The notes under the pieces were generated by a model. The model saw nothing but the letters and a program-made list of their open reading frames with translations, searched no databases and was not told the DNA's origin. A stretch of DNA of 64,000 nt from positions 124,001 to 188,000 of the forward strand of contig NZ_JAUSUH010000006.1 of the NCBI RefSeq assembly GCF_030813595.1. Direction: 5' to 3'. Positions 1 through 64,000 of the stretch are shown in pieces. This DNA comes from Ancylobacter vacuolatus (GTDB taxonomy: Bacteria; Pseudomonadota; Alphaproteobacteria; Rhizobiales; Xanthobacteraceae). Every line of letters begins with the position of its first letter. Within the stretch, counting starts at the first letter, position 1. The position numbers and the translations under genes are program-made.

Positions 1-566
1 GGCTGATCCGCCCGGCCAATTTCCCGCCCGGCACGCCGGGACGCGGCGCAGCGCTGATCGAGGCGGCGAACGGGGCGCAGGTGCTGGTGGTCAACATGAT
101 GGGCCGGGTGTTCATGGACCCGCTCGACGACCCCTTCGCGAGCATTGACCGCGAACTCGACGCCGCCCCGCTCGGGCTGGTGGCGGACGCGACGATCGTC
201 GATTTCCACGCCGAGACCACCAGCGAGAAACAGGCCTTCGGCCATTGGTGCGACGGGCGGGCGAGCCTCGTGGTCGGCACCCACACCCATGTGCCGACCG
301 CCGATCACCGCATCCTGCCGGGGGGCACGGCCTACATGACCGATGTCGGCATGTGCGGCTGCTATGACGGGGTGATCGGCATGGACAAGGAAGAGCCGCT
401 GCGCCGCTTCACCCGCAAGATCGGCTCAAGCCGCTTCGAGCCCGTCGCCGGGCCGGGCACGCTGTCCGGCCTCGCGGTGGAAACCGACGGCAGCGGGCGC
501 GCCGTCGCGCTGGCGCCGGTGCGGATCGGTGGTAGCCTGAGCGAGGCCGTGCCAAGCTTCTGGTAG
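1..566 (+). CDS. YmdB-like metallophosphoesterase (TIGR00282 family), 3' part
   Basis: The 5' end lies outside the window: the frame is open from base 3 and reads [15 protein letters not shown] before the first internal ATG at 81. The rest keeps family landmarks: [17 protein letters not shown], then a [20 protein letters not shown] block whose histidines should be metal ligands, then TDVGMCG. This matches the C-terminal two thirds of the YmdB group of calcineurin-like phosphoesterases (cyclic-nucleotide or RNA-linked phosphodiesterases in studied members). The next gene is yebC, 112 bases downstream on the same strand, a common alphaproteobacterial neighbour. Family assignment is firm; the physiological substrate is not known. 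Confidence 0.88.
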
Positions 567-678
567 CGGGGGCGCTTTACGCGTGCCCGCCCTCTCGCCT
601 ATAAGCCGCGCACCCTTTTGTTTCAGGTATTCGGACAGGGTTGGCCGCAGGCCCGCCCGGTGTGACGTGGAGGCGGCC

Positions 679-1425
679 ATGGCGGGTCATTCGCAATTCA
701 AGAACATCATGCACCGCAAGGGCAAGCAGGACGCGGTGCGTTCCAAGCTGTTCTCCAAGCTGGCGCGTGAAGTCACGGTCGCCGCCAAGCTCGGCATGCC
801 CGACCCGGCGCTGAACCCGCGCCTGCGCGCCGCCGTGCTGGCCGCCCGCGCGGAAAACATGCCCAAGGACAATATCGACCGCGCCATCAAGAAGGCGCTG
901 GGCGGCGACGCGGAGAATTATGACGAGATCCGCTATGAGGGCTATGGCCCCGGCGGCGTCGCCGTCATCGTCGAGGCGCTGACCGACAACCGCAACCGCA
1001 CCGCTTCGGAAGTGCGCTCCTTCTTCACCAAGTCCGGTGGGGCGCTGGCCGAGACCGGCGCCGTCTCCTTCATGTTCGACCGCATTGGCACCGTCGAGTT
1101 CGACGCCGCCAAGGCCTCGGCCGACGACATGCTGGAAGCCGCCATCGAGGCGGGCGCCGACGATGTGACCTCGGACGAGCATGGCCACGAGATCGTCTGC
1201 TCGGTGGAGAACCTGCACGAGGTCGCCCGCGCGCTGGAAGCCAAGTTCGGCGAGCCGCGCAAGTCCGGCCTGGTCTGGCGCCCGCAGAACACGGTGGCGG
1301 TGGATGACGAGGTGGCGGAGAAGCTGATCCGCCTGGTCGACAACCTCAACGACAATGACGACGTGCAAAACGTCTATGCCAATTTCGAACTGTCCGACGC
1401 CTTCATGGCGAAGATGAGCGACTGA
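679..1425 (+). CDS. YebC/PmpR family protein (TACO1 family)
   Basis: The 248-residue product starts [18 protein letters not shown], the signature N-terminus of YebC/TACO1 proteins, and carries [18 protein letters not shown] and [19 protein letters not shown]. The length is normal. The frame is open further upstream (to 583), but the ATG at 679 gives the conserved start. Family members are described as DNA-binding regulators (PmpR) and, more recently, as ribosome-associated factors that help translation of proline stretches. In many alphaproteobacteria yebC precedes ruvC, as it nearly does here, with two transporter genes between. A short perfect hairpin follows the stop. Confidence 0.95.
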
Positions 1426-1443
1426 ACGCTCATTGCGGAAGGC

Positions 1444-1467
1444 GCGTCATCCCGTGCGGGATGACGC
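1444..1467. terminator. Perfect hairpin after yebC, between converging genes
   Basis: GCGTCATCCCG, a TG loop and CGGGATGACGC form an 11-bp perfect stem between the stops of yebC and the convergent transporter gene. No T-run follows, so it may be a bidirectional stop or the minimal form of the GTCATCCCGG palindrome family found elsewhere in the window. Confidence 0.5.
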
Positions 1468-1485
1468 CATGGCGAGGGGACGGCC

Positions 1486-2232
1486 TCACCGCCCGATCAG
1501 CGCGTCGAACAGCGGCAGGCTGAGAAGGGCGGCGGCGGCGATCACCCAATAGGCGGCGATGCGGTAATGCCGGTCCGAGGCGCCGCGAAAGGCGCGGGCG
1601 CCGGCATAAAGGCCGATCGCATAGCCAGGCCCGAGCAGAAGGGTGAGTCGTCCGACCTCGGCGGTGAACAGGCCGCTGACCGCATAGGCGGTGCCGCTCG
1701 CCAGCGTGACCAGCGCGAAGAAGCCGAACAGGTTCGCCCGCACCAGCGCTGAGGGCTGGCCGCTGCCGAGCCAATAGGCGACGACGGCGGGCCCCGACAT
1801 CTGCGCCGCGCCGCCGCAGAAGCCGGCAACCGCGCCGACCGCCAGCGTCGTCGGCAAAGAGTGCCGGCCGGTATGGCGCCAGCCGGACGCCAGCAGCGCC
1901 AGAAGACCGAGGCCGAGCAGCGCCAGTGCCCAGCGCAGCACCATCGGGTCGGTGTGCCCGAGCACCCACACCCCGGCCGGCACTGCCACCACGGCGCCCG
2001 CTGCCAGCGGGGCGACCTGGCGCCAGATGCAGGCGCGAAGCGCCGGCACGAGGAAAGGCAGGGTCAGCAGCGTGTCGATGACCAGCAGAGAGGGGGCGGC
2101 GACGCGCGGGCCATAGGCGGCACTCACCAGCGGCACGAAGATGAGGGCGCCGCCGAACCCCGAGAAGCCGCGCGTGACGCCGGCGATCAGCGCGGTGAGG
2201 AAGGCCCAGACAAGGGCGGGATCGAGGGCCAT
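1486..2232 (-). CDS. TSUP family (TauE/SafE-like) membrane permease
   Basis: This is a 248-residue, very hydrophobic protein. It begins MALDPALVWAFLTALIAG followed by GFSGFGGALIFVPL, the glycine-rich first repeat of TauE/SafE proteins, with a second repeat near AVAGFCGGAAQMSGPAVVAYWL. About eight membrane segments can be traced. The family exports or imports sulfur-containing organic anions such as sulfite or sulfoacetate, but no neighbour shows the substrate here. The gene is divergent from a DMT-family transporter gene at 2471, and the 238-base gap holds a perfect palindrome likely to control one or both. Confidence 0.85.
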   Translation of the reverse strand: MALDPALVWAFLTALIAGVTRGFSGFGGALIFVPLVSAAYGPRVAAPSLLVIDTLLTLPFLVPALRACIWRQVAPLAAGAVVAVPAGVWVLGHTDPMVLRWALALLGLGLLALLASGWRHTGRHSLPTTLAVGAVAGFCGGAAQMSGPAVVAYWLGSGQPSALVRANLFGFFALVTLASGTAYAVSGLFTAEVGRLTLLLGPGYAIGLYAGARAFRGASDRHYRIAAYWVIAAAALLSLPLFDALIGR

Positions 2233-2312
2233 GGGGAACCGAAGGAGCGCGCAGCGCCGAAGCGTGGGCCGGCAGACCTAGTCCCGCCGCCTTGTGCCGT
2301 CAACACGGTTGG

Positions 2313-2335
2313 TGATGGATGTGACACATCCATCA
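2313..2335. promoter_or_regulatory. 23-bp perfect palindrome, candidate operator
   Basis: Arms TGATGGATGTG and CACATCCATCA flank a single central A. The site is 81 bases from the permease start on one side and 136 bases from the DMT transporter start on the other. Perfect 11-bp arms with an odd centre suit a dimeric repressor such as a GntR or TetR protein. No regulator gene lies next to it, so the cognate protein is unknown. Confidence 0.55.
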
Positions 2336-2356
2336 GCTTTCGCGAACGTGCTCATT

Positions 2357-2373
2357 CGCAAAACGCATTTGCG
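2357..2373. promoter_or_regulatory. Second inverted repeat in the same divergent gap
   Basis: CGCAAA-ACGCA-TTTGCG, with perfect 6-bp arms, lies 21 bases after the larger palindrome. It may be a second operator or a chance hairpin. Confidence 0.3.
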
Positions 2374-2470
2374 CGAACCGGTCGCGCACGCCACATTCGG
2401 CGCAACTCGCTGCCCGACATCGTGCCGGGCGCCACATTTTCCTGCGCCGCGCTGCGGCGGGATATCGATC

Positions 2471-3400
2471 ATGAACAAGTCCGTCTCGGCGGCCGCGCTC
2501 GGCGGCACGGCCGCTCCCTCGCTTTCCGATCGCCTGACCGGTGCCGGCTGCGCCCTTCTCGCCATCGCTATCTGGGGCGCCTGGATCGTCTCCACCCGGC
2601 ACGCCGTGCACGGGCATTTGTCGCCGGCGACGGTGGGCTGGCTGCGCTTCGTCGTGCCGGCGGTGGTGCTGGCGCCGGCCTGGTGGCGTATCGGCCTGTG
2701 GCCGAAGCGCGGCTTCCTGCCCTTCCTGCTGTGCTTTCTCGGCGCGGGCGCCTTCTTCTTCCTCGATGTGGCGACCGCGATGCGCTTCGTGCCGGCGGCC
2801 GATGTCGGCCCGCTGTTGCCCGGCACCATGCCGCTGATCGTCGCCGCGATCTCGGTGCTGGTGTTCCGCGAGCGGCTGGGGATGGGCCGGGCGATCGGCT
2901 TTGCCGCCATCGCGCTCGGCGTGGTCACGCTGGGCGGGCGCGGGCTGCTCTACCCGCAAGATGGGGCCTGGCGCGGCCATGCGCTGCTGCTCATCGGGGC
3001 CGGAATGTGGGCCTGCTACACGCTCGCCTTCCGCCGCACCGGCCTCAAGGCGACCGAGACGGTCGGGCTGGTCGGGCTGTGGTCCACGGTGGTGCTGACG
3101 CCCTATGGTGTGCCTGGTGTGGTGGAGGCGGTGGCCAGCGGCTATGGCCGGGAAGTGCTGTTCCAGCTGCTGATCCAGGGCCTGTTGTCGGGCGTGGTGG
3201 CGCTGGTGGCCTTCGGCATCGCCATTGAGCGGCTCGGCTCCTCGCGCGCCGCCGCCTTCACCGGGCTGGTGCCGGCGCTGGCGGCGCTGATCGCCGTGCC
3301 GGCGCTGGGCGAGCACCCGGACACGGCGGCGATCATCGGCGTGGCGGCGACGGGCGTCGGCGTGGTGCTGGCCAGCGGGGCATTCAGCGGGCGGCGCTAG
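2471..3400 (+). CDS. DMT superfamily (EamA) transporter
   Basis: The 309-residue product has two EamA halves, about residues 18-150 and 165-300, with ten predicted membrane segments. Seen motifs include LLAIAIWGAWIVSTRHAV in the first helix and PGTMPLIVAAISVLVFRERLG at the end of the first repeat. The ATG at 2471 is chosen because upstream in-frame codons (from 2294) run through the palindromic control region and have no family character. The family moves small metabolites, mostly by export. The substrate cannot be read from the sequence. Confidence 0.88.
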   Translation: MNKSVSAAALGGTAAPSLSDRLTGAGCALLAIAIWGAWIVSTRHAVHGHLSPATVGWLRFVVPAVVLAPAWWRIGLWPKRGFLPFLLCFLGAGAFFFLDVATAMRFVPAADVGPLLPGTMPLIVAAISVLVFRERLGMGRAIGFAAIALGVVTLGGRGLLYPQDGAWRGHALLLIGAGMWACYTLAFRRTGLKATETVGLVGLWSTVVLTPYGVPGVVEAVASGYGREVLFQLLIQGLLSGVVALVAFGIAIERLGSSRAAAFTGLVPALAALIAVPALGEHPDTAAIIGVAATGVGVVLASGAFSGRR

Positions 3401-3473
3401 CGGTTAACGATGCGTCAACCATGATCGGCGTCCCCGCCGAACCGGGGCGCGCGGCGGCGCATCGCCCCTTTCC

Positions 3474-3488
3474 GTTCGTCCTTTGTTC
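3474..3488 (+). promoter_or_regulatory. LexA (SOS) box of the alphaproteobacterial type
   Basis: GTTC-GTCCTTT-GTTC is an exact match to GTTC-N7-GTTC, the established LexA direct-repeat operator of alphaproteobacteria. It lies 16 bases before the ruvC start, as expected for an SOS-controlled ruvCAB operon. Confidence 0.85.
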
Positions 3489-3504
3489 GGGTACGCCCTA
3501 AGGG

Positions 3505-4056
3505 ATGGCGACGTCTCCGATTCGCATCCTCGGCCTTGATCCCGGCCTCCGCCGCACCGGCTGGGGGGTGATCGAGGCTGTCGGCACCCGGCTCGCCTTC
3601 GTCGCCTGCGGCACGGTGATGCCGCCGGAGGAGGGCGGGCTGGCGGAACGGCTCGCCTGTCTTCACAATGATCTCGCCAAGGTGCTGCGCACCTACACCC
3701 CTGACGAGGCGGCGGTCGAAGAGACCTTCGTCAACGTCAACCCGGCCTCGACGCTCAAGCTCGGCCAGGCGCGCGGCGTGGTGATGCTGACCCCGGCGCT
3801 CGCGGGGGTGCCGGTTTCCGAATATGCGGCGCTGCTGGTGAAGAAGACCGTTGTCGGGGCCGGCCGTGCCGAGAAGGCGCAGATCCGCCTGATGATGAAG
3901 ATCCTGCTGCCGCAGGCCGATTTCACCACTGACGATGCCGCCGACGCGCTTGCGGTCGCCGTCACCCATGCGCAGCATCGGGGCATGGCAGCGATGAAGG
4001 CGCAGATGGCGGCCAAGGTTTCGACAAAGCTCACCTCAAGGGTTGCAGCACGATGA
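3505..4056 (+). CDS. ruvC: Holliday junction resolvase RuvC
   Basis: The 183-residue product is an RNase H-fold endonuclease that cuts Holliday junctions. It begins with [15 protein letters not shown]. The four catalytic acidic residues can be placed at D12, E72 (VEETF), D144 and D147 ([15 protein letters not shown]). Length is typical. It is first in ruvC-ruvA-ruvB, overlaps ruvA by four bases (ATGA), and has an SOS box just upstream. Confidence 0.97.
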
Positions 4057-4670
4057 TCGGCAAGCTGAAGGGCCTGGTCGACAGCTATGGCGACGATCAT
4101 GTGATCCTCGACGTGCAGGGCGTGGGCTATCTCGTGCACTGCTCGGCCCGCACGCTGCAGGCGCTGCCGCGCGTCGGCGAGGCCGGCACGCTGTTCATCG
4201 AGACCTTCGTGCGCGAGGACATGATCCGCCTCTATGGCTTCGTCTCGCAGGCCGAGAAGAGCTGGTTCCTGCTGCTGCAGAATGTGCAGGGTGTCGGCTC
4301 CAAGGTGGCGCTGAACGTGCTCTCGACCCTCTCGCCCTCCGAGCTCGCCAATGCGGTGGCGCTGGGCGACAAGGTGATGGTGGCGCGGGCCAATGGCGTC
4401 GGGCCGAAGGTGGCCGCCCGCATCGTCGCCGAGCTGAAGGACAAGGCGCCGGGCTTTGCCAGCGTCGACCCCGGCGTCGCCGGCCTTGTCGCGCAGATCG
4501 AGGACCGGCAGGCGCCCGGCCCGGTGGCGGACGCGGTCTCGGCGCTGGTCAATCTGGGCTATGCGCCGATCCAGGCCAGCGCCGCCATTGCCGGCGCGGT
4601 GCGTGAGGCGGGCGAGGGCGCCGACACCGCCCGGCTGATCCGCCTCGGGCTGAAGGAACTGGCGAAGTGA
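4053..4670 (+). CDS. ruvA: Holliday junction DNA helicase subunit RuvA
   Basis: The 205-residue product has the OB-fold domain first ([26 protein letters not shown] cut to the family pattern MIGKLKG...GVGY), then paired helix-hairpin-helix motifs ([17 protein letters not shown] and [17 protein letters not shown]), then a small C-terminal domain that contacts RuvB. It forms the tetramer that holds the four-way junction. It overlaps ruvC upstream and ruvB downstream by four bases each, so the three are translationally coupled. Confidence 0.97.
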
Positions 4671-5704
4671 GCGAGACGCGCCTCATCGCCCCGGACAAGC
4701 GCGAGGAAGACCTCGCCGAGGCCTCGCTGCGGCCGCAGAACCTTGCGGAATTCGTCGGGCAGGAGCAGGCGCGGGCCAATCTCGACATTTTCATCAAGGC
4801 GGCGAAGACACGCGGCGAGGCGCTGGACCATGTGCTGTTCGTCGGCCCGCCGGGGCTCGGCAAGACCACGCTGGCGCAGATCGTGGCGCGCGAGCTGGGG
4901 GTGGGCTTCCGCTCCACCTCCGGTCCGGTCATCGCCAAGGCCGGCGACCTCGCGGCGCTGCTGACCAATCTCGAAGAGCGCGATGTGCTGTTCATCGACG
5001 AAATTCACCGGCTCAACCCGGCGGTGGAGGAAATCCTCTATCCGGCGATGGAGGATTATGAACTCGACCTCATCATCGGCGAGGGGCCGGCGGCGCGCTC
5101 GGTGAAGATCTCGCTGTCGAAATTCACTTTGGTGGGCGCCACCACGCGCTCGGGCCTGCTGACCACGCCGCTGCGCGACCGCTTCGGCATTCCCATCCGG
5201 CTGAATTTCTACACCGTGGAAGAGCTGGAACTGGTGGTGACGCGCGGCGCGCGGGTGATGGGCATTCCCATCGCCCGGGACGGCGCGCGCGAGATCGCCC
5301 GCCGGGCACGCGGCACGCCGCGCATCGCCGGAAGGCTGCTGCGCCGGGTGCGCGACTTCACCCTGGTGGCCGGCAAGGAGATCATCGACCGCGCCGCCGC
5401 CGATCATGCGCTGCTGGCGCTTGAAGTGGACGGGCTCGGCCTCGACCAGATGGACCGGCGCTACCTCACCGTGGTGGCGATGAATTATGGCGGCGGGCCG
5501 GTGGGGGTGGAAACCATCGCCGCCGCGCTTTCCGAGCCGCGCGATGCCATCGAGGAAATCATCGAACCCTATCTGGTGCAGCAGGGCTTTCTCCAGCGTA
5601 CCCCGCGCGGGCGGGTGCTGACCGCGCACGCCTTCAAGCATCTCGGCCTCGCAGCGCCGTCGAGCGTCAACCAGATGCCGCTGTTCGACGAGGGCGCGGA
5701 TTAA
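4667..5704 (+). CDS. ruvB: Holliday junction branch-migration ATPase RuvB
   Basis: This 345-residue AAA+ motor has Walker [10 protein letters not shown] at residues 60-68, Walker B LFIDEIH at 108-114, sensor [10 protein letters not shown] and a C-terminal winged helix. The start is GTG inside GTGA, overlapping the ruvA stop. It drives branch migration with RuvA. Length and motif order are normal for the family. Confidence 0.97.
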
Positions 5705-5760
5705 CCCCTTGTGCGCCCGGCCATCGACGTGACCTCCCGCGTGATGTAAGTCCCCTTCAC

Positions 5761-6393
5761 ATGAGCTGGTCCCGGAACGGCGGAGAATCGCGCGGCTATC
5801 ATCACGGCAACCTGCGGGAAGCCCTGATGAAGGCGGCGCTTGAGCTGATCGCGGAGAAGGGCACCGCTGGCGCCACCTTCGCCGAGGCGGCGCGCCGCGC
5901 CGGCGTCTCCCCGGCCGCGCCCTACCGGCATTTCCGCGACCGCGACGAATTGCTGGCGGCGGTGGCGGCGGATGGGTTCGAGCGCTTCACCAAGGCGCTG
6001 GAGGCGGGCTGGAACGAGGGACGGCCGACCCCGTCCGAGGCCTTTGAACGGCTTGGCCGGGCCTATCTCGCCTTCGCCCGCGAGCATCCGGCCGACTATG
6101 TCGCGATGTTCGAATCCGGCCTGCGCAGCGAGGCGTTCCCGGCGCTCGACCAGGCCGGCCAGCGCGCTTTCGGCGTGCTGCGCGAGGCGGCGGATACGCT
6201 GGTCGCCTCCATGCCGCCCACCGTGCGCCCGCCGGCGCTGATGGTGGCGCTGCACACCTGGGCGCTGGCGCATGGCGTCGCCTCGCTGTTCGGCCGCGCC
6301 GATGGCGCCCGCCGCAAGCTGCCAATGGCGCCGGACGACCTGCTTGAGGCGGCCTTCCTGGTCTATCTCAAGGGGCTGGCGGCGGGGGGCTAG
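5761..6393 (+). CDS. TetR/AcrR family transcriptional regulator
   Basis: The 210-residue product has an N-terminal helix-turn-helix: LREALMKAALELIAEKG, then [20 protein letters not shown] at about residues 39-58. The C-terminal ligand domain is of the WHG/TetR type (PADYVAMFESGLRSEAFPAL). There is no efflux or enzyme gene adjacent that would show its target: ruvB ends 56 bases upstream and an unknown gene converges from downstream. The ligand and operator are unknown. Confidence 0.88.
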   Translation: MSWSRNGGESRGYHHGNLREALMKAALELIAEKGTAGATFAEAARRAGVSPAAPYRHFRDRDELLAAVAADGFERFTKALEAGWNEGRPTPSEAFERLGRAYLAFAREHPADYVAMFESGLRSEAFPALDQAGQRAFGVLREAADTLVASMPPTVRPPALMVALHTWALAHGVASLFGRADGARRKLPMAPDDLLEAAFLVYLKGLAAGG

Positions 6394-6406
6394 GACGGGG
6401 CGGCGT

Positions 6407-6886
6407 TCAGCCCTCGGCTACGTTGTTGACCTCGATGCCGTCCTGCGCCTTCCGGCAGAACAGCTGGATGTCGTCCGGTGTGTTCTCCGGTGTCAGGATC
6501 ACCGGGCGCCCGGCTTTCTCCGCCAGCCAGAGGATGAAGCGGGCGAGCGCCTGCCAGTCTTCCGGCTCGCAGACATCGGCGGGATCGATATCGAACTCGA
6601 TATCGTCGCTGCGGAAGAAGTGCAGGTTGACCTGCACCTCGCCGGCATTCCACCGCAGGCTGGGGCTTGCGTTTCCCCAGATGGCGAACACATCCTCGAT
6701 GCGCGCGGGCAGGGCGGCCGGCTCGCCGTCGATCTCGAAGACGGACGGCGGGTCGAGCGCGCGCAGGCCGTCAAGCACGGCCTGCCAGCCTTCGGGGCCG
6801 GCATCGAGCACATAGAGATCGCGCAAGGAGCCATCCGGCTCGAAAATCCAGGCGACGTCGGTCCAAGCGGGAATCGGTGCAGTCAT
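6407..6886 (-). CDS. Conserved hypothetical protein, 159 aa
   Basis: The product is soluble and acidic, starting MTAPIPAWTDVAWIFEPDGS. It has no signal peptide and no membrane segment. The frame is open 16 codons further upstream, but the ATG at 6886 gives a coherent start. It has alternating strands rich in W, F and D (LRWNAGEVQVNLHFF, EFDIDPADVCEPEDWQAL), suggesting a small alpha/beta protein. I do not recognise a functional family. It converges with the TetR gene, with 13 bases between stops. Confidence 0.7.
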   Translation of the reverse strand: MTAPIPAWTDVAWIFEPDGSLRDLYVLDAGPEGWQAVLDGLRALDPPSVFEIDGEPAALPARIEDVFAIWGNASPSLRWNAGEVQVNLHFFRSDDIEFDIDPADVCEPEDWQALARFILWLAEKAGRPVILTPENTPDDIQLFCRKAQDGIEVNNVAEG

Positions 6887-7027
6887 TGGATGTGTCCTTT
6901 TCCCTTCCATCCCGCAGGACGCCCCCATTGACAAGATGGGAGTGGATTTCTATCTATGTGAATGTGATTAACATTAACCCAAGCGGACATCGGGTCCGCG
7001 AAGGTTCTACCCAGGAGCGGTACGCCC

Positions 7028-7444
7028 ATGGAGCTCGCACAGAAGCTCGACAGTTACGGCAAGCCGGCCTGGATCGCGCTCACGGTACTGGGCTTCATGG
7101 CCTGGTGGCCTCTGGGTCTTGCGGTCCTGGCCTTCACGATAGGGAGTGGACGGATGTTTTGTGGTGGCAAGCGCGGCTTCGGCCGCTGGCAGGAAGAGGG
7201 CGCGGAAGCGGTGCGTAACTTCGGCAGCCGGTTCGGTGGCGGTTTCCCCTCCAGCGGCAACCGCGCCTTTGACGAATATCGCCAGGAGACGCTGCGCCGG
7301 CTGGAAGACGAGCAGAAGGATTTCCGCTCCTTCCTCGACCGCCTGCGCCAGGCCAAGGACAAGGCGGAGTTCGACCAGTTCATGGCCGACCGCCGCAACC
7401 GTCCGGCCGCGCCTTCCGCGCCGATGGATGACGTCCAGAACTGA
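7028..7444 (+). CDS. DUF2852 domain protein (small membrane protein)
   Basis: The 138-residue product has one or two N-terminal membrane segments (WIALTVLGFMAWWPLGLAVLAF), a short RMFCGGKRGFGRW linker, and a charged C-terminal helix with YRQETLRRLEDEQKDFRSFL. This layout is that of DUF2852, common in Hyphomicrobiales and without an assigned role. A strong terminator follows at once. The upstream gap is AT-richer than its surroundings, which suits a promoter. Confidence 0.85.
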   Translation: MELAQKLDSYGKPAWIALTVLGFMAWWPLGLAVLAFTIGSGRMFCGGKRGFGRWQEEGAEAVRNFGSRFGGGFPSSGNRAFDEYRQETLRRLEDEQKDFRSFLDRLRQAKDKAEFDQFMADRRNRPAAPSAPMDDVQN

Positions 7445-7464
7445 ACAAGGCGACCATCCTGCGG

Positions 7465-7500
7465 CCGCGCCCCTCACCCGAGGGGCGCGGTTCTTTTTTT
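7465..7500 (+). terminator. Strong intrinsic terminator
   Basis: An 11-bp GC stem (CCGCGCCCCTC, loop ACCC, GAGGGGCGCGG) is followed by TTCTTTTTTT. It ends the DUF2852 transcript 20 bases after its stop and insulates the tol cluster. Confidence 0.92.
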
Positions 7501-7528
7501 GCCGAGCCTTCTCGTTTATGAGGGCAGC

Positions 7529-8038
7529 ATGAACGAGCGCCCCGACCCTTTTTCCCCTGACGTCCTCAAGGCCGACCCCTTCCTGCATCTGGCGGGAAAG
7601 CTGGTGCCGGGCGGGCATGTGCTGCCCGTGCGGGTCTATTACGAGGACACGGACTTTTCCGGCATCGTCTATCACGCCAACTACCTGAAGTTCATGGAGC
7701 GCGGCCGTTCCGATCATCTGCGGCTGATCGGCGTGGTGCAGGGCGAATTGTTCGGCGAGGCGCTGGCCGAGGCACCGGGCTTCGCCTTCGTGGTGCGCTC
7801 AATGGAGCTGCAATTCGTCCGTCCCGCCCGCATCGATGACGTGCTGGAAGTGCACACCAGCCCGGTGGAAGTCGCCGGCGCCTCGATTACGCTTGCCCAG
7901 AAGGTGAAGCGCGGCGCGGACCTCATCGTCGAGGCCAAGGTCAAGGTCGCGTTCGTCGCGCAGGGGCGCGCCCGGCGCATTCCGGACGCGCTGCGGGCGG
8001 CGATGAAGCTGGCGCTGGAGCAGGCCCCGCAGCCCTGA
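7529..8038 (+). CDS. ybgC: Tol-Pal associated acyl-CoA thioesterase YbgC
   Basis: The 169-residue hotdog-fold thioesterase has the family block RVYYEDTDFSGIVYHANYLKF cut here as YYEDTDFSGIVYHANY, with the catalytic Asp in DTDFSG. ATG at 7529 is chosen; an upstream in-frame start at 7499 falls inside the preceding terminator. YbgC hydrolyses short acyl-CoA or acyl-ACP and is the usual first gene of tol-pal clusters. The N-terminal ~30 residues before the hotdog domain are longer than in E. coli YbgC. Confidence 0.93.
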   Translation: MNERPDPFSPDVLKADPFLHLAGKLVPGGHVLPVRVYYEDTDFSGIVYHANYLKFMERGRSDHLRLIGVVQGELFGEALAEAPGFAFVVRSMELQFVRPARIDDVLEVHTSPVEVAGASITLAQKVKRGADLIVEAKVKVAFVAQGRARRIPDALRAAMKLALEQAPQP

Positions 8039-8092
8039 TTCTGAGCCCGGTAACAAAACACCCGTAAAGCTGTTGCGATGCGGCAACGCTAA

Positions 8093-8126
8093 CCCGGTAT
8101 TAACCCTAATAGGGTGTTGTACCGGG
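8093..8126 (+). other. Two-tier hairpin in the ybgC-tolQ gap
   Basis: CCCGGTA pairs with TACCGGG, and inside this ACCCT pairs with AGGGT around AAT. The 246-base ybgC-tolQ gap is long for this operon, and this is its only strong structure. No T-run follows, so it is either a transcript-processing or leader element before tolQ, or the 3' end of the ybgC message. Another small inverted repeat, GTTGC-N6-GCAAC, precedes it. Confidence 0.4.
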
Positions 8127-8284
8127 CGGCTGCGGGTGTGGCCCGGCCTCTATCGCCCAAGTTTGGACAGACTCGGTCGGTTGATGGCGGGCGCGTTCCC
8201 ACAGCAGCCATGCAGGGCATTCGCTGCTTCGCAGCCGATGCAGGGCGGCAGTGCGACCTTTAACGATCTGGCAGGATTGGCTTG

Positions 8285-9133
8285 ATGACGCTGAAGAAGC
8301 TTCTATTCGCGGTGATGCTGGTTCTGGCGGCGCCGGCGTCCATGGCCATCGCCCAAAATGCGCCCGCGCCGGTTACCGCCGCGCCGACGGCGCAGGTCGA
8401 TGGGCAGGCCGTCGCCGCCCCCGACGGCATGATGGCGGCTCCGGCGGGTGCCGGCATGGGCAGCGCCGACCTGTCGCTGATCGGCCTTTTCCTTCAGGCA
8501 CACCTGATCGTGAAGTTCGTCATGGCGGGCCTCGTGCTGGCCTCGGTCTGGGTGTGGGCGATCATCATCGACAAGACCATCCTGTACGGCCGGATGAAGC
8601 GGCAGATGGACCGCTTCGAGACCACCTTCTGGTCCGGCCAGAGCCTGGAGGAGCTGTACCGCTCGCTGTCCTCGCGGCAGAACCACGCCATGGCGGCGAT
8701 CTTCGTCGCGGCCATGCGCGAGTGGAAGCGCTCTTATGAGGGCGGCGCGCGCTCGCTTTCCGGCCTGACGCAGCGGCTCGACAAGGTGATGAACGTCACC
8801 ATCGCCCGCGAGGTGGAGCGTCTGGAGAACCGGCTGCTGGTGCTGGCGACGGTCGGTTCGGCCGGCCCGTTCATCGGCCTGTTCGGCACGGTGTGGGGCA
8901 TCATGACCAGCTTCCAGTCGATCGCCGCCTCGAAGAACACCAGCCTCGCCGTGGTGGCGCCGGGCATTGCGGAAGCGCTTTTCGCGACGGCAATCGGCCT
9001 TATCGCCGCCATTCCCGCGACGATTTTCTATAACAAGTTCGTCTCGCAAGTGAACCGGCAGGCAGCGCGGCTGGAGGGATTCGCCGACGAGTTCTCCGCC
9101 ATCCTGTCGCGCCAGATCGACGAACGGGGCTGA
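8285..9133 (+). CDS. tolQ: TolQ (MotA/TolQ/ExbB proton channel), with N-terminal extension
   Basis: The 282-residue inner-membrane protein has three membrane segments: about 75-100 (IVKFVMAGLVLASVWVWAII), then two in the C-terminal half (VGSAGPFIGLFGTVWGIM and EALFATAIGLIAAIPATIFY). With TolR it uses the proton gradient to drive TolA. TolQ is usually about 230 residues; here the first ~60 residues look like a cleavable signal peptide (KKLLFAVMLVLAAPASMAIA) and an Ala/Pro linker, a layout more often seen in ExbB. ATG at 8285 is preferred over the TTG at 8282. Confidence 0.93.
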   Translation: MTLKKLLFAVMLVLAAPASMAIAQNAPAPVTAAPTAQVDGQAVAAPDGMMAAPAGAGMGSADLSLIGLFLQAHLIVKFVMAGLVLASVWVWAIIIDKTILYGRMKRQMDRFETTFWSGQSLEELYRSLSSRQNHAMAAIFVAAMREWKRSYEGGARSLSGLTQRLDKVMNVTIAREVERLENRLLVLATVGSAGPFIGLFGTVWGIMTSFQSIAASKNTSLAVVAPGIAEALFATAIGLIAAIPATIFYNKFVSQVNRQAARLEGFADEFSAILSRQIDERG

Positions 9134-9136
9134 TCC

Positions 9137-9589
9137 ATGGGCATGTCCGGAGGAGGAGGAGGGGGCTGGCACTCGCGGCGTTCGCGTCGTCGCGCGGGCG
9201 GGGCCGTCATGTCCGAGATCAACGTCACGCCGATGGTCGACGTGATGCTGGTGCTGCTCATCATCTTCATGGTCGCCGCGCCCATGCTCACCACGGGCGT
9301 GCCGCTCGACCTGCCGCAGACCGAGGCCAAGGCGGTGCCGCAGGAGAGCGCGCCGCTGGTCATCAATATTACAAAGGACGGCAAGATCTTCCTGCAGGAG
9401 ACCGAAATTCCCGTCGACGAGCTGGTGCCGAAGCTGCAGGCGATCGGCAAGGCCGGCTATGAGGAGCGCATCTTCGTGCGTGCCGACAAGAGCCTCGATT
9501 ATGGCTCGGTGATGCGTGTGATGGGCCGCCTGTCCGGCGCCGGTTTCAAGCGCGTGGCGCTGGTCTCCGAAGTCGAGCAGGGAGGCTGA
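9137..9589 (+). CDS. tolR: TolR (ExbD/TolR family)
   Basis: The 150-residue product has a basic, glycine-rich N-terminus (GGGGGGWHSRRSRRR), one membrane helix containing the proton-path aspartate D35 in SEINVTPMVDVMLVLLI, and a periplasmic domain. It starts three bases after the tolQ stop. Works as a dimer in the TolQ-TolR stator. Confidence 0.95.
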   Translation: MGMSGGGGGGWHSRRSRRRAGGAVMSEINVTPMVDVMLVLLIIFMVAAPMLTTGVPLDLPQTEAKAVPQESAPLVINITKDGKIFLQETEIPVDELVPKLQAIGKAGYEERIFVRADKSLDYGSVMRVMGRLSGAGFKRVALVSEVEQGG

Positions 9590-9592
9590 CGC

Positions 9593-10573
9593 ATGAAGGC
9601 GGGCTTCCTTTCCTCGGCGGCGCTTCACGTCGGCATCATCGGCTTCATGGCGGTCTCCTTCGCGTCTCCCTCGCCCTATGAGGTGACGCCGCCCGAATCC
9701 ATGCCGATCGACATCATCTCCGATTCCGAAATGTCGAAGATGATGGCCGGTAAGAAGGACGCGCCGAAGGAGGCCCCCAAGCCCGTCGTCGAGAAGAAGG
9801 CCGACACGCCCAAGCAGGCGGAGAACCTCGAGTCCAAGGTTTCGGAGAAGCCCGAGGTGAAGGCCGCCAACGAGCCTGCCACCCCGCCGCCTCCGCCCCC
9901 GCCGCCGCCCGAGGCAAAGCCGGCCGAGCCCAAGCCGCCGGCGGCCCGGGCCGAGGCCCAGCCCGCGCCGCCGCCGCCGGAAGCCGAGGCGCTCGCCGCC
10001 AAGCCGCCGGAGCCGCCGAAGGACCAGCCCAAGCCGCAGGAGCAGGCGCAGGCGACCCCGCCGCCGCCCAAGCCGCCGCAGAAGCCGAAGAACATTCCGC
10101 CGAAGGTGGTGCAGGAGCCCGCGCCCGAGCGCGATTTCAATCCGAACCAGATTGCGGCCCTGCTGAACAAGCAGGACCCCCGGCGCATGGCGGCGCTTGG
10201 CGAGACGATCAACAACACCGCCTCGCTCGGCGCGTCGCAGGGGACGGCGACCTCGCTATCGCAGACCGAGATCGACGCGCTGCGCGCCTATATCGCCCGC
10301 TTCTGGAAGCTGCCGGCCGGCGCGGTGGATGCCGGCCAGGTGACGGTGGTGTTCAAGATCGTGCTGAGCCCCGACCGCAAGATGGTCGGTGCGCCGCAGC
10401 TGGTCGAGGTGCAGGGCGCCGGCAATGCCTATGCGCCGGTGGTGCGGGAAACCGCGCAACGGGCGCTGTATGAGATCGCCAACCAGCCCAATCCCTTCCC
10501 GATGCTGCGCGCCGACCGCTACGATACGTGGCGGGAATTGGAGCTCGGCTTCAATCCGGCCATGCTTCATTGA
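9593..10573 (+). CDS. tolA: TolA-like periplasm-spanning protein (TonB/TolA type)
   Basis: The 326-residue product has an N-terminal membrane anchor ([20 protein letters not shown]), then a long Pro/Lys/Glu/Ala-rich spacer (about residues 55-180, with runs of eight or more prolines), and a C-terminal TonB/TolA-like domain from about residue 215 ([20 protein letters not shown]). Position between tolR and tolB fixes the role as the energy-transducing rod of the Tol-Pal system. Unlike the helical Ala-rich spacer of E. coli TolA, this spacer is proline-rich and should be extended. Confidence 0.9.
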
Positions 10574-10599
10574 TGCCTGTTTTTTCCGAGGTACCCAGA

Positions 10600-11970
10600 A
10601 TGTCGCGGCGTTTTCCCCTTGAAGCCAACGGCCTTGTCGGTCGCCGGTCGGTTCTCGTCGGCATGGCGGCGCTTGGCGGGGCCGGGCTTGGCGGGGCGAT
10701 GCTCGCGCCGGGCCTGGCGAATGCCGCCGTCCGCCTCGACATCACCTCGGGCACGGTGCAGCCGCTTCCCATCGCCATCACCGATTTCGTCGGCGGCGGC
10801 AGCCCGCAGGACATCGAGGCCGGCCGGGGCGTGACGCAGATCATCTCCGCCGATCTGCGCCGCTCGGGCCTGTTCGCCCCGATCGACCCGGCCGCCTTTG
10901 TCGAGAAGATCGCCAATCCGGACGCCTCGCCGCGCTTCCAGGACTGGCGCGTCATCAATGCCCAGGCGCTCGTCACCGGCCGCATCACCCGCCAGCCGGA
11001 CGGGCGGGTGAAGGCGGAATTCCGCCTGTGGGACGTGTTCGCCGGCCAGCAGCTGATCGGCCAGCAATATTTCACCCAGCCGGAGAACTGGCGCCGCGTC
11101 GCCCACATCATCGCCGACGCCATCTATGAGCGGCTCACCGGTGAGAAGGGCTATTTCGACACCCGCATCGTCTTCGTCGACGAGAGCGGGCCGAAGGAGA
11201 AGCGGATCAAGCGCCTGGCCATCATGGACCAGGACGGCGCCAACGTGACCTATCTCACGCGCGGCGACGACCTCGTGCTGACCCCGCGCTTCTCGCCGAC
11301 CAGCCAGGAAATCACCTATATGAGCTATGGAAACGGCGAGCCGCGCGTCTTCCTGCTCAACATCGAGAACGGCCAGCGCGAGGTGGTCGGAAACTTCCCC
11401 AATATGAGCTTCTCGCCGCGCTTCGCCCCGGACGGCCAGCGGGTGATCCTGAGCCTGCAGCAGGGGGCGGATTCCAACATCTTCGTGATGGACCTGCGCT
11501 CCAAGGCCACCACACGGCTCACCGACACCGCCGCCATCGACACCGCGCCGTGCTATTCCCCGGACGGCACGCAGATCTGCTTCGAAAGCGACCGCGGCGG
11601 CGGCTCGCAGATCTACCTCATGAACCCGGACGGCTCGAACCAGCGCCGCATCTCCTTCGGCGACGGGCGTTATTCGACGCCGGTCTGGTCGCCGCGCGGG
11701 GATGTGATCGCCTTCACCAAGCAGGCGCAGGGGCGCTTCGCCATCGGGCTGATGCGGCCGGACGGCTCGGGCGAGCGAATCCTGACCGAGGGCTACCACA
11801 ATGAGGGGCCGACCTTCGCGCCGAACGGGCGGGTGATCATGTTCTTCCGCGATGCGGGGGGCGGGGGTGGCCCGCAGCTCTATACGGTGGACATCACCGG
11901 CTATAACGAGCAGCGCGTGCCGACCCCGAGCTACGCTTCCGACCCGGCCTGGTCGCCCTTGCGCTCCTAA
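10600..11970 (+). CDS. tolB: Tol-Pal beta-propeller protein TolB, probable Tat export
   Basis: The 456-residue product has an N-terminal domain and WD-like PD40 repeats ([44 protein letters not shown]). The N-terminus reads [21 protein letters not shown] then ANAA: twin arginines followed by a weakly hydrophobic stretch and an Ala-X-Ala type cleavage site, so export by the Tat system is likely. ATG at 10600 follows a GAGGTA ribosome site; an earlier in-frame ATG at 10573 overlaps the tolA stop. Confidence 0.94.
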
Positions 11971-12125
11971 GCGGGTTCTGTCAGGGAACGATTAACCATA
12001 AGCGGCGGTTTACGGCACGGTCGTGAAATTGGCGTAGTTCAGCAAGGTTTCGTAAAGCACGACGGAACATTGATGAACGCCAGCAGCCAGTCGGCAGATC
12101 AGTCGGGAATTCAGGAGTCAGCGGT

Positions 12126-12620
12126 ATGATCCGTATGTTGCGCCATCTGGGCGGCGCGCGCGTCGCCTTCATCGTCGGTTTCGCGATGCTCGCGGCCGCC
12201 TGCGCCAAGAACCCGATGGACGGGGCCGGCACGGCTCTCGGCTCGGCGCCTCCCGGCAGCCCGCAGGAGTTCATCGTCTCGGTCGGTGACCGCGTGTTCT
12301 TCGAGAGCGACCAGACCAGCCTGACGCCGCAGGCGCAGGCGACGCTCGACAAGCAGGCGCAGTGGCTGAACCAGTATGCCCGCTACAGCTTCACCATCGA
12401 AGGCCATGCCGACGAGCGCGGCACCCGCGAATACAACATCGCCCTCGGCGCCCGCCGCGCCCAGAGCGTGCGCGATTATCTCGTCCAGCGCGGTGTCCCG
12501 GCCAGCCGCATGCGCACCATCTCCTACGGCAAGGAGCGCCCGGTCGCGGTCTGCAACGACATTTCCTGCTGGTCGCAGAATCGCCGCGCCGTCACTGTGC
12601 TGAACGGCGCCGGCACCTGA
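12126..12620 (+). CDS. pal: Peptidoglycan-associated lipoprotein Pal
   Basis: The 164-residue product has a lipoprotein signal with lipobox LAAAC (lipidated C26), then an OmpA-like peptidoglycan-binding domain (DRVFFESDQTSLTPQAQATL, FTIEGHADERGTREYNIALG, ARRAQSVRDYL). It anchors the outer membrane to peptidoglycan and is the partner of TolB. It is separated from tolB by 155 bases, so it may have its own promoter. Confidence 0.97.
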   Translation: MIRMLRHLGGARVAFIVGFAMLAAACAKNPMDGAGTALGSAPPGSPQEFIVSVGDRVFFESDQTSLTPQAQATLDKQAQWLNQYARYSFTIEGHADERGTREYNIALGARRAQSVRDYLVQRGVPASRMRTISYGKERPVAVCNDISCWSQNRRAVTVLNGAGT

Positions 12621-12645
12621 TCGCCGCATCCGCGCGTCAACGTGA

Positions 12646-12680
12646 CCCGGCTCGCCCTGCGGGCCGGGTTTGGCGTTTCT
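12646..12680 (+). terminator. Probable terminator after pal
   Basis: CCCGGC and GCCGGG form a stem around an 11-base loop, followed by TTTGGCGTTT, 26 bases after the pal stop. The T-run is interrupted, so read-through into cpoB is possible. Confidence 0.6.
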
Positions 12681-12690
12681 AGAGCGTTAT

Positions 12691-12723
12691 CCAGGGGCAA
12701 GACGTACAAGGGGATGCCCCTGG
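12691..12723. other. 8-bp inverted repeat upstream of cpoB
   Basis: CCAGGGGC and GCCCCTGG, 17 bases apart, lie about 90 bases before the cpoB start. It may be an operator or a leader hairpin; nothing else decides. Confidence 0.35.
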
Positions 12724-12810
12724 GTCAAACTTTGGACGCGATCGGCCCCGTATGCTCAAATGGAAAGCGCGCGGCCTCCTGCCGCCGTTCCGCTGTTCCC
12801 GTTCCAGTGC

Positions 12811-13680
12811 ATGGCCATGATGACCGTCCGCCCGCCTCGTTTCGCCGCTCTCGTTCTTGTCGCCGCCCTCGCTGCCTCTGCCGCGCCGTTCGAGGCAGCG
12901 CAGGCGCAGGCGGACAACAATTTCTTCGGCAATCTTTTCAAGCCGCCGGGACAGGTGCGCGCGGGCAACCAGCCCTCGCAGGTTGAGGAAACCGACAGCC
13001 TCCTCACCCGGATCGACCGGCTGGAAAACCAGCTGCGGCAGATGACCGGGCAGATGGAGCAGCTGCAATACCGTAACCAGCAGCTTGAGCAGCAGGTGCG
13101 GCTGCTGCAGGGCGACACCGGCGCCGGGCCGGCGGCTGCGGGCGAGCCGGCTCGCCGTCCCGACGTGTTCGATCCCGCCGCGCAGGCCGCCGCTCCCGGC
13201 GCGCCCCGCCCGCTGGGAACCACCGCCCCGAGCGGCGCGCCGATGGACCTCGGCACACTGTCGGGCGCCGCGGCGGGTGGGGGTGCCCAGCCCGGGGCCT
13301 CGCCGAAGGAGATGTTCGATCTCGGCTTCGGCGCGCTCCAGCGCCAGGATTATGCCGGCGCGGGCCAGACCTTCGAGCAGTTCGTCAAGCTCTACCCCAC
13401 CGACCGCGCCACGCCGGACGCCTATTACTGGCTGGGCGAGAGCCAGTATCTGCGCAAGTCCTACAAGGAGGCGGCGCAGAATTTCCTCAAAGTGTCGACC
13501 GACTACCCCAATGCGGTGAAGGCGCCGGATGCCTTGCTGCGGCTCGGCCAGTCGCTCGCGGCCATAGGCGAGAAAGATGCCGCCTGCGCGACGCTGAACG
13601 CTGTCGGCAACAAATACCCGCGCGCCTCGGCGACGGTGAAGCAGGGGGTGGAGCGTGAGCAGAAGCGCGCCGGCTGCTGA
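12811..13680 (+). CDS. cpoB: Cell division coordinator CpoB/YbgF (tol-pal protein)
   Basis: The product is about 289 residues: signal peptide (AALVLVAALAASAAPFEAAQAQ), a trimerising coiled coil (SLLTRIDRLENQLRQMTGQM followed by EQLQYRNQQLEQQVRLLQ), an Ala/Pro/Gly linker, and C-terminal tetratricopeptide repeats (ALQRQDYAGAGQTFEQFVKLYP; AYYWLGESQYLRKSYKEA, shortened). CpoB links Tol-Pal to peptidoglycan synthesis during division. Start codons at 12811, 12817 and 12820 are all possible. The 3' end overlaps tilS by 26 bases. Confidence 0.92.
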   Translation: MAMMTVRPPRFAALVLVAALAASAAPFEAAQAQADNNFFGNLFKPPGQVRAGNQPSQVEETDSLLTRIDRLENQLRQMTGQMEQLQYRNQQLEQQVRLLQGDTGAGPAAAGEPARRPDVFDPAAQAAAPGAPRPLGTTAPSGAPMDLGTLSGAAAGGGAQPGASPKEMFDLGFGALQRQDYAGAGQTFEQFVKLYPTDRATPDAYYWLGESQYLRKSYKEAAQNFLKVSTDYPNAVKAPDALLRLGQSLAAIGEKDAACATLNAVGNKYPRASATVKQGVEREQKRAGC

Positions 13681-14710
13681 GGCTGCGCCTGCCCACCCCG
13701 CCAACGGCCCTGACGCGGCTGGCCTGGCGGCGCTCTTTGCTCCCTTCTCTGCCCATGCCGATGTTCTGCTCGCGGTCTCAGGCGGACCCGATTCGACCGC
13801 GCTGATGCTGCTGGCCCATCGCTGGCGAACCCAATGCCACGCGACGACCCGGCTTCACGTCGCCACGGTGGACCATGGCCTGCGGGCCGAATCGCGCGCC
13901 GAGGCGTGGGACGTGGCCGCGCTTGCGCAGCAATTGGGCCTGCCGCACGCTCTTCTCGATCTTGCCGCCCCGCTGCCGGGCACCCGCCTGCAGGAGGCGG
14001 CACGCGATGCCCGCTATGACGCGCTGGCCGACCATGCGGCGGCGATCGGCGCCGGCGCGCTTGCCACCGCCCACACGCGTGATGACCAGGCCGAGACGGT
14101 GCTGTTCCGGCTGATGCGCGGTTCCGGCATTGGCGGGCTCGCCGGCATTCCTGCCGAGCGCTCGCTGGGAAAGATCACTCTCCTGCGCCCGCTGCTCGGC
14201 CGACCGAAGGCGGAGTTGGTCGCGCTTTGCCAGGCGGCCGGCATCGCCTTTGCCGAGGACCCCTCGAACAGCAACCCGCGCTTCGCCCGTGTGCGGCTGC
14301 GGGCGCTGCTGCCAAGGCTGGCGGCGGAAGGCTGTGACGCGGCGGCGCTGGAGCGCCTGGCCTATCGCATGGCCCGGGCCGAGGCGGCCCTGGAGGCGGC
14401 GACAGACGCCGCTGCTGCCGCCCTCTGGCCGGCGCGGCGAGAAGGAGAGGAGCCGCTGGCCTTTTCCCGCGCCGGGCTTGCCGCCCTTCCCGAGGAGATC
14501 GCCCTGCGCCTGCTCGGGCGGGGCCTCGCGGCGGTGGGCAAGGGTCCGGTGGAACTCGGCAAGCTGGAGGCGCTGCTGGCGTTTATCGCCGGGCTCGGGC
14601 GAGACGAACAGGGCGCGCGCACCCTTGCCGGAGCGGTGGTGCGGGTGAACCGGCGGACGGTCGCGCTGGCTCCCGCCCCCGCGCGGCGACCCCTCGGTTC
14701 CGCCCGGTGA
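13655..14710 (+). CDS. tilS: tRNA(Ile)-lysidine synthetase TilS
   Basis: The 351-residue product has the PP-loop SGGPDS at about residues 42-47, then VDHGLRAESRAEAW and THTRDDQAETVLFRLMRGSG. It ligates lysine to C34 of tRNA-Ile2 so that it reads AUA. The GTG start at 13655 lies inside cpoB, and the first ~25 residues are low-complexity, so a later start is possible. Neighbours cpoB and ftsH are the common alphaproteobacterial arrangement. Confidence 0.94.
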   Translation: MSRSAPAAEAAPAHPANGPDAAGLAALFAPFSAHADVLLAVSGGPDSTALMLLAHRWRTQCHATTRLHVATVDHGLRAESRAEAWDVAALAQQLGLPHALLDLAAPLPGTRLQEAARDARYDALADHAAAIGAGALATAHTRDDQAETVLFRLMRGSGIGGLAGIPAERSLGKITLLRPLLGRPKAELVALCQAAGIAFAEDPSNSNPRFARVRLRALLPRLAAEGCDAAALERLAYRMARAEAALEAATDAAAAALWPARREGEEPLAFSRAGLAALPEEIALRLLGRGLAAVGKGPVELGKLEALLAFIAGLGRDEQGARTLAGAVVRVNRRTVALAPAPARRPLGSAR

Positions 14711-14753
14711 CGCCGATTTGCGCGGAAGGTCGCAGGTGCCTTGCTCCCGACAT

Positions 14754-14782
14754 CTTGGCAATCACCCCTGCGCCACCTAAAT
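14754..14782 (+). promoter_or_regulatory. Candidate heat-shock (sigma-32) promoter of ftsH
   Basis: CTTGGC, 16 bases, CCTAAAT resembles the alphaproteobacterial RpoH consensus (CTTGAC, 16-17 bases, CCTATNT). It lies about 75 bases before the ftsH start. ftsH is a standard RpoH target in proteobacteria, so the match is plausible, but transcription was not tested. Confidence 0.5.
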
Positions 14783-14855
14783 TACGGAGCGACAAGGGAG
14801 GGCCGCCAGCGCCGGCGGTGCCCGCGCGTCGGGTGAATCCGACGCCGAAAGGGAC

Positions 14856-16781
<1,926 letters not shown>

Positions 16782-16803
16782 TCCCCGTCTCGGGGTGAAT
16801 TGA

Positions 16804-16837
16804 GGGGAAGGTCTGCGCAAGCAGATCTTCCCCTTTT
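16804..16837 (+). terminator. Strong intrinsic terminator of ftsH
   Basis: GGGGAAGGTCTGC, tetraloop GCAA and GCAGATCTTCCCC form a 13-bp stem (one G-U pair), followed by TTTTATT. It ends the tilS/ftsH transcript. Confidence 0.95.
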
Positions 16838-16958
16838 ATTTGTCGGCCACCTCGCCGAGCGGCAGGCGGACGAAGTATCCCGCGAGATTAAATCGCTTGA
16901 TCCTGATCGCGCCGGCGTCGAGGGGCGTCTTTCTCGACCCGGCCGGCGCGCAATGAAC

Positions 16959-16990
16959 GCTTACACTTTGTGAAACCCTTGCGTGTAAGC
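16959..16990. promoter_or_regulatory. GCTTACAC...GTGTAAGC inverted repeat upstream of glmM
   Basis: Two perfect 8-bp arms are separated by 16 bases, 75-106 bases before glmM. They could be an operator or a hairpin in the glmM leader. The right arm runs into AGCTCAATGGTAGAG, which looks like a tRNA D-arm, but no acceptor stem or anticodon arm fits, so I do not call a tRNA. The remainder of the 283-base ftsH-glmM gap holds only the ftsH terminator. Confidence 0.4.
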
Positions 16991-17064
16991 TCAATGGTAG
17001 AGAAGAGTAAGCGGCGACGCGCCGATGGCGCGCCGGGACGGCGTCGATTCGCATGAGGCAGGGC

Positions 17065-18408
17065 ATGGCACGCACATTATTCGGCACCGACGGGATTCGC
17101 GGCCGGGCCAACGGCATCATCACGCCGGAACTCGCGCTGCGCGTCGGCATGGCTGCCGGGCTGGTGTTCCAGCGCGGCGACCACCGTCACCGCGTGGTCA
17201 TCGGCAAGGACACGCGCCTTTCCGGCTACATGATCGAGAACGCGCTGGTCGCCGGCTTCACCGCCGTCGGCATGGATGTGCTGCTGCTCGGCCCGATGCC
17301 GACCCCGGCGGTGGCCATGCTCACCCATTCCATGCGCGCCGATCTCGGCGTCATGATCTCCGCCTCGCACAACCCCTATGACGATAATGGCATCAAGCTG
17401 TTCGGCCCTGACGGCTACAAGCTCTCCGACGAGCTGGAAACCCGGATCGAGGCGCTGATCAGCGGCGATATGGGCAGCATGCTGGCCCAGCCCGCCGATA
17501 TGGGCCGCGCCAAGCGCATTGAGAGCGTGCATGCCCGCTATATCGAATTCGCCAAGCGCACCTTGCCGCGCAACCAGTCCTTTGACGGCCTGCGGGTGGT
17601 GGTCGACTGCGCCAATGGCGCGGCCTATCGCGTCGCCCCGGAAGCGCTGTGGGAACTCGGCTGCGAGGTCATCACCATTGGCGACCAGCCGGACGGCTTC
17701 AACATCAACCGCGATGTCGGCTCCACCGCGCCCGAGGCCTTGGCGGCCAAGGTGCGGGAAGTGCGTGCCGATATCGGCATTGCCCTCGATGGCGACGCCG
17801 ACCGGGTGCTGATCGTCGACGAGAAGGGACGGCTGGTGGATGGCGACCAGCTGATGGCCGTGGTGGCCGAGAGCTTCCACGAGGATGGCCGGCTGTCGCG
17901 CAACGGCATCGTCGCCACCGTCATGTCCAATCTCGGTCTGGAGCGCCACCTGGCCGATCTTGGCCTGACGCTGGCCCGCACGCCGGTGGGCGACCGCTAT
18001 GTGCTGGAGCACATGCGCGCCAATGGATACAATGTCGGCGGCGAGCAGTCCGGCCACATCATCCTGTCGGATTATTCGACCACCGGCGACGGTCTGGTCG
18101 CAGCGCTGCAGGTGCTCGCCATGGTGCAGCGTCGCCAGCGGCCGGTTTCCGAGGTGTGCCACCGCTTCGAGCCGCTGCCGCAGATCCTGCGCAATGTGCG
18201 CTACAAGAGCGGCCGGCCGCTGGAGAATGACGGCGTGCTTAAGGCCATCGCCGCTGCCGAACTCAAGCTCAACAGCCATGGCCGGCTGCTCATCCGCCCC
18301 TCCGGCACCGAGCCGGTGATCCGGGTGATGGCCGAGGGCGACAATCGCGACCTGGTCGAGGCCGTGGTCAATGACGTGGTGGAAGCGGTGGGCCTGGCGG
18401 CGGCGTGA
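17065..18408 (+). CDS. glmM: Phosphoglucosamine mutase GlmM
   Basis: The 447-residue product begins [16 protein letters not shown], matching the family start; an ATG four codons upstream (17053) is less likely. It has the phosphoserine loop [11 protein letters not shown] (active Ser about residue 101), metal loop DGDADR and a C-terminal [15 protein letters not shown]. It converts glucosamine-6-phosphate to glucosamine-1-phosphate for UDP-GlcNAc synthesis. ftsH-glmM adjacency is common in proteobacteria. Confidence 0.97.
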
Positions 18409-18424
18409 AGCCACGCGTCCCACC

Positions 18425-18561
18425 GTCATCCCGGCCGAAGCGAAGCGCGGAGCCGGGATCGTCCGCAATCCCATCGCGCCGTCATGGCCGGGCTTGTCCC
18501 GGCCATCCACGATTTCAGATGAGGCGAAGGCGTGGATCCCCGGGTCACGCCCGGGGATGAC
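18425..18561. repeat. Cluster of GTCATCCCGG-type palindromes
   Basis: Three hairpins in a row: GTCATCCCGG...CCGGGATC, GTCATGGCCGG...CCGGCCATC, and GGATCCCCGGG...CCCGGGGATGAC. They sit in the 239-base gap between converging glmM and choV, with a shorter CTCCC-GTTC-GGGAG hairpin at about 18617-18632. They belong to a dispersed family seen at several other places in the window and may double as terminators. Confidence 0.75.
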
Positions 18562-18647
18562 GGCCTGTTGCACATCCGGGATGATGCTTGAGGCCATGGC
18601 GGCGTAGGCGCGATTTCCCCCTCCCGTTCGGGAGAGGTCTGTGCCCC

Positions 18648-19844
18648 TCAGCCGTCCAGCCTTCTGAGCAGGCCGCGATAGATCTCGTCATCGTCGCACA
18701 GGCCGGCGAGGCGGCCGAGGCTGTCGACGAGGAGGATCGGCAGGTCGGTGTGGCGCTTGAGCTCGATCGCCGCCTTCAGCTTGAGGTCGACCGGGGCGAC
18801 GATGCAGTCGGCATCATGCGCCAGCTTGTCGTCGATCAGGCCGGCCTCGCCATCGGCGGAGGCGAGCACGCCCTGACGGCCATCGAGATCGAGCGAGATC
18901 GGTCGCCCTTCGGCGTCCACCTTCACCTTCACCCGTCCGCCCTTGTCGAGCACCACTTCGTCGCCCTGGCGGGCGAGGCTGGCGGCCGGACGCATCACCG
19001 CCGTGCCGCGCAGCACGTTCAGCGGGTTCATGTGCTTGACGAATTCGGCGACATAGGCGGTGGCCGGGCGCAGCAATATGTCCTCGGCGGTGCCCGCCTG
19101 GACGATGCGCCCGCCTTCCATGATGGCGATCTTGTTGCCGAGCTTCAGGGCCTCGTCGAGATCGTGGCTGACGAAGACGATGGTCTTCTGAATGCGCCGC
19201 TGCAGATCGAGCAGCTCGTCCTGCAGCTTGTCGCGGATCAGCGGATCAAGCGCCGAGAAAGGCTCGTCCATAAGAAGGATGTCGGCATCGGTGGCGAAGG
19301 CGCGGGCGAGACCGACGCGCTGCTGCATGCCGCCGGAGAGCTCGTTGGTGTATTTCTCCGCCCAGTTGGTCAGGCCGACCATGGCCAGCTTCTCGTCGAC
19401 GATGCGGTTGCGCTCGGCGGCGCTCATGCCGCCGCGCAGTTCCAGCCCGAAGCCGACATTGTCGCGCACCGTGCGCCAGGGCAGCAGGCCGAACTGCTGG
19501 AACACCATGGACACGGTGTGCATGCGGATGTCGCGCAGCGTGTCCTCACTGCAGCGGGCGACGTCGATGGCGGCGCCGTTGTGCTCGACCAGCACCTCGC
19601 CGCGGGCCACCTCGTTCAGGCGGTTGATGGCGCGCAGGATGGTGGACTTGCCGGAGCCGGAGAGGCCCATGAGCACGCAGATCTCGCCGCGCTCGATGGC
19701 CAAGCTCACACCCGCCGCGCCGAGCACGGCGCCGGTGGCGGCGAGGATCTCGTCGCGCGAGCGGCCCTCGTCAATGAGCCTCAAGGCGTTCTTTTGGTCA
19801 GCGCCGAAGACGATGTCGATGTTGCGGAATTCGACGGCGGGCAT
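18648..19844 (-). CDS. choV: Choline ABC transporter, ATP-binding subunit
   Basis: The 398-residue product has Walker A GLSGSGKST, signature LSGGMQQRVGLARA, Walker B ADILLMDEPFSALD and a ~120-residue C-terminal extension of the ProV/OpuAA kind that may sense ionic strength. An N-terminal insertion (NALRLIDEGRSRDEILAATG) before Walker A is typical of the choline/betaine ATPases of Rhizobiales. It is last of choX-choW-choV and lies beside betI-betB-betA, so choline is the likely substrate. Confidence 0.92.
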   Translation of the reverse strand: MPAVEFRNIDIVFGADQKNALRLIDEGRSRDEILAATGAVLGAAGVSLAIERGEICVLMGLSGSGKSTILRAINRLNEVARGEVLVEHNGAAIDVARCSEDTLRDIRMHTVSMVFQQFGLLPWRTVRDNVGFGLELRGGMSAAERNRIVDEKLAMVGLTNWAEKYTNELSGGMQQRVGLARAFATDADILLMDEPFSALDPLIRDKLQDELLDLQRRIQKTIVFVSHDLDEALKLGNKIAIMEGGRIVQAGTAEDILLRPATAYVAEFVKHMNPLNVLRGTAVMRPAASLARQGDEVVLDKGGRVKVKVDAEGRPISLDLDGRQGVLASADGEAGLIDDKLAHDADCIVAPVDLKLKAAIELKRHTDLPILLVDSLGRLAGLCDDDEIYRGLLRRLDG

Positions 19845-19847
19845 GGT

Positions 19848-20699
19848 TCAACCCTTTCGCGAGCGCCGCTCGGGCCGCTTGCAGACGCGGTCGAGCACGA
19901 TGGCGAGGACGACGATGGCGAGGCCCGCCTCGAAGCCCATGGCGATGTTCACCGAGTTCAGCGCCCGCACCACCGGCTTGCCGAGGCCGTCGGCACCGAC
20001 CAGGGCGGCGATCACCACCATGGACAGGCTGAGCATGATGCACTGGGTGATGCCGGCCATGATGGTGGGCAGCGCATAGGGCAGTTCCACCTTGAACAGC
20101 AGCTGGGTCTTCGTCGCCCCGAAGGCCTTGCCGGCCTCATAGAGAGCGGGCGGCACCGAGGAGATGCCGAGATGGGTGAGGCGGATCGGCGCGGGGATGG
20201 AGAAGATGACGGTGGAAATCAGCCCCGGCACCGCGCCGAGCCCGAAAAGCACAAGCGTGGGAATGAGATAGACGAAGGTCGGGATCGTCTGCATCAAATC
20301 GAGGATCGGACGGATGGCGGTGTAGAGCCAGGGCCGGTGCGCGGCGGCGATGCCGATCGGCACGCCGACGACGACGCAGACCAGCGTGGCGCAAATGACC
20401 AGTGAGAGCGTCTCCATGGTCGCCGACCAGTAGCCGAGATTGGTGACCAGCAGCAGCGCGCCGACGATGAACACCACCAGGCCGATGGAGCGGTGCACCA
20501 GCCAGGCGGCGAGGCCGAACAGGGCAATGAGGAGAAGCGGCGGCACCCAGAGCAGCGCCTCGGTGAAGCCGCCGATCAGCGACCCCAGCACCAGCGAGAC
20601 GAAATCGAAGAAACCCTGACCATGCGTGGTGAGCAGGTCGACGAAGTCGCGGAGCCAGATTCCCAGCGGAATCTTGTGCTCGGTCAGCCAGTCATACAT
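19848..20699 (-). CDS. choW: Choline ABC transporter, permease subunit
   Basis: The 283-residue ProW/OpuAB-type permease has six or so membrane segments and the binding-protein-dependent transport motif (YEAGKAFGATKTQLLFKVELP). It stops three bases before choV, so the two are coupled. A 208-base gap with palindromic repeats separates it from choX. Confidence 0.92.
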   Translation of the reverse strand: MYDWLTEHKIPLGIWLRDFVDLLTTHGQGFFDFVSLVLGSLIGGFTEALLWVPPLLLIALFGLAAWLVHRSIGLVVFIVGALLLVTNLGYWSATMETLSLVICATLVCVVVGVPIGIAAAHRPWLYTAIRPILDLMQTIPTFVYLIPTLVLFGLGAVPGLISTVIFSIPAPIRLTHLGISSVPPALYEAGKAFGATKTQLLFKVELPYALPTIMAGITQCIMLSLSMVVIAALVGADGLGKPVVRALNSVNIAMGFEAGLAIVVLAIVLDRVCKRPERRSRKG

Positions 20700-20774
20700 C
20701 GGTTGCGTCCCCCCGCGGCGATGAGCAGATTTATCTCGCCGTGGCCGAGCGGACCTCCGGCGTTGCTATCCCTC

Positions 20775-20867
20775 GTCATGGCCGGTTTTGCCCGGCCATC
20801 CCCGTTTTTTTCGCGTGGCTTACCCCCAGGCCGAGGGCTGTCATCCCCGGGCGGGCCCGGGGATGAC
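20775..20867. repeat. Palindromic repeats in the choX-choW gap
   Basis: GTCATGGCCGG...CCGGCCATC followed by GTCATCCCCGGG...CCCGGGGATGAC. These are family members lying inside an operon, between the binding protein and permease genes. Their stems could attenuate or stabilise the choX part of the message, which is normally needed in excess. Confidence 0.7.
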
Positions 20868-20907
20868 GGCTCCACGCTGCGCTCGCGTTACCCGAGAGCG
20901 GCCAGCG

Positions 20908-21870
20908 TCAGAGCTTGAGCGCGGCCTTAACCGCCGGCACGGCCGGCTTGCCGTCGATGGTGGTGACGCCGGCGAGCCAGGGCTCCCACACGGTCGGGTT
21001 GGCCTTCAGCCACTTGTCGGCCGCCTTGGCGGGCTCCATGCCGTCGAGCAGGATATAGCCCATCACCACATTCTCGGTGTCGAGCGAGAATTTCAGGTTC
21101 TTGATCAGCGTGCCGACATTCGGGCATTCGCTGGTATAGCCGGTACGGGTATTGGTATAGATGGTCGCGCCGCCATAGTTCGGGCCGAACACATCGTCGC
21201 CGCCGGTGAGATAGCTCATCTTGTACTTGGCATTCATCGGGTGCGGTTCCCAGCCGAGGAAGACGATGGCTTCCTTGCGGCGGGACGCCCGCTCGACCTG
21301 GGCGAGCATGCCCTGTTCACTGGATTCGACGAGATCGAAGCCCTTCAGGCCGTATTTGTCGTCCTTGATCATGTCGAGGATCAGGCGGTTGCCGTCATTG
21401 CCCGGCTCGATGCCGTAAATCTTACCGCCCAGCTTGTCCTTGAACTTGGCGATATCGGCGAAGGACTTGAGGCCTTCGTCATAGAGATAGGTCGGCACCG
21501 CCAGCGTGTACTTGGCGCCTTCGAGATTGACGCCGATGACCTCGACCGTCTTGTCGTCGCGATAGGGCTTCAGATCGGCTTCCATGGTCGGCATCCAATT
21601 GCCGAGGAAGACGTCGATATCCTTGGTCTGCATGGATTTATACGTCACCGGCACCGAGAGAACCTGCGTCTTCGGGGTGTAGCCGAGGGCTTCCAGGATC
21701 GAGGAGGCGAGGGCGGTGGTGGCGGTGATGTCGGTCCAGCCGACATCGGCGAAGCGGACCGTCTTGCAGGCCGCCGGCTCGGCAGCCTGGGCCGCGTCGC
21801 GGGGCTGGGGAGCGAGGCCGAGCGCCAATCCTAGGGCGGCGGCGGCCATGAAATTGAGCATGCGCATCAT
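20908..21870 (-). CDS. choX: Choline ABC transporter, periplasmic binding protein
   Basis: The 320-residue product has a signal peptide (MRMLNFMAAAALGLALGLA) and an OpuAC-type choline/betaine-binding domain (DVFLGNWMPTMEADLKPY, VFLGWEPHPMNAKY), with aromatic residues expected to cage the quaternary ammonium group. ATG at 21870 is chosen because GGGAA lies six bases before it. Upstream, at 22028, is a BetI-like operator shared with the divergent betI-betB gene. Confidence 0.92.
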   Translation of the reverse strand: MMRMLNFMAAAALGLALGLAPQPRDAAQAAEPAACKTVRFADVGWTDITATTALASSILEALGYTPKTQVLSVPVTYKSMQTKDIDVFLGNWMPTMEADLKPYRDDKTVEVIGVNLEGAKYTLAVPTYLYDEGLKSFADIAKFKDKLGGKIYGIEPGNDGNRLILDMIKDDKYGLKGFDLVESSEQGMLAQVERASRRKEAIVFLGWEPHPMNAKYKMSYLTGGDDVFGPNYGGATIYTNTRTGYTSECPNVGTLIKNLKFSLDTENVVMGYILLDGMEPAKAADKWLKANPTVWEPWLAGVTTIDGKPAVPAVKAALKL

Positions 21871-22027
21871 TGTTGTTCCCGTTGGCATCCTGGCAGGATC
21901 ATGGAACCGGCATGGCCTGACGCCAAGCCCGGTACGGCCGGAATCGACAAGTCGGGGACGGCGGGGTCTCTCGGTGCCCTGAAGGGCCCGGCCCGCTCCG
22001 CCCGGATGCGGCCTCTGGAGGCTTCTT

Positions 22028-22043
22028 TTGAACAGCTATTCAA
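22028..22043. promoter_or_regulatory. BetI-like operator 1 (choX side)
   Basis: TTGAAC-AGCT-ATTCAA lies inside a longer palindrome with arms TTTTGAA and TTCAAAA (22026-22045). It shares the pattern TTGWAC-N4-ATTCAA with the site at 22215. It is 158 bases upstream of the choX start. Confidence 0.6.
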
Positions 22044-22214
22044 AACGCGATCGGACCATTTGTCACGCGCAATCTTTGCCCAGAAATGACGAATTTACGA
22101 CGCTTTTCGAGGCTGTTTGGCGAATTGCGCCGCGCCGGTAGAAGCATTACGACACCGCTGCGTGACACGCCGACGGGAAGCCGGCAGGGATTGCCGGCAG
22201 GTTTGATCCATGTA

Positions 22215-22230
22215 TTGTACGAGCATTCAA
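22215..22230. promoter_or_regulatory. BetI-like operator 2 (betI-betB side)
   Basis: TTGTAC-GAGC-ATTCAA, within TATTG-N10-CAATA, lies 32 bases before the betI start. The same 16-bp pattern and spacing as operator 1 make an autoregulatory BetI site the simplest reading. Confidence 0.6.
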
Positions 22231-22261
22231 TAGCTCCCTTCCCGTCGATCAGGAGGTGCCG

Positions 22262-24430
22262 GTGGCCCGGGCGAATGCGCAGGCGCAGAAGCCTCAGGCG
22301 CGGTTCGATGAGGTGGACGATCAGGCCAGTGAGTCGCGTGTGGACGACACCCGCCGGCGCGCGCCGGAGGATGTCCGCCGCCGCCAGCTGATCGACGCCA
22401 CCATCGAGTCGCTGGCCGAAATCGGCTTCAACGCCTCCACCCTGGCGCAGATCGCCCGGCGGGCCGGCGTCTCGCCCGGGCTGGTGGCGCATTATTTCGG
22501 CGACAAGGACGGGCTGCTGGAGGCGACGCTGCGTCACCTCTCGCTGCGGCTCTACCGCGCCACGGCGCAGCGCCTCGCCGCCGCCGACACGCCGCGTGGC
22601 CGGGTGCAGGCGCTGATCGACGCCAATCTGGCGCCAGAGGAGTTCGACCAGCGCACCTCAAGCGTCTGGCTCGCCTTCTGGGGGCAGGTGCTGCATTCCG
22701 AGCGGCTGCGCCGGGTGCAGCGCATCTACCAGGCCCGCATGCTGGCCAATCTGCGCCACGATCTGCGTGGGCTGGTCGCGCCCGGTGACGTGTCCCGCAT
22801 CGCCATCACCATCGCCGCCATCATTGACGGGCTTTGGCTGCGCTCTTCGCTATCGGCCGCCGGCGAGACCGATTCGGTCAGCGCCCGGCAGGTCGCCTCG
22901 CTTTTCGTCGACGCCCAGATCGCCGCCGCCGCGCCGGCGCTCTCCACCAACGGACCCGCGCTCATGACCACCCGCCCCACGCTGCACGCCAACCATATTG
23001 GCGGGCAGTACCGCCCGCATGGCGGCGCCACCTTCACCACCTCGAACCCCGCCACCGGCGAGGTGCTGGCGGAAATCGAAATCGCCGGCGAGGCCGAGGT
23101 CGAGGCGGCGGTGGTCGCCGCGCGTAAGGGCCAGAAGATCTGGGGCGCGATGACCGGCGCCGAGCGCGGCCGCGTGCTCAAGCGGGCGGTGGACCTGCTG
23201 CGCGCCCGCAATGACGAGCTGGCGCATCTGGAGACGCTCGACACCGGCAAGCCGATCCAGGAAACCAGCATCGTCGACGTGCTCTCGGGCGCGGACTGCA
23301 TCGAATATTATGCCGGCCTCGCCGCCGGCCTCTCGGGCGAGCATGTGGATCTGGGCCCCAGCGCCTTCGGCTATACAAGGCGCGAGCCGCTCGGCATCGT
23401 CGCCGGCATCGGCGCGTGGAACTACCCCTTGCAGATCGCCTGCTGGAAATCCGCCCCGGCGCTCGCCTGCGGCAATGCGATGATCTTCAAGCCGGCGGAA
23501 CTGACCCCGCTCACCGCGCTGAAGCTGGCGGAAATCTATGCCGAGGCTGGGGTGCCGGAGGGCGTGTTCAGCGTGGTGCAGGGTTTTGCTGATACGGGCC
23601 GCCTGCTCACCCGCCACCCCGCCATCGCCAAGGTGTCTCTCACCGGCGAGGTCGGGACGGGAAAGAAGGTGATGGTGGATGCCGCCGGCTCGCTGAAATA
23701 TGTGACGCTGGAACTGGGCGGAAAATCGCCGCTCATCGTGTTCGAGGATGCCGATCTCGACGATGCGGTATCAGGCGCCATGCTGGCGAATTTCTATTCC
23801 GCCGGCGAGGTCTGCTCCAACGGCACCCGCGTCTTCGTGCATGAGAGCGTGCGCGCGGCCTTCCTCGAAAAGCTCACCGCGCGCGTCGCGAAGATGGTGG
23901 TCGGCGACCCGCTCGACCCGGCCACCCAGGTCGGCGCGCTGATCTCGCCCGAGCACATGGAAAAGGTGCTCGGCTATATCGCCAAGGGCAAGGCGGAGGG
24001 GGCGACGCTGCTGGCCGGCGGCCACCGCGTCACGACAGGGGCGCTGGCCAAGGGCTGCTTCATAGCCCCCACCGTGTTCGATGGCTGCGATGAGGCGATG
24101 AGCATCGTGCGCGAGGAGATCTTCGGGCCTGTCATGGCCGTGCTGTCCTTCACCGGGGAGGACGAGGTGATCGCCCGGGCCAACGACACCGAGTTCGGCC
24201 TCGCCGCCGGGGTATTCACCAAGGATCTCGCGCGCGGCCACCGGGTGATCGCGCAATTGCAGGCCGGCACCTGCTGGATCAACGCCTACAACATCACGCC
24301 GATCGAACTGCCCTTCGGCGGCGCCAAGCAGTCCGGCCTCGGCCGCGAGAACGGCAAGGCGGCGATCGAGCACTACACCCAGCTGAAGAGCGTCTATGTC
24401 AATCTCGGCCGCGTCGAGGCGCCTTACTGA
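22262..24430 (+). CDS. BetI-BetB fusion: TetR choline repressor joined to betaine aldehyde dehydrogenase
   Basis: One open frame of 722 codons has no stop between two complete modules. Residues 1-36 are a polar extension. About 37-225 is Bet[19 protein letters not shown], the helix-turn-helix at about 59-80 with [20 protein letters not shown], then a ligand domain. Residues 235-722 are a full BetB with its own possible ATG at 22964. The start is GTG at 22262, five bases after a consensus AGGAGG. Normally betI and betB are separate adjacent genes. No good ribosome site precedes 22964 (only GGAC eight or so bases before it), so a covalent fusion is plausible. A lost stop codon by mutation or sequencing error is the alternative. 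betA follows with a TGATG overlap. Confidence 0.85.
22964..24430 (+). CDS. betB: BetB module: betaine aldehyde dehydrogenase (possible internal start)
   Basis: The 488-residue module has the normal length of BetB. It oxidises betaine aldehyde to glycine betaine with NAD. Seen motifs: [20 protein letters not shown], catalytic base E250 in [13 protein letters not shown], nucleophile C284 in [13 protein letters not shown], and the C-terminal [13 protein letters not shown]. In this genome it is in frame with the preceding BetI module and may be made only as part of the fusion, or also alone from the ATG at 22964. Confidence 0.93.
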
Positions 24431-26100
24431 TGCAGAGCGGCGCGCACGACCTCTATGACTATGTCATCATCGGCGCCGGCTCGGCCGGCTGCGTGCTGGC
24501 CGACCGGCTGAGCGCGGACGGGAGCAACCGCGTCCTCGTGCTGGAATATGGCGGCTCCGACCGTTCCGTGTTCATCCAGATGCCGAGCGCGCTCTCCATC
24601 CCGATGAACATGAAGAAATACAACTGGATGTATGAGACCGAGCCCGAGCCGGGCCTTGGCGGGCGGCGGATGCACTGCCCGCGCGGCAAGGTGCTGGGCG
24701 GCTCCTCCTCGATCAACGGCCTCGTCTATATGCGCGGTGCGCCGGCGGATTTCGACCGCTGGCAGCAGGAGGGCGCGCAGGGCTGGTCCTATGCCGATGT
24801 GCTGCCCTATTTCCGCAAGGCGGAAAGCCGGCGCGAGGGTGGGGATGAGTATCGCGGCAGCGACGGCCCGCTCGCCACCCGCTATGGCACGCTGGAAAAC
24901 CCGCTCTACAAGGCCTTCATTGAGGCCGCGCAGCAGGCCGGCTACCCCCCAAGCGACGACGTGAACGGCTACCAACAGGAAGGCTTCGGCCGCATGGACA
25001 TGACCGTCAAGGACGGCGTGCGCTGGTCGGCGGCCAATGCCTATCTCCGGCCGGCGATGAAGCGGGCGAACCTGAAGGTCGAGACCCATGCGCGGGTCGA
25101 GCGCATCCTGTTCGAGGGCCGCCGCGCCGTCGGCGTGCGCTGGTCACGCGGCGGGCAGAGCCATGAGGTGCGGGCGGCGCGCGAGGTGATCCTGTCGGGC
25201 GGCTCGATCAATTCACCGCAACTGCTCAAGCTCTCCGGCATCGGCAGCGCCGACGAGCTGCTGCCGCTCGGCATCGAGATGGTGGCGCACCGGCCGGGGG
25301 TGGGGGAGAATTTGCAGGACCATCTGGAAATCTATTTCCAGCAGGCCTGTACCCAGCCGATCACCCTCTATTCCAAGATGGGGCTGATTCCGCGCGGGCT
25401 GATCGGCGCGCGCTGGCTCTTGAAGAAGGACGGGCTCGGCGCCACCAACCATTTCGAGGCCTGCGGCTTCATCCGCTCGCGCCCCGGCATCGCCTCGCCG
25501 GACATCCAGTATCATTTCCTCCCCCTCGCCGTGACCTATGACGGGCAGGGGCTGGCGAGCGAACATGGCTACCAGGCGCATGTCGGGCCGATGCGCTCGA
25601 AGAGCCGGGGCTGGGTGCGGCTCGCCTCCGCTGACCCGTTCGCGGCGCCGCGCATAAGGTTCAACTACCTCTCCCATCCCGACGACCGCACCGAGTTCCG
25701 CGCCGCCGTGCGCCTCACCCGCGAGATCTTCGCGCAGGAAGCGTTCGCGCCCTATCGCGGGCGGGAAATCCAGCCGGGGGCGGGGGTGATCAGCGATGAG
25801 GCGATCGACGCCTTTGTGAGCGAGAAGGTGGAGAGCGCCTATCACCCCTCCTGCACCTGCCGGATGGGGGCGGTCTCCGACCCGCTGGCGGTGCTGGACC
25901 CGCAGATGCGGGTGATCGGGGTGGAGGGGCTGCGGGTGGTGGATTCCTCCGCCATGCCCTCGATCACCAACGCCAATCTCAACGCGCCGACCATCATGCT
26001 GGCGGAGAAGGCGGCGGACCATATTCTCGGCCGGGCGCTGCTGGCGCCGTCCAATGCGCCGGTCTATGCCGCGCCGAACTGGCAGAGCGCGCAGCGCTAG
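24430..26100 (+). CDS. betA: Choline dehydrogenase BetA (GMC oxidoreductase)
   Basis: The 556-residue product has the FAD-binding YVIIGAGSAGCVLADRLS, GMC signature GKVLGGSSSINGLVYMRG, and C-terminal YHPSCTCRMG with the catalytic histidine, then NLNAPTIMLAEKAAD. It oxidises choline to betaine aldehyde at the membrane. Its ATG shares an A with the betI-betB stop (TGATG), so translation is coupled. It converges with a phosphatase gene 23 bases downstream. Confidence 0.96.
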   Translation: MQSGAHDLYDYVIIGAGSAGCVLADRLSADGSNRVLVLEYGGSDRSVFIQMPSALSIPMNMKKYNWMYETEPEPGLGGRRMHCPRGKVLGGSSSINGLVYMRGAPADFDRWQQEGAQGWSYADVLPYFRKAESRREGGDEYRGSDGPLATRYGTLENPLYKAFIEAAQQAGYPPSDDVNGYQQEGFGRMDMTVKDGVRWSAANAYLRPAMKRANLKVETHARVERILFEGRRAVGVRWSRGGQSHEVRAAREVILSGGSINSPQLLKLSGIGSADELLPLGIEMVAHRPGVGENLQDHLEIYFQQACTQPITLYSKMGLIPRGLIGARWLLKKDGLGATNHFEACGFIRSRPGIASPDIQYHFLPLAVTYDGQGLASEHGYQAHVGPMRSKSRGWVRLASADPFAAPRIRFNYLSHPDDRTEFRAAVRLTREIFAQEAFAPYRGREIQPGAGVISDEAIDAFVSEKVESAYHPSCTCRMGAVSDPLAVLDPQMRVIGVEGLRVVDSSAMPSITNANLNAPTIMLAEKAADHILGRALLAPSNAPVYAAPNWQSAQR

Positions 26101-26123
26101 AGCGCGACACGGGCGGGGCGTTG

Positions 26124-27080
26124 CTACAGGTTCGGCGGGTTCGGGCCGGCCGGCGTGCCGGTGCCGGCCGCGGGAGCGCCGTTAGCTGCGTCGCGGGCCG
26201 CGGCGCGGGCGGCGGCGCCGGGATGGACCGAGCGCTCGGCACTGCGCAGGCGGCGGGCGGCACGGTAGGCGGCGGCGGCCTGCCGCCCTATCCAGCCGCG
26301 AAGCGCGGCGCGGTCATCGGCCCAGCGCTCGCCCAGCGCGGTCAGCCGCGTCTCCAGCGCCGCATCGGACAGGGTGTCGCGATAGCGCACGAAGATGAGG
26401 TGATGCAGCACTGCGGCCAGGATCACCATCAGCCCGACCGAGATGAGCACGTCGGAGAGGAAATGCCCGCCAAAGGCGATGCGGTTCAGCCCGACCGCGG
26501 CCACGAACAGCCCGATCAGCGCGCCGACCGGTCCGCGCCATTCGCGCGGCAGGAACAGGATCAGCGGCAGCAGGCAGGCGGTGAACGCGGCCTCGCCGGA
26601 GGAGAAGGAGTGGTTGCCCAGCCCCTGCGGGCCAATCACCCACGGGTTCCCGAACGGCCAGGGGCCGCCGAATTCGGTGACATTGAGCGGGCGCGGGCGG
26701 CCCCAATAGGGCTTGAGGATGCCGTTCACCAAGAGGCCCGGGCCGAGCAGGAACAGCGGGATGAAGAACAGCGCCATGCGCGGGGGCAGCAGGCTCTTCT
26801 TCGCCGGGAAGGAGAGCTTGAGGATCAGGCACACCAGCACCAGCAGCGGCAGAAACAGCGAGACGTTGGAGGCAAAGGTGCGGAAATCCTGCAAGAGGCC
26901 GATTTGGGCAGCGGGAAACCCCTTGCCGGGCACGTAGAACAGGCCGGCAAAGGCGAGATCAATCTGCGGGACGAGATAGAAAAAAAACGACAGACAAGCC
27001 GTTGCGAGAAGAGCCATCAGCAATGGCGCGCGAAAAAACCTGTCTTCCGTGTCGCCGGGAGGAGTGGTCTGGAACGCCAT
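26124..27080 (-). CDS. PAP2-family membrane phosphatase
   Basis: The ~318-residue product has six membrane segments and the three PAP2 motifs: KPYWGRPRP (K123...R130 P131), SFSSGEAA (S161, G162, E163) and NRIAFGGHFLSDVL (R, H, D). In motif 2 the usual histidine of PSGH is glutamate, which should change the proton-donating step or reflects a subfamily. The C-terminal ~70 residues are Ala/Arg/Pro-rich and cytoplasmic. Possible substrates are undecaprenyl, lipid A or phosphatidylglycerol phosphates. ATG at 27080 is preferred over the TTG at 27143. Confidence 0.85.
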   Translation of the reverse strand: MAFQTTPPGDTEDRFFRAPLLMALLATACLSFFFYLVPQIDLAFAGLFYVPGKGFPAAQIGLLQDFRTFASNVSLFLPLLVLVCLILKLSFPAKKSLLPPRMALFFIPLFLLGPGLLVNGILKPYWGRPRPLNVTEFGGPWPFGNPWVIGPQGLGNHSFSSGEAAFTACLLPLILFLPREWRGPVGALIGLFVAAVGLNRIAFGGHFLSDVLISVGLMVILAAVLHHLIFVRYRDTLSDAALETRLTALGERWADDRAALRGWIGRQAAAAYRAARRLRSAERSVHPGAAARAAARDAANGAPAAGTGTPAGPNPPNL

Positions 27081-27423
27081 TTCAGTCGTGTCTGTCTCGG
27101 AAGGCCAAAGGGGAAAAGCACGCGCATGTGACGGTCGGATCAAGGCGCGGCGGGCGGGCGCACGGCCCCGGCGCGCCGGTTTCAGCCGGCCCGGCGCAGG
27201 GCGTCACCGGGGAGCGATCGGCGGGGCTGGCCTGCGGATCCGGCACGCGAGGCGGGCTCGCGGGATGTGCTCATGAACGGTTCCCCCTCTCGCGCATGCG
27301 TCGCCGGCCCCCCGGGAAGCGGTAGCTTGTTAGCTTCTCTTCGTGGCAAATGCATGTGGAAACGCGCGGCACGCCAGCGCAAACTTTGCCGCTGTCCGCT
27401 GGCAATCGCCTGACAGCGGCGCC
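27081..27423. other. Gap between the phosphatase start and the etfB stop
   Basis: These 343 bases hold no credible gene. The only clear structure is the hairpin next to etfB. The phosphatase promoter should lie at about 27085-27200. Confidence 0.6.
27388..27420 (-). terminator. Hairpin just after etfB
   Basis: GCCGCTGTC and GACAGCGGC form a 9-bp perfect stem, beginning four bases after the etfB stop in the direction of transcription. A nested shorter pairing is possible. Only AAAGTTT follows, so it may protect the 3' end rather than terminate. Confidence 0.6.
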
Positions 27424-28212
27424 TCAGCGCCCCGCCGGCAGGCCGAGCGCGCGCAGATGCGCCAGAATCTCCCGCGCCGCCTCTTCCGGGGCGGGATCGA
27501 CCAGCAGGCGGCCGCCGCCGCTCGCGGCCTCGGTGGCGGCGCGCAGCCGCTCCAGTGCGCTCGCCCCGGTCGCCGCCTTGGCGATGAGCTTCGGGCGCGG
27601 GCGATAGGCGCGTTCCTCTACATCAGGCGCGGGGGCGGGAGCGGGCGGCGCCTCGCGGGTTTCCACCCGTCCCCGCCGCATTCCGGCAAAGGCGAAGGGC
27701 AGCGGCGCCGGGGCGGCGGAGTGGACGGTGACGAGCGCTGGCAGCCTCACCACCAGACGCCGCCGGGCGCCGCGCGCCAGCGCCTGCTCGACGCCGAGCG
27801 TGCCCGGCGCCTCGCCCGGCGCCAGCCCGGCGGCATCGGCGATAATTGGCAGGCCGAGCGCGCGCGCCAGCGTGTAGGGCAGCAGGCCGGCATCCCAGCC
27901 ACCCTGTCCGGCGCGGCCGGCGAGGATGAGATCATAGCCGCCCGCCGCCAGAGCGGTGGCAAGGGCGGGGGCGGGGTCCGCCGTACCCTCGCCGCGCAGA
28001 TGGATGAGATGGGCGAGGCCATGGCCGAGCGCGTCAGTGAGCGGGCCGAGCTCCGGCCCGGCATGCAGGCCGGTGACGTCGCCACCGGATTGGCCGCCGC
28101 ATTGGGCGGCGAGATCGACGGCGAGCCGCAGCGCCTGAAGCTCCACCGGCACCGGGGCGGGGCGGCCGGACACGCTATGCCGGCCGGCAGAGAGCAGAAC
28201 CGCGATTTTCAT
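27424..28212 (-). CDS. etfB: Electron transfer flavoprotein, beta subunit (betaine catabolism)
   Basis: The 262-residue product begins MKIAVLLSAGRHSVSG and has ETF-beta features (LRLAVDLAAQCGG; GYDLILAGRAGQGGWDAGLLP; LVVRLPALVTVHSAAPAPLP). It is last in the operon dgcA-dgcB-etfA-etfB. With EtfA it should accept electrons from dimethylglycine demethylase and pass them to the respiratory chain. It is a divergent, pathway-specific ETF rather than the housekeeping pair. It overlaps etfA by four bases. Confidence 0.9.
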   Translation of the reverse strand: MKIAVLLSAGRHSVSGRPAPVPVELQALRLAVDLAAQCGGQSGGDVTGLHAGPELGPLTDALGHGLAHLIHLRGEGTADPAPALATALAAGGYDLILAGRAGQGGWDAGLLPYTLARALGLPIIADAAGLAPGEAPGTLGVEQALARGARRRLVVRLPALVTVHSAAPAPLPFAFAGMRRGRVETREAPPAPAPAPDVEERAYRPRPKLIAKAATGASALERLRAATEAASGGGRLLVDPAPEEAAREILAHLRALGLPAGR

Positions 28213-29402
28213 GATGCGCGCTCCTGTTGTAGCAGCGCCAGCAGCGCCGGCATCACCTTCTGCGCGTCCGCCACGATGGCGAGGCCGGCGCGTTCGATCA
28301 TCGCGGCGTGCAGGTCGGTGTTGACGGCGATCACCTGCTCGCATTTCGCCACGCCCTGCAGATGCTGCGGCGCGCCGGCAATGCCGAGGGCGAAATAGAC
28401 CCGTGCGTCCAGCACCGTGCCGGAGGCGCCGACCTGAGCGGCGCGCGGCATCAGCCCGGCATCGCACAGCATGCGGCTGGCGCCGGGCGTGGCGCCGAGG
28501 ACCGCCGCCAGCGCGCGGAAGGCGTTGAGATCACTCACCCCATTGCCGGCGGAGACGACGAAATCGGCCTCCGCCAGCGACACTTTCGCCGGGTCGGCGG
28601 GGATGAACTGCGCGGAGAGAAGGGCGCCGCTGGTCGGCTGCGGGAAGGAGAACTCCACCGGCAGCGCCTCGTGCAGCGTCCCCGCATGCGGGGCGACGGC
28701 ATCCGGCGCGAGGCTGATCAGGCGCGGCGGGATGCGGCGCTGTTCCACCCGCCGGCCGCGCGCGGCGCGGGTCACGGCCTTGGGGCTGAGGCTCTCCGTG
28801 CCGGCGAAGAAGGGCTCGCCCGAAAGGGCCGCCAGCCGGCGGGCGAGATCGCCGCCGTCAGCGCTTTCCGGGAACAGCACATGGCGCAGATCGAGCGCGG
28901 CGAGCGCGGCGTGGAGCGCCAGCGCCTTGGCTTCGGGATCGTAGCCGGAGACGGGCAGCGCCAGCACGCGGTCAGCCCCCGCTTGGCCGAGTTCCTCGCC
29001 CGGCTGCTCGACAAAGGCCAGCACCGCCCCGCCGCCTTCATCCGCCAGCATCCGCGCCGCGCCGAACAGCTGGCGATCATGGGCGGAGAGCCGCCCGCCC
29101 GGCGCATCCGGCACCACGGCGACGAGATAGGCCGGCTGCGCGATCACCACGAGGCGCGGCGCGGCGTCCACCGGCGCGGCGAGGGCGTTTGGCGCGGCCG
29201 AGACCACGGCCACGCGCTGGGCGCGGTCCAGCCGGCGGCGCAGCGTGCCGGGCACGAGGGCGAGGCGTTCCTCCGCGCGGGGATCACGGCGCAGGCGGCC
29301 GGTGGTGGCGGGCATCGCCGCGAGATCGAAGCGCGGCCGGGCGCCGCCGGCGACAAGATGGGCGGCGCGTGCCGCGCGTGGGTCCTTGCGCGGGCGGCTC
29401 AT
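28209..29402 (-). CDS. etfA: Electron transfer flavoprotein, alpha subunit (betaine catabolism)
   Basis: The 397-residue product has a C-terminal FAD domain with ADFVVSAGNGVSDLNAFRAL, VGASGTVLDARVYFALGIAG and CEQVIAVNTDLHAAMIE. The N-terminal ~75 residues are a basic extension beyond the usual ETF-alpha length of about 310, typical of the DgcB-linked type. ATG at 29402 overlaps the dgcB stop, and its stop overlaps etfB. Confidence 0.9.
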   Translation of the reverse strand: MSRPRKDPRAARAAHLVAGGARPRFDLAAMPATTGRLRRDPRAEERLALVPGTLRRRLDRAQRVAVVSAAPNALAAPVDAAPRLVVIAQPAYLVAVVPDAPGGRLSAHDRQLFGAARMLADEGGGAVLAFVEQPGEELGQAGADRVLALPVSGYDPEAKALALHAALAALDLRHVLFPESADGGDLARRLAALSGEPFFAGTESLSPKAVTRAARGRRVEQRRIPPRLISLAPDAVAPHAGTLHEALPVEFSFPQPTSGALLSAQFIPADPAKVSLAEADFVVSAGNGVSDLNAFRALAAVLGATPGASRMLCDAGLMPRAAQVGASGTVLDARVYFALGIAGAPQHLQGVAKCEQVIAVNTDLHAAMIERAGLAIVADAQKVMPALLALLQQERAS

Positions 29403-31330
29403 GCCGGCACCTGCGCCGACCGTGCGGGCGTGGGGCCGGCCTTCTCCACCGCCATCAGCACCAGCTCGGCGATATCGTGCACCGCCGGGCGCTCGCCGGT
29501 GACGCCTTCCAGCATGGCGGAACATTGCGGGCAGGCGACCGCGACAATGCCGGCGCCGGTGGCGCTCGCCTGCGCCATGCGGATGTCAGGAATGCGCCGC
29601 TCGCCCTCGATGTCGGAGACCGGCGCGCCGCCGCCGCCGCCGCAGCACATGGAGCGCTTGCCGGAACGTTCCATCTCCAGCCGCGCGATGCCGAGCCGGT
29701 CGAGCAGGCGGCGCGGCGCCTCCACCTCGCCATTGTAGCGGCCGAGATAGCAGGGGTCGTGATAGGTGACACGCGCCTCGTCCAGCGCGCCGAAAGCGAG
29801 CCGCCCCGCCGCCGCCAGCTCGTCGAGGAAGGCGGTGTGGTGCACCACCTCATAGGCGCCGCCGAAGTCGCGATATTCGTTGCGCAAGGCATGCAGAGCG
29901 TGCGGGTCGGCGGTGAGGATGCGGGCGAAGCGATAGCGCGACAGCGTGTCGATATTGGCGCGGGCGAGGCGCTGGAAGCTGGCCTCGTCGCCGAGCCGGC
30001 GGGCGAGGTCGCCGCAATCGCGCTCCTCTTCGCCAAGCACGGCGAAATCGACCTTCGCCTTGTGCAGCAGGGTGACGAGCGCGCGCAGCGTGCGGCCATA
30101 GCGCAGCTCATAGGCGCCTTCGCCGAGCCAGAGCAGCACCTCCGCCTCGCCCTTCGCGGCGATCAGCGGCAAAGTGAGGCCGGCGGCGAAATCGGTGCGG
30201 GATGTGAGCGGGCGCCCGCCCGGCTCGTCGGCATAGCGCAGCTCCATCAGCGGCGCGGCGGCCCGGGCCGGCACGGCCCCGAGCTCCAGCGTCTGGAAAC
30301 GGCGCAGATCGAGGATGGCGTCGACATGCTCGATCATCATCGGGCATTCCTCGACGCAGGCGCGGCAGGTGGTGCAGGACCACAGCGTGTCCGGATGGAT
30401 CATCGCCCCTGCGCCGACGATCGGCAGGCCCGGCCCGCCAACCCCGGCCACGGGCCGCGCGTTCGGGTAGGGGCTGCCGGCATAGGCCGCGTTGGTGGCG
30501 CCGGGCTGCAGGCTGGCGGCGAGGTCCTGGATCAGCCGCTTCGGGTTCAGCGGCTGGCCGGCGGCGAAGGCGGGGCAGGCCACCTCACAGCGCCCGCACT
30601 GGATGCAGGCATCGAAGCCGATCAGCCGGTTGAAGGCGAAATCCTCCGGCAGGGCGACGCCGAGCCGGGGCGCGTCGAGGTCGAGCGCGGCCAGCGCGGT
30701 GGCGCGCTCGCCATTGAACCGCCCGGGGCGGGGATGGGCGACGAGGTGGGCGGCGCCGGCAAAGGCGTGGCGCATCGGGCCACGGTCGATCTGCCATGCG
30801 AGGCCGAGGCCGCCGACCGCCGCCAGCGCAAGGCCGAGCAGGCCGAGCGGCCACAGCGCGCCACCGAGCGAGGCGTCGAGCGCGACGAGGAAGCCGCCGC
30901 CGCTATAGGCGGCGAGCAGCAAGGGCAGGATCTGGAAGCGCCCGCCGGAAAGCCGCGCCGGCTTCACCGGCAGCCGCCGCCGCCCGACCATCGCCCCGCC
31001 GGCGAAGGCGGCGGCGAAGGCGAGCGCGGTGAGCCACCAGAACAGCCTGATATCGCCGAGCGCGGGGATGAGCCCGAGCAGGGCGAGGCCCGAGCCGGCC
31101 AGCAGCCCGCCGGCGGCCAGTGCGTGCATGCGCGCGGCGTAACGATCGCGCCCCACCACATGGTGGACATCGACGAGGTAGCGCTTCGGCAAGGCGATGA
31201 GCCCCGCCGTCCAGTCCACCTTCGCCGCGCGGCCGATGCGCCACAGGCCCGCACGGCGCATGGCGAGAGCGCCGGCGAGGAGGACCATGGCGAGGACGGT
31301 GAGGGAGAGGAGGAAAGCGAGGTCAGTCAT
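29399..31330 (-). CDS. dgcB: Membrane-linked iron-sulfur protein DgcB
   Basis: The 643-residue product has several N-terminal membrane segments, two 4Fe-4S motifs (CIQCGRCEVACP and CTTCRACVEECP), and C-terminal CCG-type domains (YHDPCYLGRYNGE...MCCGGGG; ACPQCSAML). In Pseudomonas DgcB is needed, with DgcA, to demethylate dimethylglycine to sarcosine. Here it links DgcA and ETF to the membrane. A 382-base repeat-filled gap separates it from dgcA upstream; etfA follows with a four-base overlap. Confidence 0.92.
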   Translation of the reverse strand: MTDLAFLLSLTVLAMVLLAGALAMRRAGLWRIGRAAKVDWTAGLIALPKRYLVDVHHVVGRDRYAARMHALAAGGLLAGSGLALLGLIPALGDIRLFWWLTALAFAAAFAGGAMVGRRRLPVKPARLSGGRFQILPLLLAAYSGGGFLVALDASLGGALWPLGLLGLALAAVGGLGLAWQIDRGPMRHAFAGAAHLVAHPRPGRFNGERATALAALDLDAPRLGVALPEDFAFNRLIGFDACIQCGRCEVACPAFAAGQPLNPKRLIQDLAASLQPGATNAAYAGSPYPNARPVAGVGGPGLPIVGAGAMIHPDTLWSCTTCRACVEECPMMIEHVDAILDLRRFQTLELGAVPARAAAPLMELRYADEPGGRPLTSRTDFAAGLTLPLIAAKGEAEVLLWLGEGAYELRYGRTLRALVTLLHKAKVDFAVLGEEERDCGDLARRLGDEASFQRLARANIDTLSRYRFARILTADPHALHALRNEYRDFGGAYEVVHHTAFLDELAAAGRLAFGALDEARVTYHDPCYLGRYNGEVEAPRRLLDRLGIARLEMERSGKRSMCCGGGGGAPVSDIEGERRIPDIRMAQASATGAGIVAVACPQCSAMLEGVTGERPAVHDIAELVLMAVEKAGPTPARSAQVPA

Positions 31331-31360
31331 CGGCGGACCTCGCGGGGGGGACGCCGCTGC

Positions 31361-31492
31361 CCCTCACCCGGCCCTTCGGGCCGACCTCTCCCCGTCGGGG
31401 AGAGGTGAAGAGGGCGCGCCAGCGGATGAGGCGAGGAAAAACGGCATGGGCGCGGAAGCCCTCTCCCCGTGGGGGAGAGGGTGGGGTGAGGG
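31361..31492. repeat. Two CTCTCCCCG-CGGGGAGAG palindromes in the dgcA-dgcB gap
   Basis: Copies at 31385-31406 (CCTCTCCCCGTCGGGGAGAGG, shortened arms) preceded by CCTCACCCGGCCC-TTC-GGGCC, and at about 31460-31480 (CTCTCCCCGTGGGGGAGAG). Members of the second dispersed palindrome family of this window. Confidence 0.75.
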
Positions 31493-31540
31493 GGGCAGGG
31501 GCGGCCGGGCGCCGTCAGGACGGTCAGTCTGTCCGGCGCC

Positions 31541-31643
31541 GTCATCCCGGACGGCCGCAGGCCGCGCCGGGATCGCGTGCCGACAGATGCCTCTCCTGCG
31601 TGCGATCCCGGCTCTACGCCCTGTGGGCTCCGGCCGGGATGAC
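31541..31643. repeat. Composite double-hairpin repeat, copy 1
   Basis: Layout: GTCATCCCGG, hairpin, CCGGGATCGC, ~27-base spacer, GCGATCCCGG, hairpin, CCGGGATGAC. The ends are inverted, and each half folds alone. The same plan occurs at 36683 and 51213. The gap 31331-31712 holds only repeats: this one, two CTCTCCCCG palindromes and a CATCCTTCGAGG element. Confidence 0.8.
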
Positions 31644-31656
31644 GGGGGTGAAGGCC

Positions 31657-31695
31657 CATCCTTCGAGGCTCGCTCCGCTCGCACCTCAGGATGAC
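31657..31695. repeat. CATCCTTCGAGG...CCTCAGGATGA element
   Basis: A 39-bp imperfect palindrome with a GAGCGGAGCGAGC-like inner hairpin. Two more copies, facing each other, lie between soxB and soxD. Confidence 0.7.
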
Positions 31696-31712
31696 GGTGC
31701 TCATGATCGCCC

Positions 31713-33752
31713 TCACAGATCCTTGCAGAGCCGGAGCGAATCGTAGAGCGCGGCGTGGATGTTGCGCCCGGTCCAGGCGTCGCCGACGCGGTAGAGCGCG
31801 AAGCCCTTCTGGCCGGTCCAGCGCGGCGCGCGGCCTTCGATGAGGGCGTCGAGATCGGTCTCGCCATCATTGACCGAGGCGCCGCGCAGCGCCTCGAACA
31901 AGGCATCGACCGGGAGCGTGCCGTAATCGACCACGACGCGGTCGACCACGCGCTCCTCCTCCGCCTCGGTCATGGTGTTGCGCAGGGCGGCGATGAGGCG
32001 GTTGCCCTCGGGGTAGATCTCGATCAGCTCGGTATTGGGGGTCATGACCACGCCGAGCTTGTAAAGCTCGCGCAGATGCACCGGCTTGTTGGTGGTGCCG
32101 ACCTCCTGCGCGATCTGCACATCATGCGTCACCATCTCGACCAGGCAGCCCTTCTTCGCCAGCGCCTCGGCGGTGGAGGCGGCGTTGTGGCCGCCGATCT
32201 CGTCGAACAGCAGCACCGAGCCGGTGGGCTCGACCCGGCCGGTGAGGATGTCCCAGGTGGAGACGGCGTGCTCGTGCCCCTTGGCATGGCCGAGATTGGG
32301 CACGCCGCCGGTCGCCATGATCACCACGTCAGGCGCTTCGGCGGCGATGTCTTCCGGCGTGGCTGCGCGGCCGAGGCGGATGTCGACGCCCTTCTTCTGG
32401 ACCTGTCCGTAAAGCCAGCGCGGAATGCCGGACAGCGCCTCGCGCCAGGTGGCCTTGGCGGCGATGTTGACCTGGCCGCCGACGACGGCCTCCTTCTCGA
32501 ACAGCACCACGGAGTGGCCGCGCTCGGCGCAGACGCGGGCGGCTTCCAACCCGGCCGGGCCAGCGCCGACCACCACCACCTTGCGCGCCACCTCCGCCTT
32601 GGGGATGACGTGCGGCATGGTCGCCTCGCGCCCCGTCGCCGCGTTCTGCAAACACAGCGCGTCGCCGCCGACATAGATGCGGTCGATGCAGTAGCCGGCG
32701 CCGACGCATTGGCGGATGTCGTCGTCGCGGCCTTCCATCAGCTTCTTGACGAGGTGCGGATCGGCAATGTGGGCGCGGGTCATGGCGATCATGTCGACAT
32801 GGCCTTCGGCGACGGCGCGGGCGCCGGTGGCCAGATCCGTCACGCGCTGGGCGTGGAACACCGCGACGTCCACCTCGCGCTTGATGGCGCTCGGCAGATA
32901 GAGGAAGGGCGCGACGGGAAACGACATGTTGGGCAGCGACAGCGCATGGGACATCTCGTCCCGCGCCTGCCCGCCGACCACATTGAGGAAGTCGACCAGG
33001 CCCGCCCGCGCATATTCCGTGGCGATGGCGACGCAGTCCTCATGGTTCAGCCCGTCGGCGATCAGCTCGTCGCCGGACATCCGCATGCCGATGACATAGT
33101 CGTCGCCAGTGGCCTCGCGCATGGCGGTGAGCACTTCCTTGCCGAAGCGCATGCGGTTTTCCAGGCTGCCGCCATACTCATCGGTGCGCTGGTTGACGGA
33201 AGGCGACCAGAACTGGTCGACCAGATGGCCATGGGCGGCGGAAATCTCGCAGCCATCCAGCCCGCCCTCCTTGCAGCGGCGGGCGGCATCGGCGAAGGCC
33301 TTCACCACGCGGCGAATGTCGTGCTTGTCCATCGCGCGGGGAATGGTGCGCGAGGCCGGCTCGCGCCGCACCGAGGCGGAGAGGGTGGGCAGCCAGTTCT
33401 CCGTGTCCCACTTCGTGCGCCGGCCCATATGGGTGAGCTGGATCATCAGCTTGGCGCCGTGCGCGTGCACGCGCTCGGCAAATTGCTGGAAATAGGGGAT
33501 GACGCTGTCATCGGTGACGGAAATCTGGTTCCACGGCGCGGCGGGGCTGTCGATCGCCACCGAGGAGGAGCCGCCGAACATGGTGAGCCCGATGCCGCCC
33601 TTGGCCTTTTCCATGTGGTAGAGCTGGTAGCGCTCCTGCGGCTTGCCGTCCTTGCCATAGCCCGGCGCATGGGAGGTCGACATCACCCGGTTGCGGATGG
33701 TGAGGCCCTTGATGGTCAAGGGTTTGAGAAGTGCCTCGGCATTGGCGATCAT
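31713..33752 (-). CDS. dgcA: Dimethylglycine demethylase subunit DgcA
   Basis: The 679-residue flavoprotein has an N-terminal old-yellow-enzyme barrel (LTIRNRVMSTSHAPGYG, AHGHLVDQFWSPSVNQRTDEYG shortened) and C-terminal FAD/NAD domains (VVVVGAGPAGLEAARVCAERG). The iron-sulfur loop reads CVGAGYCIDRIYVGGDALC: compared with trimethylamine dehydrogenase (CxxCxxxC...C) the second cysteine is Ala. I think this is usual for DgcA-type proteins but could not check. It should demethylate dimethylglycine to sarcosine with DgcB and ETF. ATG at 33752 is chosen. Confidence 0.92.
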   Translation of the reverse strand: MIANAEALLKPLTIKGLTIRNRVMSTSHAPGYGKDGKPQERYQLYHMEKAKGGIGLTMFGGSSSVAIDSPAAPWNQISVTDDSVIPYFQQFAERVHAHGAKLMIQLTHMGRRTKWDTENWLPTLSASVRREPASRTIPRAMDKHDIRRVVKAFADAARRCKEGGLDGCEISAAHGHLVDQFWSPSVNQRTDEYGGSLENRMRFGKEVLTAMREATGDDYVIGMRMSGDELIADGLNHEDCVAIATEYARAGLVDFLNVVGGQARDEMSHALSLPNMSFPVAPFLYLPSAIKREVDVAVFHAQRVTDLATGARAVAEGHVDMIAMTRAHIADPHLVKKLMEGRDDDIRQCVGAGYCIDRIYVGGDALCLQNAATGREATMPHVIPKAEVARKVVVVGAGPAGLEAARVCAERGHSVVLFEKEAVVGGQVNIAAKATWREALSGIPRWLYGQVQKKGVDIRLGRAATPEDIAAEAPDVVIMATGGVPNLGHAKGHEHAVSTWDILTGRVEPTGSVLLFDEIGGHNAASTAEALAKKGCLVEMVTHDVQIAQEVGTTNKPVHLRELYKLGVVMTPNTELIEIYPEGNRLIAALRNTMTEAEEERVVDRVVVDYGTLPVDALFEALRGASVNDGETDLDALIEGRAPRWTGQKGFALYRVGDAWTGRNIHAALYDSLRLCKDL

Positions 33753-33802
33753 GATGGTCGGCGCGCTCCTTCGCCTACGCATTCTAAACCCGTCCTGACA
33801 CG

Positions 33803-33821
33803 ATAGGTCGCATGCGCCTAT
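33803..33821. promoter_or_regulatory. Inverted repeat in the dgcA promoter region
   Basis: ATAGG-N9-CCTAT lies 51 bases before the dgcA start, around a CGCATGCG core. Candidate operator only. Confidence 0.35.
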
Positions 33822-33872
33822 GCCGGACAGAAGATTTGCGCCATCGCGCCGGTAGCGTTGCGACCGAGCCGC

Positions 33873-34679
33873 TCAGCGCAGCAGGATGCGCAGCGCCGAG
33901 GGGCCGGCCAGCGCCAGCACCAGCAGCGCCAGCGGCACCGCGAAGACGAAACCGACATAGTTGAACCCGACCGCGCCGACGACGCCGCCACCGAAGAAGG
34001 CGGCGAGGAAATAGCTCAAAAGTTTCAGCTTTTCCCGGTCGGCCAGCACCAGCGGCCCGCTGACGCCGCGCCGGCGGCGGTTGGAATAAAGCAGCTTGCC
34101 CAGCTCGATGCCGATATCGGTGACGACGCCGGTCATGTGGGTGGTGCGGATCTTGGCGCCCGACATCTTGGTCACGGTGGCGTTCTGCAGCCCCATGATG
34201 AAGCACAGCACCGCCACGGCGAGGCCGAGCATGAGGCCGGAGGTGCGGGTAAAGGGGCCGATCGCGGCGAAGGCCAGCAGCAGCAGCGCTTCCAGCGTCA
34301 GGGGCAGCGAATATTCGCGCCCGGCGACATGCAGCCGGCCCCAGTTCACCAGCAGCGCCGAGGTTGCGGCGCCCACGACGAAGGCGGTGAGCGCGCCGGC
34401 GGCGGCGAAAACGAGGTCCATGGCGCCCAGCACCGCCTGGTCGGCGGCGGAGGAGATGATGCCTGACATGTGCGAGGTGTACTGGCCCACCGCCAGCAAG
34501 CCGCCGGCATTGGTGGCGCCGGCGACGAAGGTCATCGGCAGACCGAGCCAGGCATCGGCGAGCGGCGTGCGCTCGGGCGCCAGCATGCCGGACGTCAGGT
34601 CGCTGTAACGGGCGGCCAGCTTGCGATAGCCGGTCGGGTTCACGGGCGCATTCATCGGCGCATTCATCGGCGCATTCAT
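33873..34679 (-). CDS. DUF1275 (YoaK) family membrane protein
   Basis: The 268-residue product has six or seven membrane segments (PMTFVAGATNAGGLLAVGQY, shortened; SHMSGIISSAADQAV; LMLGLAVAVLCFIMGLQNA). DUF1275 proteins have no settled function. It lies between dgcA and the GlxA regulator on the same strand. The N-terminus is MNAPMNAPMNAP from a 12-bp repeat, so three start codons (34679, 34667, 34655) are possible. Confidence 0.85.
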   Translation of the reverse strand: MNAPMNAPMNAPVNPTGYRKLAARYSDLTSGMLAPERTPLADAWLGLPMTFVAGATNAGGLLAVGQYTSHMSGIISSAADQAVLGAMDLVFAAAGALTAFVVGAATSALLVNWGRLHVAGREYSLPLTLEALLLLAFAAIGPFTRTSGLMLGLAVAVLCFIMGLQNATVTKMSGAKIRTTHMTGVVTDIGIELGKLLYSNRRRRGVSGPLVLADREKLKLLSYFLAAFFGGGVVGAVGFNYVGFVFAVPLALLVLALAGPSALRILLR

Positions 34680-34680
34680 C
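34645..34680. repeat. Three 12-bp tandem repeats over the DUF1275 start
   Basis: GGCGCATTCATC occurs three times exactly. Each copy carries an in-frame ATG on the minus strand, so gain or loss of a unit would only lengthen or shorten the protein tail by four residues. Confidence 0.85.
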
Positions 34681-34797
34681 CGGCGCAGTCAGGACCGCAC
34701 GCGGCGGGGGCCGCGTTCAGGGGGGAGGGGCAACAGGCCTGTGTAATTAATACCACGATCGGGCCGGCGCCAGAGCGGAGAAGTGCGTGCGGCATGC

Positions 34798-35778
34798 TCA
34801 GGCGTTTGGGCGCGCTGGCGCGGGCGGCACCGCCTCGCGCCGCTCGCGGCTGGGCGGACGGCCGAAATGGCGGGCATAGGCCGTGGAGAAATGCGCCGCC
34901 GACTGGAAGCCGCAGGCCAGCCCGACATCGGTGACCGGCAGCGGCGAGAGGCGCAGCAATTCGCGCGCCCGCTCCAGCCGCAGCCGCAGCTGATAGGCCG
35001 CCGGGGCGACGCCGAGATGGCGCTGGAACAGCCGCTCCAGCTGGCGGGCGGACACGCCGAGCCGGTTGGCGATGCCGGAGACCCCGAGCGGCTGCTCGAT
35101 GGCGGCCTCCATCAGCCGCACCGCGCGGGCCAGTGTCGGGTCGGGCAGCAGCGGGCGCGGGCGGGCGGCCACCTTCTCCGCCCGGCGCGGGGCGCGGTCG
35201 ACGATGAACTGCTCCGACACCTTGTCGGCCAGGGCGCGGCCGCCCTTGGCCTCGATCAAAGTGAGCATCATTTCCAGCGGCGCCACGCCGCCGGTGCAGG
35301 TGAGCCGGTCGCGGTCAATGGCGAAGGCCTCCTCGACGAAGTCGATGCGGGGGAATTCCTCGCGCAGCGCCGGCAGGTTTTCCCAATGCACGGCGCAGCG
35401 GTAGAAATCGAGCAGCCCGGCCTCGGCGAGGACGAAGCTGCCGGTGCACAGCGCGCCCAGCGCGACGCCGCGCCGGGCGAGGCGGCGCAGCGCGTCGGCG
35501 ATGGCGGGGGTGGCGGCGTGGCGCACATCAATGCCGCCGCACACCAGCAGCAGGTCGAGCGGGCCGGCCTCGGCCAAGGCGTGCGTGGGCGACAGGCTCA
35601 GGCCATTGCTGGCCACCGCCGGCGTGCCGTCGATGGTGAGAATGCGCCAGGAATAAAGCTCGCCCTCGGTCACGTAATTGGCCATGCGCAGCGCTTCCAG
35701 CGCGTTGGCGCAGGCGATCATCGAATGGTTCGGCAAAGTGAGGAAGCCGATGCGGGTGAGGGAGGCGGTGTCGCGCAC
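34798..35778 (-). CDS. gbdR: GlxA-type AraC regulator, GbdR-like
   Basis: The 326-residue product has an N-terminal DJ-1/PfpI (GATase1-like) sensor domain (IGFLTLPNHSMIACANALEALRMAN shortened; CGGIDVRHAATPAI; ALCTGSFVLAEAGLLD) and a C-terminal AraC DNA-binding domain (LGVSGIANRLGVSARQLERLF; VTDVGLACGFQSAAHFSTAY shortened). GbdR of Pseudomonas is of this type and activates gbc, dgc and sox genes with betaine or dimethylglycine. Its place between the dgc and gbc genes supports that role. The symbol is inferred from context. Confidence 0.8.
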   Translation of the reverse strand: MRDTASLTRIGFLTLPNHSMIACANALEALRMANYVTEGELYSWRILTIDGTPAVASNGLSLSPTHALAEAGPLDLLLVCGGIDVRHAATPAIADALRRLARRGVALGALCTGSFVLAEAGLLDFYRCAVHWENLPALREEFPRIDFVEEAFAIDRDRLTCTGGVAPLEMMLTLIEAKGGRALADKVSEQFIVDRAPRRAEKVAARPRPLLPDPTLARAVRLMEAAIEQPLGVSGIANRLGVSARQLERLFQRHLGVAPAAYQLRLRLERARELLRLSPLPVTDVGLACGFQSAAHFSTAYARHFGRPPSRERREAVPPAPARPNA

Positions 35779-35941
35779 GTCGGAGGCACCCGGGGAATAG
35801 CTTGCCCAATGTTGCTGGGGATGATGTTCGGAAAGCGGCGCGCAGGATTACCTCGGCTTCGTCACCGGCCGGCGCCAATCATGCCGCAAAATGGTCGCCA
35901 AAACAGGGAGAAATGCGACGAGATAACGGGGGATTCCTTCC

Positions 35942-36664
35942 ATGCGGCCGATGATGCATTCGCGCTCCACCTTCCAGTCCTGGCTACCCGGCCGCATCAT
36001 GCTGCCGGTGGGCTTCGCGCTTGCCATCGCCGCCGGCACCTATGTGATCGCCGAGAGCAATGGCTATGCCCGTGGCAAGGCGGACGAGGCCGGCGCGCTG
36101 CAGGCGCAGGAGAGCGTGAAGACGCTGGCCCGGCTGGTGGCTCAGCCGGTCGATCTCGCCGAGGAGCCGACCGAGAAGGGCGACCAGCTGGACATTCCCA
36201 CCATGATCCGCGCCATCGAGCCCGGCGCGGTCTACAAGCCGCCGCAGAAGGCCGCCGCCAAGGCGGTCGCCCCGCACGTGACGACAGGCGAGGCGCCACT
36301 GTCCAGCGATATCACGGTGGCCTCGCTGCCGGCCGGGGTGGAGCGCTTCGACCAGTGCGGCGCCCGTTGCGACAGCCGCGACCCGATGGTGACTCACGCG
36401 GAAGCGCCGCTGGTCGTCGGCGGGCAGCCTGAACCGGCCGCTGCGGCTTCGCCGGTCGGCGTGCCGCGTGATCTGGCGGCCGCTCCGGTTATCGTGCCGC
36501 CGGCACCGGTTGTCGCGCGGGTGGAGGAGCCCAAGGAAGGCTTTCTCGGCCTGCCGCCGATCCCCACCGCGAGTGAAATCGTCGACCGCACCGTCGAGGG
36601 CACCAACCGGGCCTATGACGGCATGAAGCAGGCGGTGAACGGCGCGCTCGACTTCTGGCGCTGA
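35942..36664 (+). CDS. Unknown membrane-anchored protein, 240 aa
   Basis: MRPMMHSRSTFQSWL precedes one hydrophobic segment (IMLPVGFALAIAAGTYVIAES) and a ~190-residue Ala/Pro/Val-rich, low-complexity periplasmic part (residues 110-190: AAAKAVAPHVTT, QPEPAAAASPVGVP). It then ends with a more regular helix (SEIVDRTVEGTNRAYDGMKQ). No enzyme motif is visible. It is the only plus-strand gene between the regulator and gbcB, and I do not recognise a family. Confidence 0.65.
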   Translation: MRPMMHSRSTFQSWLPGRIMLPVGFALAIAAGTYVIAESNGYARGKADEAGALQAQESVKTLARLVAQPVDLAEEPTEKGDQLDIPTMIRAIEPGAVYKPPQKAAAKAVAPHVTTGEAPLSSDITVASLPAGVERFDQCGARCDSRDPMVTHAEAPLVVGGQPEPAAAASPVGVPRDLAAAPVIVPPAPVVARVEEPKEGFLGLPPIPTASEIVDRTVEGTNRAYDGMKQAVNGALDFWR

Positions 36665-36682
36665 GGCTTTCCTCGGCAGGCC

Positions 36683-36775
36683 GTCATCCCGGACGGAGCC
36701 GGAGGCTTCGAGCCGGGATCGCCCCCCGACGAACGTGACGATCCCGGACAGGGCCTGCGGCCCTTCCGGGATGAC
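36683..36775. repeat. Composite double-hairpin repeat, copy 2
   Basis: Starts GTCATCCCGG and ends CCGGGATGAC, with inner CCGGGATCG and GATCCCGGACAGGGCCTGCGG. It fills the gap between the converging unknown gene and gbcB. It is nearly identical in its second half to copy 3 at 51213. Confidence 0.85.
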
Positions 36776-36804
36776 GTTTTACTGTCTGTGCGGGCGGCGA
36801 CCGC

Positions 36805-37971
36805 TCAGCGATCCACCACAAGATTGCTGGTCGGCTTGGAGCAGCACAGCAGCGCCATGCCGGCGTCGATCTCGCGCTGGCGGATGCCGCCGCCATGCTT
36901 CATCTCGACCGTGCCCTCGATGAGCTTCGACTTGCAGGTGCCGCACAGGCCCTTGGAGCAGGAAGACGGCAGGCGCACCCCGGCGCGGCGGGCGGCGTCC
37001 AGCACGAACATGTCGGAGCGGCACTCGATGCTGCGCTTCTGCTTGGCGAACTCGACGGTGTAGGTGACGACCGGCGCCTCCAGCGCCTCCGGCACCGCCT
37101 GCAGCAGCTCGGCCGACACCACTTCCGCCGCCACGTCAGGCTCGGCCCGGGCCAGTTCGGCGAAGTCGAAGCTTTCCTCATGGTGGCGGGACATGTCGAA
37201 GCCGGCGCCCTTCAGCAACTCGCGCACCGCCTTCATGAACGGCGCCGGGCCGCAGACGAAGATTTCGCGCTCGGCATAGTCGGGTGCGACATGTTCAAGC
37301 ACGCCAAGGCTGACCCGGCCGCGCAGGCCCTGCCACGGCGCGCGCGGGCTGTCGGCCTCGCAGACCGGGGCGAAGCGGAAGGCGCCCGGCTGGTTGCGCG
37401 CCATCAGCTCCAGCTCCTCGCGGAAGATGATGTCGGCCGGCGAGCGGGCGGCGTGGACGAAGACGATGTCGCGCGACGTGCCGAGGTCGTGGAAGGTGCG
37501 GGCCATCGACATCAAAGGGGTGATGCCGCTGCCGCCCGACAGGAACAGATATTTCGGCGCGGGGGAGGGGGTGCCCTGCAGGAAGCAGGAGAACTCGCCC
37601 ATCGGGCCGACGGCGCGCAGGGTGGAGCCGACCTTGATGTGGTCATGCAGATGGTTCGACACCGGCCCGCCCGGCACGCGCTTCACCGTGATGGCGATGG
37701 TGTGCGGGCGTGTCGGCGCCGAAGCGATGGTGTAGCAGCGATTGATCGTCTCGCCGCCGATCTCCAGCTCCAAAGTGAGGAACTGGCCGGGCTGGTAGCG
37801 GAACAGGCACGGCTGCTGCGGCGCCAGCACGAAGGTCCTTACGTCCGCCGTCTCCTCGCGGATGGCGAGGACGGTGAGCGCGTCGTCGGCCTCCGGGTTC
37901 CACTCGGCCAGCGCGCCGGTCAGGCGCAGCGCGGCGGGGTCTGGCAGGACGGTGGGGGTGGGCGCGTGCAT
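36805..37971 (-). CDS. gbcB: Glycine betaine demethylase reductase GbcB
   Basis: The 388-residue product has an FAD/NAD ferredoxin-reductase unit (INRCYTIASAPTRPHTIAIT shortened; GSGITPLMSMARTF) and a C-terminal plant-type 2Fe-2S domain with cysteines C338, C343, C346 and C376 (SCSKGLCGTC...LLCC). It should carry electrons from NAD(P)H to the Rieske oxygenase GbcA. It is on the same strand as gbcA, 186 bases downstream of it, with palindromic repeats between. Confidence 0.92.
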   Translation of the reverse strand: MHAPTPTVLPDPAALRLTGALAEWNPEADDALTVLAIREETADVRTFVLAPQQPCLFRYQPGQFLTLELEIGGETINRCYTIASAPTRPHTIAITVKRVPGGPVSNHLHDHIKVGSTLRAVGPMGEFSCFLQGTPSPAPKYLFLSGGSGITPLMSMARTFHDLGTSRDIVFVHAARSPADIIFREELELMARNQPGAFRFAPVCEADSPRAPWQGLRGRVSLGVLEHVAPDYAEREIFVCGPAPFMKAVRELLKGAGFDMSRHHEESFDFAELARAEPDVAAEVVSAELLQAVPEALEAPVVTYTVEFAKQKRSIECRSDMFVLDAARRAGVRLPSSCSKGLCGTCKSKLIEGTVEMKHGGGIRQREIDAGMALLCCSKPTSNLVVDR

Positions 37972-38020
37972 GGGGGCGGGTTCCGATTATGAGCGACTGT
38001 CCCGGCGGATCAGCCATGCG

Positions 38021-38127
38021 CCCTCTCCCCGACGGGGAGAGGGGTGGGGGGAGGGGGCTACGCTTGGGCCGTCCCGTAACCCCTCACCGACCCGCTTCGC
38101 GGGCCACCTCTCCCCAACGGGGAGAGG
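38021..38127. repeat. CTCTCCCCG palindromes in the gbcA-gbcB gap
   Basis: CTCTCCCCGACGGGGAGAG at 38023 and, after a CGACCCGCTTCGCGGG hairpin, CCTCTCCCC-AAC-GGGGAGAGG at 38107. The pair is arranged with CCTCACC toward the outside, as in other copies. Confidence 0.75.
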
Positions 38128-38157
38128 ATGAGAGGACATTCAGGCGTCTGCCCGCCG

Positions 38158-39417
38158 TCACCGCCCCAGATGCGCGGTCATCCGGTTGATGTACCAGTTG
38201 CAGAACTTGTCCACGAGCATCTCGGTGTGCGGGGAGTACGGGCCGGGCTCATAGGCCGGGCTGCGGGCGCCGTCCTGGCAATAGCCGACCAGTTCCGAAT
38301 CCTGGTCGTTGGTGGCGTCCCACACGCCGGTGAGGTTCTCGATCGTGTAGTCGACACCTTCCACCGCGTCCTTGTGCACCAGCCATTTGGTGCGCAGCAG
38401 CGAGCGCTCGGCATCCAGCGGCAGCACCGAGAACACCACCGCATGGTCGGACATGAAGTGGTGCCAGCTATTGGGCTGGGTCCAGAAATGCAGCGCGCCG
38501 TGCTTGGGGTCGTTGATGTGGCCGAGCAGCTTCTTGCACGCGGCCTTGGTGTCGTTGGTGTGGCTCTCGCCGTCGCCGGCCAGTGGCAGGCGCTCGGTGC
38601 GGAAGCCGGTCGCCATATCGTCGAGATGCTCCATCAGGGTGGAGGGGAAGCCGCAGCTTTCCCATTCCTTATGGCTGTTCTTGAGCAGCTTGTCGTAGTC
38701 CTCGGCCTCCTTGCGCTCATGCTCGTCGAGCTCCTCGGGGGCGAAGCCGAAGCCATAGGCGAAGAGCGGCACGGTCAGCTCGGGATGGTTGCCCGCGCAG
38801 TGATAGCACTCGCGGTTGTTCTCCATGGTGAGCTTCCAGTTGCCGGGCTCGATGATGTCCTTCTCGAAGGCGACCTTGGCGTTCTTCAAATCGTGCGGGG
38901 CGAGATAGGGCGCCATCTTCGCCGCCATCACCTCGAAATCTTCCGGCGGCTCGTCGGCCAGGCACACGAACAGCAGTCCTTCCAGCGAGCGCACATGCAC
39001 CGGCTTCAGGCCATGGCAGGAGGCATCGAAGCCTTCGCCCATATGCGAGGCGGCGAGCAGCTTGCCGTCGAGGCCATAGGTCCAGGAATGATAGCGGCAG
39101 ACCAGGTTGCCGACCGTGGTCTTGTAGTCGTGCACGATCGGCGCGCCGCGATGGCGGCACACATTGTGGAAGGCGCGGACCTCGCCATCATCGTCGCGCA
39201 CCAGGAAGATGCTGGCCTTGCCGATCGCGAGCGTCATGGCGTCGCCCGGCTCGGGAATATCGGGGTCGACGCCGACGAACAGCCAGTGATGGCCGAAGAT
39301 CACGTCCATGTCGGCCGCGAAGATCTCGGGGCTGGTGTAGAACGGCGCCTCCAGGCTGTAGCCCGGCTTGCGGCGGCGCAGCAGCGCCTTCAGCGGCGTG
39401 GCGGTCGAATCCAGCAT
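38158..39417 (-). CDS. gbcA: Glycine betaine demethylase oxygenase GbcA (Rieske type)
   Basis: The 419-residue product has a Rieske 2Fe-2S site C87-x-H89 and C107-x2-H110 (CRHRG...CRYHSW) and a mononuclear iron site in ENNRECYHCAGNHPE (H206, H211, with a distal Asp). It removes a methyl group from glycine betaine as formaldehyde to give dimethylglycine. ATG at 39417 matches the family start. Upstream are two direct repeats of an AraC-type site. Confidence 0.93.
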   Translation of the reverse strand: MLDSTATPLKALLRRRKPGYSLEAPFYTSPEIFAADMDVIFGHHWLFVGVDPDIPEPGDAMTLAIGKASIFLVRDDDGEVRAFHNVCRHRGAPIVHDYKTTVGNLVCRYHSWTYGLDGKLLAASHMGEGFDASCHGLKPVHVRSLEGLLFVCLADEPPEDFEVMAAKMAPYLAPHDLKNAKVAFEKDIIEPGNWKLTMENNRECYHCAGNHPELTVPLFAYGFGFAPEELDEHERKEAEDYDKLLKNSHKEWESCGFPSTLMEHLDDMATGFRTERLPLAGDGESHTNDTKAACKKLLGHINDPKHGALHFWTQPNSWHHFMSDHAVVFSVLPLDAERSLLRTKWLVHKDAVEGVDYTIENLTGVWDATNDQDSELVGYCQDGARSPAYEPGPYSPHTEMLVDKFCNWYINRMTAHLGR

Positions 39418-39495
39418 CGTCTGTTCTCCCTCGCGCGGGTTCCCGGCCCCGCTTGTCGTCTGGAATTGTTCGACGGAAGCGCGACGCTGACTTTG

Positions 39496-39528
39496 CTGGA
39501 AGCGACAGACAATTCTCTGGACGCGACA
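39496..39528 (-). promoter_or_regulatory. Direct repeats upstream of gbcA, candidate GbdR site
   Basis: Read toward gbcA: TGTCGCGTCCAG, nine bases, TGTCGCTTCCAG. The starts are 21 bases apart (two helix turns), which fits an AraC-family dimer. They lie 79-111 bases before gbcA. A similar TGTCGCATCCA lies upstream of soxB. Confidence 0.55.
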
Positions 39529-39621
39529 TTCCGACCGTGCGCGCAACGGGAAAGGACGGCGCGTTGCCGCGCCGCCCTCTCCGTGGTTCGCAGGTGTCGG
39601 AAAGGCTCACGCCGCAAGGGC

Positions 39622-40410
39622 TCACATGGACGGCAGGATGGCGATGTCGTGCACCTCGCCCGCGACCCCGGCGATCTTGCCAGCCGCGGTGGCCTTGCCG
39701 GTGGCCAGATCAACCGCATAGAGCGTGTCGCCGGCCATCAGCCAGCCCTCATTGGCGCCGGCCGGGGTGGTGACGATGTCGAAGGCGTAGGTGTCGCCGG
39801 TGACGCCGAGCTTGCCGACGGAATTGAGCACGCCATCATTGGGCGGAGCCTGCTTGACCAGGGTGCCGGCGGTGGCGTCGATGTCGTAGAGCGCGGTCTC
39901 CTTCGCGCCCTTCACCGAATTGGTGTAGGCGCCGGCGACGACCTTCGAGGGCTTGCCCTTGTGCATGTCGCCCTCGGCGTAGTTCAGCACGCCGTCCGTC
40001 GTCACCTTGCCGTCGTCGACATTGGCGCGCAGATTGGTGCCGTCGCTGCCGATGACGCGCAGCCGGTCGGCCACCGGGTTGAAGTCGACCGTGGCCATGG
40101 AGCCGGCCGGCAGCATGGTGGAGAGCGTGGACTTCTTCATCGCCTTGCCGCTCATCGGATCGATGGTGACGACGGTGCCGTCGGCGAACAGGCCGTAGAG
40201 CATGCCGTCGGCCGGGCGCACATCGATGCCGACGAGCTTGCCTTCGCCGGCGACCGTCATCGGCGTGCCGGCCTTGGCGGCCTTCACATCGACGAGGACG
40301 ATGCGATTGCCGTCGAGCAGGGCGGCGACGGACTGCGCCTGCGCGCCGGTGGTGGTGAAGGCGAGGCCGGTGACGGCGCTGAAGGTGAGGGCGATCATCG
40401 AGCTTTTCAT
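39622..40410 (-). CDS. Exported DUF4394 protein, probable ECF target
   Basis: The 262-residue product has a clear signal peptide (MKSSMIALTFSAVTGLAFTT then AQAQ). The mature part has repeated short strands with D-x-D-like turns (LYGLFADGTVVTIDPMSG, RLRVIGSDGTNLRANVDDG shortened), as in DUF4394, a probable propeller-like extracellular domain with no known role. It is divergent from an ECF sigma gene and has an ECF-like promoter of the same form. Confidence 0.85.
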   Translation of the reverse strand: MKSSMIALTFSAVTGLAFTTTGAQAQSVAALLDGNRIVLVDVKAAKAGTPMTVAGEGKLVGIDVRPADGMLYGLFADGTVVTIDPMSGKAMKKSTLSTMLPAGSMATVDFNPVADRLRVIGSDGTNLRANVDDGKVTTDGVLNYAEGDMHKGKPSKVVAGAYTNSVKGAKETALYDIDATAGTLVKQAPPNDGVLNSVGKLGVTGDTYAFDIVTTPAGANEGWLMAGDTLYAVDLATGKATAAGKIAGVAGEVHDIAILPSM

Positions 40411-40461
40411 GGTGGCGAACTCCGTTTCGCGCCGAACCCGTGTCGGCTGGGACAGAGCGGC

Positions 40462-40488
40462 TACACACGGGAATCGCCGGCGGATGCA
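40462..40488 (-). promoter_or_regulatory. ECF-type promoter for the DUF4394 gene
   Basis: On the minus strand: TGCATCCG, 13 bases, TGTGTA. Counting from CATCC to TGTA gives a 16-base spacer, as in ECF promoters. The gene starts 52 bases downstream. Confidence 0.6.
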
Positions 40489-40516
40489 GCAAGGCGCGAA
40501 AAAATCTCTTGCCGTT

Positions 40517-40543
40517 GCATCCGAAACCGCCGGTGTCGCGTAA
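40517..40543 (+). promoter_or_regulatory. ECF-type promoter for the sigma/anti-sigma operon
   Basis: TGCATCCG, 13 bases, CGCGTA, the same -35 octamer and spacing as the divergent promoter. It lies 34 bases before the sigma gene, consistent with autoregulation. Confidence 0.6.
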
Positions 40544-40576
40544 GAGTACCAAGCCTTACTTTGCGGGAGCCGCCCG

Positions 40577-41146
40577 ATGACGACCCTGCTGCCCACGCTC
40601 GAGGGCGCCACCGAGGACGACCTCGCCGAGGCGCTCCATGGCTGCGCGCGCGGGGATCGCGCCGGGCTGCAGCTTCTCTATGACCGGCTGGCGCCAAAGA
40701 TGACCGGCGTCGCGCTGCGCATGCTGCGCCGGCGCGATCTCGCCGACGAGGTGGTGCACGACACCTTTCTGCGGATCTGGGACAAGGCCGACAGCTTCGA
40801 TGCGGCGCGCGGCCGGCCGACCTCCTGGGCCTTCGCCATCCTGCGCAACACCGCGCTGAATGTGCTGCGCGGCGAGGGGCGGATGGAGCTGGTCGGCGAT
40901 TTCGAGGCGATCGAGCCGGCCAGCGAGGAAGCCGACGCCGAGACGCTGGTCATGGCGCTCTCCGAGGCCAGCGCGCTCAGGCGCTGCCTCGACCGGCTGG
41001 AGCCGGCGCGGCGACGGGCGATCCTGCTCGCCTATATGCGCGGGCTGACCCATGGCGAGCTGGCGGGAAGGCTCGGCGTGCCGCTCGGCACCGCCAAGGC
41101 CTGGATCCGCCGCAGCCTGCTCACCCTGCGGGAGTGCATGACATGA
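40577..41146 (+). CDS. ECF RNA polymerase sigma factor
   Basis: The 189-residue product has region 2 (LQLLYDRLAPKMTGVALRML shortened; RDLADEVVHDTFLRIWDKAD) and region 4 (LEPARRRAILLAYMRGLTHGEL shortened; LGVPLGTAKAWIRRSLLTL). It belongs to the group paired with RskA-like anti-sigma factors (SigK type). Its stop overlaps the anti-sigma start (ATGA). Confidence 0.93.
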   Translation: MTTLLPTLEGATEDDLAEALHGCARGDRAGLQLLYDRLAPKMTGVALRMLRRRDLADEVVHDTFLRIWDKADSFDAARGRPTSWAFAILRNTALNVLRGEGRMELVGDFEAIEPASEEADAETLVMALSEASALRRCLDRLEPARRRAILLAYMRGLTHGELAGRLGVPLGTAKAWIRRSLLTLRECMT

Positions 41147-41868
41147 GCGCGGATGAGCGCGACCGGCTGGCGAGCGAATATGTGCTCGGCCTGCTCGATG
41201 CGGAGGAAATGCGCCGCTGCGAGGAAAGGCTGGCGCGCGATGCCGGGCTCGCCGTGCAGGTGGAATTGTGGCGGGCGCGCCTCGCCGAATTGGATGCCAC
41301 TGCCGCCCCGGTGACGCCCGATCCGGCGCTGTGGCCGCGCATCGAGGCGGCGCTGGCGGTGCCGGCACCGAAGGCGGCGCGCCCGACGCCCGCTCGCCCC
41401 TCGCGGCTGGCGACATGGTGGGAGAGTCTCAGCCTGTGGCGCGGCTACGGTCTGGCGGCCTCGGCCGCGTTGGTGCTGCTCGCGATCGGCACGGCGCAGC
41501 TGGCGCGGCAGGCGGCGCAGGCGCCGGTGCTGGTGGCGGTGCTGCTCTCGGACCAGAACCAGCCGGCGGCGGTGGTCAACGCCTTCCGCGACGGGCGCAC
41601 CGAGCTGTTGGCGCTGAGCGCGCTCAAGGCGCCGGAAGGCAAGTCGCTGCAGGTGTGGACGCTGTGGGACCGAGAGCGCGGGCCGGTCTCGGTCGGCCTC
41701 TTGGAGGCGATGCGCAATGTGGAACTGAGCGTCGAGGGCCTGCCGCGCCCCGCCGCCGCGCAGCTCTATGAGGTGACGCTGGAGCCGGCGGGCGGCTCGC
41801 CCACCGGGCGCCCGACCGGGCCGATCCTGATGAAGGGCAATGCGAGCCCGACCGAGACCGGCATTTAG
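41143..41868 (+). CDS. RskA-like anti-sigma factor
   Basis: The 241-residue product has an N-terminal sigma-binding domain (MSADERDRLASEYVLGLLD), one membrane helix at about residues 100-120 (YGLAASAALVLLAIGTAQLA), and a C-terminal periplasmic RskA domain (LQVWTLWDRERGPVSVGLL). It should hold the sigma factor at the membrane until a periplasmic signal triggers proteolysis. ATG at 41143 is chosen because it overlaps the sigma stop. Confidence 0.9.
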   Translation: MSADERDRLASEYVLGLLDAEEMRRCEERLARDAGLAVQVELWRARLAELDATAAPVTPDPALWPRIEAALAVPAPKAARPTPARPSRLATWWESLSLWRGYGLAASAALVLLAIGTAQLARQAAQAPVLVAVLLSDQNQPAAVVNAFRDGRTELLALSALKAPEGKSLQVWTLWDRERGPVSVGLLEAMRNVELSVEGLPRPAAAQLYEVTLEPAGGSPTGRPTGPILMKGNASPTETGI

Positions 41869-41878
41869 TAAGCGCGCG

Positions 41879-42931
41879 CTACTCGAACAGCCGCTGCGCC
41901 GCCATGCTCTGCACCGCCACCGGGGCGCGGGCGCGGGCATCAGACGGGGTGAAGCCGTGCTGCGCCTTGAACTGGCGGGAGAAATGCGCGCAGTCGGAAA
42001 AGCCGGCCTCCAGCGCGATGTCGGTCACCGAGCGGCCTGTCGTGTCGAGCAGGAAGCGGGCATAGCGCAGCCGCAGCCGCCGGTAGAACTCCGCCGGGCG
42101 CTGGCCCATCACGGTCTGGAACAGGCGTTCCAGCTGCCGGGTGGAGAGCTGCAGCCGGCGGGCGATGTCGGCAATGGGGAGCGGGTCCGCGAGGTGCTGC
42201 TCCATCATCAGCAGCGCCCGGCGCACGCGGTCGTCCGCCACCAGATCGGCGATCGGCGGGTGCGGCTGGGATTCGGTGCCGGGGCGCTGGCGGTCCAGCA
42301 GCAGCACGTGGCGGCTTTTCTGGGCGATGGAGCGGCCGAGGAACTTCTCCACCAGTGCGGTGGCGAGATCGGCCGCGCCGCCGCCGCCGGCACAGGTGAT
42401 GCGGTCGCCATCGATGACATAGAGCCGGTCCGCCACCGGGGTGTGGTGGGGGAATTCCTCCATGAAGTCCTGATAGTGATACCAGGAGACGCAGCAGCGC
42501 CGCCCGGTCATCAGCCCGGCGCGGGCCAGCACGAAGCTGCCGGTGCACACGCCGACCAGCGGCACGCCGGCACGGGCGGCGCGCTTCAAATAGGCGATGC
42601 TCTCCTCGTCGAGCTGCTGGCCGCCATGCAGCAGGCCGCCGACGACGATGATATAGGCGAAATTCGCCGGGTCGGTGAACGGGCCGGAGGGCGCCACGGT
42701 GATACCGCAGCTGGCGCGGATCGGCTCGGGGTGCGACGACATCACCTGCCAGCGGGCGAGGATGGGGCGCGAGCGGTCGCCATCATCGGCGGCGAGGCGA
42801 AGCTGATCGACGATCAGCGAAAAGGCGGAGAGGGTGAAATTGTCGGCGAGGATGAAGCCGACATTCAGCGCCGGCGCCGCCGCGTGCGCGGGGGGCGTCA
42901 TGCCGGGAGAGGTGGGTCGCTGCTGGTTCAT
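41879..42931 (-). CDS. GlxA-type AraC regulator, second copy
   Basis: The 350-residue product has a DJ-1/PfpI domain (VGFILADNFTLSAFSLIVDQ; GVCTGSFVLARAGLMTGRRC) and a C-terminal AraC domain (LPIADIARRLQLSTRQLERLF shortened; VTDIALEAGFSDCAHFSRQF). ATG at 42931 has GGAG before it. It is upstream of sdaA's 3' end on the same strand and belongs to the group of GbdR/SouR/CdhR-type sensors of betaine-related compounds. Its ligand cannot be told from sequence; sarcosine or betaine are the contextual guesses. Confidence 0.87.
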   Translation of the reverse strand: MNQQRPTSPGMTPPAHAAAPALNVGFILADNFTLSAFSLIVDQLRLAADDGDRSRPILARWQVMSSHPEPIRASCGITVAPSGPFTDPANFAYIIVVGGLLHGGQQLDEESIAYLKRAARAGVPLVGVCTGSFVLARAGLMTGRRCCVSWYHYQDFMEEFPHHTPVADRLYVIDGDRITCAGGGGAADLATALVEKFLGRSIAQKSRHVLLLDRQRPGTESQPHPPIADLVADDRVRRALLMMEQHLADPLPIADIARRLQLSTRQLERLFQTVMGQRPAEFYRRLRLRYARFLLDTTGRSVTDIALEAGFSDCAHFSRQFKAQHGFTPSDARARAPVAVQSMAAQRLFE

Positions 42932-43013
42932 GGCCTGCTCCTGCAGGTAGCATAGCAAATTTGCGGCCTCAGGTAGCAAGGGGGTTGCAGATGCCCGTTC
43001 GCGTCACCTGCGT

Positions 43014-44378
43014 TCAGCATTCCGGCAGGTTCACGGCGAGGCCGCCCAGCGAGGTTTCCTTGTATTTCGAGGCCATGTCGCGGCCGGTCTCGCGCATGGT
43101 GACGATGACCTTGTCCAGCGAGACGATGTGGGTGCCGTCGCCATGCAGCGCCAGCGAGGCGGCGTTGACCGCGCTGATGGCGCCAAAAGCGTTGCGCTCG
43201 ATGCAGGGCACCTGCACCAGCCCGCCAATGGGGTCGCAGGTCATGCCGAGGTGATGCTCCATTCCGATCTCGGCGGCGTTCTCCACCTGCGCCGGCGTGC
43301 CGCCCAGCGCGGCGGCGAGCCCGCCCGCCGCCATCGAGCAGGCCACCCCGACCTCGCCCTGGCAGCCGACCTCGGCGCCTGAGATCGAGGCGTTGATCTT
43401 GAACAGCGCGCCGATGGCGGTGGCGGTGAGCAGGAACACATGCAGCCCCTCCCGGTTCGCGCCGGGGCAATGGTCGCGATAGTAGCGCAGCGTTGCCGGC
43501 ACGACGCCGGCCGCGCCATTGGTGGGGGCGGTGACGACGCGCCCGCCGGCGGCGTTCTCCTCGTTCACCGCGATGGCGTAGAGGCTCACCCAGTCCATGA
43601 TCTCGTGCGGGGTGGGGGCGTTGCGGGCAATGAGGGCGTCGCGGATCGCCTTGGCCCGGCGCTTCACCTGCAGCCCGCCGGGCAGTTCGCCCGAGGTGGC
43701 AAGGCCGCGATCGATGCAGGCCATCATCGCCTCGACCACACCGTCGAGACGTGCCTCCACCTCGGCCGGCGGGCGGCGGACGTGCTCATTGGCGAGGACA
43801 AGCTCGGCGATGGAGCGTTTTTCACGCGCGGCATAGGCCAGCAGCTCGCGGGCGTTGCGGAAGGGATAGGGCAGGGCGAATTCGTCCGGCGCGGGCGGCT
43901 GGCCGACCTCGTGCTCAGGCACGACGAAGCCGCCGCCGATGGAGCACCAGCGCGCCTCATTGAGCAGCCCGCCATCGCCGGCGAAGGCGCGGAAGGCCAG
44001 CGTGTTCGGGTGCTGCGGGGTGGGCGAGACGCCATCGAAGACGATGTCGCGGGCGGCCTCGAAGCCGATGCCATGGGTGCCGCCGAGCGGCAGACGGCGC
44101 TCTTCCGCCACGCCGGCAATGAGCGCCTCCGCCTGGTCGGGGTCGACATTGCGCGGGTGGTTGCCGGCGAGGCCGAGCATGACAGCCTTGTCGGTGCCAT
44201 GGCCCTTGCCGGTCCAGGCGAGCGAGCCATAGAGCGTCACCTCGACCCGCGCGGTGCGAGCCAGCGCGCCCTCCGCCGCCAGCGTCTCGGCAAAGCGCAG
44301 GGCGGCCAGCATCGGCCCCACCGTGTGCGAGGAGGACGGGCCGATGCCGATCTTGAAGAGCTCGAAGGCGCTGATCAT
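43014..44378 (-). CDS. sdaA: L-serine ammonia-lyase (iron-sulfur type)
   Basis: The 454-residue product has [33 protein letters not shown], and the cluster-binding region [20 protein letters not shown]. It deaminates serine to pyruvate and ammonia. It lies at the end of the sox group on the same strand, as serine dehydratase genes do in Pseudomonas betaine clusters. It supplies the exit from glycine/serine to central metabolism. Single-chain form, normal length. Confidence 0.95.
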
Positions 44379-44423
44379 GGACGTTTAACCCGGTGGGACG
44401 ATAAGGCCGCAGAGTCTTTGTTG

Positions 44424-44535
44424 GGTCCCGGCTCAGCGCTGCACAGGGTGCCGCTTGGCCGGGACACCGGGTCGGTCAGCTCGTCTTTCGTGTCCCGGCC
44501 CAGCGGAGGCGAAGCGCAAGCGCCGCGCCGGGACC
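44424..44535. repeat. GTCCCGG palindromes in the soxG-sdaA gap
   Basis: Two imperfect palindromes of the form GGTCCCGGC...GCCGGGACA (about 44425-44467) and GTGTCCCGGC...GCCGGGACC (44490-44535). They are related to the GTCATCCCGG family but lack the AT core. The 222-base gap has no gene. Confidence 0.6.
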
Positions 44536-44600
44536 AAGGAGAAAACCTGCGTCTCGGCTTCGTCGTCGCTCGGTCAACGCTGCCGGGCTTTCGGCAAAAC

Positions 44601-45200
44601 TCAGGCCAGCTCGCGGCGGGCGTCTTCCAGCAGTTCCCAGACATAGGGCGCGAAGGAGCGCCAGACATCAATGTGGAACACGTCCGGAGCATGACGCACC
44701 AGCACGATTTCCGCCTTGTGGAACACGGTGCGGGTGCACATGCCGACGGGGAACGCCGCCAGCGACAGGTCCAGCGGGTTGCCCTGGTTCAGCACGAAGG
44801 CGGCCTTTTCGCCCGCCACCTCAATGCCGACGCTGCGGGCCGAGACATCGACCAGCGCGTGCGGCAGGCCTGTTGTGGCGGCCTCGATCGCGCCGAAGAG
44901 CGGGGCGGCCTCGGCATCGGGCACCAGCAGCAGCCACTCATCCGGGCCGAGCCAGAAGGCGAAGCGGCCGCCGGCGGCATTGAAGCGGCAGGCCTCGCGC
45001 GGCAGGGCGACGCCGAAGGCTTCCCCCGCCGGGCCGACCGCCGCCTCGCGGCCGCGAAACACCAGCCGGGCGGCGTCGCCGAGCGCGACAAGTCGCGCGG
45101 ATGCGACATCGCGCGCGACGGCGGCGAGCGCTGTAAGAGGGCTTGCGGTGAGAGGGTTTGCGGGGGCGAGGGGCATGGTCACGGACGGGCTCTCAACCAT
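44601..45200 (-). CDS. soxG: Sarcosine oxidase gamma subunit SoxG
   Basis: The 199-residue product resembles the folate-binding GcvT-like gamma subunit (FAFWLGPDEWLLLVPD, HALVDVSARSVGIEVAG, FHKAEIVLVRHAPDVFHIDV). It overlaps soxA by eight bases at its start, so is coupled to it. Needed for the stable heterotetramer. Confidence 0.92.
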   Translation of the reverse strand: MVESPSVTMPLAPANPLTASPLTALAAVARDVASARLVALGDAARLVFRGREAAVGPAGEAFGVALPREACRFNAAGGRFAFWLGPDEWLLLVPDAEAAPLFGAIEAATTGLPHALVDVSARSVGIEVAGEKAAFVLNQGNPLDLSLAAFPVGMCTRTVFHKAEIVLVRHAPDVFHIDVWRSFAPYVWELLEDARRELA

Positions 45201-48200
45201 TGAGGCGTTCCCCCTTGGGATCGTAGAAGACCGGCTCGACCACCTCGACCTCGATGGCGTGGGTCGGCATCGGCACCATGAGCTTCTGGCCGATACGGGC
45301 GCGCCCGCCCTTGACCATGGCCAGCGCGATGGAGCGGCCGAGAACGGCGCTGTGATAGGAGGAGGTGACGAAGCCGAGCATCGGCACCGGCACCGGGGCG
45401 GCAGGATCAGTGACGATCTGCGCGCCTTCCTCCAGCACCACCTTCGGGTCGGTGGTCTTCAGCCCGACCAGCTGCCGGCGATCCGGCGCCGACATGGCGT
45501 CGCGGGCGAGCGAGCGCTTGCCGACGAAATCCTTCTTCGCCTTGCCGACCGCCCAGCCGAGATTGGCGTCGTCCGGCGTCGCGGTGCCGTCCGTCTCCTG
45601 GCCGACGATGATGTAGCCCTTCTCGGCGCGCAGCACATGCATGGTTTCGGTACCGTAGGGGGTGATGCCGAAACGCTCGCCGGCGGCATAGACCGCTTCC
45701 CATACCGCCCGGCCATAGGCGGAGGGCACGTTGATCTCGAAGCCGAGCTCGCCGGTGAAGGAGACGCTGAACAGCCGCGTTGGCACGCCGAGAATGGTGC
45801 CCTCGCGCACGCACATATGCGGGAAGGCCTCCTTGGAGAGGTCGATGCCCTCGATCAGCGGGGCGATCACCTCGCGGGCCTTGGGACCCTGCACGGCGAT
45901 GACCGACCATTGCTCTGTCGTGGAGGTGAGCCACACATCGAGATCCGGCCATTCGGTCTGGAGGTAGTCCTCCATATGCGCCAGCACGCGCGGGGCGCCG
46001 CCCGTGGTTGTGGTGACATGGAAGCGGTCTGCCGACATGCGGCCGACGACGCCGTCATCCATCACGAAGCCGTCCTCGCGCAGCATGACGCCGTAGCGCA
46101 GCCGGCCGGGCTCCAGTTTGGCCCAGGCATTGGTGTAGATGCGGTTCATGAACTCGGCGGCATCCGGGCCGACGATCTCGATCTTGCCGAGGGTGGAGGC
46201 GTCGAACATGCCGACGCTGGCGCGCACCGCCTTGCATTCGCGGGCGACGGCGGCGTGCATGTCTTCGCCCGGACGGGGGAAGTAATGCGCGCGCTTCCAG
46301 TTGCCGACATCCTCGAAGGCCGCGCCCTGCGCGGCGGCCCAGTCGTGAATGGCGGTCTTGCGCAGCGGATCGAACACATCGCCGCGCGCCGCCCCGGCGA
46401 AGATGCCGAAGGTGGTGGGGGTGAAGGGCGGGCGGAAGGTGGTGAGCCCGATCTTCGGCACCGGCGTATCAAGCGCCTCGGACACGATGCCGAGGGTGTT
46501 CATGTTCGACGTCTTGCCCTGGTCGGTCGCCATGCCCGTGGTGGTGTAGCGCTTCACATGCTCGATCGAGCGCATGCCCTCGCGTGTGGCGAGCAGGATA
46601 TCCTTCGATGTGACGTCGTTCTGCCAGTCGACAAAGGCCTTGGCCAGCGCCGGGTTGCGCCCGTGCGGGGTGGCGCCGATGAAGCCGGCGCTGCCGAGAT
46701 CTTCCGCGTTTGCCGCGAAGGCGCGCGAGGGTGTGGCCGGGGCCGGGGTGGCGCCGCGCGCGGGGGAGGTATGGTCGCGGGCGGCGAGGGCGGCCGCCTC
46801 ACCCTGGGCATAGCCGTCTTCCAGCACGCGCTGCAGGCCATGGATGCCCCGGCAGGCGCCGGCGGAGCGCTCGCGCTCCACCGAGGTGCCGGGGAGATAG
46901 GCGCCGGCGGCGCCGTCCCAGACCAGCTTGCCGCGCGACTGCGAGAACAGGTGCACGCTCGGCGTGAAGCCGCCTGATATCAGCACGCTGTCGCAGGCAA
47001 TCGTCTCGGCGGGGCCGACCTGGCCATTCTTCACCTTGGCGAGCTGGGCGGAGGAGACCCGCAGCCGGCCCTTGGTGCCCACAAGCACGGTGGAGGGGCG
47101 CACATCGATACCCGCCGCGAGCGCCCGGGCGGGGAGTTCGCCGGAGACCTCAGTGCGCAGATCAGCGATGGCGGCGATGCTGACGCCGGCGCCCTTGAGA
47201 TCAAGCGCGGCGCGGTAGCCGGCATCGCAGGCGGTGAAGATCACCGCGCGCTCGCCGACCTTGGCGCCATAGCGGTTGGCATAAATGCGGGCGGAATCGG
47301 CCAGCAGCACGCCGGGCCGGTCATTCTCGGGGAACACCAGCGGGCGCTCCAGCGCGCCGGCGGCGAGCACCACTTCCCGAGCCCGCACCTGCCACAGCCG
47401 CTCGCGCGGCAGGGCGGCGCCGGGGGTGGCGAGATGATCGGTGACGCGCTCGGCCAGCGCGATGAGGTTGTGCGGGAAATAGCCGAAGGCAGTGGTGCGC
47501 GGCATCAGCGTGACGTTGTCGCGCGCCGCCAGATTCGCCAGCGTCGCCGCGAGCCAGCCGGCGGCGGGCTGCCCCTCGATGGTGGCCGAGACTTCCGAGA
47601 GCAGCGAGCCGCCGAGTTCCGCCTGCTCGTCGCACAGGATCACCTTTGCCCCGCTCTCGGCGGCGGCCAGCGCGGCGGCAAGGCCGGCCGGGCCGGCGCC
47701 GACCACGAGCACGTCGCAATGGGCGTGGTTCTGGGTGTAGCGGTCCGGGTCGGGCAGCTCAGGGGCGACGCCGAGCCCGGCCATGGCGCGGATCTTCGGC
47801 TCGTAGAAGCGCTTCCACGCCCCGGCCGGCCACATGAAGGTCTTGTAGTAGAAGCCCGAGGGCAGGAAGGGCGAGGCGAGGTCGTTGACCGCGCCGGCGT
47901 CAAAGGAGAGCGAGGGCCAGCGGTTCTGGCTCTGCGCCTTCAGCCCCTCATGCAGTTCCACCTGGGTGGCGCGCAGATTCGGCGCGGCGCGGGCGGCGTC
48001 GCGGGCGACATTGACCAGCGCGTTCGGCTCGTCCGAGCCGGCGGAGAGGAAGCCGCGCGGGCGGTGATATTTGAACGAGCGCCCGACGAGGTGCACGCCA
48101 TTGGCGATGAGCGCCGAGGCCAGCGTGTCGCCCTTGAAGCCCGAGAAGGTCTGGCCGTCGAAGCGGAAGGACAGTGGCGCGGCGCGATCGATGCGCCCGC

Positions 48201-48228
48201 CCGAGGCGGTGCGGAAGCGGTTGGTCAT
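45193..48228 (-). CDS. soxA: Sarcosine oxidase alpha subunit SoxA
   Basis: The 1011-residue product has an N-terminal ferredoxin-like domain (FSGFKGDTLASALIANGVHLVG shortened), an NAD-binding domain (VVGAGPAGLAAALAAAESG), and a C-terminal GcvT-like folate domain from about residue 620 (ASTLGKIEIVGPDAAEFMNR; YRVLRAEKGYIIVGQETDG in part). With SoxB, D and G it oxidises sarcosine to glycine, yielding 5,10-methylene-tetrahydrofolate and peroxide. Full length. Confidence 0.96.
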   Translation of the reverse strand: MTNRFRTASGGRIDRAAPLSFRFDGQTFSGFKGDTLASALIANGVHLVGRSFKYHRPRGFLSAGSDEPNALVNVARDAARAAPNLRATQVELHEGLKAQSQNRWPSLSFDAGAVNDLASPFLPSGFYYKTFMWPAGAWKRFYEPKIRAMAGLGVAPELPDPDRYTQNHAHCDVLVVGAGPAGLAAALAAAESGAKVILCDEQAELGGSLLSEVSATIEGQPAAGWLAATLANLAARDNVTLMPRTTAFGYFPHNLIALAERVTDHLATPGAALPRERLWQVRAREVVLAAGALERPLVFPENDRPGVLLADSARIYANRYGAKVGERAVIFTACDAGYRAALDLKGAGVSIAAIADLRTEVSGELPARALAAGIDVRPSTVLVGTKGRLRVSSAQLAKVKNGQVGPAETIACDSVLISGGFTPSVHLFSQSRGKLVWDGAAGAYLPGTSVERERSAGACRGIHGLQRVLEDGYAQGEAAALAARDHTSPARGATPAPATPSRAFAANAEDLGSAGFIGATPHGRNPALAKAFVDWQNDVTSKDILLATREGMRSIEHVKRYTTTGMATDQGKTSNMNTLGIVSEALDTPVPKIGLTTFRPPFTPTTFGIFAGAARGDVFDPLRKTAIHDWAAAQGAAFEDVGNWKRAHYFPRPGEDMHAAVARECKAVRASVGMFDASTLGKIEIVGPDAAEFMNRIYTNAWAKLEPGRLRYGVMLREDGFVMDDGVVGRMSADRFHVTTTTGGAPRVLAHMEDYLQTEWPDLDVWLTSTTEQWSVIAVQGPKAREVIAPLIEGIDLSKEAFPHMCVREGTILGVPTRLFSVSFTGELGFEINVPSAYGRAVWEAVYAAGERFGITPYGTETMHVLRAEKGYIIVGQETDGTATPDDANLGWAVGKAKKDFVGKRSLARDAMSAPDRRQLVGLKTTDPKVVLEEGAQIVTDPAAPVPVPMLGFVTSSYHSAVLGRSIALAMVKGGRARIGQKLMVPMPTHAIEVEVVEPVFYDPKGERLNG

Positions 48229-48251
48229 GTCGCGGACCCTCGGGCGGTGTC

Positions 48252-48360
48252 CACCTCTCCCCGGCGGGGAGAGGTCGCCGCGCAGCGGCGGGTGAGGGGG
48301 AAGGCGGCGGCAGCGAAGAGAAGGCCCTTCACCCCGGCCCTCTCCCCGACGGGGAGAGGG
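48252..48360. repeat. CTCTCCCCG palindromes in the soxA-soxD gap
   Basis: CCTCTCCCCGGCGGGGAGAGG at about 48254 with a GCCGCGCAGCGGC hairpin next to it, and CTCTCCCCGACGGGGAGAG at 48340. They split what is normally a tightly packed operon by 151 bases. Confidence 0.75.
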
Positions 48361-48379
48361 GGAAGGAGATGGAAACGGC

Positions 48380-48670
48380 TCATGACCCGCTCCCCTCGAC
48401 GTCCGGGCGCGGCTCGCCGGCCTTGTAGGTGGTGACGAAGAAGTCGCTCACCGTGTCGCGCAGCGCGTTGAAATAGCGGCCGCAGCCATGGATGTGGCGC
48501 CAGCGCTCGGCGTGCAGGCCCTTGGGATTGGTGCGGTTGTAGAGGAAATCCGCCCATTCCTGGTCGGTGAGGGCGGAGGGGTCGGCCGGGCGGGCGATAT
48601 GCGCCTCGCCGCCATAGCGGAATTCGACTTCCGGCCGGGCGCCGCACCAGGGGCAGGTGATGATGAGCAT
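48380..48670 (-). CDS. soxD: Sarcosine oxidase delta subunit SoxD
   Basis: The 96-residue zinc-binding subunit has ligands C6 and C9 (TCPWCG) and H59 and C63 (RHIHGCGRYFNALRDTV). DQEWADFLYNRTNPKGLHAE is the typical middle part. Small size is normal. Confidence 0.95.
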   Translation of the reverse strand: MLIITCPWCGARPEVEFRYGGEAHIARPADPSALTDQEWADFLYNRTNPKGLHAERWRHIHGCGRYFNALRDTVSDFFVTTYKAGEPRPDVEGSGS

Positions 48671-48698
48671 GGCTCAGATCCTCAGCGCGCGTGAGCGA

Positions 48699-48808
48699 GC
48701 ATCCTTCGAGGCCGCCTGCGGCGGCACCTCAGGATGATGTTGTTCGGAAAGACAGAGAGCGCCGTCATCCTGAGGCGCCCGGCGGCACGCCGGGCCTCGA
48801 AGGATGGT
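48699..48808. repeat. Inverted pair of CATCCTTCGAGG elements in the soxB-soxD gap
   Basis: CATCCTTCGAGG...CCTCAGGATGA at 48700-48738 and its inverted partner CATCCTGAGG...CCTCGAAGGATG at 48767-48806, separated by about 28 bases. They can pair with each other into a long stem inside the sox message. Confidence 0.75.
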
Positions 48809-48837
48809 CGCGGGCGAGGGTGTCATCGCGGCCCCCC

Positions 48838-50088
48838 TCAATGCGCGACGGCGGCGGCGGCCGCTTCGTCGATCAGGAAACCATCGCGGAAACGCTCCAG
48901 CGTGAAGGGCGCGTTGATGGCGTGCGGGGCGTCCTTCGCAATGGTGTGGGCGAAGACATGGCCCGAGCCCGGGGTCGCCTTGAAGCCGCCGGTGCCCCAG
49001 CCGCAATTCACATAGAGGCCCGGCACCGGGGTTTTCGCGATGATCGGCGAGCGGTCGGGCGTCACGTCCACGATGCCGCCCCAGTTGCGCAGCATGCGCA
49101 GGCGCCGGAACTGCGGCACCAGCTCGCAGATGGCGTCCAGCGTGTGCGAGGCGATGTGCAGCGCGCCGCGCTGGGAATAGGAGGTGTAGGCGTCGGTGCC
49201 GGCGCCGATCACCATCTCGCCCTTGTCGGATTGCGAGATATAGGCGTGGATGGTGTTGCTCATGACAACGGTGGGGAAGGCGGGCTTCACCGGCTCGGAC
49301 ACCAGCGCCTGCAGCGGATAGCTCTCCAGCGGCATGCGCAGCCCGGCCATCGCCATGACGACGCTGGTGTGGCCGGCGGCGGACACGCCAACCTTCTTCG
49401 CCCGGATGAAGCCGCGCGAGGTTTCCACCCCTTCCACCGCGCCGGCGGCGTTGCGGCGGATGCCGGTGACTTCACAGTTCTGGATGATGTCGACGCCGCG
49501 CGAATCCGCCGCGCGGGCATAGCCCCAGGCCACCGCGTCGTGGCGGGCGGTGCCGCCACGCCGCTGCAGCGCGCCGCCGATGATGGGATAGCGCATGCTC
49601 TTGATGTTGAGCGGCGGGCAGAATTCCTTCACCTGCTCGGCATTCAGCCATTCATTGTCGACGCCGTTCAGACGGTTGGCGTGGACATGGCGCTTGAAGC
49701 TGATCTCGTCATGATGATTGTGCGCCAGCATGAGCACGCCGCGCGCCGAATACATCACGTTGTAGTTGAGGTCCTGCGACAGGCCCTCCCACAGCTTCAC
49801 GGCGTGTTCGTACAGCGCGGCGCTTTCGTCGAAGAGGTAGTTCGAGCGCACGATGGTGGTGTTGCGCCCGGTATTGCCGCCGCCGAGCCAGCCGCGCTCG
49901 ATCACCGCGACATTGGCGATGCCGTGTTCCTTGGCGAGGTAATAGGCCGCCGCCAGCCCATGCCCGCCGGCGCCGACGATGATGACATCGTATTCGGCCT
50001 TCGGCTCGGGATTGCGCCACTGGGGCTGCCAGCTCTTGTGGCCGCCAAAGGCGCGGCGGAACAGCTCGAAGCCGGAGAATTTCTGCAC
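48838..50088 (-). CDS. soxB: Sarcosine oxidase beta subunit SoxB
   Basis: The 416-residue FAD/FMN subunit has [18 protein letters not shown] at its start, then [19 protein letters not shown], and ends with [20 protein letters not shown]. The frame is open to 50571, but GTG at 50088 follows GGAGG with five bases between, gives the family's exact length, and is chosen. It is first in soxB-soxD-soxA-soxG. Confidence 0.94.
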
Positions 50089-50205
50089 ATTCGCCTCCGA
50101 CGGAAAATAGACGCCTGCGGTGCGCGGACCGCCGTGAACCTGAGACGCATCGTTGCGCGGCGCCCGGTGCAAGGCGAGCATTGTTTCGGCGCTGGCGTTG
50201 AACAG

Positions 50206-50225
50206 ATGCGACATTGGATGCGACA
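50206..50225 (-). promoter_or_regulatory. ATGTCGCAT direct repeats upstream of soxB
   Basis: Read toward soxB: TGTCGCATCCAA then TGTCGCATCTGT, 12 bases apart, 118-137 bases before the GTG start. The first copy matches the gbcA half-site TGTCGCNTCCA. Confidence 0.5.
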
Positions 50226-50350
50226 TCGCCGCGTGCGAGCCGAAGCCCCCCGCAGCGTTCACGCGCTGGTGATGGGCGTAGAGCGGGTTTCCTTGCGGAA
50301 GCCATGATCGCTCCCTACCTCCCAGCGCAGACAGCAACACGGGATGCACC

Positions 50351-51190
50351 ATGTTCAACAGCGGTAGTTTCGACGCCAAGCGGCTGCTCGACCAGTTCCT
50401 CACGCCGCAGGCGGGCACGCAGGGCGGTGTTCCCGCGACGCAGAACCCGCTGGGTGGACTGCTCGGCGGGCTGACGGGCGGCCTTTCCGGCCTCACCGGC
50501 AGCGCCAACGCCCAGCCCCCCGGCGCGGGCGCAGCCTCGTCCGGCGCGGGCGACCTGATGGGACGGGCCAAGGACTATCTCGGCAACAATGGCGGCTCGC
50601 TCGCCTCGGGCGCGGCGGCCGGCGCGCTGGTGTCGCTGGTGCTCGGCAGCAAGGGCGGGCGCAAAATGGCCGGCAGCGCCATGAAGCTCGGCGGCCTCGC
50701 CCTGGTCGGCACGCTCGCCTACAAGGCCTACCAGAACTACCAGCAGGGCCAGCAGCCACAGCAGACGGCGGCCGAGCCGGTGCCGACGCAGCTTCCCCCG
50801 GCGCAGTCGCCCTTCCACCCGGCGCAGGCCGAGCGCAGCCATTTCGATGTGACGCTGCTGCGCACCATGATCGCCGCCTCGCTCGCCGACGGCCATGTCG
50901 ACGAGGCTGAGCGCGCCGCCATCTCCACCAAGCTGGGCGGGTCCCAGCTCGACGAGGCCGAGCGGTTCCTTACGGCGGAGCTTGGGGCGCCAGCGACGCC
51001 CGAGGCGCTGGCCGGCGCGGCCTCCTCGCCGGAGCAGGGGGCGGAAATCTACATGACCGCGCTGCTCGCCATTGACGCCGACACCACCTCGGAGCGGGTG
51101 TTTCTCGCCCGGCTGGCGACGGCGCTGAAGCTCGACCCGGCGCTGGTGCCGCATCTGGAAGCCAGCGCCCGCGCCGCCCGCATGGGCTGA
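50351..51190 (+). CDS. TerB/DUF533 family protein
   Basis: The 279-residue product starts [17 protein letters not shown], has a Gly/Ala-rich first half with a hydrophobic stretch ([20 protein letters not shown]), and a helical TerB-like C-terminal half ([20 protein letters not shown], shortened; [16 protein letters not shown]). This matches DUF533 (YebE-like) inner-membrane proteins. Despite the 'tellurite resistance' label of the TerB fold, no ter genes are present and the role is unknown. Divergent from soxB. Confidence 0.87.
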
Positions 51191-51212
51191 GGCGGCGGTT
51201 GGCCGAGGCCCC

Positions 51213-51306
51213 GTCATCCCGGCTGCCGCCGTAGGCGGAGAGCCGGGATCGCGCGCCGGAATGGGTTAGCGATCCCGGACAGGGCCTGCGGCCCGTCCGG
51301 GATGAC
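51213..51306. repeat. Composite double-hairpin repeat, copy 3
   Basis: GTCATCCCGG, hairpin, CCGGGATCGC, 20-base spacer, GATCCCGGACAGGGCCTGCGG and CCGGGATGAC. It lies 23 bases after the TerB-like gene stop. Confidence 0.85.
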
Positions 51307-51316
51307 GCTGGGGGGC

Positions 51317-51411
51317 GGCAGAACCTGCGGTTGGCCTGAGGCAGGACCAAGGGGTCCGCCTGAGGCAAAGCCTTTCGGGCTTGCCTGACGGCAGAACCTT
51401 CGGTTTGCCGG
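51317..51411 (+). repeat. Four tandem mini-hairpins with co-varying stems
   Basis: Each unit reads GGC-A-stem-loop-stem-GCC-TGA. The inner stems are GAACC/GGTTG, GGACC/GGTCC, AAGCC/GGCTT and GAACC/GGTTT with loops of three to five bases (TGC, AAGG, TTTCG, TTC). Units start at 51317, 51340, 51364 and 51390. The stems change on both sides together, so the fold, not the sequence, seems kept. No coding frame explains it. The rest of the 328-base gap (51412-51518) holds only the promoter region of the barrel gene. Confidence 0.8.
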
Positions 51412-51518
51412 AGGTAATCAAGGTTAAGCGTTAAGGTTAAGCCCCTCTTAATCACTCGCGGGCACAGTGCAGCCGTCGAAGAGCGCCGGGAATCTCCCGG
51501 CTCATCCGGGATGGTTGC

Positions 51519-52217
51519 ATGCGTGATTTCGGGGCGTTGAGGCGTGGGGCGGGCCTGCGCGGGAAAAGCCGGCTGCTGGCGGCGGCGCTGGCCGTGATGC
51601 TGCTCGGCGCCGGCGGCGTGGCGCGGGCGGCGGACCCGATCGACGCCAAGGGCGCCGACGACCTGTTTGCCGACGATTTGCTGGCTCTCGCGCCTGAGAT
51701 CGAGGAATCCCGCTTCTGGTATCTGCGCGGCGATATCGGCTACGTCTTCAATGGCGCGGCCGATACCGGGGGGGCGGGCCATCTGCCTCTCGACGATGCC
51801 GGCGTGTTCGGCCTCGGTGTCGGCGCGCGGCTCAGCGATCTGGTGCGGGTCGACCTCACGGCCGATTACCGCAGCCCGGCGGATTTTTCCGCGCGCGGGT
51901 GGCGCGGCGAAGCTAGCGCGACCACGCTTCTGGCCAATCTCTATCTCGATCTCGGCACCTGGCACGGGCTCACCCCCTATGTCGGGGCGGGCCTTGGCGC
52001 CAGCCATCTCGCGCTCTCGGGTGTTGCCGATGCCGAGGGCTGGGGCCTCGCCTGGGCGTTGATGGCCGGCGGCACGGTGACGCTGGCGCCAAACTGGCAG
52101 CTCGATCTCGGCTATCGCTATCTCAGCATCGAAAATGCCGACCTGGGCGGCGTGCTGTCGGGCATCAGCCAGGCGGCGCATGAGGTGCGGCTCGGCGTGC
52201 GCTACCTGTTCGACTGA
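51519..52217 (+). CDS. Outer-membrane beta-barrel protein
   Basis: The 232-residue product has a signal peptide (LLAAALAVMLLGAGGVARA then ADP) and a mature domain of alternating strands (YLRGDIGYVFNG, VFGLGVGARLSDLVRVDLTADY shortened, LTPYVGAGLGASH, WQLDLGYRYLSIEN), ending HEVRLGVRYLFD. This is the small porin/Omp25-like barrel type common in Rhizobiales. No specific ligand. Confidence 0.88.
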   Translation: MRDFGALRRGAGLRGKSRLLAAALAVMLLGAGGVARAADPIDAKGADDLFADDLLALAPEIEESRFWYLRGDIGYVFNGAADTGGAGHLPLDDAGVFGLGVGARLSDLVRVDLTADYRSPADFSARGWRGEASATTLLANLYLDLGTWHGLTPYVGAGLGASHLALSGVADAEGWGLAWALMAGGTVTLAPNWQLDLGYRYLSIENADLGGVLSGISQAAHEVRLGVRYLFD

Positions 52218-52242
52218 GGCGGGTCGTCAGAAACTCACGCCG

Positions 52243-52737
52243 TCAGAAATTCTCGTCGGGATAGACGCCCCAGAGCCGGGCCTGCTGCACGAAACCGTCG
52301 AGGCCGTGGCCGGTCACCTCCACCGCGCACCACCCGCCCGTGCAGCTTTTCGGGCGCACCAGCACATTGGCCGCGAGATAAGCGCGAATGGCCGCCTCCG
52401 TGTCGGGAGCGGCGCGCAGGGCGACATTGTGACCGTCGCGCGTGCGGATCGACGCCGCCCGGCGCACCGTAAGCAGCGCGCTGTGCACCCAGCCGACATC
52501 GCCGGTATTGTCACGGATGCGGCGCCAGTTGCCGAAACGGTTGACCACCTCGACCGGCCAGCCGCGCTGATGGAACACCCAGTGCACGCGATAGGCGACG
52601 CCCGGTCCGACGCGCACATTCGTCACCCCGTTTCTCAGCGTGGCGAAATAGGGAAGCGCGCGCTCGGCGAGCACCGGACCGCCGGACAGAAACAGGGTCG
52701 CGAGGACGAAAAGCGCCGTGGCCCCCTTCTTCCTCAC
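52243..52737 (-). CDS. Exported SH3-domain protein
   Basis: The 164-residue product has a signal peptide (KGATALFVLATLFLSGGPVLA) and two bacterial SH3-like domains, about residues 35-90 (VTNVRVGPGVAYRVHWVF, WRRIRDNTGDVGWVHSALL) and 95-160. Such proteins often bind peptidoglycan. It converges with the barrel gene. Confidence 0.88.
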   Translation of the reverse strand: MRKKGATALFVLATLFLSGGPVLAERALPYFATLRNGVTNVRVGPGVAYRVHWVFHQRGWPVEVVNRFGNWRRIRDNTGDVGWVHSALLTVRRAASIRTRDGHNVALRAAPDTEAAIRAYLAANVLVRPKSCTGGWCAVEVTGHGLDGFVQQARLWGVYPDENF

Positions 52738-52778
52738 GCTCCTGCTCCCTGTTTGTCCCTGTCGCGCCGGTCCGCCTT

Positions 52779-53282
52779 TCAGCGGCAGCCCGAGAGGATG
52801 CGGTTGGTGGCGGCGGTGACGCCGTTGAGCGAGAACACGTAGCTCGTGTCGTTGCCGCGCGCCGAGGTGGCGCTGATGTTCATCTGGCTGCCGCCGCGCA
52901 GCGCTTCGAGAAAGGCCGGCTCGCGCTCGGCCCGGCGCAGCCAGGCGCTGCTGCCTTCAGTCATCAGCGTAAACTTGTCGTCGCCGATGCTGGCGACCAC
53001 CTGCGAGCCGCTGGCGAAAGTGTAGCCGGTCTGGAAACTCACCTCGGTGCGCTGCGCGGTGTCGGGCAGGGCGGTAACGAAGAACGTCACGTCGCCATGG
53101 GCGAGCCGCTCCGGCAAGGCCGAGGTCGGCGTGCTGATCGTGTAGCATTGCGACTTGCCGTTAGCGTTGAAGCGCCAGGCGCTCCAGTCCTTGTACTCGC
53201 CCATTGCTGTCGGCTTTGATGCCATGGCGGCTGTGCTGGCAAGGAACATCACACTCAGTGCGATGGCGGTCCGTCCAATCAT
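52779..53282 (-). CDS. IalB-like exported protein
   Basis: The 167-residue product has a signal peptide (TAIALSVMFLASTAAMA) and the invasion-associated locus B domain (YKDWSAWRFNANGKSQCYTI, shortened; FMTEGS-like LMTEGSSAWLRRAERE). Cys residues near both ends may form a disulfide. The family is widespread in free-living alphaproteobacteria, so a role in invasion should not be assumed. Confidence 0.87.
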   Translation of the reverse strand: MIGRTAIALSVMFLASTAAMASKPTAMGEYKDWSAWRFNANGKSQCYTISTPTSALPERLAHGDVTFFVTALPDTAQRTEVSFQTGYTFASGSQVVASIGDDKFTLMTEGSSAWLRRAEREPAFLEALRGGSQMNISATSARGNDTSYVFSLNGVTAATNRILSGCR

Positions 53283-53476
53283 CGGGGGAAGCCTCCTCTC
53301 GTCTGTGGTTCAGCGCAGGAGACTTGTCGGTCGACGTTAAGACCGCGTTAAGGCGCGGGGCCGGAACGCGATCACAATGTGGACAGGCGGGCGGTTCGGC
53401 GACGGCTTCGCGGCATTCCGCGCCAGCAAGAACGGGCGGCGAAAGGGGCCGCCCGTCTGCTGTGGGGGCTGGCAGA

Positions 53477-54082
53477 TCAGAGGCGCAGCAGCGGATCGGG
53501 GTTCAGCGCGTGCAGCGTCCACTGGCGCCGGACCTCGTGAAAATGCACGTCCTTGCCGCCCTTGGCGGTGAGGATGGCGGCGATTTCCGCATCCCGTGCC
53601 GCATCGGGCGCGTGCACCCACAGGAGCAGCCCGCCATCGCCGATCTGGCGCTCGATGTAGGCGGCGTGCTTGCGCCCGAACACGCGGGCGAGAAGCAGGC
53701 CGACCACGCCGCCGGCCGCCGTGCTGCCGGCAGTGACGGCAATGGCGGGAATCAGTGCCGCGCCGCCGGTGCCGGCCACCAGCGCCGCGCACAGGCCCGC
53801 GACCAGAGCGGGCCCGCCGGCCAGCGCGGCCAGGCCTTCCGCCCGCTCATCGGCCGGCACATAGGCCCCACGCGGCACGTCGCCGGAGTCCTCCCGCACG
53901 CTGAGCGGTTTCAGCGAGAAGGCGCCATGCGCGCCCAGAACGCTCATATCCTTCTCGTCGAGGCCGAGCTGCAGCAGCGAATCGACGGCGGCGTGAAGCG
54001 CGGCCTCCGAGGCGAAGACGGCCACGGCTTCGCGCTCGCTATATTCCGTCGTGACATCGTTCGGGGATTCGATCGAGTTCAT
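53477..54082 (-). CDS. Stress-protein-like membrane protein (DUF1269-like), 201 aa
   Basis: [17 protein letters not shown] is followed by an alpha/beta domain ([19 protein letters not shown]), then a Gly/Ala-rich hydrophobic region with glycine-zipper spacing at about residues 85-145 ([36 protein letters not shown]) and a C-terminal alpha/beta domain. This resembles 'general stress protein 17M-like' or DUF1269 proteins. Function unknown. ATG at 54082 is chosen. Confidence 0.75.
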
Positions 54083-54317
54083 CCTGTGTCCTTCTTGGTG
54101 CTGTGCGTCCCTCAAGTGCCGGGCAGGAGCGTGGACGGCCCTTCCGGCACGGCGTCGCAGCTCTCCCGGCAAGGGCGAACCGCGCAGCGATGAGTGTGAC
54201 GGCTAAAGCGCGTGACGCTAGGGAAATGTGCGCCGTGGCGGGCGGTTGCGGCGACCGGGCGCGGGGGCGCCGCGCGCGAGGCCGGTGGATGGCGCGCCTG
54301 AAAAGCCGCTTGCCTTT

Positions 54318-54369
54318 CCCCGTCGGCGGGAGTAGATCGCTCCTCGGGCTACCCTTCCCCACCGAAGGG
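54318..54369 (+). ncRNA. Structured leader before serC, candidate serC leader
   Basis: Three successive hairpins lie before serC: CCCG-TCGG-CGGG (54319-54330), GGAG-TAGATCG-CTCC (54329-54343) and CCCTTC-CCCACC-GAAGGG (54352-54369), 24 bases before the ATG. The first two overlap by two bases and could be alternatives. A putative attenuator called the serC leader is described upstream of serC in alphaproteobacteria, so this is a likely instance. The remaining 235 bases of the gap hold only the divergent promoters. Confidence 0.5.
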
Positions 54370-54393
54370 CTCCCATCTGGAAGGATGGCTATC

Positions 54394-55569
54394 ATGACGA
54401 CTACCACGCAGCCGGCTGTGAAGCCGGCCAATCCCAATTTTTCGTCCGGCCCCTGTGCCAAGCGTCCCGGTTGGACGCTTGAGGCCTTGAGCGATGCTCC
54501 GCTCGGTCGCTCGCACCGTGCCAAGGTTGGCAAGGCGAAGCTGAAGCTCGCCATCGACCTCACCCGCGAAGTTCTCGACATTCCCGCCGACTACCGCATC
54601 GCCATCGTTCCCGCCTCCGACACCGGCGCGGTCGAGATGGCGCTGTGGTCGCTGCTCGGCGCCCGCCCGGTCGACCTGCTGGCGTGGGAGAGCTTCGGCG
54701 AAGGCTGGGTGACGGATGTCGTCAAGCAGCTCAAGCTCAAGGACGCCCGCGTCCTCAAGGCCGGCTATGGCGAGTTGCCGGATCTCGCGCAGATCAATTT
54801 CGACCATGACGTGGTGTTCACCTGGAACGGCACCACCTCGGGCGTGCGCGTGCCGAACGCCGATTTCATCCCCACCGACCGGCAGGGCCTGACCATCTGC
54901 GACGCCACCTCGGCGGTGTTCGCGCAGGACCTCGACTGGTCCAAGCTCGATGTCGTCACCTATAGCTGGCAGAAGGTGCTGGGGGGCGAGGGCGCGCACG
55001 GCATGCTGATCCTCTCGCCCCGCGCGGTCGAGCGGCTGGAGAGCTATGTGCCGGCCTGGCCGCTGCCGAAGATCTTCCGCCTGACCAAGGGCGGCAAGCT
55101 GATCGAGGGCACGTTCGAGGGCGAGACCATCAACACCCCGTCCATGCTGTGCGTCGAGGACTATATCGATGCGCTGAACTGGGCGAAGCAGGCCGGCGGG
55201 CTCAAGGGCCTGCAGGCGCGCTCGGACGCCAATTTCAAGGTTCTCGCCGACTATGTCGCGAAGACGCCGTGGATCGATTTCCTCGCCACCGTGCCGGAGA
55301 CGCGCTCCAATACCAGCGTGTGCCTCGTCGTCGCCGACGCGGAAGTGAGGGCGCTGGCGCCGGACGCTCAGGCGGCCTTCGCCAAGGCGCTGGCGGCGTC
55401 GCTGGAAAAGGCCGGCGTCGCCTATGACATCGGCGCCTATCGCGACGCGCCGGCGGGCCTGCGCATCTGGGCGGGCGCCACTGTCGAGGCGTCCGATCTC
55501 GAAGCGCTGCTGCCCTGGCTCGACTGGGCCTTCGCCAGCGCCAAGGCCGGCCTCAAGCAGGCCGCCTGA
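54394..55569 (+). CDS. serC: Phosphoserine aminotransferase SerC
   Basis: The 391-residue product is of the alphaproteobacterial SerC type, starting after MTTTTQ with [15 protein letters not shown]. The PLP lysine is K194 in [14 protein letters not shown]. It makes phosphoserine from phosphohydroxypyruvate. ATG at 54394 has AAGGA eight bases before it. serA follows, forming the serine biosynthetic pair. Confidence 0.95.
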
Positions 55570-55788
55570 GCCCTTCCTCCCTGTCCCCGCCGCTGACGCA
55601 AGGGGACGGCGAAGGGGCCACGTTTCGGCTCGATGGCGAATGGCTTCCTCTCCCGGCCGCGTCTCGCCTTCGATGCCGTGTGTGTGCGCCCGACGAACGC
55701 TTCGTCGTCCCCTCCCGCCAGCGGCGGGACATCCCATTCCCCCGCGCTGCGGGGCGACGTTCCCCCTTTTCCGAACAGGATGAAGCCC

Positions 55789-57375
55789 ATGGCTCCCCGC
55801 GTTCTCATTTCCGACGCGCTTTCCCCCGCCGCCGTGCAGATCTTCAAGGATCGCGGCATCGAGGTCGATTTCCAGCCGGCGCTGGGCAAGGACAAGGACA
55901 AGCTGGCCGAGATCATCGGCAATTATGACGGCCTCGCCATCCGCTCGGCCACCAAGGTGACGCCGAAGATCCTGGCCAATGCCACGCGGCTGAAAGTGGT
56001 CGGGCGCGCCGGCATCGGCGTCGACAATGTCGACATCCCGGCCGCCACCGCCAAGGGCGTGATCGTGATGAACACGCCGTTCGGCAATTCCATCACCACC
56101 GCCGAGCACGCCATCGCCATGATGTTCGCGCTCGCCCGCGAAATCCCCGCCGCCGATGCCTCGACCCAGGCCGGCAAGTGGGAAAAGAACCGCTTCATGG
56201 GCGTGGAGCTGACCGCCAAGACTCTCGGCATCATCGGCTGCGGCAATATCGGCTCCATCGTCGCCGACCGCGCCATCGGCCTGAAGATGAAGGTCATCGC
56301 CTTCGATCCCTTCCTCTCGCCTGAGCGCGCCAAAGATATCGGCGTCGAGAAGGTGGAGCTGGACGATCTGCTTGCCCGCGCCGACGTCATCACCCTGCAC
56401 ACGCCGCTGACCGACAAGACCCGCAACGTGCTCTCGGCCGAGGCGATCGCCAAGACGAAGAAGGGCGTGCGCATCGTCAACTGCGCGCGCGGCGGGCTGG
56501 TCGACGAGGCGGCGCTGGCGGCGGCGCTGGAGAGCGGCCATGTCGCGGGCGCGGCCTTCGACGTGTTCATCACCGAGCCGGCGACTGAAAACCCGCTGTT
56601 CGGCCATCCCAACGTGATCTGCACCCCGCATCTGGGCGCGTCCACCACCGAGGCGCAGGAGAATGTCGCGCTGCAGGTGGCCGAGCAGATGAGCGACTAT
56701 CTGCTGCGCGGCGCCATCTCCAACGCGGTGAACTTCCCCTCGATCACGGCGGAAGAAGCCCCGAAGCTGAAGCCCTTCATCGAGCTGGCGGAAAAGCTCG
56801 GCTCCTTCGCCGGCCAGCTGACCGACACCGACATCCAGACCGTGCGCATCACCTATGACGGCGCGGTGGCCAGCCTGAAGATCAAGGCGCTGACCTCGGC
56901 GGCGGTGGCGGGCCTTCTGCGCCCGGCGCTGGCCGACATCAATGTCGTCTCGGCGCCCTCGATCGCCAAGGAGCGCGGCATCGTGGTGGAGGAGACCACC
57001 CGCGAGATCGCCGGCGATTACGACAGCCTGATCACGCTCACCGTCATCACCGAGAAGATGGAGCGCTCCATCTCCGGCACGGTGTTCGCCGATGGCCGTC
57101 CGCGCATCGTCGACATCAAGGGCATCAAGGTGGACGCCGAGTTCGCGCCCTCCATGCTCTACGTCACCAATGAGGACAAGCCGGGCTTCGTCGGCCGCTT
57201 CGCCAGCCTGCTCGGCGATGCCGGGCTCAACATCGCCACCTTCGCGCTCGGCCGCGACCGGCAGGGGGGCGATGCCATCGCGCTGGTGGAAGTGGACGGC
57301 ACGGTGCCGGGCGAACTCCTCGCCAAGGTGCAGCAGCTGCCTTCCGTGAAGCAGGCCAAGCCGCTCGTGTTCTGA
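55789..57375 (+). CDS. serA: D-3-phosphoglycerate dehydrogenase SerA
   Basis: The 528-residue product has NAD-binding LGIIGCGNIGSIVADRA, catalytic His in CTPHLGAST, a regulatory middle domain, and a C-terminal ACT domain (MLYVTNEDKPGFVGRFASLL shortened). It is the long form with likely serine feedback. ATG at 55789 has AGGA eight bases upstream; 55780 is the alternative. It lies 219 bases after serC. Confidence 0.96.
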   Translation: MAPRVLISDALSPAAVQIFKDRGIEVDFQPALGKDKDKLAEIIGNYDGLAIRSATKVTPKILANATRLKVVGRAGIGVDNVDIPAATAKGVIVMNTPFGNSITTAEHAIAMMFALAREIPAADASTQAGKWEKNRFMGVELTAKTLGIIGCGNIGSIVADRAIGLKMKVIAFDPFLSPERAKDIGVEKVELDDLLARADVITLHTPLTDKTRNVLSAEAIAKTKKGVRIVNCARGGLVDEAALAAALESGHVAGAAFDVFITEPATENPLFGHPNVICTPHLGASTTEAQENVALQVAEQMSDYLLRGAISNAVNFPSITAEEAPKLKPFIELAEKLGSFAGQLTDTDIQTVRITYDGAVASLKIKALTSAAVAGLLRPALADINVVSAPSIAKERGIVVEETTREIAGDYDSLITLTVITEKMERSISGTVFADGRPRIVDIKGIKVDAEFAPSMLYVTNEDKPGFVGRFASLLGDAGLNIATFALGRDRQGGDAIALVEVDGTVPGELLAKVQQLPSVKQAKPLVF

Positions 57376-57396
57376 GGCGCGAGTCAGACGGGACAG

Positions 57397-57428
57397 AAAA
57401 AGGCCCCCGGAGCGATCCGGGGGCCTTT
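57397..57428 (+). terminator. Intrinsic terminator after serA
   Basis: AAAAGGCCCCCGGA and TCCGGGGGCCTTTT form a strong stem with a short GCGA loop, with T-runs on both strands, so it can stop transcripts from both serA and the convergent eda. Confidence 0.93.
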
Positions 57429-57447
57429 TGCATCAAGTGCGATCCGC

Positions 57448-58095
57448 TCAGAGCGGGAAGGAAGCCCGGTGCAGCTTGGCGGCGGCCTTGGCCAGCGCGA
57501 CGATCTGTTCCCAGTCGCCCATCGTCACCGCATCGTTCGGCGCCACCCAGGAGCCGCCGACGGCGAGGACGTTGGGCTGGGCGAGGTAGGAGCCGACATT
57601 GGCCGGGCCGATGCCACCGGTCGGGCAGAAGCGCAGATCGGGCAGCGGGCCGGCCAGCGACTTCAGCAGATTGACGCCGCCCACCGCCTCGGCCGGGAAC
57701 AGCTTCAGCACCGGAAAGCCCATGGCGTGCAGCGCCATCGCCTCGGTGGCGGTGGCGCAGCCGGGCATAACAGGCACCGGCGCCTCGGCCAGCGCCTCCG
57801 CCAGCGCCGGCGGGCAGCCGGGGCTGACGAGGAAGCGGGCGCCGGCATCGATGCATTTCTGGATCAGGTCGGGCCGCGTCACCGTGCCGGCGCCGACAAT
57901 GGCGTCCGGCACCTCGGCGGCGATGGCGGCGATGGCTTCGAGCGCCGCCGGCGTGCGCAGCGTCACCTCGATCAGCGGCAGCCCACCCTCGGCCAGCGCC
58001 CGCGCCAGCTTCACGCCGGCGGCGACACTCGGCACGGTGACGACGGGAACCACGGGAGCGCGGGCGAGCAGCAGGCTGGGATCGGGAAGCGACAT
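57448..58095 (-). CDS. eda: KHG/KDPG aldolase
   Basis: The 215-residue product has the Schiff-base lysine K131 in VLKLFPAEAVGG and the base E43 in LIEVTLRTP. It splits 2-keto-3-deoxy-6-phosphogluconate into pyruvate and glyceraldehyde-3-phosphate (Entner-Doudoroff). No edd is nearby. A longer open frame upstream runs antisense over puuE and is not used. Confidence 0.94.
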   Translation of the reverse strand: MSLPDPSLLLARAPVVPVVTVPSVAAGVKLARALAEGGLPLIEVTLRTPAALEAIAAIAAEVPDAIVGAGTVTRPDLIQKCIDAGARFLVSPGCPPALAEALAEAPVPVMPGCATATEAMALHAMGFPVLKLFPAEAVGGVNLLKSLAGPLPDLRFCPTGGIGPANVGSYLAQPNVLAVGGSWVAPNDAVTMGDWEQIVALAKAAAKLHRASFPL

Positions 58096-58278
58096 CGGGC
58101 ACCTTGCGAGAGATCTGTGCGGGAGTTCCTGGCGACATGAAGACCGCCGGGCATCGGCTTGTCGAGAGGCTCGCCCGAGATTTGTGCGGTGCGATGCGGT
58201 GCGGTGGCGGTTCCGCCCCGGCTTTGAACCGGCTAGCCTGTGGAACCGCCTTTCCCGACTCGGCCCGGACCCGTCCCC

Positions 58279-59208
58279 ATGTTCCGAATCGATTCCCCTT
58301 ATCCCCGCGACATGGTCGGCTATGGCCGCACCCCGCCAGACCCGAAATGGCCGGGCGGGGCGCGCATCGCGGTGCAGTTCGTCCTCAACTATGAGGAGGG
58401 CGGCGAGAACTGCATTCTCCATGGCGATGCGGCGTCCGAGGCGTTCCTGTCGGAGATCGTCGGCGCCCAGCCCTGGCCGGGGCAGCGGCACATGAACATG
58501 GAGTCGATCTACGAATATGGTTCGCGCGCCGGCTTCTGGCGGCTGTGGCGGCTGTTCACCTCGCGCGGCCTGCCGGTCACGGTCTATGGCGTCGCCACCG
58601 CGCTGGCGCGCAACCCGGACGTGGTGGCCGCGATGCAGGAGGCGCAGTGGGAAATCGCCAGCCACGGGCTGAAATGGATCGACTACCGCCACCATTCCTA
58701 TGAGGCGGAGAAGGCTGATTTCGCCACCGCGCTGCGCCTGCACACCGAGATAACAGGCGAGCGCCCGCTCGGCTGGTACACCGGGCGCACCTCCGAGCAC
58801 ACGCGCCGCATCGTCATGGAGGAGGGCGGCTTTCTCTATGATTCCGATATCTATTCCGACGATCTGCCGTTCTGGGTCGAGGGGCCGCGCGGGCCGCATT
58901 TGTCCATTCCCTACACGCTCGACGCTAATGACATGCGTTTCGCCATTCCCGCCGGCTTCGACCATGGCGAGCCGTTCTTCGCCTATCTGCGCGACAGTTT
59001 CGACGTGCTCTATGCGGAAGGGGAAGAGGCGCCGAAGATGATGAGCGTCGGCCTGCATTGCCGGCTGGCCGGGCGGCCGGGGCGGTTTCTCGCCCTGCAG
59101 CGATTCCTCGACCACATCGCCGCGCATGACCGCGTGTGGGTGCCGCGTCGGATCGACATTGCCCGGCACTGGCACGAACATCACAAGCCGTCCCAAAAGC
59201 CGGAGTGA
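58279..59208 (+). CDS. puuE: Allantoinase PuuE (polysaccharide-deacetylase type)
   Basis: The 309-residue product has YPRDMVGYGRTPPDPKWPGG, then a NodB-like barrel (VQFVLNYEEGGENCILHGD, ASHGLKWIDYRHHSY, WYTGRTSEHTRRI, MSVGLHCRLAGRPGRF), as in PuuE, the cofactor-independent allantoinase. It opens allantoin to allantoate in purine breakdown. No other ureide genes are next to it in this window. Confidence 0.9.
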   Translation: MFRIDSPYPRDMVGYGRTPPDPKWPGGARIAVQFVLNYEEGGENCILHGDAASEAFLSEIVGAQPWPGQRHMNMESIYEYGSRAGFWRLWRLFTSRGLPVTVYGVATALARNPDVVAAMQEAQWEIASHGLKWIDYRHHSYEAEKADFATALRLHTEITGERPLGWYTGRTSEHTRRIVMEEGGFLYDSDIYSDDLPFWVEGPRGPHLSIPYTLDANDMRFAIPAGFDHGEPFFAYLRDSFDVLYAEGEEAPKMMSVGLHCRLAGRPGRFLALQRFLDHIAAHDRVWVPRRIDIARHWHEHHKPSQKPE

Positions 59209-59212
59209 GGCC

Positions 59213-59575
59213 ATGACAACGCGCAACGCCTTCCTTGCCGCCCTCTTTCTCGCCGCGCTGCCCGGTGCCGCGCGGGCGGGGGAGATCGTCATTCCCCTGC
59301 CGGCCGGCGCCACGCCCGAGACGATCACGGCGCATTACGACTGCGGCGCCTTCGGCCCTGTCGCGGCGCGCTATTTCAACGCGCCGCCGGTGGCGCTGGC
59401 GAGCCTGTCGTTCAAGGGCGAGTTCCTGGTGGTGTCGAATGTCATCGCCGCCTCGGGCGCGCGCTACGCCGGCGGAAAATACATCTGGTGGACCAAGGGC
59501 AGCGGTGCCGACCTCTATGACGTGACCTTGGGCGAGGGCGCGGCGCCGGTGGCCTCCTGCACCTCGTCCTCGTGA
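59213..59575 (+). CDS. MliC-type lysozyme inhibitor
   Basis: The 120-residue product has a signal peptide (NAFLAALFLAALPGAARA) and a MliC domain (AHYDCGAFGPVAARYFNAPP; YAGGKYIWWTKGSGADLYDV) with two cysteines for a disulfide. No lipobox Cys follows the signal, so it is periplasmic. It starts four bases after puuE and its last 61 bases overlap the convergent channel gene. Confidence 0.85.
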   Translation: MTTRNAFLAALFLAALPGAARAGEIVIPLPAGATPETITAHYDCGAFGPVAARYFNAPPVALASLSFKGEFLVVSNVIAASGARYAGGKYIWWTKGSGADLYDVTLGEGAAPVASCTSSS

Positions 59576-60036
59576 TCACCGTCGGCCTTGTGCACGGCGC
59601 GCTTGCGCGGCGGACGGCGCACCTCCGGCAGATGCTGCTGGATGACCAGCAGCAGCAGCGCGGTGGTCCAGCCGAACATCATGATGCCGCTGCCCGCCGT
59701 CATCGGGCCGATCAGGCGCGTCGCGGTCTGCTGCCCGGCATCGCCGAAGCCGAGCGCGGTGTAGTTGACGAAGGCGGAGTAATAGGCGTCGTTGTGGTCG
59801 GAAACGAGACCCTTGGCCGCATAGACGACGGCCCAGATGCCGACCTCGACGAGATGGGCGACGAGCAGCAGCACGTTGGCGACGAGGAGTGCCAGCAGCA
59901 GGCGCATCCGAGGATGACGCTTGAATACCTGATCATAGGCGCCGGAGCAGTCGATGAGAATATACGTCGCCATCAGATGAACCAGCATCACCAGCAGCAT
60001 CATGGAGATGCCGAGGCCGATTTCCTCGAAGATCAT
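59515..60036 (-). CDS. Two-helix potassium channel family protein
   Basis: The 173-residue product has N-terminal membrane helices (GLGISMMLLVMLVHLMATY; LLLALLVANVLLLVAHLVEV), a pore loop NYTALGFGD like the selectivity filter TxGYGD, and a last helix (IMMFGWTTALLLLVIQQHL). The C-terminus is charged (HEDEVQEA). Ion channel type is likely, selectivity unproved. ATG at 60036. Confidence 0.82.
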   Translation of the reverse strand: MIFEEIGLGISMMLLVMLVHLMATYILIDCSGAYDQVFKRHPRMRLLLALLVANVLLLVAHLVEVGIWAVVYAAKGLVSDHNDAYYSAFVNYTALGFGDAGQQTATRLIGPMTAGSGIMMFGWTTALLLLVIQQHLPEVRRPPRKRAVHKADGDHEDEVQEATGAAPSPKVTS

Positions 60037-60066
60037 CGTCGTCTCCCGGGGGCGGAGGAGGAGTGA

Positions 60067-60912
60067 ATGCCGGCGGATATAAGCATTCGCGCGCTTAACA
60101 CGGCGGAAATCGGGCTGGCGGTGGAGTGGGCGGCGGCGGAGGGCTGGAACCCCGGCCACGCCGACGCGGCCTGCTTCGCCACGGTGGACGCGGATGGCTT
60201 TCGGGTGGCGGAGGTGGACGGCGCCCCGGCGGCGGTGATCTCGGTGGTCAATTACGACGCGCGCTTTGCCTTTCTCGGCTTCTACATCGTGCGGCCGGAC
60301 CTGCGCGGGCAGGGCATCGGCCTGCGCCTCTGGCAGGCGGGGCTCGCCCATGCCGGGGAACGCACCATCGGGCTCGATGGCGTGCCGGCGCAGCAGGCCA
60401 ATTATATCAGGCAGGGCTTCGTCTTCGCCCATCGCAACATCCGCTTTGCCGGCGTGCCGGGGCCGGGGGAGATGGGGGAGACGGTCGATCTCGCGGAAAT
60501 TCCGTTCCAAGAGGTGGCGGCCAGCGATGCGCGGGTGTTTCCCGCGCCCCGTGCCGCCTTCCTCAAGGCCTGGATCGCCGCCCCCGGCCATGCCGGGCGG
60601 GCGGTGATGCGCGCGGGGCGTCTCAAAGGCTGGGGCGTGGTGCGGCCCGCGCGGACGGGGTGGAAGATCGGCCCGCTGATCGCCGAGGATCCGGAGACGG
60701 CGGATGTGCTGTTTCGGGCGCTGCGCGCAGAGGCGGGGGAGGCGCCTGTTGTGCTCGACGTACCGGAGCCTCATGCCGAGGCGCTGGCGCTGGCGCTGGC
60801 CCGGCGGCACGGCCTTTCACCGGTTTTCGAGACCGCGCGAATGTATCGCGGCTCACTCCGCCCGGCGACGCTGCAGCCGCTCTTCGGCGTCACCAGCTTC
60901 GAGCTCGGCTGA
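60067..60912 (+). CDS. GNAT N-acetyltransferase
   Basis: The 281-residue product has a GNAT domain (VVNYDARFAFLGFYIVRPDL and RGQGIGLRLWQAGLAHAG, the acetyl-CoA loop R-G-Q-G-I-G) and a second C-terminal acetyltransferase-like domain (from about residue 165). Substrate unknown. Its last 60 bases overlap the convergent EamA gene. Confidence 0.85.
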   Translation: MPADISIRALNTAEIGLAVEWAAAEGWNPGHADAACFATVDADGFRVAEVDGAPAAVISVVNYDARFAFLGFYIVRPDLRGQGIGLRLWQAGLAHAGERTIGLDGVPAQQANYIRQGFVFAHRNIRFAGVPGPGEMGETVDLAEIPFQEVAASDARVFPAPRAAFLKAWIAAPGHAGRAVMRAGRLKGWGVVRPARTGWKIGPLIAEDPETADVLFRALRAEAGEAPVVLDVPEPHAEALALALARRHGLSPVFETARMYRGSLRPATLQPLFGVTSFELG

Positions 60913-61830
60913 GGCCGAGCCGGCCCTTGGGCGGCCGGTCTTCGGCGCCCACAGCGTGGCGATGACGACGCCCGCCAGCACCAGCGCATAGCCCGCCGCG
61001 TGGTAGAGATGCGGGCGCTCGCCCAGAAACACGATGGCCAGCGCCGAGCCGAACACCGGCATCAGATGAAAGAACGGCGCGGCACGGTTCGGTCCGACCA
61101 GCTGGATGCCGCGGTTGAAGAACAGATAGGCCAGCACCGAGGGGAACAGCGCGACATAGACGATGGCGGTCAGCGCCTTGGCGTCAAAGACGAGCGGAGG
61201 GCTCACCAGACGCTCGGCGACGAAAAGCGGGGTCAGCAGCACCACGCCCACGGTGAGGAGAAAGCCGAGGAACCCCAGCTGGGAAAAGGCCGGCCGGCGC
61301 GCCAGCAGCGAGGAATAGGCGCCATAGACGATCATCGCGGCGATCAGCCAGAGATCGCCCTCGTTGAACTCGATGTTCACCAGAACCGCCGGGTCGCCCC
61401 GGCAGATGATGGTGAGCACACCGAGCAGCGACAGGCCGATGCCGCATGCCTGGCCGATTGAGAGCCGTTCACCATTGAGGATGAGCGACCAGAAGGCGAT
61501 GAGCAGCGGGCCCGTCGACTGGATCAGCAGGGCGTTGAGCGCCGGGGTGAACTCCAGTGCATGGTACTGCATGGTGTTGAAGACGGTGATGCCGGCCAGC
61601 GACAGCAGGCCAACCAGCTTCCAGTGCCGGCGCATCAGCGGCCAGTCCGCCCGCATGTCCCGCCACGCGAAGGGCAGGAGAATCAGCACCGCCAGCGCCC
61701 AGCGCATCCAGCCCAGGCTCGCCGGCGGCACATGCCCGGCGACATGGCGGCCCATCACGATGTTCCCCGCCCAGAACAGCGAGACGAGGGTGAGCAGCAG
61801 ATAGGGCGCGTCGAACAGGCGGCGGAACAT
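60853..61830 (-). CDS. EamA/DMT family transporter
   Basis: The 325-residue product has ten membrane segments in two repeats (LLTLVSLFWAGNIVMGRHVAG; LLIAFWSLILNGERLSIGQ; VFGSALAIVFLGERPHLYH). A predicted exporter of unknown metabolites. The C-terminal ~20 residues are polar and encoded by the stretch that overlaps the GNAT gene. Confidence 0.88.
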   Translation of the reverse strand: MFRRLFDAPYLLLTLVSLFWAGNIVMGRHVAGHVPPASLGWMRWALAVLILLPFAWRDMRADWPLMRRHWKLVGLLSLAGITVFNTMQYHALEFTPALNALLIQSTGPLLIAFWSLILNGERLSIGQACGIGLSLLGVLTIICRGDPAVLVNIEFNEGDLWLIAAMIVYGAYSSLLARRPAFSQLGFLGFLLTVGVVLLTPLFVAERLVSPPLVFDAKALTAIVYVALFPSVLAYLFFNRGIQLVGPNRAAPFFHLMPVFGSALAIVFLGERPHLYHAAGYALVLAGVVIATLWAPKTGRPRAGSASAELEAGDAEERLQRRRAE

Positions 61831-61988
61831 GAGCGGGGCCGGGTACGGAACGGGTGGCCCGCCCAGCCTCTAAAGCAATTCGGTCGCCCTGACGCCGCCG
61901 GATCGACGGCGCGTCCATGAAATCTTCTGATCCATCCCCGCGCGTCGTCGATGCGTGGGGGCGAAGAGGGGGCGGGGAGTGCCGGGCT

Positions 61989-62888
61989 TCACGCCCCGGC
62001 GCGGATGTGCAGCCTTGTGCCCCAGGGATCGGCGACGGCGAAGCCCTGCGCCAGCGGCGTGATCGTCTCGCCCGCCGCCGCCAGCCGTGCCCGCACCGCC
62101 TCGACCGCCGCTGCATCCGGCAGCAGCACCTCGAACTCGACCAGGCCGGTGCTGCCCGAAGGGGCCGGGCCGCCGCCCCGGCTCTGCCAGATGTTCAGCC
62201 CCAGATGGTGGTGATAGCCGCCGGCGCTGACGAACAGCGCGCCGGGATAGCGATCGGTGGTCACCGCGAATCCGAGCTGCTCGACATAGAAGCGGCGGGC
62301 GCCGGCGAGATCGCCGACCTGCAGATGCACATGGCCGACGCGCGTGCCCTCCGGCATCGGCGCGTCGAGCGGCACGTCCTCGGGGGTGTCGGCCAGCAGC
62401 TTGCGCAGGTCCAGCGGCTGGGTCGCCATCTCGACCGTCACATCGTCCCAGCGCCAGTCGCTTTCCGGCCGGTCGCGGTAGATCTCGATGCCATTGCCGT
62501 CGGGGTCGTCGAGATAGAGCGCCTCGCTCACCAGATGGTCGGAGGCGCCGAGCCGCACGCCCTTCGCGACCAGCCGGCGCAGCACGATGGCGAGGGCCGG
62601 GCGGTCCGGGACCAACAGGGCGACGTGGAACAGGCCGGTGGTGCCGCGCGGGCGCAGGCCGGCACCGGGGGCGCCGACCAGTTCGATCAGCGTTTCGCCG
62701 CCGACCCCCAGGCGCAGGCTGCCATCGGCATTGGTGCCGAGAAGCGAAAGCCCCACCGTGCCGGTGTAAAAGGCGGCCGAGTGCGCCGCGTCACGTACGC
62801 GCAGGCGCACCGCGCCCATGCGCAGGCCGGCCGGCAGGGTGGGCGCCGGGCTGGCGGAAGGAGGATGGGCGATGGCGGTGCTTGTCAT
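61989..62888 (-). CDS. Two-domain VOC (glyoxalase/dioxygenase-fold) protein
   Basis: The 299-residue product has two VOC domains, about 25-135 (AVRLRVRDAAHSAAFYTGTVG shortened; FHVALLVPDRPALA; LYLDDPDGNGIEIYRDRP) and 175-295 (VGHVHLQVGDLAGARRFYVEQ shortened; GGYHHHLGLNIWQ). The layout is like CatE-type catechol-2,3-dioxygenases. His and Glu metal ligands appear present (H in GHVHL, HHH, and E). Substrate unknown. Confidence 0.85.
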   Translation of the reverse strand: MTSTAIAHPPSASPAPTLPAGLRMGAVRLRVRDAAHSAAFYTGTVGLSLLGTNADGSLRLGVGGETLIELVGAPGAGLRPRGTTGLFHVALLVPDRPALAIVLRRLVAKGVRLGASDHLVSEALYLDDPDGNGIEIYRDRPESDWRWDDVTVEMATQPLDLRKLLADTPEDVPLDAPMPEGTRVGHVHLQVGDLAGARRFYVEQLGFAVTTDRYPGALFVSAGGYHHHLGLNIWQSRGGGPAPSGSTGLVEFEVLLPDAAAVEAVRARLAAAGETITPLAQGFAVADPWGTRLHIRAGA

Positions 62889-63080
62889 GACGGTTCCTCA
62901 CGGCGGCGGCATTCGATGCTCCTAAGGTCGTGCAGCACCGGCGCAGCTGCAATCGGCAGATGATTGCAGGCTCGCAATACCGCCCTGCCATTGCCGCCCG
63001 GCGGCCTGCAACGTGTGCACCGCATCGCGGGCGGTGCCGGCGTTCTTGCCTCTCCCTGTGTCATCCCTTAAGACGATGCA

Positions 63081-63109
63081 GCCCCGGTCGGACGTTTCGC
63101 CGGGGCTTT
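63081..63109 (+). promoter_or_regulatory. Terminator-like hairpin in the purA leader
   Basis: GCCCCGG, 12-base loop, CCGGGGC and TTTG lie 60 bases before the purA start. No gene lies upstream on this strand within the gap, so it should act on the purA leader (attenuation) or stop stray antisense transcripts. The 280-base gap otherwise holds the divergent promoters. Confidence 0.45.
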
Positions 63110-63168
63110 GTCTGTGCGCGGGCACGGCACGCCGCCGCACCCCGCCTCGCAATGCAGGAGCGTGGCTC

Positions 63169-64000
<832 letters not shown>

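Follow-up and report, generated by a model that had tools for sequence, protein, structure and literature searches.

Few repressors are known to be joined to an enzyme of their own pathway, and PutA is the textbook case; its DNA-binding domain is a ribbon-helix-helix, and its domains include a proline dehydrogenase. The closest described relatives of the locus considered here are the split betI-betB and betIBA operons, which combine the same repressor and enzyme families with the same kind of palindromic box (e.g., the Ruegeria betI box ATTGACG*CGTCAAT) and in which choline releases repression by BetI (PMC12442346, in part). PutA offers a likeness of another kind, already pointed out in the initial annotation of this DNA and fair as a functional analogy, in that a single chain both controls genes and carries out a reaction of its own pathway (PMC9132996, in part). 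In BzdR, a DNA-binding domain is followed by a linker and an enzyme-derived domain without activity (PMC3602430, in part). In HrcQ/SctQ, translation from an internal start in the same frame yields the C-terminal part as a product of its own, which forms a complex with the other (PMC8553256, in part).

The locus described here lies in a 64,000-nucleotide stretch of Ancylobacter vacuolatus contig NZ_JAUSUH010000006.1 (the window). It differs from the split systems in that betI there terminates in a stop codon, and from PutA in that the DNA-binding domain is unrelated, the fusion carrying a whole TetR-type repressor. The enzyme half of BzdR is a shikimate kinase, whereas the fusions in the window and in our alignments A2 and A3 keep their enzyme residues; HrcQ/SctQ is a secretion component and neither an enzyme nor a regulator. 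A search of open-licence PMC papers turned up none that deals with a BetI-BetB fusion, and in the accessible part of PMC12442346 the word "fusion" appears solely for a PCR method and "fused" is absent. BetI-BetB adds to the known cases a TetR-type repressor-enzyme fusion that is spread over many genera.

A single reading frame for BetI and BetB

Translation places a complete BetI and then a complete BetB in one plus-strand frame of 722 codons with 0 stops (Table 1), as the initial annotation had stated, and the profile matches bear this out. Pfam assigns to the protein TetR_N (residues 43-88), TetR_C_6, the BetI C-terminal domain (111-220; PF13977, score 93.7 against a cut-off of 27), and Aldedh (256-711), and no PutA domain. 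The NCBIfam models for BetI (TIGR03384, 209.7) and betaine-aldehyde dehydrogenase (TIGR01804, 691.5) both score above their curated cut-offs (201.3 and 668.6, respectively). The catalytic residues that had been reported as intact under BetB numbering, E250 and C284, correspond to E484 and C518 in the fused chain; together with the oxyanion Asn, N387, they are present in the window protein and invariant in fusion alignments A2 (n = 32) and A3 (n = 25), from which the degenerate Kaistia fusions were left out. The closest other ALDH in the genome is 44% identical, and the fused BetB is the sole close BetB there. The strong AGGAGG described before the first start is likewise in place, and since one stop-free frame crosses both genes, translation from that start must yield the long chain.

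Table 1. Features of the fused locus and its neighbours (window coordinates)
Feature	Position	Strand	Basis or remark
choV ATPase	18648..19844	-	TIGR03415 above cut-off
choW permease	19848..20699	-	TIGR03416 above cut-off
choX, divergent choline-binding protein	20908..21888	-	TIGR03414 above cut-off
Distal predicted BetI box TTGAACAGCTATTCAA	22028..22043		TTGAA-N6-TTCAA box upstream in 30/30 congeners
Proximal predicted BetI box TTGTACGAGCATTCAA	22215..22230		12/14 positions of consensus TTGAACG-NN-CGTTCAA
AGGAGG Shine-Dalgarno of fused gene	22251..22256	+	Sequence; anti-SD duplex energy -8.8
Fused betI-betB ORF	22262..24430	+	722 aa, GTG start; translation, profile matches
BetI domain, TetR_N + TetR_C_6, residues 30-222	22349..22927	+	Pfam, NCBIfam
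Linker, Ala/Pro-rich, residues 223-241	22928..22984	+	Fast-changing among congeners; low model confidence at 228-236
GGA, candidate Shine-Dalgarno core of internal start	22952..22954	+	At -12 or -9 in 24/25 ATG-bearing congeners
In-frame internal ATG, candidate free-BetB start	22964..22966	+	ATG in 25/30 congeners, GTG in 1, neither in 4
BetB (betaine-aldehyde dehydrogenase) domain, residues 242-722	22985..24427	+	E484 codon at 23711, C518 codon at 23813
betA, choline dehydrogenase	24430..26100	+	TIGR01810 818.9 vs cut-off 732.1; ATG overlaps fusion stop as TGATG

The AlphaFold model of the window protein (mean pLDDT 76, pTM 0.59) has an all-helical first half, a linker of low confidence and an enzyme half that matches the BADH fold (TM to target 0.88), with no confident inter-domain arrangement at that pTM. 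In a sequence search of the PDB, no chain among the best 60 matches per query spans both halves. The linker itself changes quickly between two strongly constrained flanks: among the Ancylobacter congeners, mismatches at the three codon positions run at.45/.37/.50 versus.12/.09/.32 in BetI, and the stretch corresponding to residues 223-258 is between 16 and 41 codons long across 30 congeners. A fast-changing linker of variable length would fit a reading in which the two domains are independent and the fusion gains only co-expression or a fixed stoichiometry, with no crosstalk. We place this reading just short of an even chance; what speaks on its two sides comes mostly from other genera and is taken up below.

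Conservation and origin of the fusion

The initial annotation had proposed searching related genomes for the same fusion, and had named uniformly split close relatives as evidence that would count against it. The frame is open across both domains in 30 of 30 Ancylobacter genomes (the window's own and 29 others), a sample that takes in one strain catalogued as Bosea sp. 117 along with two bins of Xanthobacteraceae and in which 5 assemblies are single contigs. Surveys were widened to the family (198 genomes) and the order (397 genomes), and 20 extra loci with long BetI frames were taken from them; 19 of these, from other genera, are true fusions, and the remaining one (L070, genome G318) was dropped because its long BetI frame has no BetB inside. 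For the order, the number of fused loci among the matches listed is a minimum. A sequencing error or missed stop, the obvious trivial explanation, is ruled out by the identical open frame in every congener, the single-contig assemblies and the many other genera, and its chance is negligible. BetI-BetB is a genuine, conserved gene fusion.

Across 80 named loci, BetI and BetB share one ORF in 36, in Ancylobacter, Methylobrevis, Azorhizobium, Aureimonas, Faunimonas, Pseudoxanthobacter, Bauldia, Rhodomicrobium, Kaistia, Acidisoma and Komagataeibacter as well as in bins; one of the 36, from a Parvibaculaceae bin (L125), has a frame that ends at 414 aa, within BetB. Divergent choXWV and a downstream betA accompany 31 of the 36. 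Indioceanicola (L190), which matched in a single tblastn piece, has split genes and was rejected. A class-wide draw of 385 genomes contained 43 that match the fused profile at 1e-200: 3 are unbroken over both halves (the window's own genome, G952 and G953), in 5 the two halves share a frame that a stop interrupts between them, and the remainder match mainly over BetB only. The nearest split relatives include Labrys, where betB starts 116-151 nt past the betI stop; among 12 split relatives, the pairing energy at the betB start is at or below -5.8 in 6, and the start is weak or unfound in the other 6.

Did the fusion arise once? We built one tree for the BetI half, with 84 rows after 17 named loci had been dropped as near-copies, and another for the BetB half, with 63 rows and without one that was shorter than 300 residues; both are quick searches with long branches at L167, L130 and L121. 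Fused rows are strongly clustered in both. In the BetI tree, the fused rows, L137 and Komagataeibacter fall on one side of a branch with support 31, and L137, a split row, sits within the fused clade; in the BetB tree, Komagataeibacter is placed among split rows. A separate Komagataeibacter fusion was our first reading and was dropped, as the BetB-half tree that constrains 38 fused rows together has the higher likelihood (AU p 0.765). The trees of both halves are thus compatible with a single old fusion.

In Komagataeibacter saccharivorans (L167 and L189), the BetI of the BetI-BetB fusion is very divergent, and the fusion may be an independent one. The one annotated fused record examined, on a Komagataeibacter plasmid (WP_254058047.1), names the protein betaine-aldehyde dehydrogenase alone.

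Predicted operators and gene neighbourhood

The two operator sites suggested in the initial annotation, at 22028 and 22215, are both present as predicted BetI boxes, so that the fused gene has, upstream of its own operon, the palindromic box expected of a BetI repressor, here by sequence and in two copies. They sit between the divergent choXWV genes and betIB-betA. Across the 5.02-Mb genome, the pattern TTGAAYRNNYATTCAA has a single match, which lies at window position 22028. Of 49 fused loci, 42 have the TTGAA-N6-TTCAA palindrome upstream, among them all 30 congeners, and 46 have a second, non-overlapping site scoring at least 10; in a 520-nt coding control, the best sites score 7 to 9, with one locus reaching 10 in a slightly longer control. 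Raw counts of box hits are 43 in 25.5 kb upstream and 0 in the 112.6 kb that begin at the BetI core, with the coding base composition taken as it stands.

Beyond betA, a gene for a PAP2-family protein (26124-27143, minus strand) stands before the ETF genes. The minus-strand genes at 27424-37971 (ETF alpha/beta-like, Fe-S CCG with DUF3483, Oxidored_FMN, DUF1275, an AraC/DJ-1 regulator and a ferredoxin reductase) have the look of a cluster for breaking down glycine betaine/dimethylglycine, next to the choline genes.

A candidate internal start for free BetB

The initial annotation saw no clear ribosome site before the internal ATG at 22964, a view that comparison among congeners modifies, in that the GGA at 22952-22954 is weak yet conserved. 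The triplet starts 12 nt before the ATG (codon -4) in 22 of the 25 ATG-bearing congeners and 9 nt before it (codon -3) in 2, and each of the other codon positions between -8 and -1 is filled by 7 to 16 different codons. With the linker counted, GGA codes for 73 of 1981 glycines, and with it left out, for 48 of 1947 (2.5%); using the higher frequency, the binomial chance of such conservation is about 1e-33, kinship being ignored. Both the start codon (25/30) and the base pairing before it (24/25) are therefore conserved, at a weak energy: -3.2 for ATG 22964 versus -8.8 for GTG 22262, with control in-frame codons averaging -1.8 and 16% of them at or below -4. The one ATG-bearing congener without the GGA (L031) has AAAGGT instead, and the congener with an internal GTG (L032) has GGGAGC before it (energy -6.0). 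Because the GGA recurs at -12 or -9 in 24 of the 25 genomes that keep the ATG, most Ancylobacter probably make free BetB alongside BetI-BetB.

About 20 BetB N-terminal codons are missing from the four congeners without an internal ATG or GTG (L035-L038), none of the linker glycines that they have is coded by GGA, and the next ALDH in their genomes is 43-46% identical; in three, the scanned stretch has no ATG, GTG or TTG, and the fourth has only a TTG with a pairing energy of -1.4. Our reading is that the internal start works in most Ancylobacter and that one subgroup has lost it and would rely on the fusion. Of the 19 fused loci from other genera, 11 carry an ATG, GTG or TTG within the scanned stretch that pairs at an energy of -3.0 or lower, 4 have start codons that pair more weakly, and 4 have none; of these last 4, the dehydrogenase is intact in 3 and dead in 1.

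Could the long chain be a minor by-product, mainly a tailed repressor, with most BetB coming from the internal start? The joint conservation of GGA and ATG in 24 of the 30 congeners leans that way, as do, weakly by themselves, the 11 loci outside the genus. However, the strong AGGAGG stands before the first start, and in the ATG-less congeners and the 4 other loci without a start codon the long chain suffices; we consider this reading quite unlikely. A probable supply of free BetB also bears on the assembly proposed in the initial annotation, a BetB tetramer bringing together four BetI units: the fusion on which that proposal was built is real, and the tetramer need not bear four BetI units.

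Proposed mechanism

In total, the observations above are consistent with a model, to which we give a probability of about three in four, in which an old BetI-BetB fusion is repressor and enzyme at once. The BetI half would likely bind the two predicted boxes and repress both divergent operons, and choline, the known BetI effector, would likely lift that repression. The same fused chain likely oxidises the betaine aldehyde that BetA supplies, and the in-frame start at 22964 would probably yield free BetB as well in most Ancylobacter. With free BetB, the enzyme would be in excess of the repressor, and mixed tetramers could form.

Does the dehydrogenase half also inform the repressor? By analogy with PutA, the BetB half might signal betaine aldehyde or NAD occupancy, switching the chain between DNA and catalysis. 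Both predicted activities do reside on one chain, Kaistia retains a translated dehydrogenase relic (see below), and in Ralstonia PutA regulates genes directly, NAD and FAD shifting PutA towards catalysis (PMC9132996, in part). Against this, BetI of the split systems senses choline unaided (PMC12442346, in part), and any coupling would be diluted by products of the internal start. A trigger enzyme of this kind seems to us unlikely here, as does, more generally, feedback of substrate or NAD state from the dehydrogenase half to DNA binding.

Degenerate fusions in Kaistia

The fusion profile is matched in 7 of 14 Kaistia genomes, and these differ in what is left of the pathway. In G584 and G451 the dehydrogenase is intact and betA is adjacent (74%); in G600 the dehydrogenase is intact and the best BetA match (50%) is located elsewhere. 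The other four, G524 (K. granuli), G572 (K. adipata), G595 and G599 (a fragmented assembly in which a contig end cuts the locus), have no BetA match above 43-49% and no other BetB at 1e-120. None of the four retains the catalytic Cys, through deletion or replacement, or the oxyanion Asn, which is replaced, and two have also lost the catalytic Glu. The AlphaFold model of the K. granuli protein (pLDDT 81, pTM 0.51) matches BADH poorly (TM to target ~0.5, rmsd ~23 A).

The two halves of these chains have fared differently. In the three dead-enzyme Kaistia with a full BetI, BetI dN/dS against G584 is ~0.11-0.17; the dead dehydrogenases stand at 0.32-0.63 versus 0.05-0.07 in intact Kaistia pairs, so that their constraint is loosened without being absent. 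The contrast between BetI and dehydrogenase is valid within Kaistia only, given that dS by NG86 is possibly saturated and that in the intact G584-Faunimonas pair the dehydrogenase and BetI have dN/dS of ~0.26 and ~0.28, respectively. The predicted boxes are strong in the three dead-enzyme Kaistia with upstream sequence (best sites 13, 14 and 14 of 14; second sites 12 each). The dead dehydrogenase frame nonetheless contains 0 stops in all four genomes, its GC3 (0.79-0.84) is close to that of BetI, and its gaps fit whole codons (as read from the protein alignment, with which compensating frameshifts are also compatible). In a simulation of neutral decay, the probability of zero stops per lineage is 0.04-0.10 if half of the differences fall on the branch and 0.008-0.021 if all do; singly these values are suggestive, and over four non-independent lineages they are stronger.

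The loss of the catalytic Cys while BetI and its boxes persist argues that the regulator can be retained without catalysis, yet the dehydrogenase domain appears not to have been simply dropped. These facts cut both ways for the reading in which the domains are merely joined. A decayed dehydrogenase beside a constrained BetI with strong boxes is what independent domains would be expected to leave behind, and L137 retains BetI without a dehydrogenase half; on the other hand, the decayed domain has stayed in frame and stop-free in all four Kaistia, and the fused state has been kept across many genera.

Returning to the model of a fused repressor and enzyme with added BetB, we speculate that long and short products may co-assemble, so that translation would set the number of DNA-binding heads per tetramer and the enzyme core would serve as scaffold and sensor; in Kaistia, the enzyme half, after the loss of betA, would be becoming a non-catalytic effector domain. 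This extension is tentative and on balance doubtful. By analogy, the dead Kaistia fusions resemble an intermediate on a BzdR-type path, and if the extension were true, Kaistia would be an enzyme caught turning into part of a transcription factor. The loci form a natural series (split, fused with an internal start, fused only, catalytically dead, and with the enzyme half lost) that allows direct testing of the effect of joining a regulator to an enzyme.

At the Kaistia loci L120, L121, L082 and L187, a Cys-less dehydrogenase is fused to BetI, no betA is clear, and choXWV adjoins where the contig permits, which makes them a natural series of pseudoenzyme-regulators. In a Rhizobiales bin (L130, 4300-6363), a strongly degenerate dehydrogenase relic, 31% identical, remains in frame with BetI, and its sister in the BetI tree, from a Roseiarcus bin (L137, 4465-5082), has BetI and no dehydrogenase half at the locus; the pair may be the end of the decay path.
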